DNA of 46,868 nucleotides. Source: Akkermansia muciniphila. Its GTDB lineage: Bacteria; Verrucomicrobiota; Verrucomicrobiia; Verrucomicrobiales; Akkermansiaceae. The notes under the pieces are model-generated. The model did no database searches. It was given only the letters and a program-made list of their open reading frames with translations, and was not told the origin of the DNA. Location: positions 1 through 46,868 of the forward strand of contig CAMDLP010000022.1 of the NCBI GenBank assembly GCA_945901795.1, in the 5' to 3' direction. This document shows positions 1-46,868 of this stretch, one piece after another (position 1 is the first letter of the stretch; each line of letters begins with the position of its first letter). Made by a program: the position numbers and the translations under genes.

Positions 1-369
1 GTATCGACGCTCAGCCCGCCGATCATCCCGAACGACCTCACCTCGTTCAAATCCCGCGGCATTTCCCAGGTCGAGCGCGACCTCCAGCAGAAGCTCATGG
101 AAATCCGCGAAACCTACCTCGCCACCATCGACCACTTCAACTGGAACAAACTCGTCTATGAGGCGGAGATCCAGTTCGAGCCAATCATCGGCGGGATCTA
201 TCACCTCTACGAGATGCGCGGGCGCAAACTGCTTTCCATGATCGGCCCGGACGAGTGGCCGCAGAAGCATCTCGCCACGGTCCGGCTCAATATGGACCGG
301 CAGTGGAAAATCGTCGAAACCGGCTCCGGCGTGGACTCCCGCGAGCTCTTCGGCAGTGTGGAAATGTGA
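1..369 (+). CDS. DUF2452-family protein, 3-prime end only
   Basis: The gene enters from outside the window: frame 1 is open from base 1 and ends at a TGA at 367-369, giving the last 122 residues. The visible part has an N-terminal amphipathic stretch (QVERDLQQKLMEIRE) and then the block FEPIIGGIYHLYEMRGRKLL followed by SMIGPDEW, which matches my memory of the DUF2452 family, small soluble proteins of unknown function. No signal peptide or membrane segment is seen in the visible part. It converges on the LURP-one-like gene with 7 bp between stop codons. I cannot assign a function; the family call rests on pattern recall, not on a search. Confidence 0.55.
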   Translation, partial: VSTLSPPIIPNDLTSFKSRGISQVERDLQQKLMEIRETYLATIDHFNWNKLVYEAEIQFEPIIGGIYHLYEMRGRKLLSMIGPDEWPQKHLATVRLNMDRQWKIVETGSGVDSRELFGSVEM

Positions 370-376
370 AGGCCGT

Positions 377-1048
377 CTATCCGCGTTTCCGCTCCAGCAG
401 GACGAGCATCATGAAGGAGAGGAACAAATTCAGTTCCTCGCGCGCGGTCATTTCGCCGAGTTTCTCGATTTGGAAACGGCCCTCCCAGAACGCGGGCTGC
501 TTGGTCAGCCGCATCGCCGGAGCACCGCTGCTGCGGTTTGCCAGATAGCTCGGGTGCAGGAAATAACCGCTGAACATGCCGACGATCGGGATGTCGCTGA
601 CGATTGAATCCGCCACCTTGATCCAGGCGTTTTCCTCACGGATCGAGAAGTCCGGCGAGTTGTCGCCGGGATTGAACGTCTCGTAATGCGCCTTCCAGAT
701 CGAGCGCCATCCGCGGCGGCCGACGCTGCCGATCGCTCCGCCGGCGGCATCCGTGGAATGGTAGCGGGCGGACCAGTCAATCATTTGATTCGCCTTGATC
801 TCGGCGAGGCGTGTGCCCTGCGATTTGTCCGTCCAGATTTCCACATGTTCGCGGAATTTGAAGAGCTTCTGTTTGGTGTAGAGAATCGTGCGGCCGGTGG
901 CGTCCGTCACCGTCGCCTGGCTGGCGAGCGCAAGAATCTTGAAGGAGAGCGTGAGCGGATACTGGATGCCGTGGAGCTGGCGGGAAATGTCATCGGTCGC
1001 CGGAATCGTGGGAATGGCCGGCGGCGCGTAAGGGTTCGGTGTTTCCAT
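377..1048 (-). CDS. LURP-one-related / tubby-like beta-barrel protein
   Basis: A 223-residue protein starting at ATG 1046-1048. After a proline-rich N-terminus (residues 1-20) it has the strand pattern of the LURP-one/scramblase-like fold: QATVTDATGRTILYTKQKLF, then VEIWTDKSQGTRLAEIKANQ, then a segment with IGSVGRRGWRSIWKAHYE. In this superfamily such strands form a 12-stranded barrel around a central hydrophobic helix; here the C-terminus (about residues 203-218, LFLSFMMLVLLER) is a hydrophobic helix that would fit. No catalytic motif is visible, and the biological role of bacterial members is unclear. The gene stands alone on the minus strand, 98 bp downstream of arsC, separated from it by a hairpin. 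Family assignment is moderate; function unknown. Confidence 0.55.
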   Translation of the reverse strand: METPNPYAPPAIPTIPATDDISRQLHGIQYPLTLSFKILALASQATVTDATGRTILYTKQKLFKFREHVEIWTDKSQGTRLAEIKANQMIDWSARYHSTDAAGGAIGSVGRRGWRSIWKAHYETFNPGDNSPDFSIREENAWIKVADSIVSDIPIVGMFSGYFLHPSYLANRSSGAPAMRLTKQPAFWEGRFQIEKLGEMTAREELNLFLSFMMLVLLERKRG

Positions 1049-1103
1049 GGGCGGGAGGTATTTCAGATCCGGGGAAATGCCAAGCCCCGTGCTTCAGGGA
1101 CAT

Positions 1104-1139
1104 GGACATCTCGTCGATGCACGATGGGACGAGACGTCC
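1104..1139 (-). terminator. Hairpin after the ars operon
   Basis: Arms GGACATCTCGTC (1104-1115) and GACGAGACGTCC (1128-1139) pair over 12 positions with one mismatch (a possible G-U pair in RNA), loop of 12. It lies just downstream of the arsC stop and upstream of the LURP-one gene start. There is no clear U-tract, so it may be a weak terminator or a 3-prime stabilising hairpin rather than a classical intrinsic terminator. Confidence 0.4.
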
Positions 1140-1146
1140 GATCCCC

Positions 1147-1581
1147 TTATTTTGCCGCGTCTAGCAACCCGGCGGCGTAGGCTTGGAAGACGCGGGCGAT
1201 CTCGTCGCGCACCCGGCGGAAGACGGCCATTTGCTCGTCCTCCGTGCCGGGCGCGTGCGCTGGGTCGTCGAAGCCCCAGTGGTGGCGGTTGAGCTGGCCG
1301 GGAAAGATAGGGCAGACCTGATCGGCGTTGCCGCAGACGGTGATGACGGTTTTGACATTGTCCGCTAGAAATTCATCGAGGTGCTTCGAGTGGTGGCCGC
1401 TGATGTCGATGCCGATTTCCGCCATCGCCTTGATGGCGAGCGGATGGACGTAGCCGGCGGGTTTCGAGCCGGCGCTGGCGACGCGGAAATCGTCGTTGAG
1501 TGCGGCGCGGAGAATGCCTTCGGCGAGGTGCGAGCGGCAGCTGTTGCCGGTGCAGAGGATGAGGATGGCGGGTGGTTTCAT
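1147..1581 (-). CDS. arsC: Arsenate reductase, low-molecular-weight phosphatase (thioredoxin-type)
   Basis: A 144-residue cytoplasmic enzyme that reduces arsenate to arsenite. The P-loop [17 protein letters not shown] near the N-terminus carries the CX5R active site of the low-molecular-weight tyrosine-phosphatase fold. The other redox cysteines of the thioredoxin-coupled ArsC type are in [15 protein letters not shown], and WGFDDPA is the conserved Asp-Pro loop. The frame is open further upstream, but ATG at 1579-1581 gives the family-like N-terminus [15 protein letters not shown], so that start is chosen; the longer frame runs through a repeat element. It is the last gene of the arsR-DUF6428-aquaporin-arsC operon. 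Arsenite made here would leave through the neighbouring channel. The 114 bp that separate it from the aquaporin gene are occupied by a folded repeat. Confidence 0.9.
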
Positions 1582-1598
1582 GGTGGAGGTTGCGAGCT

Positions 1599-1697
1599 GA
1601 TGGTTGATGGTTGATAGGAAGAGGATGAATGAAAGCCGGGATGAATCCCGCTGTCCGGTGGTGTGGATCTTTATCTTTCTATCAACTCTCAACCATC
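1599..1697. repeat. Long imperfect inverted repeat with an inner hairpin
   Basis: Arms 1599-1617 (GATGGTTGATGGTTGATAG) and 1679-1697 (CTATCAACTCTCAACCATC) pair at 16 of 19 positions. The loop of about 61 bp holds a second hairpin, CGGGAT-GA-ATCCCG, near 1638-1651. The element fills the gap between the aquaporin stop and the arsC start, overlapping the last 2 bases of the aquaporin gene. The ATCAAC/GTTGAT words recur inside the transposase pseudogene at 42340-42371, so this looks like a member of a dispersed small palindromic repeat family. It could also modulate arsC expression. Confidence 0.5.
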
Positions 1698-2355
1698 AAC
1701 ATCTTCCGCAGCAGCCGGGTTCGCGGGTGCCGATGCAGAGAGGGACGGCGATGAGCGCGCCGAGGACGGTTGCGACCGGATAGAGCCAGAGAAACTGGAA
1801 ATTTCCGCTGACGATGGCGGGGGCGAGCGAGCGGGCGGGGTTCATGGACGCACCGCAGATCGGCCCGGCGAACATCGCTGCCATGGCCACCACCGCGCCG
1901 ATGGCGATGCCGGCGGTGACGCCCTTTTCCTTTGCGCCGGTGGAGACGCTCAGGATGACTAACATGAGGATGGCGGTGAGCACAATTTCCAAGATGAAGC
2001 TCTGCTGCCAGCTTCCGCTAGGCAGCGTGGCTCCGAGTGTGGGGTTTCCTGGAAAAAGGATTTTGAGTAATCCGCTGGCGGCGAATGCCCCGGCGAGTTG
2101 GGCGGCGATGTAGCCGGGGAAGCTCTTCCACGCGAAACGTCCAGCGACCACGAAGCCAAGGGTGACGGCGGGATTGAGATGCGCTCCGCTGATGTCACCG
2201 AAGGTGTAAATCATCGCCATCACGATGAGGCCGAACACCAGCGCGATCCCGGCATGGCCAATGACGCCGCCGGTGAATTGATTGACGACGATGGCCCCGG
2301 TCCCCGCGAAAACGAGGGCGAAGGTGCCGAGAAATTCTGCGAACAGGCGTTTCAT
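1696..2355 (-). CDS. Aquaporin-family (MIP) channel of the ars operon, AqpS-like
   Basis: A 219-residue inner-membrane channel with six predicted membrane helices and both Asn-Pro-Ala signatures of the MIP family: HLNPAVT in the first half and SMNPARS in the second. In some ars operons an aquaglyceroporin (AqpS) replaces the ArsB/Acr3 efflux pump. Arsenite then diffuses out after ArsC reduction, and no ArsB or Acr3 gene is present in this operon. The start MKRLFAEFLGTFALVF is typical. The gene begins 4 bp after the DUF6428 stop. Odd feature: the C-terminal tail ends EPGCCGRC, a cysteine cluster not needed for channel activity that could bind arsenite or a metal. Selectivity for arsenite is inferred from context, since ordinary water or glycerol channels look similar. 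Confidence 0.85.
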   Translation of the reverse strand: MKRLFAEFLGTFALVFAGTGAIVVNQFTGGVIGHAGIALVFGLIVMAMIYTFGDISGAHLNPAVTLGFVVAGRFAWKSFPGYIAAQLAGAFAASGLLKILFPGNPTLGATLPSGSWQQSFILEIVLTAILMLVILSVSTGAKEKGVTAGIAIGAVVAMAAMFAGPICGASMNPARSLAPAIVSGNFQFLWLYPVATVLGALIAVPLCIGTREPGCCGRC

Positions 2356-2359
2356 GATC

Positions 2360-2830
2360 TTAACAGCAGCCGGTGGGTCCGCATTTTCCAGCGATGGCCG
2401 GCAGGCGGGTGAGGGAGGGCAGGCCGCAAAGCTCTGGAGCGAGACACTCGGTGTGTTTGTGAGCGAGTTGGAGAACGACGGCGTCGTCGGTTAGCTCGTG
2501 GCCGGTGATGGTGTATTGGGAAATCACTCGGTCCTCGTATTCGATTTCGACGGGCACGGAATCGTCGGGCAAAATGGATTTCGCCTTGCCGAGGATGCTC
2601 GCCATTTTTCCGGTTTCGATACGGTGGTCGTAGTCCTCGCCAACCCAGATCTGGATCTGGCAAGTGGTGGTTTCACGCAACGTGCCGCCGCAGTCGAGGA
2701 AGGCTTTTTGCACACGCCCGACCTCGGTGACGTGGAAGGAAACGGGCACCCCACCGCCGTCGGGCAGACGGATGCGGAAGAAGCGGTCGGCGTGTGCCAT
2801 GAGCAATGATTTGAGTTTGGAGAGTTTCAT
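2360..2830 (-). CDS. DUF6428-family protein of ars operons
   Basis: A 156-residue soluble protein from ATG 2828-2830, overlapping the arsR stop by an ATGA junction, so translationally coupled to it. Recognisable blocks are PVSFHVTEVGRVQKAFLDCG, then GGTLRETTTCQIQIWVGEDY, then the DHR motif, which match DUF6428 as I remember it; these proteins commonly sit next to arsR. The C-terminus, AGKCGPTGCC, is a cysteine cluster. The same frame stays open upstream across arsR to position 3241, but that extension is an out-of-frame reading of arsR and is rejected. Function unknown. A thiol-based binding or trafficking role for arsenite is possible given the cysteines and the operon, but nothing in the sequence proves it. 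Confidence 0.7.
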   Translation of the reverse strand: MKLSKLKSLLMAHADRFFRIRLPDGGGVPVSFHVTEVGRVQKAFLDCGGTLRETTTCQIQIWVGEDYDHRIETGKMASILGKAKSILPDDSVPVEIEYEDRVISQYTITGHELTDDAVVLQLAHKHTECLAPELCGLPSLTRLPAIAGKCGPTGCC

Positions 2831-3189
2831 GATTTGAGGGATTTGGGGCCGGGGCAGCAACTCGTCTCGCGAACGCCGAGGCGGGTACGGGCGCGGGCGG
2901 CGTCGGTTTTCAGAACGGCGTCGTCCGACTCGAAGAATTTTTCCAAGGTGCCGACGAGCTCGCGATATTTCGGCTCGATGCGGAAATAGGTCCATTTCTC
3001 GCACTTCTCGCTTTCGAGCAAACCCGCCTTGCGGATGACCTGCACGTGGCTTGAAACCGACGATTGCGGCATTTCCAGAATGTCCGCGAGCTCGCAGACG
3101 CAGAGCGCGTCCGCCAGCACGAGGCGGATGATCCGCCAGCGCGTGGGGTCCGCGAGGGCGCGGGAGAAATGCACGATGTTTTTCGTCAC
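2827..3189 (-). CDS. arsR: ArsR-family transcriptional repressor
   Basis: A 120-residue winged-helix repressor. The N-terminal half has FSRALADPTRWRIIRLVL, the alpha3 metal-site motif ALCVCELADIL (the CxC that binds arsenite in classical ArsR), and the recognition helix QSSVSSHVQVIRKAGLLES. The C-terminus carries a further CC pair (ETSCCPGP), possibly a third ligand site. The start is GTG at 3187-3189; no better start lies between it and the conserved ALADPTR. No Shine-Dalgarno sequence is visible. A perfect inverted repeat (3181-3208) covers this start codon and is the likely operator. First gene of the arsR-DUF6428-aquaporin-arsC operon; arsenite binding should release it from DNA. Confidence 0.88.
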   Translation of the reverse strand: MTKNIVHFSRALADPTRWRIIRLVLADALCVCELADILEMPQSSVSSHVQVIRKAGLLESEKCEKWTYFRIEPKYRELVGTLEKFFESDDAVLKTDAARARTRLGVRETSCCPGPKSLKS

Positions 3190-3208
3190 GGGAAGTATCG
3201 TGACGAAA
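3181..3208. promoter_or_regulatory. Perfect 10-bp inverted repeat, candidate ArsR operator
   Basis: Arms TTTCGTCACG (3181-3190) and CGTGACGAAA (3199-3208) are exact reverse complements with an 8-bp spacer. The repeat spans the GTG start codon of arsR, so a bound dimer would block transcription or early elongation of the ars operon. Binding by this ArsR is inferred from position and symmetry. Confidence 0.6.
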
Positions 3209-3250
3209 AAAATCGTTATGTAAAGAGTCGAATTCCGTCATGCTGAACCG

Positions 3251-3397
3251 TCATGGCAGCGGGACAGGCCCTTCCATCACCGGAAAATTGAATGATTTCA
3301 TTGCCTCCAAGGATTGGAAGAAAATCTTCACATCCGCAGGAAAATCAGCGGTGTTGCGCGTGACCACGGTGAGTTGATGCACTAGCGGGGTCGGTAG
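3251..3397 (-). pseudogene. PIN-domain (VapC/FitB-like) toxin C-terminal remnant
   Basis: On the minus strand the reading frame from 3397 to a TGA at 3251-3253 gives about 48 residues including HQLTVVTRNTADF and ending in FPVMEGPVPLP. The motif TRNTxDF near the C-terminus of a 130-residue PIN ribonuclease carries the last acidic metal ligand, so this looks like the tail of a VapC-type toxin. An in-frame stop lies immediately upstream and there is no start codon or antitoxin gene, so it is a dead fragment. Too short for certainty. Confidence 0.5.
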
Positions 3398-3423
3398 TCA
3401 GCCTACATCGTAAACTTCGTGCG

Positions 3424-4902
3424 TTAGTCCTTCCGCTTCAGCAGCGGGAAAAGCACCACGTCACGGATGGTCGGCGCGCCAGTGAGCATCATGCAGAGCC
3501 GGTCGAGGCCGATCCCGATGCCGCCGGCGGGTGGCATGCCGCATTCCAGCGTCTCGATGAAATCGTAGTCGATCTTCTGCGTCTCCTCGCCGGACTGGGC
3601 TTCGAGGCGCTGGCGCTGGACGTCGGGGTCGTTGAGCTCGGAGTAGCCGGGAGAAATTTCCTGGCCGTTGATGATGAGCTCGTAAACCTCGACGGTCTGG
3701 CCGCCGGGGCTGATCTTGGCCAGCGGGACAAGCTCGCTGGAGACGCGGGTGACGAAACACGGGTCGAAGGTTTTCTCCTCCACCAGCTTTTCGAAGACCT
3801 GCTGGATGACTTCGTGGTCCTCCATGTTAGCGGAAATCTGGATGCCCTTTTCCTCGCAGCGGGCGCGGCGACCGGCGGCGTCGATCTCGAAGAAGTCGGC
3901 ACCGGCGGCGAGCTTGATCAGGTCGTGGTAGCTCGCGCGTTTCCATGGACGGGCGAGATTGATGGTGCGGGTGACGTTGCCCTCCTCGTCCTTGTGCTCG
4001 ATCTGCAGGCCGCCGCAGAATTTCTCGGCGAGGTGGCAGGTGAGCTCTTCGACGAGGTCGGCCATTTCCTCGAAATCCGAGAACGCCCAATACGCCTCAA
4101 GCATCGTGAACTCCGGATTGTGACGGCGGGAAATCCCTTCGTTGCGGAAGCTGCGGTTGAGTTCGAAAATCTTGGTGAAGCCGCCGACGAGCAGACGCTT
4201 GAGGAAAAGCTCCGGCGCGATCCGCAGCGTGAGCGGCATGCCGAGCGCGTTGTGATAGGTCTCGAACGGCCGCGCGGCGGCGCCACCGGCGACGTCCTGC
4301 AGCATCGGAGTTTCCACTTCGAGGAACCCGCGGTCCTGGAGGAAGCGCCGGATTTCCGCGATCATCAGCGAGCGCTTCACGAACAGCGCGGCGCTGTCGG
4401 GGTTGCCCATCAGGTCGAGGTGGCGCTTGCGGTATTTGATCTCGCGGTCGGCCACGCCGTGCCACTTGTCGGGCATCGGGCGGAGCGACTTCGAGAGCAC
4501 GGTGAATTTCTCCATCTTGATCGTCGGCTCGCCGGTCTTGGTCAGGAACGTCTCGCCCTCGATCCCGATCCAGTCACCGCGGTCGAGGCACTTCCAAGCG
4601 GCCACGCCGGTCTCGTCGAGCACCTTGACGTTCATGTAGCCCTGGATGCTGCCGTGGACGTCGGAGAGGGCGAAAAAGCAGGATTTCCCCATGTCGCGCA
4701 GCGCGGTGATCCGGCCGGCGACTTTCACTTGCAGGCCTTCGGCGAAATTCGCGCGGAGGTCGGCGGGGGTAACCGAAACCTCGAAGCGCGCGCCGAACGG
4801 ATCGATCCCGAGTTCGCGGAGTTTCGCAAGCTTTTCGCGGCGGATGGCGATCAGATCTGCTTCGGTGGATTGCGGCTGCTGCGGGGTGACGGCTTCACTC
4901 AT
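3424..4902 (-). CDS. lysS: Lysyl-tRNA synthetase, class II
   Basis: A 492-residue cytoplasmic enzyme that charges tRNA-Lys. It has an N-terminal OB-fold anticodon-binding domain (about residues 55-160, with VKVAGRITALRDMGKSCFFA) and a class II catalytic core. Motif 2 is FRNEGISRRHNPEFTMLEAY and motif 3 is GGIGIGLDRLCMML. The C-terminus matches the family end (TIRDVVLFPLLK). The frame extends upstream to 4974, but ATG 4900-4902 (MSEAVTPQQP) gives the usual N-terminal length and is preferred. The gene stands alone on the minus strand, and no T-box or other leader was seen upstream. Long open frames on the opposite strand are codon-bias shadows. Confidence 0.95.
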   Translation of the reverse strand: MSEAVTPQQPQSTEADLIAIRREKLAKLRELGIDPFGARFEVSVTPADLRANFAEGLQVKVAGRITALRDMGKSCFFALSDVHGSIQGYMNVKVLDETGVAAWKCLDRGDWIGIEGETFLTKTGEPTIKMEKFTVLSKSLRPMPDKWHGVADREIKYRKRHLDLMGNPDSAALFVKRSLMIAEIRRFLQDRGFLEVETPMLQDVAGGAAARPFETYHNALGMPLTLRIAPELFLKRLLVGGFTKIFELNRSFRNEGISRRHNPEFTMLEAYWAFSDFEEMADLVEELTCHLAEKFCGGLQIEHKDEEGNVTRTINLARPWKRASYHDLIKLAAGADFFEIDAAGRRARCEEKGIQISANMEDHEVIQQVFEKLVEEKTFDPCFVTRVSSELVPLAKISPGGQTVEVYELIINGQEISPGYSELNDPDVQRQRLEAQSGEETQKIDYDFIETLECGMPPAGGIGIGLDRLCMMLTGAPTIRDVVLFPLLKRKD

Positions 4903-5122
4903 GTCGGGGACCGGAGTAGGCGGCGGGCGGGTGACCCGCAAGAGTTGAAACGGGATCGGCGCGATAATTCTCACTGCGGTGAAATATTTTCAGCGGAGCA
5001 ATCGGGCGATTTCACCCCGTAAAAGCTAGCGGACGCCTTACTTTCAAGGATTTCACGGCCTGTCCGCGTCTAAAGGAACCGAGAATTCAAGCGGCTGGCT
5101 GCTTTTCGGACTTGGTCCAGCG

Positions 5123-5257
5123 ATGCATGCCCTATCGCCACATTTCCTCGACAACGACTTCCTCGCCACCATCGGCCCGGCCGGAATCAGCCTGACTTAC
5201 GCGCTGCCACCGATTTTACTCACCTTCGGCCTCGCCGGAATCGTCTGGGGCCTGTGA
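5123..5257 (+). CDS. Possible small membrane peptide, 44 residues
   Basis: In the 455-bp gap between lysS and hflX an ATG at 5123 opens a 44-codon frame ending in TGA at 5255-5257. The product would have a soluble N-terminus (MHALSPHFLDNDF) and one hydrophobic segment (ALPPILLTFGLAGIVWGL) reaching the C-terminus, as in small single-span membrane proteins. The frame stays open for at least 18 codons upstream without a start, so it may instead be the tail of a decayed gene. No Shine-Dalgarno sequence is visible. Not recognised; low confidence that it is expressed. Nothing else is seen in this gap. Confidence 0.25.
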   Translation: MHALSPHFLDNDFLATIGPAGISLTYALPPILLTFGLAGIVWGL

Positions 5258-5357
5258 GGCCGCGAGCGCGGGTTGAACGAGGAGGCCCGCTGAAAGACGA
5301 GGACCGCTAGAAATTTCGCATGGCCGGAAGGGGGCATCAGTGCTACCTGTGCCGCGG

Positions 5358-6659
5358 ATGTTTGAAGTCAGAGAAAAGCCGGACATGATCGAGCGCGCCT
5401 TGCTGGTGCGCTTCTATTTCGAGACGCACGAGGCGACGGAAGCCGAGTCCTTGCTCGACGAACTCGGCGAACTCGTCAAAACCCTCGGCGTTGAAGTCGT
5501 AGAGTCGGTGCTTTGCCGCAGCCGCGAAAAGCACAAGAAATTCCTCTGCGGCACCGGCAAAGCCGCTGAAATGGTCGAGCTCGCCCGCGCCCACGAGTGC
5601 GACGTCATCGTCATCGACAACGGCCTCGCCCCATCCCAGCAGCGCGAGTGGGAAAAACTCGCCGACCTCTGCGTGATCGACCGCGAGGAGGTCATCCTCG
5701 ATATTTTCGCCAAGCGCGCCCAGACCAAGGAAGCCCGCCTCCAGGTCGAGCTCGCCCGCATGCAATACGCCCTCCCCCGCCTCGCACGGATGTGGGGCCA
5801 CCTCGACCGCGAATCCGCCGGCTCCGGTGGTGGCGCGGGCGGCGGCGCCTCCCGCGGCATGGGCGAGAAACAGATCGAGGTGGACCGCCGTCTCGCCTAT
5901 CAGATCATCGACCGCGCCAAGCGCGAAATCGAAGTCGTCCGCAAGCAGCGGAAAACCCAGCGCAAGGAGCGCGAGAAATTCGAAACGCCCCACGCCGCCA
6001 TCGTCGGCTACACCAACGCCGGAAAATCCACCCTGCTCAACATCCTCAGCGGAGCCGACGTCATGGCCAAGGACATGCTCTTCGCCACCCTCGACACCAC
6101 CACCCGCCGCATCGAACTGCCAGACGGCCAGCCACTGCTCATCACCGACACCGTTGGATTCGTTAGAAATCTTCCCCACCGTCTCATCGAGGCGTTCAAA
6201 GCGACGCTCGAAGAAGCCGCCCTCGCCGATTTCCTCATCCACGTGCTCGACGCCACCTCGCCGGAAATCGACCGGCTCCACGACACCACGCTCGAAGTCC
6301 TCGCGGAACTCGGTGCCGGGGACAAGCCCACCATCACCGTCCTCAACAAGATCGACCGCGTCACCGATCCGTTCGAACTCATCTCGCTGGACAAAAAATT
6401 TCCCGGAGCACTCCATGCCTCCGCCGTCACCGGACTCGGGCTGGAAGAATTGCTCAAACTTTGCAGCCAGGTCCTCGCCGACCGCGTCTGCCAACAGGAA
6501 TACCGCATTCCCCAAAAACGCGCCGACCTCGTCAGCCTGCTCCACCGCGAGGCCAAGGTGCTCTCCACCGACTACGACGGCGACGACATCCTCGTCAGCG
6601 CCGTGGTACCCGCCGCCATCGCCGGGCGACTTGAATCCTTCGCGGCCGTTCCCGCCTAA
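5358..6659 (+). CDS. hflX: GTPase HflX
   Basis: A 433-residue ribosome-associated GTPase of the TRAFAC/OBG-HflX group, implicated in rescuing stalled or heat-damaged ribosomes. The N-terminal nucleotide-binding domain includes GNGLAPSQQREWE-like sequence (here VIDNGLAPSQQREWEKLAD). It is followed by a glycine-rich linker GSGGGAGGGASRGMGEKQIE, a basic coiled coil, and the G domain: P-loop GYTNAGKST (about residues 217-225), switch LFATLDTTTR, DTVGFV, and NKID. ATG 5358 (MFEVREKPDMIERALLV) fits the family N-terminus; an in-frame GTG at 5340 would add six residues. The downstream gene begins 20 bp after the stop and may be cotranscribed. Confidence 0.93.
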   Translation: MFEVREKPDMIERALLVRFYFETHEATEAESLLDELGELVKTLGVEVVESVLCRSREKHKKFLCGTGKAAEMVELARAHECDVIVIDNGLAPSQQREWEKLADLCVIDREEVILDIFAKRAQTKEARLQVELARMQYALPRLARMWGHLDRESAGSGGGAGGGASRGMGEKQIEVDRRLAYQIIDRAKREIEVVRKQRKTQRKEREKFETPHAAIVGYTNAGKSTLLNILSGADVMAKDMLFATLDTTTRRIELPDGQPLLITDTVGFVRNLPHRLIEAFKATLEEAALADFLIHVLDATSPEIDRLHDTTLEVLAELGAGDKPTITVLNKIDRVTDPFELISLDKKFPGALHASAVTGLGLEELLKLCSQVLADRVCQQEYRIPQKRADLVSLLHREAKVLSTDYDGDDILVSAVVPAAIAGRLESFAAVPA

Positions 6660-6679
6660 TTTCCACCCGATTCCATTCC

Positions 6680-7876
6680 ATGCTCCGCTTCGCCTCTTCT
6701 GTCTTCATCGCGCTCATCACTCTTGCTCCAGCTCAACAAACTCCACCGCCTGCGCGCCCGGTCCTCCGCGCCCTGCCACTCGGCGGCGACGACGACATCA
6801 ATTCCCAACCGGCACCCACGGCCGATCCGGTAGCCCCCACGACAGCACCATTACTTGTTAGGCCGGCTCCGCCGGTGGCCAAGGCGACTCCCCTCGAAAC
6901 CGTCTCCGCGCCCTCGCCGCTCGAAGTAAAACCCACCGGCGACGACGCCGTGCGACTGCAGATTTTCCTCGATGAGGCGAAATTCGGCCCCGGCGTGATC
7001 GACGGCAGACCCGGTCAATTCACCGAGCTCGCCGTGCAATCCTGGAACGAGGTCAACGGCTATCCGATCTCCGACTGGGTCGCCGTCAACACCGCCGCCC
7101 GCAAAGCCGTCCCGAACCCGCTCGCCATCGCCATCGTCCCCGACATCTCGACCGCCTGGGTTGACACGTCCCTGCCGACGAAGAAAGCCCTGCAAGCCAC
7201 CCGCAAACGCATGAGCTACCGCAGCCACGCCGAGTTCATGGCCGAGCGCTACCACACCGACATCCCCTACCTCACCGACCTCAACGGCAGTTCAAAAATC
7301 AACAACCTCAAGCCACGCGACACCATCATCGTGCCGAACGTGCGCCCCTTCATCATCGAAAGCCTAACCGGGACCGGCTACAAAACCGACGAAACCATGA
7401 GCCAGCGCCACGCCGTCGTGGACACCAAGATCAACCAGGTTCGCGTCTTCGAAGCGGCGCCCGCCGCCCTCGTCGTCGCCGAGCCCGGCGCCACCACCAT
7501 CTCCACGGCCACCCGCCCTAACCGCGGCCTCATCGCCTCGTTTCCCATCACTCCGGGCAAGCCGCAGTCCATCAAATTCGGCACCTGGGAAGTCAGAAAT
7601 TCCGTCGAACTCCCGCACTGGCGCTATGACCAGAAACTCCTCGATACCGGAAAACGCAGCGCCGACTCCGAGGCGCTCAACATTCCGCCCGGCCCCAACA
7701 GCCCGGTCGGCATCTTCTGGTGCGGCCTCAGCAAGCCCGGCATCGGCCTCCACGGCACCTCCGATCCGGAGACCATCGGCCGCGCCCGCAGCTCCGGCTG
7801 CATCCGCCTCGCCAATTGGGACGCCATCCGCCTCCCCACGCTCATCCGCCCCGGCACCACCGTGGAAATACGCTAA
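6680..7876 (+). CDS. Secreted L,D-transpeptidase (YkuD domain)
   Basis: A 398-residue exported protein. Residues 1-18 form a signal peptide (MLRFASSVFIALITLAPAQ), followed by a proline-rich linker to about residue 85 and then a peptidoglycan-binding-like helical region (VRLQIFLDEAKFGPGVIDGR). The C-terminal YkuD catalytic domain has GIGLHGTSDPE followed by RSSGCIRLANWD. The histidine and the cysteine of the SxGCIRL motif are the catalytic pair that forms 3-3 peptidoglycan cross-links or attaches proteins to the wall. An apparent LysM-like stretch (YHTDIPYLTDLNG, LKPRDTIIVPN) lies between them. It starts 20 bp after hflX. Substrate (cross-link versus protein anchoring) cannot be read from the sequence. 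Confidence 0.85.
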   Translation: MLRFASSVFIALITLAPAQQTPPPARPVLRALPLGGDDDINSQPAPTADPVAPTTAPLLVRPAPPVAKATPLETVSAPSPLEVKPTGDDAVRLQIFLDEAKFGPGVIDGRPGQFTELAVQSWNEVNGYPISDWVAVNTAARKAVPNPLAIAIVPDISTAWVDTSLPTKKALQATRKRMSYRSHAEFMAERYHTDIPYLTDLNGSSKINNLKPRDTIIVPNVRPFIIESLTGTGYKTDETMSQRHAVVDTKINQVRVFEAAPAALVVAEPGATTISTATRPNRGLIASFPITPGKPQSIKFGTWEVRNSVELPHWRYDQKLLDTGKRSADSEALNIPPGPNSPVGIFWCGLSKPGIGLHGTSDPETIGRARSSGCIRLANWDAIRLPTLIRPGTTVEIR

Positions 7877-8012
7877 CAGCAGTGGCCATCCTCACCTGTA
7901 TCAGACGGCTAACGTGGCCAAAGTTCTCTAAAATAATCAACCCTCCGCCCCGCGCCACCGGTTGCCTGATAGACCACCTCGCTTTCACCCTGTTCCAAAC
8001 TTCGAAACTCCC

Positions 8013-8914
8013 ATGAAAGCCAAGCCAGAAACCCTCCTGAGTATCGGCGGACTGGCCGGTGGAGCCTCCGGCGCCGCCCGTGCCCGCCGCCATTCCGAGA
8101 ACGCGCTATCCTCGTGATCGAGCGAGGGCCGGACGTCTCGTTCGCGAACTGCGGGCTGCCCTATCAAATCGGCGGCGAGATCCCGGACCGCGCAGAACTC
8201 GCGATCCAGACGCCGGAAAGCCTGCGCGCGCTTCTCAATCTCGACGTCCGCACGCTCACCGAGGCAGTGGCCATCAACCGCGCTAACAAGCAAGTCCGCG
8301 TGCGCTCGCTCGCCGACGGCGCCGAATCAGTGATCGCTTACGACAATCTCATCCTCGCCCCCGGTGCCGGCCCGCTGCGTCCACCCTTGCCCGGGATCGA
8401 CAGCCCGCTCGTCCACACGCTGCAGAATTTGCATGACATGGACCGGATCAAATCCGCAGCCGCGGCGGTGGATCATGTCGCCATCATCGGCGCGGGATTC
8501 ATCGGCTTGGAAATGGCCGAGCAGCTTCATGCCATCGGGAAAAAAAGTTAGCGTCATCGAACTCCAACCGCAGGCGCTGCCCCGGTTGGACGCGGAAATG
8601 GCGCAACCGTTAGAATACGCGCTGCGCGAAAAAGGCGTGGAGCTCATCCTCGGCGATGGCATCGACGGCTGTGAGGCAAACGGCCGGGAAGTTTCCACGA
8701 CGGACTGCTCGTGCCGGTCGCCGAGTTGAAGGACGCAGGCGCGCAGATCGTGGACGTCCGGCCCGCCGCCACCGCGAAAAAGCAGCCCGTCCCCGGCGCG
8801 GTCAACATCCCTCAGGCAGAACTCCGCGGCCGCCTCGGCGATCTCGACCGCAGCCAGCCGGTCTTCACCGTCTGCTCACGCTACATCAATGAACGGCACA
8901 AGACTCGTTGGTGA
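8013..8914 (+). pseudogene. Decayed CoA-disulfide reductase / rhodanese fusion
   Basis: The remains of a FAD-dependent pyridine nucleotide-disulfide oxidoreductase with a C-terminal rhodanese domain. From ATG 8013 the FAD loop IGGLAGGASGAARARR is readable; a frameshift near 8113 leads to FANCGLPYQIGG, which carries the redox cysteine of the CoA-disulfide reductase family, and to the NAD-binding VAIIGAGFIGLEMAEQL. A seven-A run at 8540-8546 adds one base and shifts the frame. Sequence then continues as VSVIELQPQALPRLD but stops near 8700, where most of the NAD and dimerisation domains are missing. The rhodanese part (AQIVDVRPA, VFTVC) follows and is itself truncated after the cysteine. At least two frameshifts and one large deletion make this clearly non-functional as a full-length enzyme. 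Confidence 0.85.
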
Positions 8915-8963
8915 TTTTTCGATTATTTCCGGAAACGGTGGTGGAAACTTGTCGGAGTCGCAT

Positions 8964-10823
8964 TTAGCTGGATGACTCGGGCAATTCCACCGAGCCCGAA
9001 TGCGTCTTCAGGCCGCGTTCTCGGATCAGGCCGAGCATCATGATGAGCACTTGGCTGATCATGAAGGCGCTGAGCCAGAGGAAGGCGGCGTCGGTGAAGC
9101 CATAGGAATGGAGACCGATACCGAGCATGTTGGTGCCGAACCAGGACCAACTGGTGACGATGTTGCCGAAGACGGCCATGACCATCATCCCGCGCTCGCG
9201 GACCATGCCGCCCCAGCGGGCGTGGAGGATGATGGCGTTCCAAATGACGATGAGCAGGGCGCCGTTTTCCTTGGGGTCCCAGCCCCAGAAGCGGCCCCAC
9301 GACTGGTCGGCCCAGATGCCACCGAGCACGGTGCCGACGAAGCTGGCGAGGGTGGCGAAACAGATCACGCCGTAGACCATGCCGCGCAGCGAGGCGGCGG
9401 TGGATTTCGGGATATTTCCGAAGGCGCGGCGGATCAGATAGACGGTGGCGATGGTGCCGGCGAGGAAGGTGGCCGAGTAGCCGAGGGTGATGACGACGAC
9501 ATGGGTGGCGAGCCAGAAATTCGTATCGAGCACGGCGCGCATCATTTCCAGGGTATCGCCTGATAGGGAAAGGTGGTGGGCGATGAGAAGGGTGGCGAAA
9601 CCGACCACCGAGGCGACCACCGTGCCGATGGCGTTTCGATGGAACAGCTCGAGGGCGGTGCTGAGGATGATCGCGCCCCAGCCGATGAAGATGGCTGACG
9701 AATAGAGGTTGGTGACGGGCGGGCGGCCTTCCAGCAGCATGCGGGTGACGAGTCCGAGGGTATGCAGTGTCAGGCCGATGAGCAGGACACGGAAGGCGGC
9801 TTGCCGGAAGGTGGGGCCTTGCCATAGCCAGGAAACGATGGCGCAGAGAAACGCGACCACGTAGAGAACCATGCAGAGGTAGAAAGGCGCGATCGAATTG
9901 AACAGGGTTTCCGATGAGGATTTCTTCAAATTCCCAGGGCGGTTTTCCAAAAGCCAGGCCCGATAGTCCCTGATGGCGGAGTTGAAAGCTTTGGCGTCCT
10001 TGGCGCGGTAAGCGTCTCCGATTCGGGCGTAAGCGAGGGTGGCGGGATGGAATGACTGCTTGTCAATGGCATCGATCAGGGAGTCAGGGAGTTTCCTCCA
10101 ACCGTCCGCACCATCGCCGGAAGGTGTGGTGTAAACCTCCGTCATCGGCACCCAATCGACGACAATCCTCATCCGCGACGAGGCGCCGTCGATCGCGGAT
10201 TGACTGAACGCCTCGCCACGGTCCTGCTTGCCGACCTCGACCAGCGCCCCGCTAACATCGGTTAGGAAAAGAGTGAACTCGGACTCGAGGTGATCCTGTC
10301 CGGGCAGGGCGAGGGCGTGCTTGAGCTGGTTGTAGAGAGTGAGATTTCGCGTTAGGCGCATGAGAGCCTTTTCATAGGGGGACCACGTTTGTGATGCGGT
10401 CGCGCCGATGCGTTTTGCCTCTGGCTGGAGGGCGGTGAAGGAGGGCAGAAGCTGGCCGTAGGAATACGATTTCTCCTCGCCGCGGGTGAGCTTGGTGAGG
10501 CCGAGCAGGTCGTCGTGGTGGATGAGGAAAATTTTCCGGGTATCGGCCAGGGCGGGATTGAAGTTGAGTTCAGCGAGCCATGCGGCGGGGCTGGCGGGCG
10601 CGTCATCGCCGGGGACGTGTTGTTTCCCGTGGATCGAAAGCAGGGCGTTGCGGGCCAGGGAGTCGAGCGGCTGGACACGTCCATTAGAGACAACCGGCAG
10701 GGTGCCGAAGCTTTTGAAATCGAGCCCCGTGGATGGGCGCGTGGCCTTGAACACGGCACTGGCGATGAAGAGGAGGCAGAGCGCGGGGATGAGCCACGCG
10801 GTGATTTTCCGAAGGCTGTTCAT
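8964..10823 (-). CDS. ccsA: Cytochrome c biogenesis protein CcsA/ResC, long form
   Basis: A 619-residue multi-span inner-membrane protein of cytochrome c maturation System II, which brings haem to the periplasmic face and, with ResB, ligates it to CXXCH motifs. A single N-terminal span is followed by a large periplasmic region (about residues 35-310) not found in the short CcsA. Several further spans then carry the haem-handling WWD signature GGIWADQSWGRFWGWDPKEN, and conserved histidines flank it (LATHVVVITLG, LHARWGG). The long form with an N-terminal extension is known in Bacteroidota and related groups. The start codon overlaps the resB stop by ATGA, so translation is coupled. It should serve the 24-haem cluster that lies a few kb away. 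Confidence 0.9.
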   Translation of the reverse strand: MNSLRKITAWLIPALCLLFIASAVFKATRPSTGLDFKSFGTLPVVSNGRVQPLDSLARNALLSIHGKQHVPGDDAPASPAAWLAELNFNPALADTRKIFLIHHDDLLGLTKLTRGEEKSYSYGQLLPSFTALQPEAKRIGATASQTWSPYEKALMRLTRNLTLYNQLKHALALPGQDHLESEFTLFLTDVSGALVEVGKQDRGEAFSQSAIDGASSRMRIVVDWVPMTEVYTTPSGDGADGWRKLPDSLIDAIDKQSFHPATLAYARIGDAYRAKDAKAFNSAIRDYRAWLLENRPGNLKKSSSETLFNSIAPFYLCMVLYVVAFLCAIVSWLWQGPTFRQAAFRVLLIGLTLHTLGLVTRMLLEGRPPVTNLYSSAIFIGWGAIILSTALELFHRNAIGTVVASVVGFATLLIAHHLSLSGDTLEMMRAVLDTNFWLATHVVVITLGYSATFLAGTIATVYLIRRAFGNIPKSTAASLRGMVYGVICFATLASFVGTVLGGIWADQSWGRFWGWDPKENGALLIVIWNAIILHARWGGMVRERGMMVMAVFGNIVTSWSWFGTNMLGIGLHSYGFTDAAFLWLSAFMISQVLIMMLGLIRERGLKTHSGSVELPESSS

Positions 10824-11977
10824 GGTGCGGGAGAGGTTTTGTCGCGGCGGGAGACGGCTTTGGCCAAGTGCTGGGAAAAGACCCAGAGCAGGCCGAGGCC
10901 GACCATCGCGCAGGAGATGTAGGGAAGGGTCCAGACGGGGTTGCGGACGACTTGGAAGATGGAGGTGGTGTCGTTGTTCTCGAATCCGGCCTGATAGAAT
11001 GTGAGTCCGCCGTAGCGCAGCGGGTGGTTCATGTAGATGAGGTCCTCGCGATTCTCGCCGGTGTCGGGATTGAGGATCTTGATCTTGCTGGAGAAGTTTT
11101 TGGGGACGTTGGTGCCGAGGTAGCGGTCGTGGCTGAAGTCGAGGAGTTTGATGGAAAATGGATGATAGAGGCGGCGCTGGCGGATGGCGATTTTCCAGGA
11201 TCTTCCGGCGGCCTCGAAGGATTGCTCACCCTTGAACGCGTTTGAGAGCAGCCAGCGGCCTTGGGATTTCCCGCCGTCGGGGATGACCTCGACGAAGGCG
11301 GAGGTGAGATCGCGGCGGTCGATGGCGGTCTCGAGGGGCGTGCGGCGGACAGCGTAGTTCTTTCCGAAGCCCTCGGTGGCGCGGGTCTTGTCGAATTGAT
11401 CAGTGGCTTCGGATTCCGGGAGGATCTCGCTGTTAGGCTGGTAGCTTTGGATCTTCAAGGAGAAGCCTCCGAGGGGGAACTGTGCGCCGTCTTTGAGGCG
11501 GACCTGCGGGATGGCGGTGACGGTTTCCAATCCATCACCATCGGGGCGGATGACGACGAGCTCCGTCTCGCGGGGGAAGGTGGAGTAGTTCAATGTTTCC
11601 CCCTCGTTGACGGCCATCTGGGCTTCGCGCCCTAGCAGGCCGGTGAAAATCTCCCCTAGCAGCATCAGCAGGATGCCCGAGTGGATGACGATCATGCCGA
11701 CCTTGTTCCAGCTCAGCTTGAAGCGCGCGCTGTGGGCGGCGAGGAGATTGATGATGAGAAGGATGCCGAGCAGCGTCCCGCCGGGGATGGGGATGGGGAA
11801 CTTTTTCCCGCCGGGGATGACATCCCACCAGCCGATCCAGGAGCGGAAGAATTTCTCCTGCACCTCATGGATGCCGAGCTCGACCTGGGTGATGGTGCCG
11901 ACGAAGATCAGGACCATGGCGAAACCCAGCAGGGTGACGGTTAGACGCAGGGAGCTGAGGAGCTTGAAAACGGGCAC
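10820..11977 (-). CDS. resB: Cytochrome c biogenesis protein ResB/Ccs1
   Basis: A 385-residue membrane protein, the partner of CcsA in the System II haem lyase. Spans are visible at the N-terminus (LTVTLLGFAMVLIFVGTI), after PIPGGTLLGILLIINLLAAH, and around VGMIVIHSGILLMLLGEIF. A large periplasmic domain follows, with the family segment INHPLRYGG-like YMNHPLRYGGLTFYQAGFEN, and a last span near the C-terminus (YISCAMVGLGLLWVFSQHL). It starts 6 bp after the lipoprotein gene and overlaps ccsA by 4 bp, so the three genes form one operon on the minus strand. Confidence 0.88.
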   Translation of the reverse strand: MPVFKLLSSLRLTVTLLGFAMVLIFVGTITQVELGIHEVQEKFFRSWIGWWDVIPGGKKFPIPIPGGTLLGILLIINLLAAHSARFKLSWNKVGMIVIHSGILLMLLGEIFTGLLGREAQMAVNEGETLNYSTFPRETELVVIRPDGDGLETVTAIPQVRLKDGAQFPLGGFSLKIQSYQPNSEILPESEATDQFDKTRATEGFGKNYAVRRTPLETAIDRRDLTSAFVEVIPDGGKSQGRWLLSNAFKGEQSFEAAGRSWKIAIRQRRLYHPFSIKLLDFSHDRYLGTNVPKNFSSKIKILNPDTGENREDLIYMNHPLRYGGLTFYQAGFENNDTTSIFQVVRNPVWTLPYISCAMVGLGLLWVFSQHLAKAVSRRDKTSPAP

Positions 11978-11983
11978 GGGACG

Positions 11984-13024
11984 TTAGTCAGGGAAGGTGG
12001 TGGAGCGGACGAAGGTGGCGAATTTCCCAAGGTTGGCTTCGACGAGTGAGGCGTCGCCGGTGATTTTGAAGAACCAGGTCATCCCGGGACGCTTGAGGAT
12101 GGCGGAGGCGATGGCGGCGTTCTTCCCGTTGAGGATCGCCTCGGTGCTGGTCATGTGGCTGACGAAAATTTCTCCAACAGGAGCGTCTTCCTTTTTTCCA
12201 AGGGCTGGATCGTCCGCAGATGCGAGGGGGGCGAGCTTGAGCTGGGAGCGCCAGCGGTTGACGTTGTCGAGGACGCTGCCGGAGTCGCCGGGGATCGGGA
12301 CAACCGAGACATCCGCTGTGGCACCGTCCGGGCCGGCGATGCTGAAGCTCGCGGCACGCATGGAGCTGCCTTCGCTGGCTGTCCAGCCATCGGGTGGCGT
12401 GACGTTGACCTTTTTCGCGGCGCTTGCCGCTGGGGCTGTAGCATCTTTTTGACTGCCTGCGATGCGGACGCTGCGCAGAAACTCCGCGAACACTCCCTCG
12501 GTTTTTCTCAAGACGCCGACTGGGCCGGTGAACTTGAAATACCAAGTCTCGGTCGTGAGAGGAAGGACTCCGGCCAAAATTCCCTCGGCGTCCGCGGCGG
12601 AGTTTTCGGAGGTGAGGTTATAGAGCAGCATCTCTTCTTGAGAGTCGGCGATCTTGAGTGGCTGGCCGGCCACGTCTTTGTCATCTAACGGCTTGAGACC
12701 GACCTGGCCACGCCAGCGGTTGATGTTAGCCGCGAGGCCTCCGCCATCACCGGCAAGCTTCGAGACCGTGACTCGCCCGCCGCCAGGGAGAACGTAGGCG
12801 GCGGTGAGAAACTGACCGGCGTTCTCCCGTTTCCAATCATCAGGAGCCTTCCAGCCCACGGAACCGGCGGTGCTTTCCGGCATTTTGGCCGCCGTATCGG
12901 AAGCAGGCAGCACGGGAGTTTCCGCTGTGGAATCCGTGGCAACCCGGTAAGTGCGGATTTCATCGTCCTTGCAGGAGCCGAGGACACATAGCAAGAGCGG
13001 TGCGAGGAGAAGGAATTTGCACAT
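11984..13024 (-). CDS. Lipoprotein with a duplicated domain, first gene of the ccs operon
   Basis: A 346-residue protein from ATG 13022-13024. MCKFLLLAPLLLCVLGSC is a lipoprotein signal with the lipobox VLGSC (lipidation at Cys18). The mature part contains two related halves, about residues 50-205 and 215-346. Each has a Gly-Trp start (DDWK/DGWT), the block INRWRGQVGLKPL or VNRWRSQLKLAPL, and TWYFKFTGP or TWFFKITGD near its end. The frame is open 55 codons upstream, but that part lacks a signal peptide and is rejected. I do not recognise a named family. Its place directly before resB-ccsA suggests a periplasm-facing accessory role in cytochrome c assembly, which is inference. Confidence 0.75.
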   Translation of the reverse strand: MCKFLLLAPLLLCVLGSCKDDEIRTYRVATDSTAETPVLPASDTAAKMPESTAGSVGWKAPDDWKRENAGQFLTAAYVLPGGGRVTVSKLAGDGGGLAANINRWRGQVGLKPLDDKDVAGQPLKIADSQEEMLLYNLTSENSAADAEGILAGVLPLTTETWYFKFTGPVGVLRKTEGVFAEFLRSVRIAGSQKDATAPAASAAKKVNVTPPDGWTASEGSSMRAASFSIAGPDGATADVSVVPIPGDSGSVLDNVNRWRSQLKLAPLASADDPALGKKEDAPVGEIFVSHMTSTEAILNGKNAAIASAILKRPGMTWFFKITGDASLVEANLGKFATFVRSTTFPD

Positions 13025-13292
13025 GGTGATTGGAGGTGATTCAGTAACGCGCCAGCGCTTTGGAAGGTTGCGGATGTCTGCTTGTAAGGAAAGGACATCT
13101 TCAACGAATTGCGGTTCAAATTCCCCGTTTGCTGTCATTCTCATATTGGATGAATCCTTCCCGCAAGTGGTCGGGGACTTCACCTGCAAGGCAGTCCGCC
13201 AAAGTCATCCATGGGGAACACTTCCGCAAATTCCTCCCAATCACACCGATGGTGAATGAACGACCACTCCCAAGCCGTAAACAGCCGTCTCT

Positions 13293-14160
13293 ATGAAATA
13301 CACCACCATCCTTGCCACTCTATCCTTCTCCGTCGCCTGCCTGCTGCATGCCGAAATTCCGATCAAAACCGGCGATAAAGTCGCTTTTCTTGGCGACTCG
13401 ATCACCTAGGCCGGCCAAGGCAGCCCCGGCGGCTACGTGCAATTGGTCGGCAGCGGCCTCGCAGCCAATGGAGTGAAAATCGAGATCATCGGTGCCGGCA
13501 TCAGCGGTCACAAATCCAACCAGATGCTGGAACGTTTGGACCGCGATGTGTTAAGCAAAAAGCCGCAATGGATGACTTTGAGTTGTGGCGTCAACGACGT
13601 CTGGCACGGTGCAAAAGGCGTAACTCTTGAGGATTATAAGAAGAACATCACCGCCATTATCGACCAAGCCCAGGCGGCGGGGGGGTAAGGTCATGATCCT
13701 CACTTCTACCATGATCAAGGAAGATCAGGCGACTGCCGAGAATCAAAAACTCGTCGCTTACAACGAATCCCTACGCGCCCTGGCCGTGGAAAAGAAATGT
13801 CTGCTCGCAGATCTCAACGTCGACATGCAAGCCGCCATCGCCGAAGCCGCCAAAACCCGCCCGGCCAAAGGCAACTACCTGACGAGCGATGGCGTCCACA
13901 TGGCTTTTGCCGGAAATGTGATGATGGCCACCGGCGTGCTCAAGGGCTTCGGCCTCAATCCCGCTGAACTCACCAAATCCAAAAACGCCTGGCTCGATAT
14001 CCCTAATTCTTCAAACGTTGCCGCGAAAATGGGCCTCACCCAACGCCAGATGCAACAACTCGAAAAACTTGCCGCCGCACGCAACACCACTGTGGACAAA
14101 CTCATCAACGAGGAATTCACCACACTGGTGACCGGCCTTCTGAATTCCAAAGCCCGCTGA
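13293..14160 (+). pseudogene. SGNH/GDSL hydrolase gene with an amber codon and a frameshift
   Basis: A secreted SGNH-fold esterase or acyl hydrolase gene that no longer reads through. ATG 13293 gives a signal peptide (LSFSVACLLHAEIP) and the block I motif FLGDSIT, but codon 39 (13407-13409) is TAG exactly after GDSIT, where relatives often have Gln. Beyond it the frame resumes with GYVQLVGSG and block III-like SCGVNDVWHG. A run of seven G (13679-13685) then causes a frameshift: removing one G joins AAGG to KVMILTSTMI. Block V is YLTSDGVHMAFAGN, with the catalytic Asp and His, and a helical C-terminal extension follows to 14160. Everything else looks intact, so decay is recent, or one lesion is a sequencing error. 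Confidence 0.82.
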
Positions 14161-14273
14161 TTTCCATTGAGCATATCTCCCAGCAACGCGGGCGAGTGGC
14201 GGAATCTCGTCGTTTTAGAAGAAGACTCGGAGCGGGCGATGGCGTAGGCTTACTCAAACCGGGCCGATTTGAT

Positions 14274-17200
14274 TCATCGTTGAAATCCCTCAGGTTCTCT
14301 CCTCTGTCTCAATCGGCCCCTGTATGGAGGTGCTTCTTCCCTTTCTGCGGATTTCGGAATCGTGAATTCAAGGGTGGGCACCAGCGATCTTCCGTAGGTG
14401 TCGAGAAGCGTGTCATTATCGCCATGTTTCACGTCGGAAACCTTGTAGATCGGGCCACTGCGTGCTCCTTGCCCGCCGGCACCCGGTTTGCGGAAAAAGG
14501 CATTCATTTCATCGAGATTAAACGGTCGGGAGCCACGCCGGCCGAAGACCGCGGTCTGGTTGCCGCTTTCATCCACGGCGCGGTCACGGTCGAGGCCCCG
14601 GGAGATCGAGACTGCGGCACCCTCGGTCGGGTAGGTGGCGATGAGTTTCGGCTCAGGCTTGGGTGAAAAGCCCATGTGGCCGGGCACGTTTTCCGGTGAG
14701 ATCAGTTGTAGGATACGCATACCATTATGGCCATCGGCAACGAGCGCATACATCGAGGCGTTCACCGAACCGACTTGCACATCGCGCGCATCCGTTAGTT
14801 TTCCGCCGGCGGTGAAATGCTTGAGGACGTGCGGCTTCTTCGGATTTCTCACGTCGATGATCGCGAGACCATCCGAGCCGTTGGCGACATAGAGATAAGT
14901 CCTAGCCGCATAAAGCCCCCCAGCATTTCCCAACGAAACGGACGCACCGGAAACCAGGATGGGTTTCGCGGGATTGGAAACGTCGAAGACTTTCACGCCA
15001 TCCGCATCGGTGACAAAGCAGTAATGCCATTGCACGGTGGATTGACGGGCGTCACGCAGGCCGGGGCCTGAATATCCGCCGGCGAAGGTTGGAGATATAG
15101 GGTTGGAAGCATCGACAACCGCCAGTCCCCGAGCGGTGGTGATGTAGAGCCACTGCCCGGCCATCCAGGCATGACGCGCGCCGTCCAGCGCACCGTTGGG
15201 ATTGAATGTGGCAGTCCGCCTGATGAAATTGTTTGCCGGATTTCCATCCAACATTGTCGCCACATCCACCACGATCAGCCCTTCCTCGAGATCGGTCACG
15301 AAAGCGTAACCATGATAGGCGGCGATCGGTGTTTCCTCGTTCTGGGGCAGTCGGTTGCGGTTGGGATCGTTGATCAGAGTGCTCGGTAGAGCGACGGAGG
15401 TGGCGTTGGCAGTTTTGATAAACGTATCCTGCCCTGAGGGGGCGACCGGGGAGGTGACGATGCGCTCGGAGAAATTCTTGTTATCGATGTTGGCAATATC
15501 GAAGATGCCAAATCCGTTTTTCCCTAGAGCGGCATAGAGATATTCACCACGCAATTGCAAGTCGGGCACGCCGCCCTTGGCATGATGGTGGGAGCCGGTT
15601 TTCAGAATCGATTTCTTAGCAAGGTGCTCTTTGTAGTTGTCCGGGTAAGCGAATTGATGCAGGTGACTGCCGATCGCTGCCTGCGGCTCGGTGCGCTCGG
15701 TCCAGGCGACACCGTGCAGCCCGTGATCATCGGTCCCGACATAGCCGAATCTTCCGAAAAAGTTGACGGTGCCCGTGCCGAATCCGAGGAGCTGCGTCAT
15801 GATCGCATTGTTGTCATTGGCTTCCGAGACGTGGCAGTCCGTGCAGTTTTTCGTGGTGCCGACGCCGCTGGTGGTGTGCGCGAAGTGGGGGTTGAAGGCC
15901 TGGCCGGAATATCCCTCGGCTGAGACGGTTTGCTGTTGGGTATAGAACCATTCGCGGTTAGCCCCTTGGGAGCCGACCACCATGGCGCTGGACGAACGCA
16001 ATACGGCCATTCGGTTTCCTTTGACCGTGCTGTCCTTGCCAAGCATGAAGACATCATCGCGCACCACCTGGGGATTGTACGAGCTGAAATTCCGGGAGGT
16101 GGTCCCTTCAAACTTGTTAGCAGCCATTTTAGAGTTCGCCTCCATGGGGATATGGCAGCCGAAACAACTCGTCGCCCATGACGTATGACAGGTCTGACAA
16201 TCCATTTCGTCGTTGCTATGGGCGAGTTCCTTACCGCATTTCTGCGGATCATCGGGGACGGCTCCCCAGGTCTTTCCGTCGCGCTTCAAGGTTTTTGCGT
16301 AGGCGCTCATGATATTGTAGTGCTCGGAGCCGGGAGTGACCGTATCGAGAGTCTGCGGCACTTCCCACTGGAGTTCTTTCTCCATCGATGACTGTTGCAT
16401 CAGCCGCTTGCCATCCGCGCTCCAGGTGAAACGAGGGCCAAACGGGGTGTTGCTTTCCCGCAGATTGATGGGTTTCACGTTTCCTTCCTTTGAAAGGGTG
16501 CCGCCCTTGCCGGAAGTGACGAGGGTGGTGTGTTTACTAACTGTTCCATGGCAATCCACACAGGTGATCGCGGTCGCCGCCCGTGGCTCGACATGCAGCA
16601 AACCGTTGCCGTGCGAGTCGTTGAGGAAATGACAATCCACACACTGCATCCCGCGCGCGAGGTGGATGTCTTTGAGATGCACGGCCTTCTTGAATTTGTC
16701 TTGGTCGTCGTGGGAAATCTTCTCATCTTTCAAGGTCAGCAAATTTCCTTCGCGGTCTTTCTTAAACACGCCGCGGAACACCCAGCCGTGGCCGTGATAG
16801 TCGGCAAACTGGGTGTCTTTCAACTTGGGATTCAACTCGGCGGTTTTCTCCAGGAAATCGACATCGCCCCACAAGCCCCGCGCGGCCGCCGCTTCGGGAT
16901 TTTTGCGTAGCGATTTCACCATGTCCTCGTCACTGGGATTCCGCTGTTCCTTGGGATACATGAGCTCCGCGTCCGATTCCTGATCCCACCACGTGTATCC
17001 AAGATAGGGATTCACGAACAGATTTCCCTGATGCATGTGACACGTCATGCACTGGCTGGATGGGATGCTGCGAGTGAACTTGTGGGCGATGGGATGGCCT
17101 TTTTCCTTCTTGGAAATCATCGGATCCGGGTTGAATGACAGACCCTGGTTTCCATAGGCACTATACCAACCGGAATTCGAGGGAGAGCGGTCGTTCGCAT

Positions 17201-18167
17201 AGACAACGTGGCATGCCGTGCATCCGCTGGAACGGTAATCACCCGGGCGGTCGTTCGACCCGAAGAAGTCCAGCAACGGATCATGCAGTCGTGTCTTGTG
17301 CGCGCCGATGATGACTGGATCGACCCTTGATAATGTGCCAAGCCCGCGTTCTCCCAAGCGGCGTAGTGGCCTGCCCGGCGGATCGAAAGGATCGGGGTTG
17401 CCGAGTTCTCCCAGTTTGGTTCCGCCTTTTTCAAAGATCCGGAAAATGTTGCCGGGTTGCGCGCCGTTGAAGCGCGGCAGTGGAAATATCTCCTGCACAA
17501 TGCCCATGGTTCGCTGCATTTCCGGCGTGACCTTGATCGGGCTTTGTAGAGCCAGTGGCACACCGTTAGCACCGTAGGCCTGGCCGAATATCGAATCTTT
17601 AACCGGGTAAGCTCCGTTGTTGTAGGCCGCCGCGCCCCACAGCATCGCGCCATGTCGCATCATGCTGTGATTCACGTGATCGACGGACTCTGCATGGCAA
17701 TCACCGCAGGTTTTCTTGGCAACGCGCAGGTCACCCGGATTCACGAACTGGATGAACTCCGGAGATTCATGGTTGAGCAACACATCACTGGCGCTTGGGT
17801 TTGCGGAGCTTTCAAAGAAAACGGGATTGCGCGGTGCCGGGTGAGCCTGGCGCATCGTCAGGCCCGGAGTGGGATCACCTCCGTGGCAGTCCGTGCAGCC
17901 GAGGCGGACATATTCACTTCCATGCGGATCTTGCGAGTTCTCATGACAGTCGATGCAGCCACGACTTTTCCGCATCGCCGCCGCTTTGGATTGATCCACC
18001 TTGTTGGCTTTTGGAATGGCCACACCGGTGTCTGAAGCAGACTCAGTTGCGGCGATAGGCGGACCGAAAATACTTCCGTTTCCCTTTGCCGGATTCTGGG
18101 AATGAACTGACACCGTCAATCCGCTGGTGACGAGCGCGCAGGCGAAATGGATCGTGAGTCTGTTCAT
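14274..18167 (-). CDS. Decahaem c-type cytochrome fused to an LVIVD beta-propeller
   Basis: A 1297-residue exported protein from ATG 18165-18167; an N-terminal extension to 18494 overlaps the porin gene and is rejected. A signal peptide (IHFACALVTSGLTVSVHSQ) precedes ten CXXCH haem motifs at about residues 71, 91, 154, 316, 373, 509, 536, 657, 668 and 775 (for example CIDCH, CTACH, CMTCH, CFGCH). From about 865 to 1190 run six LVIVD-type repeats such as GFGIFDIANI, GLIVVDVATM, GLAVVDASNP, GVKVFDVSNP and GLAIIDVRNP, which should fold as a propeller. The C-terminal 100 residues are charged and low in structure. With a 2-bp gap to the porin gene and the tetrahaem gene before it, it may sit in or on the outer membrane as the terminal or surface electron carrier. 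The substrate is unknown. Confidence 0.85.
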   Translation of the reverse strand: MNRLTIHFACALVTSGLTVSVHSQNPAKGNGSIFGPPIAATESASDTGVAIPKANKVDQSKAAAMRKSRGCIDCHENSQDPHGSEYVRLGCTDCHGGDPTPGLTMRQAHPAPRNPVFFESSANPSASDVLLNHESPEFIQFVNPGDLRVAKKTCGDCHAESVDHVNHSMMRHGAMLWGAAAYNNGAYPVKDSIFGQAYGANGVPLALQSPIKVTPEMQRTMGIVQEIFPLPRFNGAQPGNIFRIFEKGGTKLGELGNPDPFDPPGRPLRRLGERGLGTLSRVDPVIIGAHKTRLHDPLLDFFGSNDRPGDYRSSGCTACHVVYANDRSPSNSGWYSAYGNQGLSFNPDPMISKKEKGHPIAHKFTRSIPSSQCMTCHMHQGNLFVNPYLGYTWWDQESDAELMYPKEQRNPSDEDMVKSLRKNPEAAAARGLWGDVDFLEKTAELNPKLKDTQFADYHGHGWVFRGVFKKDREGNLLTLKDEKISHDDQDKFKKAVHLKDIHLARGMQCVDCHFLNDSHGNGLLHVEPRAATAITCVDCHGTVSKHTTLVTSGKGGTLSKEGNVKPINLRESNTPFGPRFTWSADGKRLMQQSSMEKELQWEVPQTLDTVTPGSEHYNIMSAYAKTLKRDGKTWGAVPDDPQKCGKELAHSNDEMDCQTCHTSWATSCFGCHIPMEANSKMAANKFEGTTSRNFSSYNPQVVRDDVFMLGKDSTVKGNRMAVLRSSSAMVVGSQGANREWFYTQQQTVSAEGYSGQAFNPHFAHTTSGVGTTKNCTDCHVSEANDNNAIMTQLLGFGTGTVNFFGRFGYVGTDDHGLHGVAWTERTEPQAAIGSHLHQFAYPDNYKEHLAKKSILKTGSHHHAKGGVPDLQLRGEYLYAALGKNGFGIFDIANIDNKNFSERIVTSPVAPSGQDTFIKTANATSVALPSTLINDPNRNRLPQNEETPIAAYHGYAFVTDLEEGLIVVDVATMLDGNPANNFIRRTATFNPNGALDGARHAWMAGQWLYITTARGLAVVDASNPISPTFAGGYSGPGLRDARQSTVQWHYCFVTDADGVKVFDVSNPAKPILVSGASVSLGNAGGLYAARTYLYVANGSDGLAIIDVRNPKKPHVLKHFTAGGKLTDARDVQVGSVNASMYALVADGHNGMRILQLISPENVPGHMGFSPKPEPKLIATYPTEGAAVSISRGLDRDRAVDESGNQTAVFGRRGSRPFNLDEMNAFFRKPGAGGQGARSGPIYKVSDVKHGDNDTLLDTYGRSLVPTLEFTIPKSAEREEAPPYRGRLRQRREPEGFQR

Positions 18168-18169
18168 TG

Positions 18170-20629
18170 TCAGAAAGTCATGGTTGCCGAGAGGAAACTG
18201 CTGTAGAGGACATCCGCCACATCTTGGGGATTCGCAGGGGTGTAACCGGGCACGCCCGTTGATGACGTGCTGTAGATGTCTTTGAAACCTGCGCCAGGAA
18301 ACAACAGGCCAAGCCCGACGTTGAGCTTCAGGTTGTCGGTGAGGAAAGGTCTGTACTCCACGCCAAAGCTGAGATCCCAGCCGATCTCCCGACTGATATC
18401 GTCCGTGACGAGCGCGGTGGCGATGGAATTCGTATTCATGAACAAAAGATAATTCAGGTTGGCGAACGCCCGCAAGCGAGGTGTCAGCTCCCATTCCTCG
18501 CCGAGTCCGGCGATGAAGATGCCCGGATTGACAAAATTGGACTGCCCCAAGAACTTGTTGGAACTCAGCTCGGGAATCAGGCTCAGTCGCTGCTTCAGGG
18601 CGACCGCTGTCCCGCCCAGATTCATTCCCTGCCTCTGCCAGTAGCTGAAGGGTCCGATGAAGTTCGGATTGTCCACGATGGCGTCCCAGCCTGTCGCGGT
18701 GTCGTCGGTCGCATTGTCGTCGCCCGATGCACAGAACAAGGTGAATTTGTGGCGCATCCAGTCAGAATCCACGGAGAGTTCCATCGCCGCCATCCACGCG
18801 CTGATGTCAACCGAGCGTCCGGCGACGCCATTCAAATCATCCTGGCCAAATACATGATAGAGCGAATGGCTGATGTTCGCGCGACCGATGTGCCCCTCGC
18901 CACTCCAGCCGAGGTAATAGGCATCGAGATCGTGGGGAACCACGGTGCCAATGGGTGACGGACGGACGATGTTGCCCGCGCTGTCATAAACTAGACCGCT
19001 GTCGCTGCCATTGTCCCAGTTGGCCAGAATACTGAATTGGGCCGTGTAGCCTTCCGTGAGGAAATCCTGGCAATAGACGTTGGCGACGAAAACGTTCTGG
19101 TTGCGGTCATCGAAAGTATTCAGCTCTGAAAAGGACTCTTTTTCGAAGAGATCGAATAAGGCCAGATTATACTGGATGCGGTTCTTCTGCAGGTTTCCGA
19201 AAAGTCGATAGCCCCAATTCGAATCAAAAAACACATGGCCGCGGAAATCCGCGTTGAACGGCTGAGTGCCGAGCCGCATCGCCGCGAAGTCGTAGTTCTC
19301 GGATAGATCCAGCAGGTGCGTTTCAAAAAAGAACTGCTGCAACCCGAAACGGTTCTTGAAACGCTCGGTTGAGTTCGAATTTCTCAGATCCCCGTCGGCA
19401 GGATCAAGCAGTGGATCGAGGAATCCGTCGAGATCTCCGGGGTTCCCAATACCCGAATTGCTCGGTGGGTTGGCCGTCGACTGGTCAAGCCCGCGCGGGT
19501 CCGGCGAGACGACGTTCGCCTCGTAACCGGAAACATAGTTGGTGTTGAAAACGGGCTGAATGCGGAACAACCACTCCACGGGCTTGAATGAAGTCTCTCC
19601 CTTGAATAGATCGAAAATCAGGCTGGTGTTGGTATTGATGACGGTCTGATCGCCTTTGCCGTAAAATTCCGAACTGTCAGGCCGCGCCGTGCTGACGCCC
19701 GAGGGGATTGGAATATCATGAACCTCAATCTCAGTGATGTTTTGCAAGGTCAGCGATGCGAAAATGTCCTGCCCGATGACCGGAAGGTCCCCCTTGAGCA
19801 CACTCTGATAGTAGGGGTGCCAAAAGTAAGGTGTCTTTCTCTCGTAGGGTGTTTCGGCGACACTGTCGTCCAAGTAACGATTCCACACTCCCGTCGCAAT
19901 GCGGTAGCGGTCCTCGACAGCAGTGGTGTTCGGTGGAATGTCGGAATGTTCGTGGTGGCCCGCGTGCCAGTTCTCGGAAATGTGTTCCTCGTAGCGGACA
20001 CCTCTTCTCGGTAGCACAAACGGCTCTGCGATGTCCGGTTCGTAACGATCCCACGCATCCGGTCCTTGCACCAGTTCGGCCTCGATTCGACGCTGCTCCA
20101 GTCGCTGGCGCGGCAATTGCAAATCATCGGGGATGGTCGGAATGAACTTGGGGAATGCTTTCGGAACGCCCGCGTCTCGCCTGAAAAACCGGTCATCGTT
20201 GAAACCAGGATCGTCTTTGAAGAATCGGCCACTGCCGGGAAATTTCTCCGCTTGGCCGGTGATAGACCCGCGCTCTCCTGGCTTCGCCATGTTTTGTCCG
20301 GGATTCATTCCCATTCCAGGATCGGGGTTGAATTGAGCAGGTGGCAGCAAGTAGTCTTCAGTGATGGTGGTCTCCTCCTTGAACTCAAAAACAGGCAAGC
20401 GTGGTTCCGGCGCGGGATTCAAGCTCGGATCGGGAGAGAACGAGTCGGGACTCGACGGCATGGCATCGGCCAACTTCTGCTGTGCAGTGAGACGATCCGG
20501 ACGCTCCTCGCCGTTCGCCACATCCCATTCCGGAGTCCGCTCATGCGGCGGATGATAACAGGTCGTCAATAGGACGCACGAAGAGGCGAAGAAAAGACGA
20601 CGGCCTGTGTTGAAAAATCCGCCACTCAT
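18170..20629 (-). CDS. Outer-membrane beta-barrel (porin-like) protein of the cytochrome cluster
   Basis: An 819-residue exported protein from ATG 20627-20629. The N-terminus (RRLFFASSCVLLTTC) is a signal sequence with a possible but imperfect lipobox. A Pro-, Asp- and Arg-rich periplasmic region of about 200 residues follows. The rest alternates polar and hydrophobic residues in beta-hairpin pattern (FEFKEETTITEDYLLPP early; WLFRIQPVFNTNYVSGY, AMRLGTQPFNADFRGHVFFD, LNVGLGLLFPGAGF later) and ends in SATMTF, the C-terminal Phe typical of outer-membrane barrels. No haem motifs. Lying between two multihaem cytochrome genes, it could sheathe a cytochrome across the outer membrane as MtrB or Geobacter Omb porins do. 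I see no clear MtrB signature, so this is an analogy, not a family call. Confidence 0.75.
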   Translation of the reverse strand: MSGGFFNTGRRLFFASSCVLLTTCYHPPHERTPEWDVANGEERPDRLTAQQKLADAMPSSPDSFSPDPSLNPAPEPRLPVFEFKEETTITEDYLLPPAQFNPDPGMGMNPGQNMAKPGERGSITGQAEKFPGSGRFFKDDPGFNDDRFFRRDAGVPKAFPKFIPTIPDDLQLPRQRLEQRRIEAELVQGPDAWDRYEPDIAEPFVLPRRGVRYEEHISENWHAGHHEHSDIPPNTTAVEDRYRIATGVWNRYLDDSVAETPYERKTPYFWHPYYQSVLKGDLPVIGQDIFASLTLQNITEIEVHDIPIPSGVSTARPDSSEFYGKGDQTVINTNTSLIFDLFKGETSFKPVEWLFRIQPVFNTNYVSGYEANVVSPDPRGLDQSTANPPSNSGIGNPGDLDGFLDPLLDPADGDLRNSNSTERFKNRFGLQQFFFETHLLDLSENYDFAAMRLGTQPFNADFRGHVFFDSNWGYRLFGNLQKNRIQYNLALFDLFEKESFSELNTFDDRNQNVFVANVYCQDFLTEGYTAQFSILANWDNGSDSGLVYDSAGNIVRPSPIGTVVPHDLDAYYLGWSGEGHIGRANISHSLYHVFGQDDLNGVAGRSVDISAWMAAMELSVDSDWMRHKFTLFCASGDDNATDDTATGWDAIVDNPNFIGPFSYWQRQGMNLGGTAVALKQRLSLIPELSSNKFLGQSNFVNPGIFIAGLGEEWELTPRLRAFANLNYLLFMNTNSIATALVTDDISREIGWDLSFGVEYRPFLTDNLKLNVGLGLLFPGAGFKDIYSTSSTGVPGYTPANPQDVADVLYSSFLSATMTF

Positions 20630-20656
20630 GGGTTCAATACATCCATGGATTGTGGC

Positions 20657-21799
20657 TCACCGGCCCTCCTCCGCTTCGAGTTGTGATTTTGCCACCCGGT
20701 CGAGCCTTCTAACGAACTCGTCAGCAGTGGCGGCGTCAAAGCTCTCCGGCGGCTTTGCGGCATCGAACAGCTCGTCCAGAGGATTCTTCGGGATCACCCG
20801 CTGCTGCCCGGATGCGACAAACGACTGATTCAGGCGATCGATCCCCAGTGTCAGGCGCTCGGCATAATAACCGACGGACCACCAGCGATAGTCCAAAGCA
20901 ACCGCGCTGAACGCATCAGCTTGAAATGGAGCTCGATTGCCAGTCAGCTTGGACAAGATCGCGCGACTTTGTTCCTGACTCATCGGTGCGCCGGAAATCC
21001 GCTTGGCATAGTCATCCGCCGAGCGGACCAGATCCTTGGCCGAGTCATCCCAGCCGGCACCCGTTGCTTTCAACAAGGCCCTGATGGCCTCGATTTCGGC
21101 GGTCCTGCGTTCACCGGGTTCTCGCCGGGCCTGCGCTGCCGTTTCGCGCAACGCCACGGCTTGTCCCACCAGCCATGTTTGGGCACTGGAAAACCCCTTC
21201 TCTTCGCGCCAATGCTTGGGCTCGGCGACCAGCAAGCCATCCAGTTCGAAGGTCAATGCCGGGTGTTTTGCATTTTCAAGCTCGTCGCTCAGATTCTGGT
21301 GACAGGCGACGCAACTGTTCGCCCGTTGGTAGGCGCTGCCCAATGGCCGCATGCCAAGCCGTGCAAGCGCGTCTTTCGGGTAATCCGGGCGGGTATGTGA
21401 AAGCAGCCAGTTTTCCGCCGGACCATGGCAACTGGCGCAGGAAACACCGCTTTCCACGGCGTGTCCTTCCAAAGGAGCCGCGAGTCCGAACGGAGCGACA
21501 TGGAGCATCGGGGAGTGGCAGATCGTGCAACTTTTCGATTCTGCGGCGTTTTCGATCCCGAGCTGCCTGGCCATCGCTTTGGAGCGGCCGTTGGTCAGAG
21601 TGGCGGAGGCGTCGGCGTGAGGATCAAAGCGCTTGAAAATGGTGTAGGCTCCCCGATCAAGCCCCGCGCCGCCATGGCAACCGCTGGTCATGCAAGTCTG
21701 GGAGCCAAGCACCTTTGCCGTGTCCGATGGCTCCCCTGCCCCAACGTGCGGGAGGCAGACCGAGATCACAACAGTTGAAAATAGTTGAACCTTCCTCAT
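20657..21799 (-). CDS. Tetrahaem c-type cytochrome (cytochrome c554-like)
   Basis: A 380-residue periplasmic protein from ATG 21797-21799 with a signal peptide (LFSTVVISVCLPHVGAG). Three canonical haem motifs, CTICH (91-95), CASCH (121-125) and CVACH (163-167), follow an unusual CX4CH site, CMTSGCH (36-42), making four. The C-terminal half (about 200-380) is a charged helical region without cysteines (TAEIEAIRALLKATGAGWDD), which in c554-type proteins packs beside the haems or mediates binding. First gene of the minus-strand operon, 27 bp before the porin gene. It probably shuttles electrons through the periplasm between the inner-membrane modules and the porin-decahaem pair. It could instead be a nitrogen- or sulfur-compound enzyme, as c554 relatives are diverse. 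Confidence 0.82.
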   Translation of the reverse strand: MRKVQLFSTVVISVCLPHVGAGEPSDTAKVLGSQTCMTSGCHGGAGLDRGAYTIFKRFDPHADASATLTNGRSKAMARQLGIENAAESKSCTICHSPMLHVAPFGLAAPLEGHAVESGVSCASCHGPAENWLLSHTRPDYPKDALARLGMRPLGSAYQRANSCVACHQNLSDELENAKHPALTFELDGLLVAEPKHWREEKGFSSAQTWLVGQAVALRETAAQARREPGERRTAEIEAIRALLKATGAGWDDSAKDLVRSADDYAKRISGAPMSQEQSRAILSKLTGNRAPFQADAFSAVALDYRWWSVGYYAERLTLGIDRLNQSFVASGQQRVIPKNPLDELFDAAKPPESFDAATADEFVRRLDRVAKSQLEAEEGR

Positions 21800-22096
21800 T
21801 CAAGTTGTTTTCTAAAATCTCAAGGGGTGATGCGGCAAGCTAATATAGACGCCACTCAGGCAGATGAGTTTTATTCCGCATCAACAAAAGTCGTATTCAC
21901 TTGAATTTCAATCACTTCAGACAGAAACTTCGGAGTCAAGCACGCTGTGCTCGTCGATGCGCTCCGGGCCCTCCGAGGCATGGAGTGTCACCACCTCGGT
22001 GGCTTCCGCACGCCCCCTAGAATAAATCACGGAAACCCTCGTTCCCGGCTTGTGCCGGGGCCGGCGTGTCAATAGTTTGACTCATGGAGCTGATTG

Positions 22097-22118
22097 GTTT
22101 GAAATGTCCATTTCAAAC
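22097..22118. promoter_or_regulatory. Perfect palindrome, candidate operator of the plus operon
   Basis: Arms GTTTGAAATG (22097-22106) and CATTTCAAAC (22109-22118) are exact reverse complements with a 2-bp spacer, about 100 bp upstream of the reductase gene. The size and symmetry suit a dimeric regulator. It does not match the CRP/FNR consensus TTGAT-N4-ATCAA well, although TTTGA and TCAAA half-sites are present. The regulator is unknown. Confidence 0.55.
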
Positions 22119-22184
22119 AGGCGACGCAAACGCGCAGCCCGGTCAAGCAGCGCTAGTCAAATTTTAACATTTTATCGGGAAATA

Positions 22185-22200
22185 GGATTTTCAAAAATCC
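22185..22200. promoter_or_regulatory. 16-bp palindrome just upstream of the reductase gene
   Basis: GGATTTT-CA-AAAATCC, a perfect inverted repeat, ends 18 bp before the GTG start at 22219. It may be a second operator or an mRNA leader hairpin. It lies directly after the AT-rich stretch AATTTTAACATTTTATC (22160-22176), which could hold the promoter. Confidence 0.4.
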
Positions 22201-22218
22201 AGCCACAACATCAAGAAT

Positions 22219-23517
22219 GTGAATTACGAGATCTTGCTACGTTCGGCGCTTTCGAGTCCCCTCCTTACGATCGGGCTGACCGGCGGCGTCATGATGTTAG
22301 GTTACGTCGCCACCCAATGGTGGGCGGTTACCGCCAGATATCGTTTCGAGGCGAAACGCAACCGGCTCGAGCTCGACGCGCTGGGGAAAAAAATTGAGAT
22401 CCTGAATCGCAAGGCGCAGGAGGCACCCGAATCCGCCTGGAACGGATACCGGAAATTCACCGTTTCCAGAAAAGTGGAAGAGTGTGAGGACACCTACTCG
22501 TTCTACCTCACCCCGCACAACGGCAGGCCGCTGCCACCGTTCAAACCCGGACAATACTTGACTTTCGAACTGCATCCTCCGAATGCGGACAAACCTCTGG
22601 TCCGTTGTTATTCGCTCTCGGATGGCGCTCTGTGTGACGACCATTACCGGGTCACGATCAAGCGTGCCTTGCCGCCGGCGAACGAACCCGGCATCCCCCC
22701 GGGGATTGTTTCCAGCTACTTCAGCGACCAGGTGAAGGAAGGTGACATTCTCAACGTGAAATCTCCAAGTGGCCGGTTCTTTCTCGATGTCGAGGTCGAT
22801 CGCCCCGTGGTCCTCATCTCCGGCGGCATCGGCATCACGCCGATGCTGGCGATCGCCCGCCAGTTGACCCATGCCAAAGACAACAGGGAAATCTACTTTT
22901 TCTTCGGCTGCCGCAACAGGGTGGACCACATGTTCCGCGACGAGGTCATCGAGTTGCAAAAAGCCAATCCGAACATGCGGCTGCACATCTGTTACAGCCG
23001 TCCGCTAGACAAGGACGTCCAGGGCGAGGCCTATCACCACGAGGGTCGTGTCACGATTGACCTGATGAAGCGGATTCTGCCTTCAAGCAATTACGAATAC
23101 TACCTGTGCGGTCCCGGGCCGTTCATGGACACCCTCGTCCACGGCCTGTATGACTGGGGTGTGCCGAAGAAGGATGTGAAGTTCGAAGCCTTTGGCCCGG
23201 CCACCGTCAAGAGCGGGCCGAAAGAGCCCACGCCCCAATCCGAAACGGACCACCAAGCGGTGATCCCGATCGAGTTCGCCCGTTCCGGAAAAACAGTGCC
23301 GTGGGATTCCGGGATGGAGAACCTCCTTGAATTTGCGGAGAAAAACGGAATCACCACCATTGAAGGGGGTTGTCGCGCGGGCGGTTGCGGGTCCTGCCTG
23401 GTGGCGATCCTGCAAGGCGAAGTCGAATACATTCTGGAACCAGGTGCCGCACCGGAAGAAGGCTCCTGCCTCAGCTGCATCTGCCGGCCAAAAGGGAAAT
23501 TGGTGATCGATGCCTAA
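22219..23517 (+). CDS. Membrane-anchored FAD/NAD(P)H oxidoreductase with a plant-type 2Fe-2S domain
   Basis: A 432-residue flavoprotein starting at GTG 22219. One N-terminal membrane helix (LLTIGLTGGVMMLGYVA, about 15-31) is followed by a coiled stretch. A ferredoxin-reductase core comes next, with FAD motif RCYSLSD (129-135), NAD(P)-binding GGIGITPML (202-210) and YLCGPGPFM (295-303). The C-terminal ferredoxin domain has cluster ligands C385-X4-C390-X2-C393 and probably C420. The layout resembles NqrF and phenol-hydroxylase-type reductases with the ferredoxin at the C-terminus. It should pass electrons from NAD(P)H one at a time to an acceptor, plausibly the 4Fe-4S protein encoded next. It overlaps that gene by 8 bp. 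The extra cysteines C417 and C422 near the cluster are unusual. No clear Shine-Dalgarno sequence. Confidence 0.85.
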   Translation: MNYEILLRSALSSPLLTIGLTGGVMMLGYVATQWWAVTARYRFEAKRNRLELDALGKKIEILNRKAQEAPESAWNGYRKFTVSRKVEECEDTYSFYLTPHNGRPLPPFKPGQYLTFELHPPNADKPLVRCYSLSDGALCDDHYRVTIKRALPPANEPGIPPGIVSSYFSDQVKEGDILNVKSPSGRFFLDVEVDRPVVLISGGIGITPMLAIARQLTHAKDNREIYFFFGCRNRVDHMFRDEVIELQKANPNMRLHICYSRPLDKDVQGEAYHHEGRVTIDLMKRILPSSNYEYYLCGPGPFMDTLVHGLYDWGVPKKDVKFEAFGPATVKSGPKEPTPQSETDHQAVIPIEFARSGKTVPWDSGMENLLEFAEKNGITTIEGGCRAGGCGSCLVAILQGEVEYILEPGAAPEEGSCLSCICRPKGKLVIDA

Positions 23518-25279
23518 CGCGCTTCATATGGCAAAATCCGACAACAATCTGGCAAGCATCACCCGCCAGGCGTCCCGCCCGAAGCGCTGGGATGATCCGC
23601 TGGATCCCGGGATGACCGATGCCACGCTGGACATGCTGATGGCAACGGAACCGTTCGCCAGCATGAACGTGAGCGCGTTTCCCGCCGCCACTCCGCTGCG
23701 CGAGATCTTGAGGGCGGACACGGCCGTGCGGGAGTTCGCCGCCGGAGAAATCGTCCTGCGCAAGGATGATTACGGAACCTCGGCCTTTCTGGTGCTGGAG
23801 GGCGAGGTCCAGGTGATCCTGCGTCCGGACATCGATCCCGAGCTACTGGGCCGCGCACCCAGTGTGAAAAAGAGCTTCATCGGGCGACTCGCCCAATTGT
23901 GGAACAACAACCCGGAACCGGAGGGATGGAGCAAAAAATCCCCACGCGCGAGCGACAACCTCAAAGGCTCCATCAACAAGGAACGTGGTTCCGTTTATTT
24001 GCAGGATTATCCGCAGATCGTTTCCGACGCGCAGACCGCCGCGCTGAAAAAGGGCCAGTTGTTCGGCGAGATTTCAGCGCTCAGCCGCATGCCGAGGACC
24101 GCCACCGTGGTGGCATCCACAGAAACGGCCCGTCTATTGGAATTCAGTTGGGAAGGGCTGCGGGACATCATGCGCTACGATTCCGCATTGAAAACGCAGG
24201 TCGATAAAATCTATCGGGAAAACTCCCTCAAGATTTTCCTAAGGAATCACCCACTCTTCAGCCACCTGGACGAGTCCGGCTATGTCCAATTGTGTGAAGA
24301 AGCCGAGCTGGAAAGTTTCGGCGAATACAACTGGTCCGGCGCCTACCTGAGGCTGGCGAAGGACGGTGACCCGGCGACCTCCGCGAACGAGCCCGTCATC
24401 GTGAGGGAGGGCGAATATAGCAATGGCATCTATATGATCAGGGCCGGATTCTGCCGGGTAAGCCAGAAATATGGCAATGGTGAGCGCACCTTGAACTACA
24501 TCGGGGCGGGCAGCGTGTTCGGTTATGAGGAAATCGCGAACCACTGGAAAAATCCCCGACAAGAGATGCACTCCCTGTACTCGCTTCGCTCGTTGGGATA
24601 CTCGCATCTGATCTTCATTCCAACGGCGTCGCTGGAAAAATACGCGAACCGAAGATTGTCGGAAGCGGATTTTCCGGCCAGTCCCGTGCCGAAAAACATG
24701 TCAAAGCCGGCGGACGAAAGTTCGGCGAACGACGGCACCGCGCCATCAGCCAGCCTGATGGAGTTCATGGCGGAGCATCGTTTCTTCAACGGCACCAAGT
24801 CGATGGTCATTGATATGGACCGCTGCACTCGTTGCGACGATTGCGTGCGCGCCTGCGCATCGACCCACGATGGCAATCCGCGCTTCCTGCGGCATGGACC
24901 GATGATCGACAATCTGATGATCGCGAACGCCTGCATGCACTGCGTGGACCCGGTGTGCATGATCGGTTGTCCGACCGGCGCCATTCACCGGACCAGCTTC
25001 GGCGGAGAAGTCGTGATCAATCCGGCCACCTGCATCGGATGCGGCACCTGTGCCGCGAATTGCCCGTATGATTCGATCCGCATGGTCGAGGTGAGATCAA
25101 GCCAAGGCGAGTTTCTGGTCGATGAAGAGTTCCAACCGATCCTGAAAGCGACCAAGTGCGACTTGTGCGTCGAGCAGACAAGCGGCCCGGCCTGTCAGAA
25201 CGCCTGCCCGCACGATGCCCTCAGCCGGACGGATTTAACCCATGTAACCTCCATCGCACAGTGGCTAAAAAGGAAATAG
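23510..25279 (+). CDS. Two cyclic-nucleotide-binding domains fused to a four-cluster 4Fe-4S protein
   Basis: A 589-residue soluble protein beginning inside the previous gene (ATGCCTAA junction). The first cyclic-nucleotide-binding domain starts with AAGEIVLRKDDYGTSAFLVL. It contains a roughly 55-residue insertion and has the phosphate-binding cassette FGEISALSRMPRTATV, whose Glu and Arg match nucleotide binders. A second, more divergent domain has VREGEYSNGIYMIRAGFCRV and GAGSVFGYEEI without the Arg. From about residue 425 come four 4Fe-4S sites like a DMSO-reductase B subunit: CTRCDDCVRAC, CMHCVDPVCMIGC, CIGCGTCAANC and CDLC...CQNAC. Electron transfer between the flavoprotein and the cytochrome b, gated or sensed by cAMP, is the natural reading. 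The combination is unusual, and the gating is inference. Confidence 0.85.
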   Translation: MPNALHMAKSDNNLASITRQASRPKRWDDPLDPGMTDATLDMLMATEPFASMNVSAFPAATPLREILRADTAVREFAAGEIVLRKDDYGTSAFLVLEGEVQVILRPDIDPELLGRAPSVKKSFIGRLAQLWNNNPEPEGWSKKSPRASDNLKGSINKERGSVYLQDYPQIVSDAQTAALKKGQLFGEISALSRMPRTATVVASTETARLLEFSWEGLRDIMRYDSALKTQVDKIYRENSLKIFLRNHPLFSHLDESGYVQLCEEAELESFGEYNWSGAYLRLAKDGDPATSANEPVIVREGEYSNGIYMIRAGFCRVSQKYGNGERTLNYIGAGSVFGYEEIANHWKNPRQEMHSLYSLRSLGYSHLIFIPTASLEKYANRRLSEADFPASPVPKNMSKPADESSANDGTAPSASLMEFMAEHRFFNGTKSMVIDMDRCTRCDDCVRACASTHDGNPRFLRHGPMIDNLMIANACMHCVDPVCMIGCPTGAIHRTSFGGEVVINPATCIGCGTCAANCPYDSIRMVEVRSSQGEFLVDEEFQPILKATKCDLCVEQTSGPACQNACPHDALSRTDLTHVTSIAQWLKRK

Positions 25280-26097
25280 AACTCATCCGCAGGAGGTTCG
25301 GTAGCGGGTTGATGACCACTCTGGCAGTCGTCGGATTGCTGCTGGCCTATATCAAATACGCGCCGTTGTATCCGCGCCACGCCTACCTGAGTGGCTGGGT
25401 GCTGTTCGCGGCGATGCTGTTCCTAACATTCTTCAACCTCCGCAAGCGGGTTCCTTTCCTGCGCCTCGGCAGTGCCAGCTTCTGGCTGCAACTGCATCTC
25501 TACGTGGGAATATTCTCGGGCGCGTTGTTTTTCGTGCACATCGGCGGGTCATGGCCCGCGGGGATATTTCATCAACTGCTCGCTTTGATCTACGTGGTGG
25601 TGTTCGTGACGGGAGTGCTCGGGCTATGGATCAGCCGCGCGTTTCCACGGATGCTCACGGTCGCCGGATATGAGACCCCGTTCGAGCGGATCCCCTACGC
25701 CCGGAGGAACCTGCGTGAAGAAGCCGAAGCGCTGGTATTGGCAGGCGTCGATGGCCAGACGTCACCCGTCATCGCGGAGTTTTATTCTAGAAAACTCGGG
25801 ATGTTTTTCACCAGACCGTACAACCGGTGGGCGCACCTTCGGCAGTCACGCGCTCCGCAGGCCGCACATGTCTCCCAGTTTGATGAGGTGCAAAGATATG
25901 CCAGGAGGGGCGAGGGTGAAATGCTTGACAAGCTGAGGGACCTCGTCGCCCGAAAGCACATGCTCGATTACCAGTATTCGCTGCAGTCCGCACTGCGGTT
26001 GTGGCTCTTCGCGCATATTCCGCTCAGCTATTCCCTGCTGATCTTCAGCGTACTGCATATCATCCTCGTCCATGCGTTTTCCGGATCCGTCTCATGA
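25261..26097 (+). CDS. Dihaem cytochrome b-type membrane subunit
   Basis: A 278-residue inner-membrane protein. GTG 25261 is taken as the start because it overlaps the previous stop by 19 bp and leaves a short basic N-terminus; ATG 25312 is an alternative. Five hydrophobic segments lie near residues 16-33, 44-59, 74-95, 103-124 and 246-271. Two of them carry the H-X13-H spacing of bis-histidine b haems: His79/His93 and His252/His266, a strong sign of two transmembrane haems. A soluble loop of about 115 residues (130-245) separates helices four and five. It would accept electrons from the 4Fe-4S protein or exchange them with quinone, and pass them to the periplasmic decahaem protein, whose gene overlaps it by ATGA. 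No named family recognised. Confidence 0.78.
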   Translation: MAKKEIELIRRRFGSGLMTTLAVVGLLLAYIKYAPLYPRHAYLSGWVLFAAMLFLTFFNLRKRVPFLRLGSASFWLQLHLYVGIFSGALFFVHIGGSWPAGIFHQLLALIYVVVFVTGVLGLWISRAFPRMLTVAGYETPFERIPYARRNLREEAEALVLAGVDGQTSPVIAEFYSRKLGMFFTRPYNRWAHLRQSRAPQAAHVSQFDEVQRYARRGEGEMLDKLRDLVARKHMLDYQYSLQSALRLWLFAHIPLSYSLLIFSVLHIILVHAFSGSVS

Positions 26098-27809
26098 AAG
26101 CCAGTCAACAGTCGCCGATATTTCCCTCGAAAGAGTATGTCCGCCCCAATCTGGATTGGGAGTGCGGGCATCTCTGCGAGGGTTGCCCATGCCGGATCGG
26201 GCCTACCCCCAAGGGCAAGTGCAGGGCGACCTATGAATGCACGCCCCGGTTAGAAGTAAAACCGGGAGAAGCAAAAGGACACTGGACTTGCACGCGCCCG
26301 CGAACCGGCGGTGGCAAGTGCGAGAACGGCCCGCTTCCGGACGGAACTTGCTGCAATGCAATCCCCAAATGCCAACCGCGCAGGACCCTTCGAGCCATCC
26401 GCAAGCGTGTCGTCGGGTTCACCATCATCGCCAGTTTTCTCATCCTGTTCGTAGGCGTCAGTCGCAATCTGCGGGATGAATTCACCAATCCGGGCCCTAT
26501 CTCCAGCGTTCACGCGAGTGCGACTTTCGCGGACATCCACACGAAGCAATCGGGTGGCGATACCAGCAGTTGCGCCGCTTGTCACGAGGGCGCAAGGCAT
26601 GTGGATTCTTGGCACTCCAAGGCATTCGATGCGTTCAAACACGGGCTGGCACCAGCCGAGTTGATCCAGAAAGGACCGCTCGCAAGCTCCGCGATGGATA
26701 CTAACTGCTTGTCCTGCCACGAGGGCAAAAAGTTCCACCAGCCGAACATGGCCGCCGAATTCGCCTGCCACGAATGCCATAAGGAACATCAAGGCAGCGG
26801 ATTCATGCCGGAGGTGAACAGCAGTTATTGCACGTCATGCCACGGTTCCGCCGAGCTCATGGCCGCCTCACGGGAAATAGGAGCGAAGACCGACCCGCAT
26901 GCCTTTTCTTCGTTCGCATCCGGCGCCGGCCTGAAGGTCCAATCGCGCGAACGGCCGGAAAAAGGCCATACCGACGTGATCACCGGGTTTCATCTCGATC
27001 ACCCCGAGTTCCGGCAGATCCGGGACGGCACCCGCGATGAAAACTCGCTGAAATTCAATCACGCGGTCCACCTGCGGACGGGGAAGATCCCGCGAACCCT
27101 GAATTGCAATGACTGCCACCAACGCGACAGCAGGGGCGAATACCAACAGCCGATCACCTACGAGAAACATTGCGTCGAATGCCATACCCTCCAGTTCGAT
27201 CCGGCCACACCCGCTGACAAAAACAAGCCCGGAATCTATCTGCCGCATGGCGATCCCTACTACGTCCGCGCGTTCCTGCGCAGCCTCAACATCCAATACG
27301 AGGAGTATGGCCGAAGCCATGAGGGCATCACGCGCCGGGATGAACTCAATGACTACGTAAAGGGAAAAAAAGTCGGCATCGAAAAGCTGTATGAAACCGG
27401 CGAAAACTTGGAGCGCTCGGTATTCTTCGCGGACATGAAGGGAGAGATCCCCGGTGGACTCCGGGCGCCATTCGCGGGTTGCGCGACGTGCCATGACGTG
27501 TCGGAACCCAAGAGTGACAATGCGACTCCTGCGATCAGGAAGGTCGCGGTCCCCGACCGGTGGATGACGCTTGGGAAATTCAATCACGACATGCACCAGA
27601 AAGGGCTGAGTTGCGTTGATTGCCACCAAGTGATGCACAGTGAACTCACCAGCGATCTCAACCTGCCGTCCATCAAGTCCTGCGTGGAGTGTCACAGTCC
27701 CAAGGGAGGAATTGATCACCGCTGCACAAGCTGCCACACCTATCACAATAGCCAGCCGGGCGGACCTTTCCCGAAATCCCCCGACGCATCAATCAAGCCC
27801 GGAAACTGA
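26094..27809 (+). CDS. Membrane-anchored decahaem cytochrome with a cysteine-rich cytoplasmic domain
   Basis: A 571-residue protein from ATG 26094, start overlapping the cytochrome b stop. Residues 1-100 contain 11 cysteines at 24, 28, 31, 33, 43, 49, 66, 76, 86, 87 and 93, in blocks CEGCPCRIGPTPKGKC, WTCTRPRTGGGKC and GPLPDGTCC. A basic stretch (RRTLRAIRKR) and one membrane helix (VVGFTIIASFLILFVGV, 107-123) follow, so the cysteine domain should be cytoplasmic and the rest periplasmic. Ten CXXCH motifs follow (CAACH, CLSCH, CHECH, CTSCH, CNDCH, CVECH, CATCH, CVDCH, CVECH, CTSCH). The cysteine domain could hold Fe-S clusters or zinc. This gives a possible route for electrons from cytoplasm to periplasm in one chain. 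No signal-peptide cleavage is expected. Confidence 0.85.
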   Translation: MKASQQSPIFPSKEYVRPNLDWECGHLCEGCPCRIGPTPKGKCRATYECTPRLEVKPGEAKGHWTCTRPRTGGGKCENGPLPDGTCCNAIPKCQPRRTLRAIRKRVVGFTIIASFLILFVGVSRNLRDEFTNPGPISSVHASATFADIHTKQSGGDTSSCAACHEGARHVDSWHSKAFDAFKHGLAPAELIQKGPLASSAMDTNCLSCHEGKKFHQPNMAAEFACHECHKEHQGSGFMPEVNSSYCTSCHGSAELMAASREIGAKTDPHAFSSFASGAGLKVQSRERPEKGHTDVITGFHLDHPEFRQIRDGTRDENSLKFNHAVHLRTGKIPRTLNCNDCHQRDSRGEYQQPITYEKHCVECHTLQFDPATPADKNKPGIYLPHGDPYYVRAFLRSLNIQYEEYGRSHEGITRRDELNDYVKGKKVGIEKLYETGENLERSVFFADMKGEIPGGLRAPFAGCATCHDVSEPKSDNATPAIRKVAVPDRWMTLGKFNHDMHQKGLSCVDCHQVMHSELTSDLNLPSIKSCVECHSPKGGIDHRCTSCHTYHNSQPGGPFPKSPDASIKPGN

Positions 27810-27869
27810 CAGACTCCGTCTAATGGCTGTGTCAGGCGCAGCCGCCGAAACCCGATCCAATGGCATTCC

Positions 27870-30545
27870 GTGACCACCGCCGAACAAAATCGCCTGGCTG
27901 AGCGCTCGACCGAGCCGGTCCCGCCGTGGCGGCGTTGGGGCACTTTCGTTTCCGACCGTGCGTGGGGCACGGTGCGGGAGGATTACAGTGAGGATGGCGA
28001 AGCCTGGGGTTTCTTTCCGCACGATCTCGCTCGCAGCAAGGCGTATCGCTGGGGCGAGGACGCCATCGCCGGCTGGTGCGACCGCTATCAACTTTTGGTT
28101 CTCGGCTGGGCGTTTTGGAACGGGCGCGATCCGATTTTGAAAGAACGGCTCTTCGGTCTCGTTCCGGACGAGGCGAACCACGGCGAGGACGTGAAGGAAT
28201 ACTATTTCCACCTCGACGCCACGCCGACGCATTCCTACTGCAAGTTCCTCTACAAATATCCGCAGGCAGAATTTCCCTATGCGCAACTCATCGCGGAGAA
28301 TCAGAAGCGTTCGCCGCAGGAACGTGAGTTCGAGTTGCTAGATACCGGCATCTTCGACGACGACCGCTACTTCGATATCTTCATCGAGTACGCGAAGGGC
28401 GCAGCGGACGACACTTGCATCCGCATCGAGATTTGCAACCGCGCGGCGGAGGCGGCGAGCCTCCATGTCATCCCGCAACTTTGGTTCCGCAACACCTGGG
28501 GATGGACGCCGCCGGGCAAACCCGCGCCCGCCATCACGCTTGGGAAAAATTCAGCCAGTCACTCCACGCTCGAAGTCGGAGAAGAGCACGTTGATTCGCT
28601 CGCGCATCTGCCGCATCGGTATGCGATGGGCGTGCTGGAATTCCACGGCCCACCGGGAGCGATGCCGTTGTTCACCGAGAACGAAACGAACTCTGAACGC
28701 GTCTTCGGCAAGGGGGGCAAGAGTCGCACGCCGTTCGTGAAAGATGCTTTTCATCGCAACATCATCGGCGGCGAGGCGTGCGTCAATCCTGCGAACACCG
28801 GCTCGAAGGCGGGGTTGCATTACGCGAAGCTGGAAGTTCCCGCGCACGGCTCGGTCGTGATGCGGTTCCGGCTAACGAATGAGAAACTCTCCGACCCGCT
28901 CGCGGAGGTGGACACGATCGTTTCGCAACGCCGCGCGGAAGCCGATGAGTTCTACAACGCGATTCATCCCGCGACCGCGAGCGCGGACGAGAAGCGCATC
29001 CAGCGCACCGCGCTTGCGGGCTTGCTGTGGACGAAACAGTTTTACCTGTTCAACGTCCATACGTGGCTCAAGGGCGACAACCCTAACTGGAAGCCGCCTG
29101 CGTCACGCAAGACCATCCGCAATTTCCACTGGCGGCACATCCACACGATGCGCGTAATGACGATGCCGGACAAATGGGAGTATCCGTGGTTCGCCGCGTG
29201 GGATCTGGCGTTCCAGACCGTGCCGCTCGCACTCGTTGACCCGGACTATGCGAAGGAGCAACTCTGGCTGCTGCTGTTCGAACAGTTCCAGCATCCGAGC
29301 GGGCAGATTCCCGCCTACGAATGGGAGTTTTCCGACTTGAATCCACCCGTCCACGCGTGGGCGGTGTGGCGGGTGTTCAACATGGATCGGATCCGTAGCG
29401 GAAAACCCGACCGGCTGTTCCTTGAGAAATGTTTCCACAAGCTGATGATGAATTTCGCTTGGTGGGTCAACAAGGTGGACGCCGAGGGCAACAATGTTTT
29501 CGAAGGCGGCTTCCTCGGCCTCGACAATATCACGCTGATCGACCGCAGTCTCAAATGCGCTTCCGGCGCGCAACTCCAGCAGTCCGACGCGACCGGTTGG
29601 ATGGGGATGTTCTGTTTGAACCTCATGCGCATCGCCCTCGAACTCGCGAAGGAGAACAAGGCTTACGAAAGTTTGGCGTTCAAGTTCTTCGAGCACTTCC
29701 TCTACATCGGCGCGGCGATGAAAGATCGCGGGGGCAAAGGTTACGAGCTTTGGGATGAGAAGGACGGATTCTTTTACGACGTGCTGGAATTTCCCGACGG
29801 CAGCTTCCACAAGTTCCGCGTGCGTTCGCTCGTCGGTTTGATCCCGCTGTTCGCCGTCGAGCGGTTGGAGGAGGACTGGATCAAGCCATTCCCGGAGTTC
29901 CACAAAAATTTCTGTTGGATCATGCGGAACCGCCCCGATCTCGTCGGACCGTGCGTGACCACGATGCAGGTGGACGGCCACACCACGCACGTCCTCGCCG
30001 TCATCGAGCCCGAACAGATGCGCCGCGTGCTGTCCTTCGTGTGGGATCCCGCCGAGTTCCGCAGCGACTATGGTCTTCGCTCGCTGTCGAAATTTCACGA
30101 ATCGCATCCGGTGCAATACGAGTCCAGCACCGTGCGTTACGAACCGGCGGAGGCGCTGGAGAAATTGAAGGGCGGCAATTCCAACTGGCGTGGCCCGGTC
30201 TGGTTGCCCACGAACTTCATGATGATCGAGTCGCTGCGCAAACTGCGCAAAGCCTACGGCGAATCCTTCAGTGTGCCCGCGAGCGATCCCGGGCAAGGCG
30301 AAGTGACGCTCGAAGAGATGGCGCGCGGGTTTTCCAACCGGCTCATCCAGATGTTCGGTCGCGACGCCCAACACCGCCGCGCCATCCACGGCGTGTCAGA
30401 AAAATTCCAGACCGATCCGCACTGGCGCGACCTGCCGCTCTTCCATGAATATTTCCACGGCGACACCGGCGAAGGCCTGGGCGCTTCGCACCAAACCGGC
30501 TGGACCGCGCTCGTGGCGTCGCTGATCGACGAGTGGCGGAAGTAG
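27870..30545 (+). CDS. GH63/MGH1-like glucosidase
   Basis: An 891-residue cytoplasmic protein from GTG 27870; the ATG at 27860 is out of frame. Family-like blocks include [20 protein letters not shown], then [14 protein letters not shown], then [13 protein letters not shown], all typical of the large bacterial glucosidase group related to GH63 and mannosylglycerate hydrolase. The C-terminal half should form an (alpha/alpha)6 barrel, with [14 protein letters not shown] and [18 protein letters not shown] as likely active-site segments. No signal peptide, so it probably acts on an internal glucoside such as a compatible solute or glycogen-derived oligosaccharide; the substrate is not evident. 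It follows the decahaem gene by 60 bp on the same strand but has no obvious link to electron transfer. It converges on the MscS-type gene, 10 bp apart. Confidence 0.82.
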
Positions 30546-30555
30546 ATCCAACACC

Positions 30556-32058
30556 TCAACCCGCCGGGTCGCTGAAGAAGCTGTGGATCCGCTCGCTCCA
30601 GCTGCGGTGTTGGGGTGGAAGTGATTCGGGCTTGCCACTGCCTCCATGAAGGGCCTCCAGCCGTTCTGATTGACGGCGCTCCAGCAGTTCCCCGAGGCGT
30701 CCGGCGAGTGCCGGATTGGCTTCAATAAGTGGGGAAATGTCCTTCTTGCGGATTTCAAGAACCAGGGTGTCCGTTTCCGCGCAAACGGTGGCGTTGCGAG
30801 GCTCCCCGGTCAGCAGGGAGATTTCCCCGAAGTATTCGCCAGGTCCTAACTTCGCGAGGACAACCTGCGAGCCGGCATCGGATTGCCCCGCGACTTCCAC
30901 TCGTCCGTCGAGAATGACAAACATCGAATCGCCGGTTTCGCCGCAGGAGACCAAGGCTTCACCCGGACCGAAGAGGACGATCATGCCATTGGCAACCAAG
31001 GTCCGGGCTTCCTCGGTCGTTAGACAATCGAGGGCCTTGCCAGCGACGATTTCCGCGGCACTGGCTTTCGCGTCGGCGAAATACCCGGGTTCGTTCGGCT
31101 TGCGGACTTCAAGCGAGCGGATGGGAAAGGGAATGCGGATATCGCGGCGTTTGAGCTCGTACCAAAGTGCGGTGCGGATGCCATCGCAGGCGTTGTTGTA
31201 AAGGCTGGCTTGGCGCATCCAGACCCGTAATTCATAGAGGATGGAATGGTCGCCGAACTCGCAGAGAAAGACCGTGGGAGCCGGAGACTCGATGATGCCT
31301 TGGACATTTGCGGCGGCAGCGAGAAGCGCCTGTTTGGCAAGGGCGGGCGGCACGTCGTAGTCGAGGCCGATCCGCAGGCGGATGCCGTGTTCCGGAGTCG
31401 GATAGTTGAGGTTGACGATGCGGTTCCTGACGACTTCACTGTTAGGAATTTCAAAGGAGACCAGGTCGTTGTTGACCAAGCGGGTGGAACGCCAGTTGAT
31501 CTCAGTGACTTCCGCGCGGTCGCCCTTTTCTCCGAGCAGGAGCCAGTCGCCGACGCGGTAGGCACGGGTCATGTGGATGCTGAATCCGGCGATGACGTTG
31601 CCGAGCAGATCCTGCATCGCGAAGCCCAGAATCACGGCGGCGATCCCCGAGGTGGCTAACAGGCCGGTGAGTTCCAGTCGGTACCCCCATTTGAGGATGG
31701 AGGAGCCCGCGACAAGAACAACGAGCACACCGCCGAGTTGGCGCAGGATGATGGGGATGTGGATTTTCCGGCGATGGGCAAGCCAGGCACCGCAAATCAG
31801 ACGGTCGAACAATACCCAGAGAAGCAGCGCGGTGGTGAAAACCAGCGCCGCCCCGAGGTGATTTACCCAAGCTTCCCGAATAAAGAATACGCGTCCCGCG
31901 GTCCAGACGCCCAGCGGAAGCGCGAAAAGGTGGAAACTGAGCCGGGGTGGCCGCTCCATCCGGCGGAATAGCAGATGGAAGACGATCCAGACGACGACAT
32001 GAATCGCAATCGCCAGCCCGGCGGTTTTGGCCAAGAGCTGCTGCAATTCGGGATTCAT
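30556..32058 (-). CDS. MscS-family channel with C-terminal cyclic-nucleotide-binding domain
   Basis: A 500-residue inner-membrane channel. Hydrophobic helices occupy the first 150 residues, and the pore-lining MscS helix with its signature [20 protein letters not shown] continues into [11 protein letters not shown]. The beta domain ([19 protein letters not shown]) and the alpha/beta cytoplasmic cage follow. About residues 355-470 form a cyclic-nucleotide-binding domain with a complete phosphate-binding cassette, [16 protein letters not shown]. Proteins of this design (bCNG group) are usually weakly mechanosensitive and may be gated by cAMP. An adenylate cyclase is encoded 1.9 kb away, so the ligand could be made locally. 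A sigma70-like promoter sits so close that the mRNA may be leaderless. Confidence 0.87.
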
Positions 32059-32063
32059 GCCCG

Positions 32064-32091
32064 CTTATACAAAATCAACCGCCCATGTCAC
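32064..32091 (-). promoter_or_regulatory. Sigma70-like promoter of the MscS-type gene
   Basis: Read on the minus strand: -35 GTGACA (32086-32091), 16-bp spacer, -10 TATAAG (32064-32069). Each hexamer matches the consensus at five of six positions. Transcription would begin at about 32057-32058, on the ATG itself, giving a leaderless message. Confidence 0.5.
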
Positions 32092-32104
32092 GATTTCTAA
32101 TGGC

Positions 32105-32132
32105 AACCCTGACGGAGTCGTCAGGGTTTTTT
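32105..32132 (+). terminator. Intrinsic terminator facing the plus strand
   Basis: Perfect 10-bp stem AACCCTGACG (32105-32114) and CGTCAGGGTT (32119-32128), loop GAGT, with a run of six T on the plus strand (32127-32132). It lies between two minus-strand genes, so its orientation does not match either one. It may end an unannotated plus-strand or antisense transcript, or work poorly in reverse after the FecR gene. Confidence 0.6.
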
Positions 32133-32167
32133 GGGTCAGCTTTGAAACTATCCTTGGTGCTGACCCA

Positions 32168-32956
32168 TCATGGCGCGTTAGGATTGTCACCCGGCGTTCC
32201 ATTTGGGGACCGTGGGGGAGGCGGTTGTGCTGCGTCCAAGATGCTGCGCGAGTTCCGGTTGCCGGGTCCTGAGATGATGTAGTTGGTAGGGAGCAGGTCA
32301 CCTTGGCGCTTTGCGAGTAATTGTTCTTGGATCGTTTGTTGGATCCGCTCTCTGGCCAAGGGCGGCAGCGGGCCGAAGGTCCCCTGTCCTGCGAGGGGCG
32401 AGGTGGCAACCAGCTTGGCGATATCGATGGTCACCGGTTCAGGAATCACCGTGGCATCCGGGTGCATGATGATCATCTTGCCGGCTGGCACGGAGACGCT
32501 GGTTTTGCTGCCGTTGATCGAGAGTTTCTGGGTGCCTTCCAAAGTGAGGAGCTTGATCCACTTTCCGGGGCTATATTCGAACATCACCGTGGTGCCGGTG
32601 ATGGCCGCGGTGACGGTGGCGGTCCGGATCGTGGCTCCACCTGCATTTTTGGGAACCTGGAGCAAAACCGATCCTTGCTTCAATTCCACGTTGCGGCCGC
32701 CTTCGCGAAAGCTGAAGACGGAGTTCTGCCCGAGGCGGGTGATGGTGCTGTCATTGAAGGTGAGTTCGGTGCGCGACGAGCGGCCGGTCTGCACCGACGA
32801 AGGCGTGGCGACTTTCTCGCCGATCGCGGCGGGGTGGGCCGCGCTTGAGCCTGGATAGATCTGCACTTCATTGACGGCAGCGGTCACGTTCGCCATCTGA
32901 AGCGTGTCGGCGGCGGCGGGGATGAGCAAGGCGAGGAGCGGGATGAAAATTTTCAT
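32168..32956 (-). CDS. Secreted FecR-domain protein
   Basis: A 262-residue exported protein from ATG 32954-32956 with signal peptide MKIFIPLLALLIPAAADT. The FecR-type beta domain covers about residues 30-180: PAAIGEKVATPSSVQTGRSS, LTFNDSTITRLGQNSVFSF, LKQGSVLLQVPKNAGGATI and TVTAAITGTTVMFEYSP. In this common bacterial form the domain is periplasmic and separate from any sigma factor, and no ECF sigma gene is in the window. The C-terminal 60 residues are Pro/Asn-rich and disordered. It follows the outer-membrane protein gene by 5 bp and is divergent from a CHASE2 cyclase, a neighbourhood that suggests sensing at the envelope. A longer frame upstream to 33004 is rejected for lack of a signal sequence. 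Confidence 0.8.
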   Translation of the reverse strand: MKIFIPLLALLIPAAADTLQMANVTAAVNEVQIYPGSSAAHPAAIGEKVATPSSVQTGRSSRTELTFNDSTITRLGQNSVFSFREGGRNVELKQGSVLLQVPKNAGGATIRTATVTAAITGTTVMFEYSPGKWIKLLTLEGTQKLSINGSKTSVSVPAGKMIIMHPDATVIPEPVTIDIAKLVATSPLAGQGTFGPLPPLARERIQQTIQEQLLAKRQGDLLPTNYIISGPGNRNSRSILDAAQPPPPRSPNGTPGDNPNAP

Positions 32957-32961
32957 GTAAG

Positions 32962-33903
32962 TTAGAATGAGTAGTTCAAGCCGAGTCCGAGTCCGGATTG
33001 CCAAGCCTCGAAATCATTTGCACCGGAGGCTGCGTTGGAGTTGCTGTTGGTGTAGAACACGTTGGTGTAGATGGTGGCGTTCGGGCAGGGCGTCCACGTG
33101 AGTTCAAGTCCGACGATCTGACTCAAGTCCTCCCGTCCGTCATCGCGGAAGTCCCACATCGATCCCGTCCAGGAAAGGGTGGAACTGAGGTGGTCTGCGA
33201 ACCAGTAAGTATAAGTCACATCGACGGAGTACTCGTTGCGTTCCAGTTCGTCCTTGTTGGCGGTGATGTCGAAGGCGGCATCCACCCCTGCGGACAGCTG
33301 ATATCTGGAAGCCAGCAGAAGGTCCTTCTGGAAGCCGGTCAGGATTCTCTGGGCGCTGTAACTGCTGTCAGAGAGGCTGCCCGAGGTGATCCGTTGGTAT
33401 TCATAACGGGCGAAGAAGACCAGGTCGTCGAGTTCGGGGATGGATTTGACGACTCCGAGGTAAGGTTCGAAATTCTCGAAATCGTCCGCATCGCTAGCTT
33501 CGAAGCGGAATAAATCCTGCGCGAGTCCGATGTCAGCGAACCAGCCGTATGCGATCCGCGGGAGCCAGGATACGGCGAGTCGATTGGCCGAAAACCACGA
33601 TGCGCCGTCTTGGGACGGGATCTCGCTTGGCGCGTTGTCGGTATAGCTGACGCTCGTGTCAAAAGTGACCGTGACTGGAGGACGGCCGCGGTAGGAACCG
33701 AGGACCTGTTGCACGCCCAAGTCCGAGTCCGCGGGAGAAAACGGGGCGTACCTGGGATTCTCCATGGCCGAATCCGACTCAAGGGATGCCGGGTTATAAT
33801 CGGGACGCGAGGAGCCGAGAAACGGGTTCAATTCCGATAACACGTCGGCACCGGCGCTGGCCGCGATAAAAACCGAGACAAGAAGAACATGGGAGCTTTT
33901 CAT
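32962..33903 (-). CDS. Outer-membrane beta-barrel protein paired with FecR
   Basis: A 313-residue exported protein from ATG 33901-33903 (a GTG two codons earlier is possible). Signal peptide MKSSHVLLVSVFIAASAGAD, then a short linker and a series of amphipathic strands (VTVTFDTSVSYTDN, DLVFFARYEYQRITSG, YSVDVTYTYWFADHLSSTLS, SGLGLGLNYSF) ending in a C-terminal Phe, as expected of a barrel of roughly 12-14 strands. Function not recognisable. It is the first gene of a two-gene operon with the FecR protein; only 34 bp separate it from the divergent cyclase gene, so promoters for both must overlap. Confidence 0.75.
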   Translation of the reverse strand: MKSSHVLLVSVFIAASAGADVLSELNPFLGSSRPDYNPASLESDSAMENPRYAPFSPADSDLGVQQVLGSYRGRPPVTVTFDTSVSYTDNAPSEIPSQDGASWFSANRLAVSWLPRIAYGWFADIGLAQDLFRFEASDADDFENFEPYLGVVKSIPELDDLVFFARYEYQRITSGSLSDSSYSAQRILTGFQKDLLLASRYQLSAGVDAAFDITANKDELERNEYSVDVTYTYWFADHLSSTLSWTGSMWDFRDDGREDLSQIVGLELTWTPCPNATIYTNVFYTNSNSNAASGANDFEAWQSGLGLGLNYSF

Positions 33904-33937
33904 AAACACGTAATCACGCTAGGTAGGGCACCAATTC

Positions 33938-35899
33938 ATGACAAGCACATCTTTGACCCTCTGGAGACGCTGGCGCAAAAGTTTCGCGTGTCTGGTGGGG
34001 ATCTTGATCGTGATGCTCGGATTCGGGGAGTTTGAGCGCTTTCCCAATGGCTGGGTGTTGATTGAAAGGACGGATCGCGCCATCGGCGACTGGATCATCC
34101 GCCGCAGTGGTGGACCGGTTGAAAAAAACGAACTGGTTTTGCTGGGAATCGATGATGCCAGCATGTCGCTAGACGGACTCGATCCAGCCGAGCTCGCGGC
34201 GAGCCCGGCGCTGTCCTTGATCAACCAGCGATTCCCGTGGGACCGGCGGGTCTGGGCGGAGGCGATCGACCGTCTGGCCGGAGCGGGCGCAAAGTTGATC
34301 GTGCTGGATCTGATTTTCGCGGAGGCGAGTGATGCCGCGGCCGACGCGGAACTGGCGGCTGCGATCCAACGGCACCCGGGCCGCGTGGTATTGGCTTCCG
34401 TTATCAGTCCGGGGGGTGCCGGGGAGGGAAATGTCTTCATGCTGGTGGAGCCGGACGAGCGGTTTCTCGAAGCCGGGCCTCGCCTTGGATACGTGAACTT
34501 CTACCGGGATCCGGTCGACGGGCTGGAGCGCAAGGCCCGCTATACCACCACCTTGGGCATCGAGAATGAAGGGAAGCGGCGAAGTGGCGAGCCAGAGTTC
34601 CGGTCATTGGCGGCGGAAGTGATCCATGCGATGGGCGCGGAAGTTCCCACTGGAGATCAGGAACTGCGCTTTGCAGGGCTCGACGAAACCGGCGCGGCGG
34701 ATCTTTACGCTCCGAAAAGCATCTATGGGATCTTCACCGACAAGGAGTGGAAAAATAATTATGACAACGGCAAATTCTTCCGTGACAAGGTGGTGATGAT
34801 CGGCCCGGTGGCCCCGAGATTCCAGGATATCCACAATACGCCGATGGGGCCGGTCACCGGGCCGCAACTGCATCTTCAGGCAATCGCTTGCGGCTTGGAC
34901 AAGGCGTTCATCCGGCGTTTGACCGATCCGTGGCCCGGAATGATCCTGCTAGGCGTGGTGGCTTTGGCGTGGACCCGCTGGGTAAGTCGTCCGTTGGTTT
35001 CGGTGTTCGGTTTGATGGGCATCGCTGGCTGCGTGGCGGGGATTGTGTTGTGGGCGGGAGGCGCACATTCGTTGCTGCTCCCCGCGTCAGGCGGGCTGGT
35101 CGCGCTGGGCTTCGGTTGGGCGGTGGCGCAATCGTATGAAATGGTGACCGAGCGTCTTGAAAAACGGCGCTTGCGACGGGATTTCCGACGCTTCGTTTCC
35201 CGGGATGTGGCGGACGCCATGATCGCACAGCAGGATGAGTGGCGGGCAACGGCGGCCGGGGTAAAACGGCGTGTCGTCGTGCTGTTCTCCGATGTGCGGG
35301 GCTTCACCGAGCGGTCAGAGCAAACGGATCCCGGAGATCTGGTGAAGCAACTGAATGAGTATCTAACGATCATGGTGGAGGTGATTTTCCGCCATGGCGG
35401 CACCTTGGACAAATTCATCGGCGATGCGGTGATGGCCCACTGGGGGGCGCTGGGTGGCGGGAGCGACGAGGATCATGCCCGCAAGGCGGTTCTCGCGGCC
35501 CGGGACATGATCTCCGCCCTCGCACGGATGAACGCGACCTGGCAGGCTGCGGGAAAAGCACCGTTTCAAATCGGCGTGGGCCTGCATTTGGGAGAGGCGA
35601 TCGCCGGCGAGATCGGATCCCCGGACCGGACGGAGTTCGGAGTCATCGGGGACACGGTGAATCTCGCCTCGCGGCTGGAGGGCTTGACCAAGGTGTTCCA
35701 TTGCGAGGTGATTTTTTCCGATGAAGTCAGGGTGGCCTCCGGGATGGATGACGTGGCGATGGATCTGGGGCAGGTCAGGGTCAAGGGGCGTCGGAATCCC
35801 GTCAGGCTTTTTGGAATCGGGGATGAGGAAGTGGTCCGGGAGCAACTCAAGTCTCTCGAGCATGATTCCGACGGAGTCATCGTGATGACCGTTAAATGA
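33938..35899 (+). CDS. CHASE2-domain class III adenylate cyclase
   Basis: A 653-residue inner-membrane sensor enzyme that makes cAMP from ATP. One N-terminal span (FACLVGILIVMLGFG) leads into a periplasmic CHASE2 domain (about 40-325; VLLGIDDASMSLDGL, LIVLDLIFAEAS, DKVVMIGP). Three closely spaced helices (about 330-398) follow and then the catalytic domain. Metal-binding Asp residues are in VVVLFSDVRGFTERS and KFIGDAVMAHWG; the Lys in DKFIGD and Asp in FGVIGDTVN fit adenine specificity, and VNLASRLE carries the transition-state Asn and Arg. The signal sensed is unknown. Divergent from the FecR/outer-membrane protein pair. Two cyclic-nucleotide-binding proteins are encoded within 12 kb. Confidence 0.9.
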   Translation: MTSTSLTLWRRWRKSFACLVGILIVMLGFGEFERFPNGWVLIERTDRAIGDWIIRRSGGPVEKNELVLLGIDDASMSLDGLDPAELAASPALSLINQRFPWDRRVWAEAIDRLAGAGAKLIVLDLIFAEASDAAADAELAAAIQRHPGRVVLASVISPGGAGEGNVFMLVEPDERFLEAGPRLGYVNFYRDPVDGLERKARYTTTLGIENEGKRRSGEPEFRSLAAEVIHAMGAEVPTGDQELRFAGLDETGAADLYAPKSIYGIFTDKEWKNNYDNGKFFRDKVVMIGPVAPRFQDIHNTPMGPVTGPQLHLQAIACGLDKAFIRRLTDPWPGMILLGVVALAWTRWVSRPLVSVFGLMGIAGCVAGIVLWAGGAHSLLLPASGGLVALGFGWAVAQSYEMVTERLEKRRLRRDFRRFVSRDVADAMIAQQDEWRATAAGVKRRVVVLFSDVRGFTERSEQTDPGDLVKQLNEYLTIMVEVIFRHGGTLDKFIGDAVMAHWGALGGGSDEDHARKAVLAARDMISALARMNATWQAAGKAPFQIGVGLHLGEAIAGEIGSPDRTEFGVIGDTVNLASRLEGLTKVFHCEVIFSDEVRVASGMDDVAMDLGQVRVKGRRNPVRLFGIGDEEVVREQLKSLEHDSDGVIVMTVK

Positions 35900-36091
35900 A
35901 GGCAGGTGAGGTTCCTCGTTGCTGGCAGGTCCGGCGGGATTTTCGGTCCCGACATTTTCCGACTGGCCATTGCGCGACGGGTTCTTCAACATCACCGACA
36001 CATAACCCATGCGTTCCTTCTCTTCACTGCCGGAGTTACCTGCAGTCAGTTCCGGGAAGATATCGGTTCATGGTTTTTGGAACGGCAGCAA

Positions 36092-36448
36092 ATGAACATC
36101 CTCTCCCATTCCGGCCCCTTCGCCCTGTTTTTAGCTTTCGCGATCGCGCATGCGCTGGCGGATTTCCCTCTTCAAGGGGATTATCTGGCCCGCATGAAGC
36201 GCCGGGATCAGGCGGGCACGTTCTCGGAATGGGTTATTTCTCTAACCGCCCACTCACTCGTCCAGGCCGGCGGAGTCTGGATCGTCTCGGGTAGTGCGCT
36301 CCTCGGTGCCACGGAACTTTGCTTGCACTGGTTGATTGATCTCGGAAAAGGTGAGGGCAAATTTGGATACGCGACCGACCAATTGCTCCATCTCGGGTGC
36401 AAGCTGGCCTATGTCAGCGTGCTGGTTTACGGCATGCTGCCGGTGTGA
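36092..36448 (+). CDS. DUF3307 membrane protein
   Basis: A 118-residue inner-membrane protein from ATG 36092, chosen because it gives the family N-terminus LFLAFAIAHALADFPLQGDY; the frame is open upstream to 35906 but that part looks non-coding. Three to four hydrophobic segments are visible (ALFLAFAIAHALADF, LTAHSLVQAGGVWIV, LLGATELCLHWLIDLGKGEG, YVSVLVYGML). Conserved His and Asp residues (HALADF, HSL, HWLIDLGK) are typical of DUF3307, whose function is unknown. It follows the cyclase gene by 192 bp with no terminator seen. A short TCTAG-CAG-CTAGA inverted repeat (36450-36462) lies between its stop and the convergent GlcG/HbpS-type gene. Confidence 0.7.
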   Translation: MNILSHSGPFALFLAFAIAHALADFPLQGDYLARMKRRDQAGTFSEWVISLTAHSLVQAGGVWIVSGSALLGATELCLHWLIDLGKGEGKFGYATDQLLHLGCKLAYVSVLVYGMLPV

Positions 36449-36464
36449 ATCTAGCAGCTAGAGT

Positions 36465-38033
36465 TTACAAATTCGGGTTGCGCGGAAACTTGGCGTAAGG
36501 TAGTCGTGCGCGTTGATAGAGCTGCCGGTCGGCGCGAATGCCCGCCGGTGCGACAAACCCGACCGTGCCCGCCGCGGCGATGATGTCGTCTTGGTCGATG
36601 CCATCGCCACTGACGCCAATCGCGCCGATCATCACACCGTTGCGATAGAGGGGAAAGCCTCCGGGGAAAATCGTGATGCCGTTGGGCAGATTAGGATTGG
36701 GCACCGCCAGCGCAGAGGTCAGCACCGCATGATTCAAAGGATTCCTCACCCCCGCCGGCAGCAACGAAAACTGTTCCTGCAATTTGTAGAACGGACCCGG
36801 CGCCGTATTGGCGATGCCCGGTGGATAGAACTGCTGTCCGAGGAAGCCCACCGTGCGCGACGAGAACGCCCGCGTGTCATTGGAAAAGAATACCGCCGTG
36901 CGCGCCTTCTGGGCCGCCACGTCCCAACTGAAGAGAGTCGCGCCCGGCGTGCGGATGGTGCCGAGAATGGCGGGTGCGGTGTTCGGCAACGCGGGATTGT
37001 TCACCACGGTGATGAAAGTTTGCGCAGCCTTACCGGCTGGCAATCGAATCCCGGCACGGGTGATTTTTGCCCGGGCTGAAGCTTGGGAAAGAATCGTGGC
37101 CACCTCGGTCGCAGTCAGCCGGGGCTGGCCATTGATCGGGCCGCCCACCGGATCGGCGATGACGGGTGCGCGGACTTCGCAGACTTGCCCCCCGAAGGAG
37201 CTCGTCGGATAGGCGACGAGTGGAGAGCCCACGACGACATAGGGCGGCACAACGCTGCCAGCCAAACCAAGCGGCTTCACCGTGCCAAGCCGCGTGCTGC
37301 CCATCACGTAGGGAACGCGGATTCCATCAATGGACACATTTGAGCCAAAAATCTTGGCGGTGGGTTGAAAGCCGATCTGGCCAGCCAGCGCCACGTCTTC
37401 ATCCGGATCGTAACGTTGCTGGGACTGCGGTTGAATGTCGGCCAACGCCGAGAAAGGACTGACTGCGGGCGCCCGGGTCTGGCCAGCCACACCCACGCCG
37501 CCGATCAATTTTCCGGCTCGAAAAAGCGGCACTCCGCCGGGAGAGCCCGCAAGGCCTGTTAGCGGAGCCGGGCCGGCGATGGGATCACCGTTGATGCCGC
37601 TGGTAAGATCCGCGACGTAGCCGGTGTGCGGATTCTTGAAGCGATTCACATCGGTGAACGAAAGGTTCGAGAAATTCACCCCCACCAGCGGGCCGTTCGG
37701 ACGATTTTGAATCCCGGGCGGAAAATGCTGCTGCACGATGAAGCCGGCCGTGCGCGACGTGAAGGCGTTCTGGTCGCTACTCAAAAAAGCCGCCGTGCCG
37801 GCCTTGGTGATCGCGTCCTGCACGGCGTTGGCATTGGGCGCGCTGTCCACGCTCCATACGCCGAGCACGAACCCCTCGCCATCCACCACCGCGATCACGG
37901 CATGAGGCTCAATCTGCTCCGCGCGGGAAATGGCTTGGGTTAGCACGCTGGCCACCTCGATCGAGGTCATGCCAGAGGCGAAAACCACTTGGGTCAGCAT
38001 GGCTAGTAACAGCGGGATGAGGCGACGTATCAC
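36465..38033 (-). CDS. Secreted protein with two GlcG/HbpS-like domains
   Basis: A 522-residue exported protein starting at GTG 38031-38033 with a signal peptide (LIPLLLAMLTQVVFASG). It contains two copies of the GlcG/HbpS (DUF336) domain. The first is at about 24-250 (VASVLTQAISRAEQIEPHAV, GTAAFLSSDQNAFTSRTAGF, GGVPLFRAGKLIGGVGVAG). The second is at about 300-515 (VATILSQASARAKITRAGIR, AVFFSNDTRAFSSRTVGFLG, GGFPLYRNGVMIGAIGVSGD). In Streptomyces HbpS this fold binds haem and senses redox stress; others act on glycolate-type or unknown ligands. Between the GGxPL and GxIGV elements lie family-typical glycine turns. The C-terminus ends GIRADRQLYQRARLPYAKFP. Ligand here is not evident. Confidence 0.8.
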   Translation of the reverse strand: MIRRLIPLLLAMLTQVVFASGMTSIEVASVLTQAISRAEQIEPHAVIAVVDGEGFVLGVWSVDSAPNANAVQDAITKAGTAAFLSSDQNAFTSRTAGFIVQQHFPPGIQNRPNGPLVGVNFSNLSFTDVNRFKNPHTGYVADLTSGINGDPIAGPAPLTGLAGSPGGVPLFRAGKLIGGVGVAGQTRAPAVSPFSALADIQPQSQQRYDPDEDVALAGQIGFQPTAKIFGSNVSIDGIRVPYVMGSTRLGTVKPLGLAGSVVPPYVVVGSPLVAYPTSSFGGQVCEVRAPVIADPVGGPINGQPRLTATEVATILSQASARAKITRAGIRLPAGKAAQTFITVVNNPALPNTAPAILGTIRTPGATLFSWDVAAQKARTAVFFSNDTRAFSSRTVGFLGQQFYPPGIANTAPGPFYKLQEQFSLLPAGVRNPLNHAVLTSALAVPNPNLPNGITIFPGGFPLYRNGVMIGAIGVSGDGIDQDDIIAAAGTVGFVAPAGIRADRQLYQRARLPYAKFPRNPNL

Positions 38034-38048
38034 GTCCTAGAATAGGAC
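38034..38048. promoter_or_regulatory. Inverted repeat touching the start codon of the GlcG/HbpS-type gene
   Basis: GTCCTA-GAA-TAGGAC, 6-bp arms and 3-bp spacer, ends at the base before the GTG start (38033). Read on the minus strand it contains TATTCT, a possible -10 hexamer. It may be an operator; the regulator is unknown. The rest of the 148-bp gap to the hydrolase gene holds AGCCCC...GGGGCTTTTT words but no convincing hairpin. Confidence 0.35.
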
Positions 38049-38181
38049 AAAACAGCCCCCTGACGGCAAGGCTAAACTCGCTAAGGGTGCCCTTCCCATC
38101 CCCACAAGCACCAGAATCAGGAGCGGGGCTTTTTGCTGTTTATGGTAGGGGCAAAGCATTGGAAGAGACGGATGCCGTTTC

Positions 38182-39102
38182 TCAGCCTTCGAGCGCGGCG
38201 TCGAGCCAGGCGATCATTTTCCGGCGGTAGGCGCCTTTGTCGTTAGAAAGGGCGGTGCCGTGGCGGCCGGATTTCACTTCGAAGAGGGTTTTCGGTTGGC
38301 CGGCGGCTTCGAAGAGCTGGCGGCCTTGGGCGACGGGCACCACCTCGTCGTTGCTGCCGTGGACGACGAGCAGCGGGACGGGTGAGAGCTTTTTAACAAA
38401 GTCCTTGGGCGCGAGTTCGTCGGTGACGAGGCTGGCTCCGAGTTGGCCGCCGACGATGCGGGCCATCGCGAGATACGAGGCGAAGGCTCCGTCGATGACA
38501 ATGGCGCGAAGACCTCTAACCGGGGATTCGGCGAGGGCGGTGACGGATTGCGCGCCGCCGAGGCTGTGGCCGTAGGAAACGAGGCGGCTGGTGTCGATGT
38601 CCGGGCGCTTGCGGGCGTAGGCGAAGGCGGCTTTGACGTCGTCGATCATGCCGCGGCGATCGGGCGTGCCGCCGGATTTCCCGAAGCCGCGGTAGTCGTA
38701 GAGGATGACGTTGTAGCTGGCTTCCGCGAGCCAGGCGCAGAAGCCGAGGTGGTGGCCGATCGAGCCGGCATTGCCGTGGGAGAAGACGACGGTGGCTTTG
38801 GCGGACTTGGCGGCTTTGCCTTTAGCCGGGATGAACCAGCCGTGGAGGGCGGTGTTGTCGGCGGATTTGAAATGGATGGACTCGAATTTCAGCCCCCACT
38901 CGGCGGGGGTGGCGGGCTCGTCGCGGGTGGGGAAATAGAAGAGCTGGTTGCCGCCTTTTTTGCCCGCCATTTGCTCGGCGAGTTTGGCGAGGTCGCTATT
39001 GGGGTCGCTGAGCAGCGCGCGGAGGTCATCCGCCGTGACGGATTCTTGGGCGGGCGCGATGGCGAGCGAGGCGAGCCAGAGACCGAGGATTCGTGCGTGC
39101 AT
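38182..39102 (-). CDS. Secreted alpha/beta hydrolase
   Basis: A 306-residue exported serine hydrolase from ATG 39100-39102 with signal peptide ILGLWLASLAIAPAQE. The core resembles bem46/ABHD-type or prolyl-oligopeptidase-like hydrolases: TVVFSHGNAGSIGHHLGF (oxyanion hole region), YNVILYDYRGFGKSGG, nucleophile elbow GHSLGGA, acidic residue in HGSNDEVVP, and the catalytic His in SGRHGTALS near the C-terminus. An N-terminal helical segment (about 20-50, VTADDLRALLSDPNSDLAKL) precedes the core. The physiological substrate cannot be inferred. It lies upstream of lysC only in position: both are on the minus strand, 50 bp apart, with lysC transcribed first, so readthrough is possible. Confidence 0.85.
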   Translation of the reverse strand: MHARILGLWLASLAIAPAQESVTADDLRALLSDPNSDLAKLAEQMAGKKGGNQLFYFPTRDEPATPAEWGLKFESIHFKSADNTALHGWFIPAKGKAAKSAKATVVFSHGNAGSIGHHLGFCAWLAEASYNVILYDYRGFGKSGGTPDRRGMIDDVKAAFAYARKRPDIDTSRLVSYGHSLGGAQSVTALAESPVRGLRAIVIDGAFASYLAMARIVGGQLGASLVTDELAPKDFVKKLSPVPLLVVHGSNDEVVPVAQGRQLFEAAGQPKTLFEVKSGRHGTALSNDKGAYRRKMIAWLDAALEG

Positions 39103-39152
39103 GGTCGCTAAATCGACACCCGGATCGCGATTTGTCGAGGGAAAGAACGCGT

Positions 39153-40379
39153 TCAGCCCGGCACCTTGTCCAAGCCGAAGGCATCGTGCACCGCGCGGGC
39201 GGCGTCTTCGATGCGCGGCTCGTCCACGGTGACGGCGATCTTGATTTCCGAGGTGGAAATCATGCCGATGTTGATGCCCGCGTCGCCGAGGGCCTTGAAC
39301 ATGGTGGCGGCGACGCCGGAGTGGGAACGCATGCCGATGCCGACGGCGGAGAGTTTCGCGATGCCGGCTTCGGTCTCGATTTTCGCGTTCGGCGCGAGGG
39401 TGGCCATCACCGGCTTGAGCGCAGCCTGGGCTTTGCCGAGGTCGCTGGAGTGCATCGTGAACGAGTGGCGGGCGAAGCCGTCGTGCGCGATGTTGGAGAC
39501 GATCATGTCGAGATTGATCTCCGCGTCGGCGAGGGCACCGAGGATGCGGCCGGACATGCCGGGCTCGTCGGGGATGCCGGTGAGGGTGACGCGCGCTTGC
39601 GAGCGCTCGATCGACACGCCGCGGATGACGACGTTTTCCATGTTGGGATGTTCTTCTAACACGAGGGTTCCTGGATTATCGTTGAGTGAGGAGCGGACTT
39701 CGAAAACGACGCCGAATTTCTTGGCGAACTCGACCGAGCGGGACTGCATGACCTTCGAGCCGGACGAGGCCATTTCAAGCATCTCGTCGTAGGAAATTTC
39801 CGGCAGCTTGCGGGCGTTTTTCACCACGCGCGGGTCGCAGGTATAGACGCCGTCCACGTCGGTGAGGATCTGGCAGACATCCGCTTTGAGCGCGGCGGCC
39901 ACGGCGATGGCGGTGAGGTCGGAGCCGCCGCGGCCGAGCGTGTGGATCATGCCGTCGGGCGTGACGCCTTGGAATCCGGCGACGACCAGCGATTTCCCAG
40001 CATCGAGGAAACTCTGCATCAGCGTGGGGTCCATGTTGAGGATGCGGCCGCGAGTGTGGGAGCCGGTGGTATGGATTCCGGCCTGGCTGCCGGTGACGGA
40101 GGCGGCGTCCACGCCGAGTTCGTGCAGGGCGATGGTGAGCAGGGCGATGGATTGCTGCTCACCGGTGGCGAGAAGGACGTCGAGTTCGCGTTCGCTGGGA
40201 TTTTCCGCGAGTTCCTTGGCCATTTTGATGAGGCCGTCGGTGACACCGGACATGGCGGAGACCACTGCGACGACTTGATTACCCTCGTCGCGGGTGCGTC
40301 TCATCCGCGCGGCGACGTTGCGGATCCGGTCGAGCGAGCCGACGGAGGTGCCGCCGTATTTTTGAACGATGAGTGCCAT
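39153..40379 (-). CDS. lysC: Aspartokinase with two ACT domains
   Basis: A 408-residue cytoplasmic enzyme that phosphorylates aspartate, the first step to lysine, threonine, methionine and diaminopimelate. The N-terminal kinase domain begins VQKYGGTSVGSLDRIRNVA and includes TGEQQSIALLTIAL, GRGGSDLTAIAVAAAL and TDVDGVYTCDPR. Two C-terminal ACT domains (about residues 265-408; VTLTGIPDEPGMSGRILGAL and LSAVGIGMRSHSGVAATMFK) give feedback control by end products. ATG 40377-40379 gives the standard N-terminus. The frame continues upstream to 40592 but passes through the duplicated RNase P sequence and is rejected. Downstream of rnpB on the same strand. Confidence 0.95.
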   Translation of the reverse strand: MALIVQKYGGTSVGSLDRIRNVAARMRRTRDEGNQVVAVVSAMSGVTDGLIKMAKELAENPSERELDVLLATGEQQSIALLTIALHELGVDAASVTGSQAGIHTTGSHTRGRILNMDPTLMQSFLDAGKSLVVAGFQGVTPDGMIHTLGRGGSDLTAIAVAAALKADVCQILTDVDGVYTCDPRVVKNARKLPEISYDEMLEMASSGSKVMQSRSVEFAKKFGVVFEVRSSLNDNPGTLVLEEHPNMENVVIRGVSIERSQARVTLTGIPDEPGMSGRILGALADAEINLDMIVSNIAHDGFARHSFTMHSSDLGKAQAALKPVMATLAPNAKIETEAGIAKLSAVGIGMRSHSGVAATMFKALGDAGINIGMISTSEIKIAVTVDEPRIEDAARAVHDAFGLDKVPG

Positions 40380-40505
40380 GGGTGTTTCAATCCTCGCCCC
40401 CCTGGTGCGGAGCGACCGGGCGGGAGTGAAGGGGAACTTGGCAAATTTGGCAAGAAATTGAATGCCGGATAAAAACCGGCGCGCGACGGGTCCCCGGCCG
40501 GAGAC

Positions 40506-40525
40506 AAAAAGGGAGTGCCGCTCCC
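40506..40525 (-). terminator. Intrinsic terminator, probably the original rnpB terminator
   Basis: On the minus strand GGGAG-CGGCA-CTCCC followed by TTTTT (plus-strand 40511-40515, 40521-40525 and 40506-40510). The stem is built partly from the distal copy of the RNase P 3-prime end, so it only forms at this copy and not at the one adjoining the RNA core. Confidence 0.55.
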
Positions 40526-40667
40526 CTGTAAGCCGGATTGACTGCGCTCCGCTCCGTCCAAGCGGAGTGTGATTTCCTCCTCCGGAAATCATGGCAGGAA
40601 TTGCTCGCTAACGCTCGCCCTGCTTTCTGTCCATGAGGGAAGGTGCCGCTCCCCTGTAAGCCGGATT
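40515..40667. repeat. 25-bp direct repeat of the rnpB 3-prime end around a 103-bp insert
   Basis: Positions 40515-40539 and 40643-40667 are identical over 25 bp, containing GTGCCGCTCCCCTGTAAGCC. The 103 bp between them are rich in palindromes: CTCCGCT...AGCGGAG near 40546-40566, GATTTCC-TCCTCC-GGAAATC near 40571-40590, and GCTCGCTAACGCTCGC near 40605. It resembles a small palindromic element that inserted into rnpB and duplicated its target, or a remnant of site-specific integration. Confidence 0.7.
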
Positions 40668-41038
40668 CTGTCCACCCCTTGCGGGGCTGGACGGTCATTT
40701 CTCTCACCCCGCCGAGGCGGGGCGCCCTGCTTGCGCAGAGTGCGACTAATACCCGGAGATTAACGGGCGGGCAGCCCTTCCCCTGTTCTGTCTTGCACCA
40801 CGCGAGGTTTGCCGTGCCGTCCGGTTACCCGGATTCGCGGTGGGCTCTTACTCCACCATTTCACCCTTGCCTGTGCCTGACTTGCGTCGGGCCATCGGCG
40901 GTATCTTTCTGCTGCACTGTCTGTCCGGGTTCCTCGCGGTTCCCGTCCCTCACTTTCATGAGGCGCGTTGCCCTGTGGTGTCCGGACTTTCCTCACCTCC
41001 GCTTGCGCGAAACTGCGACCGTCCGGGGAGCGGCGGGG
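40642..41038 (-). ncRNA. rnpB: RNase P RNA, bacterial type A
   Basis: The catalytic RNA of RNase P, which trims tRNA 5-prime leaders. On the minus strand the conserved core is plain: GAGGAAAGTCCGGACACCAC near the 5-prime end, AGGGCAACGCGCC, CAGCAGAAAGATACCGCCGA followed by TGGCC, CAAGGGTGAAATGGTGGAGT, and GACAGAATCCGGCTTACAGG at the 3-prime end. Helix P1 is a perfect 10-bp pair of GCCGCTCCCC (plus 41025-41034) with GGGGAGCGGC (plus 40645-40654), which sets the ends to within a few bases; transcription may start as far as 41060. A second copy of the 3-prime strand of P1 lies 128 bp downstream. Length near 395 nt is normal. Confidence 0.93.
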
Positions 41039-41088
41039 ACAACCTGCGGCCGCCGCGCTTATTTTCCAATCAAAAACACATCGAGTAG

Positions 41089-41232
41089 AAACCAAGCGAT
41101 CATCACCGCGCCGACGGCGACCTTGAATCCCAACCGCAACCCGGGATGCAGTGCTCGTGGTGCCAGTTCAAGAACGAGTGCCTCGCGTGGCTGCCGGGGA
41201 TGACGGTGGAAGAGGTGCGGAGGGCCGCGTGA
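41089..41232 (+). pseudogene. Truncated gene end with a Cas4/RecB-like cysteine motif
   Basis: A plus-strand frame between a TAG (41086-41088) and TGA (41230-41232) encodes about 47 residues. The last 28 begin at an ATG (41146) and read MQCSWCQFKNECLAWLPG followed by MTVEEVRRAA. The spacing C-X2-C-X5-C with a following Trp resembles the C-terminal iron-sulfur end of Cas4 or phage RecB-type nucleases. A strong terminator follows 14 bp later in the same orientation, which supports a real gene end here. The rest of the gene is missing. On the other strand a frame (41059-41253) ends with a membrane-like stretch, VAVGAVMIAWFLLDVFLIGK; the two cannot easily both be genes, and I prefer the plus strand because of the terminator. 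Confidence 0.35.
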
Positions 41233-41245
41233 ATCACACCATTGG

Positions 41246-41296
41246 AAAACCAACGCCCGCCGGGTCCGCGAGATCCGGCGGGTGTTTGGTTTTTTT
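41246..41296 (+). terminator. Strong intrinsic terminator
   Basis: Stem of about 20 bp: left arm AAAACCAACGCCCGCCGGGT from 41246 to 41266 and right arm from 41272 to 41293, with one bulged base and one G-U pair, loop CGCGA. A run of seven T (41290-41296) closes it. It follows the TGA of the plus-strand fragment at 41232. A-rich sequence on the left flank means it could also work in reverse. Confidence 0.8.
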
Positions 41297-42225
41297 CCTC
41301 ATAATGGCCGACTTGCACACGAAGCCTTCACCGTGAACCCCACGGGATCATGATCCCGATTACCACAAATGGCTGACCTTCCCCTAAACCGATCCATCAC
41401 TCCCATTCTTGCCGCGCACTTAAAATGTTCTTATTAACACTCTTTGTGCCGTCCACTTACCAGCCCCGCCGCCCCCGCGCCTCGCCCCTCTGGCAACTTG
41501 TCCACCACGGCTGGGACGAATTCCTTGCCAACTACGAAAGCAAACACCGCAAGAATCTCGGCCCGGTCCACCCCGCCGCCCCCGCCACCGTCGAATCCTT
41601 CCTCCGTTGCGGCGACCTCGCCTCCGGCTTCACCCGCCTGCAATGCCCCGACTGCGGCCACGAACGCCTCCTCGCCTTCACCTGCAAGGGCCGCCACTTC
41701 TGTCCATCCTGTCACCAGCGCCGCGTCCGCTCCACCAGCGACTGGATCGCCACCGCCGTTTGCCACGAAGTCCCGCACCGCCAATTTGTCTTCACCATTC
41801 CCAAAGTCCTACGCGGCATCTTCCGCAAACGCCGCCAGCTCCTAACTCACCTCTTTCACACCGCCACCGAAACTCTCCGCGACGCCTTCCGCACCCGCCT
41901 CAACCTCCCCGAGGGCAAACTCGGAGCCATCGCCGCCGTTCACACCTTCGGCGATTACTTGATCTTCCACCCGCACCTCCACGTCCTCGCTGCCAACGGC
42001 CTCTTCACCCCCGACGGCCATTTCCACTGCATGCCCGCCGAAGACCTCGAACCTGCCATCGAACTCTTCCGCCACCGCTTCCTCCACGCCCTGCGCGAAG
42101 CCAAGCTCATCAGCCACGGCAAACTCGCCGACCTGCTCTCCTGGAAACACTCCGGCTTCCACATCTACGACGGCGGCGAAAAACCCGTCGCCGCCCACGA
42201 CAGCGCCCGGCGCAAACGCTGTGGC

Positions 42226-42270
42226 TGGAGCATCTTGCTCCAGACCGTCCAAGGAGCGTCTCGCTCCTTG
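42226..42270. repeat. Two adjacent palindromes inside the transposase
   Basis: TGGAGC-ATCTT-GCTCCA (42226-42242) and CAAGGAGC-GTCTC-GCTCCTTG (42250-42270) are perfect hairpins 7 bp apart, sharing the GGAGC/GCTCC core, followed by TTTTCC. They sit exactly where the transposase reading frame is lost. They look like inserted mobile palindromic words of the REP/MITE type. Confidence 0.6.
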
Positions 42271-42339
42271 TTTTCCAACCCAAGCCCGCGGCCAAACCCC
42301 GCACATCCCCGATCGCATCATTCGTCCTCCAGTTTCTTC

Positions 42340-42371
42340 AAATCAACAATCCAAAATCAACAATCATCAAT
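42340..42371. repeat. Low-complexity ATCAAC-word repeat
   Basis: AATCAACAATCC, AAAATCAACAATC and ATCAATC follow each other in tandem. Such AT-rich words interrupt the transposase sequence and resemble the arms of the repeat at 1599-1697. Confidence 0.45.
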
Positions 42372-42896
42372 CGGAGATCCTTCTCATCCCCGCACCACCG
42401 AAACAATCCGCCCGCGACATGCGCCCCCTCTGGCGCGACCTCATCCTCCAGGTTTGGGGCGGCGACCCGCTCCAGTGCACCTGCTGCAAGGGCACCATGA
42501 AACCCGTCCGCAAAGTCATCCGCCGCGAGGAAATTGAATTTTTTCTCCGCCTCCACGGCCTCTGGAAGGGAATCGTCACACTCCCACGCCCGCCGCCTCC
42601 GCCCTTCGACATCGAACAACGCCGGGGGATCGGAGGCGTTTTGGACGGAGGCGAAGCCGTAGCCCGAAGGGTGAGCCCGCCGGGTGGGGCGGGCGAATCA
42701 AACCATGGAGCCGATCGAACCGCCGTGGCAGGCGATCAAGGAGTGGATCCCCGACGACGAGCCGGATCTCGACTGGTTCAACCGTCCCCGGAATCCATCC
42801 AATCCCGATCCGGATGGCTACGACCAAAGCCAAACATGGCAGGCACCCGAAATCCATTTGGAAGACGGCCGCATCCTGGTTTTCGAATACACCTGA

Positions 42897-43403
42897 CAAG
42901 CAGGCAGCTGCGCCTACCGAAAAACCGTCGCCAAAGAAATCTTGGCAAAGCGGTCTGGAGAGCTACGCTCACCGCGAATGAAAACCGCCGTGAATCCTTC
43001 CGATACCGCCAAATCTCGGCGTCCAGCGGAGCATTCTTCCTTTCAGCGTTTCAGTTTTCAGCATTTCAGCTTTACCCAAATCCCCCTTTCCCCCGCAACC
43101 CCCATTTCCCCGCCCTCCAGTCTACGCCGAGGCTACGACAGGCAGGCCGGTCCGATCCATTGGCTCTTTCAGGGGCCTCCCGCAGAAAGCAAATTCCTAG
43201 CAGCGCGCGTCTCCACAACCTCATGTCATCTAGCAGTCAAGGTGCGGATCCGCGTTATTCCCGAGGCGTCTTCGCGCTTGGGACGGCACGAGGAAGCGGC
43301 CCTTGCGTTCTGAGGCAGTATGGTAGAGCCCGCTTTATGCGGGCAATCTTCCGGAGATGATAGTAGTTTGGATGGTGTTGGTGAACAGGAAGGACATCGA
43401 ACA
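42897..43403. other. Non-coding region with small repeats before the glycoside-hydrolase-like gene
   Basis: No convincing gene in 507 bp. It holds a tandem of TTTCAG words (43041-43073), the 14-mer GAAAGCAAATTCCT (43185-43198) that recurs at 46361-46374, and a perfect hairpin GCCCGC-TTTAT-GCGGGC (43328-43344). A Shine-Dalgarno-like AGGAAGG (43387-43393) lies 10 bp before the ATG at 43404. Longer frames here are codon-bias shadows. Confidence 0.5.
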
Positions 43404-46217
43404 ATGAATGATGCACCAGTTGTCCGCCGGATTACCGCGCTCGTACTCGGATGCTTCATGCTCCTGCCGGGCGTGGTTTCCGCCGGCAGTTTTATTCGAT
43501 TTCGGGTGGACCAGTTGCCCGCTGGCCAGGCGGAGCTGAACATCACCGCCATAATGAAGATCCACGCCGCGCCGTGGACCCTGTCCGGCCTCAAGCTGAC
43601 GCCGGTGCCGGCGAAAGGAACCGGATGGACGCCGTGGGTTAACCTCCAGAAGTTGCCGGGCGGGGCCACCGGGTCGCTGATCATGACAATTCCTGCCGGC
43701 GCGAAGGGGATGACTCGCTTCAGCACGGCGGAGGACGACGCGGCCGTGGTCCGGGACGTCAAGTGGGATTAGCCGGACGGCAACAAGGTCATCGTCAGTC
43801 CCGATTTTTCCGATGTGCGGACGTTTCGCGAGCAGGAACGCCGTTACTATCTCCGGACACTGATTCAGACCAACGGCAGGCTCCATTCGCTGAGCAGGCC
43901 GCCCCTGTTCTTCGGCAACGCCTGGGGCTATACAACAGGGGGCGCCGCGGAATACATGGTCAAGAGTTTCCGGCTGATGGGTCTCAACAGCGTCGTGACC
44001 AGCGAGGATGCTGCAAAATACGAGACCATCTACGGCTGGCACAGCCAGGGCGGGCAGTACGGACCTCCGGGATTCATGCCTTACGATGAGAAGGCGGCGC
44101 GTGATAAATTCAACGACTTCTACAAAAACTTTTTCACGACCGGGAAGGGCAAAGGCTCCGCGCCCGGCATGCGGATCTTCCAGCTTGCCGACGAGCCGGG
44201 CGAGGCGAATCCAAAGCCCGCCGAGGCGACACCGGCATTCCGCGCCTGGCTGTCAGAAAAAGGTATCGTGCCCACATTGTTCGGGAAGAAATCCTGGGAT
44301 GAAGTCACGCTGGACCTTGTAACTCGCGGCACTCCCGAAGAAAGGCGCCTGTTCTACTGGAGCCAGAGGTATAAGGACTACCTGACCCCGAAATGGCTTT
44401 CAATCGCCGCCGATGCGGTGCGCGACAGCGGGCCCAACCGCGAGGTGCAATCATATGTCGCCCTCAGCGGACACCAGCTCTACATGCCCAGCAGGCCGCC
44501 CGTGGACATGTTCCAACTTGCCCAGTACCCGAACCTGATGCCCGGGATCAGCGACTGGATGACCAGCGGAAGCTGGAACTGGGACAGCCACCAGGCGGTT
44601 GCATTCTCTGTGGCGTTCTTCAACGCCGGCGCGCGCCGGCACGGTGCCGATTTCGGCAAGCCGCCGTTGTCTCGTTCGATGATGCACTGCGTCAATCCCA
44701 GCCTGTTCCGCGGTTACACCCAGCTTGCCAACCAGTGCAAGTTCATCAGCTACTACAACTACGGGCCGGACTACGAGGTGACCGAGGGCTACTGGTCGCA
44801 ATCGTGGAGCGGATTTGCCGTCCAGCGCATTAACAACCAGGCGGCGCAGATGGACGACATCCTTGGGCCGGGCGTCATGCGGCCGAGCCGTGTGGCTATG
44901 CTCTACTGCACATCACAAGACGTCTGGTGGCCGGAATGGATGTTCGCGGATAAACGCGCCATGTTCCTTGGACTGTCGCACGAATACTTCCAGCCGGGCA
45001 TGGTCACCGAGGAACAGGTCGCGGCCGGCGCGCTTGCCAACTACGACGCGGTCTACGTCATTGACCAGGTCGTTCCCAGGGCCACGCAGAATGCCCTCGA
45101 GAGCTTTGTCAAAGACGGCGGCCTGATGTGGGCATGCGACGACGCCGCGCACATGGACGAGTACGCGGACGGGCACGACCTTTTGGACAGGCTGGCGGGC
45201 CTGAAGCGCGATTTTAGCGCGAACCCTGGCACTGCGGTGACGGTCGCCCCGATCGCCGGCGAGAAGACGTTCGAAGCGCATGAGGTGCCTTTGCACGGGA
45301 GGAAGAAGGAGACCATTCGCCGCTGCCTGTTCAAGTGGGACGGCGCGAAAGTCCGGGCCGAGTACAGCGACAAGACGCCGGCATGGGCCGAGAAACAGGT
45401 CGGCAAGGGCAAGGTTGTCTACATTGGGCACCGGTCCGGCCTTGCCTATTCGGCGCGGGCCGGTGCGCGTGGCGAACACAAGTGGTGGCTGCCGGCTTAC
45501 AGGCCGCTCATGGTCCTGCCTTTGCTCGAGGCCAAGGTCGAGCGCGACTTGATCGTGTCGGAACCGCTGGTCATGACCACGCCGATTTCAACCGACGCCG
45601 GGACCGCGATCATTATGTTCAACATGTTCTTTCAGGACCGGACAAACCTGACAGTCAGCCTGAAGGAACCCGCCAGGCCGTTCAGCGTGGAATGGTGCGG
45701 CAACAATCAACAGCTCGCTCCGCTGTCGTACGAGTATGTCAACGGCCGCGTGGTGATCTCAAACCTCAATCTGCCGCCGCAGGGCACCATGATCCTCGTC
45801 CGGCGCAAACCGGCCCCGGCGGACGACCGCCTCGCGGTCATGAAAGCCACGGCCGAGCAGGGCATCGCCTCGACGGACTGGCAGGCGGCCAGCGCGGGCG
45901 CATGGTTCGCCGGCTTCTTCCCGACCTGGAATCTTGCTCCAAAGATCATTCCCCTGCTCTCGCACGAGCATTGGTCCGTCCGCCGGAGCGCCGCAGAAGC
46001 GCTGGGGCGCCTTGGCCACAAGCCCGCGGCGGATGCACTCAGTGCCGCGATAGCAGGCGAAACCGACACGCACGCACTGGCTGACGAACTATATGCGCTC
46101 GCTCAGCTCAATCCAGCAGCAGCGCAGAAGTTCTGCCAGCAGCACAGCAAGCATCCTGACATTTTCGTACGCAAGGAAGTTGAGCGGGCCGCGGCCCTGT
46201 TACCGCAGAAGAAATAG
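43404..46217 (+). pseudogene. Secreted glycoside-hydrolase-like protein (GH42-like layout) with internal amber codon
   Basis: One continuous frame of 938 codons broken by a single TAG at codon 123 (43770-43772). ATG 43404 gives a signal peptide (ITALVLGCFMLLPGVVSAGS). A beta-sandwich-like N-terminal domain follows, then after the amber a barrel-like region (FGNAWGYTTGGAAEYMVKSF, MRIFQLADEPGEANP, where the Glu in ADEPGE could be the acid/base). A Rossmann-like domain of the GH42 trimerisation type follows (VAMLYCTSQDVWWPEWMFAD, YDAVYVIDQVVPRATQNALE), then a beta domain and C-terminal HEAT-like helices (SHEHWSVRRSAAEALGRLGH). No frameshift is seen, so the gene is either freshly inactivated or read through. 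It stands between two transposase remnants and was probably acquired by transfer. Substrate unknown. Confidence 0.6.
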
Positions 46218-46408
46218 GAGAGCTGTGAATGTCAAAATTGCCACTCGCTGCCGTGTCTTTCCCGAAGTCCTTCACCTGAGATTGCGCCACTGCGTCGTAC
46301 CATACCCCCTCACTCCCCGACGCCCGTCCCCGGTCTGAGCGTTTCCGGTGCGGCGGGCGCGAAAGCAAATTCCTGCGCGGCGGGGCGATCTTTTGCGGCT
46401 CGGTGAAT

Positions 46409-46432
46409 GGGGTCAGAGTACACGGATTGACA
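46409..46432 (+). repeat. GGGGTCAGAGT motif upstream of the RAYT gene
   Basis: The word GGGGTCAGAGTA followed by CACGGATTGACA and a run of eight T precedes the transposase-like gene by about 40 bp. This phrase is, to my memory, common upstream of REP-associated tyrosine transposases in many bacteria and may be part of the element. The rest of 46218-46472 holds the 14-mer repeat (46361-46374) and no gene. Confidence 0.5.
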
Positions 46433-46472
46433 TTTTTTTTGCCCTGTTGATGTTTCGGATCCAGTTTTCCGC

Positions 46473-46868
46473 ATGGCCCGCCAACCTCGATTTCAGTATG
46501 CCGGTGCGTTATATCACGTGATGGCACGTGGCAACGGGGGAGACGCAGGTGTTTGTCACCGACGATGACCGCAAGGTGTTTCTCCACCGACTCGGGCAGG
46601 TTTGTGAAAGTCATGGCTGGAAGGTCCATGCGTGGGTGCTGATGGGGAACCATTTCCATCTGCTTCTTGAGACACCGGAGCCCAATCTTGTCACCGGCAT
46701 GAAGTGGTTGCTCTCGACTTACAGCCAAGGCTGGAACCGCGCGCACATGCGGCGCGGGCATGTGTTTCAGGGGCGCTACAAGGCGGTTCCCGTCAACGCT
46801 TCGGATTCTGCGGGCGATGGGGCATCCTGGTTCAGTAAGCCGATCCGTCTCGGACGGCAGAGCGGACA
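46473..46868 (+). pseudogene. REP-associated tyrosine (RAYT / IS200-like Y1) transposase, frameshifted and cut by the window end
   Basis: ATG 46473 opens MARQPRFQYAGALYHVMARG followed by N, the standard RAYT N-terminus. A run of five G (46536-46540) then throws the reading out of frame. In the shifted frame it continues QVFVTDDDRKVFLHRLGQVC, then WVLMGNHFHLLLETPEPNLV with the HFH metal-binding motif of HUH transposases, then LLSTYSQGWNRAHMRRGHVF followed by QGRYKAVPV. The catalytic Tyr region (MKWLLSTYSQ) is present. Sequence after KAVPV no longer fits the family, suggesting a second lesion near 46800. RAYTs handle REP palindromes, of which this region has many. Confidence 0.75.

Follow-up and report, generated by a model that had tools for sequence, protein, structure and literature searches.

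A PCC4-like core with an exchanged outer-membrane half in a predicted seven-gene multihaem electron line

We found that seven genes of a lake bacterium, arranged in two divergent operons at positions 14274–27809 of the window (the whole 46,868-nucleotide stretch of DNA analysed here), appear to be a PCC4-like core, C-D-E-F-G, joined to an exchanged outer-membrane half, A and B. PCC4 is an in-silico proposal (He, Barco, Emerson and Roden, 2017; PMC5566968), and the window set looks like a seemingly undescribed version of this system, itself so far predicted from genomes only. No characterised homologue of the whole seven-gene set was found. We propose that the set would form an outward line, in which electrons from NAD(P)H pass to A as an outer-membrane-associated terminal reductase served by the porin B, and we give this reading a probability of about 0.5.

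All seven open reading frames lie on the places and strands given by an earlier note on this DNA, and motif counts bear out its total of 24 c-haem sites. On the minus strand, A (14274–18167) encodes a decahaem c-type cytochrome with ten CXXCH motifs and a C-terminal LVIVD propeller, B (18170–20629) a predicted outer-membrane beta-barrel, and C (20657–21799) a tetrahaem c-type cytochrome, recognised by Pfam and by three CXXCH motifs and one CX4CH. A putative shared control region (21800–22218), assigned by position, separates this operon from the plus-strand one, which encodes D, an NAD(P)H/FAD/2Fe-2S reductase with a hydrophobic N-terminal stretch (22219–23517); E, with two cyclic-nucleotide-binding domains and four [4Fe-4S] sites (23510–25279); F, a probable dihaem transmembrane cytochrome b (25312–26097); and G, a decahaem c-type cytochrome with ten CXXCH motifs, a cysteine-rich N-terminal domain and one hydrophobic anchor (26094–27809). 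Beyond the 24 c-haem sites, F contributes two likely b-haem sites. Because the motif counts of A and G are conserved and the gene order of the set recurs in other genomes, this haem cluster is more than a chance arrangement.

The two operons, which the earlier note had read as one system, do occur together. A was present in 48 of 50 genomes carrying the window type of E (L056-L105) and in 3 of 29 carrying the other type (L106-L135), while 27 of the 29 genomes of the latter type have a pentahaem cytochrome, which was absent from all 19 that were tested of the former; within the window, the pentahaem cytochrome has no match. In the phylum sample, A was counted in 9 of 288 genomes, after 23 of 32 matching genomes had been dropped for matching only in the LVIVD part, and E in 11 of 288, after 3 of 14 (G013, G166 and G257) had been dropped for a divergent or partial E; the two overlapped in 6 genomes (P ~5e-8, uncorrected for kinship). 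A check for the opposite outcome, two operons that are never found together, thus returned co-occurrence. In a tree of E only, the two types separate at one branch (SH-aLRT 100), and the outer pair appears to have been exchanged once, as one change on this tree, with the partner following the type of E. The C-D-E-F-G core is also found in Planctomycetota, Alphaproteobacteria and others, together with the pentahaem cytochrome and an unrelated barrel, a version that fits PCC4 as the available text of PMC5566968 describes it. B and the porin of these pentahaem-type loci align with an hhalign probability of 1.4%; for A and the pentahaem cytochrome the probability is 59%, confined to one haem-pair region. 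One Opitutaceae genome (L115) has two E genes, one of which shares a contig with A.

The cofactor sites and a crossing of the inner membrane are well supported by the sequences, the crossing because the F histidines are invariant. F probably starts at an ATG at 25312, preceded by AGGAGG, and carries WX3HX13H twice: in filled alignment rows, W110, H114 and H128 were each found in 79/79, W283 and H287 in 78/78 and H301 in 75/75. G153 and G156 are likewise kept in 79/79, and residue 152 is S in 69/79 and T in the window. F matched no Pfam family at E up to 0.01 and no solved structure in the PDB. D matches NAD_binding_1, FAD_binding_6 and Fer2 in Pfam and keeps its RCYS and GxGxTP motifs in 75/75 sequences and its 2Fe-2S cysteines in 74–75 of 74–75; among protein families it comes closest to reductases that consume NAD(P)H, with scores below the family cut-offs. 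E matches cNMP_binding (PF00027, E 1e-24) and Fer4 families including PF13247 (E 1e-8), and its 16 cysteines are invariant (81/81). The phosphate-binding cassette is intact, with FGE and R195 in 81/81 and T198 in 75/81, so that E probably binds a nucleotide; its second nucleotide-binding domain, read by eye, lacks the motif. Matches of E in PADLOC proved trivial, reflecting the shared nucleotide-binding fold.

Among 65 C loci, 45 have three CXXCH plus one CX4CH, 18 have four CXXCH and 2 have other counts. G starts at 26094, overlapping the stop of F by 4 bases; its ten CXXCH are kept in 68/72 sequences (6 or 9 in the other four) and its eight N-terminal cysteines in 75/75. The hydrophobic stretch taken as its anchor was read by eye, and G gave weak matches only to solved structures. 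For A, homology places the start at 18167 (1297 aa) and not at the upstream ATG. Its ten CXXCH are kept in all 9 sequences compared and its propeller consists of LVIVD repeats (Pfam E 6e-25); A had no match among solved structures, and its haem domain was modelled with a mean pLDDT of only 31. B is predicted to be an outer-membrane barrel from its C-terminal signal, a last residue of F or Y in 21/21 relatives with a complete C-terminus, and from a low-confidence model (pLDDT 53, pTM 0.53) with 18 long strands and about 260 poorly defined N-terminal residues. The earlier note had likewise taken this 819-residue protein for a barrel, and modelling agreed at that low confidence. The best structural matches of the low-confidence model were AlgE and Occ/OprD porins. 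B and A are adjacent in 21 of 22 loci having A in the flanks, and they remain paired at L026, L027 and L029, where the remaining genes are absent nearby. In G013 and G166, B-A stands without C and D nearby, and E-F-G there is divergent and located elsewhere.

In the outward line that we propose, D would take electrons from NAD(P)H and pass them through its own 2Fe-2S cluster to the 4Fe-4S clusters of E, from which they would reach the cytoplasmic-side haem of F, then its second haem and the periplasmic decahaem cytochrome G. The tetrahaem cytochrome C would relay them to the decahaem cytochrome A, which could act, alongside porin B at the outer membrane, as terminal reductase for a substrate that passes B or reaches A at the mouth of this porin. 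The flow might be gated by a nucleotide bound to E. Outward flow from NAD(P)H is downhill in redox and runs along the membrane potential. The published PCC4 model has electrons enter from a donor outside the cell and end at quinone, in the context of iron oxidisers (PMC5566968, in the text available). This opposite direction counts against the outward reading, as do the low-confidence model of B, the pLDDT of the haem domain of A, the motif missing from the second nucleotide-binding domain of E and the arrangement in G013 and G166. A bolder version, speculative and rather doubtful, casts E as a second-messenger-gated valve: a cyclic nucleotide on E would switch an NAD(P)H-powered, quinone-bypassing line, with the design of a split NADPH oxidase but delivering to a multihaem chain and not to oxygen, while exchangeable outer modules (pentahaem cytochrome with one porin, or decahaem-LVIVD with an AlgE-like barrel) would set the acceptor in several phyla. 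A possible accessory class III nucleotide cyclase with a CHASE2 domain (33938–35899, plus strand; Pfam CHASE2, Guanylate_cyc) lies in the window, and such a cyclase is present in 15/80 E loci, 8 of which belong to one verrucomicrobial group (L062, L063, L065-L070). Of 22 loci picked after the cyclase loci were known, 8 had one near E where 0.84 would be expected, so that an enrichment around E is suggestive only. Also in the window are accessory ResB- and CcsA-like cytochrome c assembly genes (8964–11977, minus strand; Pfam ResB, Cytochrom_C_asm) and a gene for a possible accessory HbpS-like protein (36465–38033, minus strand; PF03928, E 8e-23), which sits outside the seven-gene operons.

We weighed this outward line with a terminal reductase against other routes for the electrons. 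The earlier note had proposed a conduit through the whole envelope; its inner-membrane part holds, given the invariant histidines of F, and its outer-membrane part does not follow from the models, since B, modelled as an AlgE/OprD-like porin, would be narrower than MtrB, which has 26 strands, and no lipobox was seen by eye at the start of A. A true trans-outer-membrane conduit, with A in or on B as a haem wire reducing extracellular humics, Fe(III) or Mn(IV), is possible but not what we expect: the close pairing of B and A, even away from the other genes, and the ten haems of A speak for it, and the PCC authors propose such conduits (PMC5566968, text available), but an 18-strand barrel seems small for a cytochrome core, although the model is too weak to be decisive, and a separate outer-surface cytochrome is absent. 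Electrons might instead run inward: the outer membrane would be the site where an outside donor, Fe(II) or Mn(II), is oxidised, and the quinone pool would receive the electrons by way of G and F. We consider this unlikely, even though it follows the hypothesis and iron-oxidiser context published for PCC4 (available text of PMC5566968) and a Mariprofundus genome (L131) is among the relatives. D is an NAD(P)H reductase, and passing electrons from Fe(II) to NAD+ needs an energy input, for which nothing was seen in the cluster. Moreover, most listed carriers of the system are, to our knowledge, not known as iron oxidisers. Very unlikely, in our judgement, is a role in haem or iron handling, in which iron to be taken up, ferric or in haem, would be reduced by the line at the cell surface, helped by an HbpS-like protein: the cluster of the HbpS-like protein neighbours E in 29/80 loci, but 27 of these 29 are of the verrucomicrobial type, its L115 member has no HbpS domain by Pfam, and the gene lies outside the operon.

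Our findings tie a verrucomicrobial gene set to predicted PCC4 and show that one predicted inner-membrane electron line pairs with two unrelated outer-membrane modules. They also give such a system a likely point where electrons enter from NAD(P)H and an Fe-S protein that probably binds nucleotides. Carriers named to the strain, such as IMCC26134 (L090), Hwanghaeella grinnelliae, Planctomycetales bacterium ZRK34 and Kordiimonadales bacterium IMCC3096, make the use of an NAD(P)H-fed multihaem line testable. Searches of open-licence literature returned nothing on LVIVD multihaem proteins, on nucleotide-binding domains combined with Fe-S and multihaem cytochromes, or on multihaem proteins of Verrucomicrobiota or Opitutaceae.

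Among known systems, MtrCAB, MtoAB and PioAB share with the window a porin and decahaem cytochromes. As the earlier note had held, the set differs from MtrCAB, and the family models led us to reject membership: A matched neither the OmcA/MtrC nor the DmsE-type decahaem model (TIGR03507, TIGR03508) and B no Pfam or NCBIfam model (E up to 0.01), C reached 17.7 bits against a TIGR03508 cut-off of 192, and the cluster has no CymA-type quinol oxidase. The 18 strands modelled for B at low confidence would also speak against an MtrB-type cytochrome sheath; MtrB was not among the 50 structural matches listed for B, an absence that excludes nothing. The Geobacter ExtHIJKLMNOPQS proteins comprise a porin, 4-, 5-, 10- and 12-haem cytochromes and a cytochrome b (PMC5877670 and PMC6148476, as far as their available text goes). 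A stretch of 54 residues in A is similar to ExtM (E 5e-15) and the PCC4-type pentahaem cytochrome resembles ExtKL, but scores fall far under the Ext model cut-offs (A 54.8 bits against 800; L121 pentahaem 56.1 against 250), which does not support membership in this selenite/tellurite operon; the inner-membrane part there is the Rieske/cytochrome-bc-like ExtO/ExtP, and here it would be D-E-F. A published description of porin-multihaem clusters in Verrucomicrobiota names IMCC26134 and gives them octahaem cytochromes in the periplasm and porins with 20 strands or more (PMC5615132, available text). A porin adjoining a multihaem cytochrome is common to both, and IMCC26134 also carries the window system; we rejected identity, as a separate IMCC26134 cluster (L171: 6-haem, 7-haem and a 763-aa ORF) better fits that description, judged by its text and not by locus tags. 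With NADPH oxidases and ferric reductases, the window shares a pair of HX13H helices that would hold two stacked haems, along with an FAD/NADPH half, as in a split NOX, but F has no Pfam ferric reductase match, an Fe-S protein stands between the halves and electrons would go to a decahaem cytochrome.

PCC4, as presented in the available text of PMC5566968, comes closest. Both have a 4-haem (C) and a 10-haem (G) periplasmic cytochrome, a porin and another redox gene. F, like the inner-membrane protein of PCC4, has two WX3HX13H motifs and (S/T)GXXG, and E precedes F just as a pfam13247 Fe-S protein precedes the inner-membrane gene in Subgroup II; neither 'cyclic' nor '4Fe-4S' appears in the main text of that paper. 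The earlier note had missed this fit of C-D-E-F-G, in which only the outer-membrane pair differs. In PCC4 a redox gene precedes that for the tetrahaem cytochrome, and in the window D adjoins C on the opposite strand. The window differs from PCC4 in its divergent operons, in having the decahaem-LVIVD protein A in place of a 5-haem cytochrome, and in B, which is unrelated to the pentahaem-type porin that is presumably the published PCC4 porin.

All seven open reading frames of the divergent cluster described in an earlier note were present in the sequence at the positions assigned to them. On the minus strand, the order is C, B, A: a tetrahaem cytochrome matching the c554/c7 families in Pfam (C, 20657-21799), an outer-membrane barrel (B, 18170-20629) and a decahaem cytochrome whose Pfam matches are to LVIVD repeats and, weakly, to cytochrome c3/c7 (A, 14274-18167). 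On the plus strand, D, E, F and G follow one another with short overlaps or gaps: a putative reductase with FAD, NAD and 2Fe-2S domains (D, 22219-23517), a protein with nucleotide-binding and 4Fe-4S domains (E, 23510-25279), a dihaem transmembrane cytochrome b (F, 25312-26097) and a membrane-anchored decahaem cytochrome of the c7/c3 families (G, 26094-27809). Nothing in Pfam matched B or F. The motif count likewise agreed with the proposed 24 c-haem sites (23 CXXCH and one CX4CH), G and C together holding fourteen haems; F likely adds two b-haem sites, judging from its sequence. The G+C content of the cluster is 57.2%, versus 61.6% and 61.0% on its flanking sides. Directly downstream of G lies an MGH1/GH63-like glycoside hydrolase (27870-30545, plus strand), of which a 46% homologue also occurs in a planctomycete locus (L111).

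Among relatives, ten CXXCH motifs are retained by A in 9/9 sequences and by G in 68/72, the alignment shows no variation at the four histidines that would bind haem b in F, and all sixteen cluster cysteines of E are present in 81/81 sequences. By its motifs, E combines four 4Fe-4S sites with two nucleotide-binding domains, of which the first keeps its cassette intact; at two loci (L046, 9642-11654; L107, 9686-11701), E carries an additional N-terminal stretch that by eye is FHA-domain-like. Ahead of its membrane anchor, G has eight N-terminal cysteines (kept in 75/75), arranged as two similar tandem four-cysteine units (26094-26400, plus strand) without a Pfam match. These units may be ligands for Fe-S clusters or zinc, and should lie on the cytoplasmic side. 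Contig C4 of the window's genome encodes an octahaem c554-type protein with a TPR-like C-terminal part (L143, 7783-10083, minus strand).

A and E co-occur elsewhere in Verrucomicrobiota: in 288 genomes of the phylum, we found A in 9, full-length E in 11 and both in 6 (hypergeometric 5e-8, treating genomes as independent of kinship). Neither A nor E is present in any of the three congeneric genomes that the sample also contains. An E-alignment scan of 84,980 species returned at least 589 stretches from at least 455 relatives, and in the best 80 of these loci the core genes were frequent (C 61/80, D 76/80, F 79/80, G 75/80; tblastn with the window proteins). The flanks of 22 of these 80 loci contain A and those of 25 contain B; in 19 they contain a pentahaem cytochrome, and in 19 a member of a second barrel family. 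A never shares a locus with the pentahaem cytochrome, nor B with the second barrel (0/80). In the phylum sample, the pentahaem cytochrome and its barrel adjoin the core in one genome (G126), while in four others (G155, G122, G075 and G121) core genes surround E (ORF-filtered) and none of A, B, the pentahaem cytochrome or the second barrel was seen there. Two genomes (G013 and G166) carry B-A at one site and a divergent E-F-G at another. In relatives from another family, C stands alone on its strand and D-E-F-G-B-A run along the opposite one, so the A-B-C/D-E-F-G split characterises the group to which the window belongs (L056-L060). The window also encodes an HbpS-like protein (36465-38033, minus strand; PF03928), and members of its ORF cluster adjoin E in 29 of the best 80 loci (27/29 of the verrucomicrobial type). 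One locus titled Klebsiella pneumoniae (L103) and several titled Akkermansia muciniphila (environmental MAG names) have E sequences that fall among other Verrucomicrobiota, and are probably mislabelled bins.

The outer pair is exchanged between the two types of E. Among genomes with the window type of E (L056-L105), 48/50 hold A, partly on contigs other than that of E and with some matches fragmentary (L061 and L098 lack it); the pentahaem cytochrome was found in 0 of the 19 tested, most of which had no A in the flanks. Among genomes with the other type (L106-L135), the pentahaem cytochrome is present in 27/29 (all but L128 and L131) and A in 3/29 (L132 not included). Three genomes hold both. 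Two of these are Opitutaceae with a second E (L115, where it sits on the A-bearing contig, and L118, where it is partial); the third (L125) has a single E and an A split across two contigs, perhaps a binning fault. Two further Opitutaceae (L113 and L116) have the pentahaem type alone, without A. Given this genome-level distribution, the outer partner goes with E type, not just with phylum. When 81 E sequences were placed in a quick maximum-likelihood tree, one branch (SH-aLRT 100) separated a group of 51, of which 49 have A and 2 have neither partner, from a group of 30, of which 25 have the pentahaem cytochrome (L132 judged by its flank), 3 have both and 2 have neither. The A/pentahaem label changes a single time.

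The earlier note's expectation that B would be modelled as a barrel was borne out, with 18 long strands across residues 289-818 (26 sequences; mean pLDDT 53, pTM 0.53; some loops below pLDDT 50), preceded by an N-terminal helix (5-23) and about 260 poorly defined residues. The top structural matches of the model are AlgE (Z 24.6, rmsd 3.0, 356 residues) and Occ/OprD porins. The 21 relatives of B whose C-terminus is complete all finish in F or Y; of 16 complete sequences in the second barrel family, 15 do so and one ends in L. Model and C-terminal signal together identify B as a barrel protein. MtrB has 26 strands; with 18 modelled strands, B would be porin-sized, not MtrB-sized, which is evidence, though not proof, against a cytochrome inside it.

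The closest family matches of D are NAD(P)H-consuming enzymes, and D is most likely an NAD(P)H reductase. We propose that electrons would run outward from NAD(P)H, downhill in redox and along the membrane potential, with F contributing two stacked membrane-spanning haems in the style of NOX and ferric reductases. Because such a line would skip the quinone pool and conserve no energy, control on E, through its predicted nucleotide binding, would make sense. Class III cyclase genes occur in 15 of the best 80 loci, which is more than expected, although the sample behind this comparison was not blind; the window also encodes one (CHASE2 type, 33938-35899). Near it, an MscS-type channel (30556-32058, minus strand) carries a cyclic-nucleotide-binding domain at its C-terminus and would be a second nucleotide-controlled protein in the window. 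Inspection by eye of another contig of the genome showed what looks like a gene run for ACIII and a haem-copper oxidase. Oxygen respiration by the bacterium is therefore probable, and the system more likely serves as a side line, for redox relief, for reduction of oxyanions or metals or for iron handling, than as the main respiration.

Among published systems, the Ext cluster of Geobacter (PMC5877670, PMC6148476) is an analogue whose similarity is confined to local stretches, of A with ExtM and of the pentahaem cytochrome with ExtKL. The pentahaem cytochrome is also similar to the solved cytochrome c552 structure 5ze8; a cable-bacteria paper assigns ExtKL to a pentahaem family and describes such proteins as structurally homologous to the T. 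tepidum cytochrome (PMC11976967). In 2017, He and colleagues proposed PCC4 on the basis of iron-oxidiser genomes, reporting it from Alpha-, Gamma- and Zetaproteobacteria and Planctomycetes (PMC5566968). Its authors' group, which also published a humic-lake paper (PMC6344600), described a verrucomicrobial cluster with octahaem cytochromes (PMC5615132). Going by its published description, we rejected this cluster as a match for the window system, because strain IMCC26134, which also carries the window system, has a separate, better-fitting one: a run of 6-haem, 7-haem and 763-aa ORFs near ResB/CcsA-like assembly genes (L171, 8423-13271, plus strand). PCC4 comprises a porin, three kinds of periplasmic cytochrome (4, 5 and 10 haems), a pfam13247 protein, another redox gene and an inner-membrane protein likened to NOX and ferric reductases, whose helices 3 and 5 bear WX3HX13H and whose helix 4 bears SGXXG (PMC5566968). 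The pentahaem type fits PCC4, an identity inferred from the closeness of this description. The window system resembles PCC4 in that F shows these motifs, with T replacing S, and E matches PF13247; as its locus is without the 5-haem protein and its porin is a different one, it is a variant of PCC4 and not a plain member.
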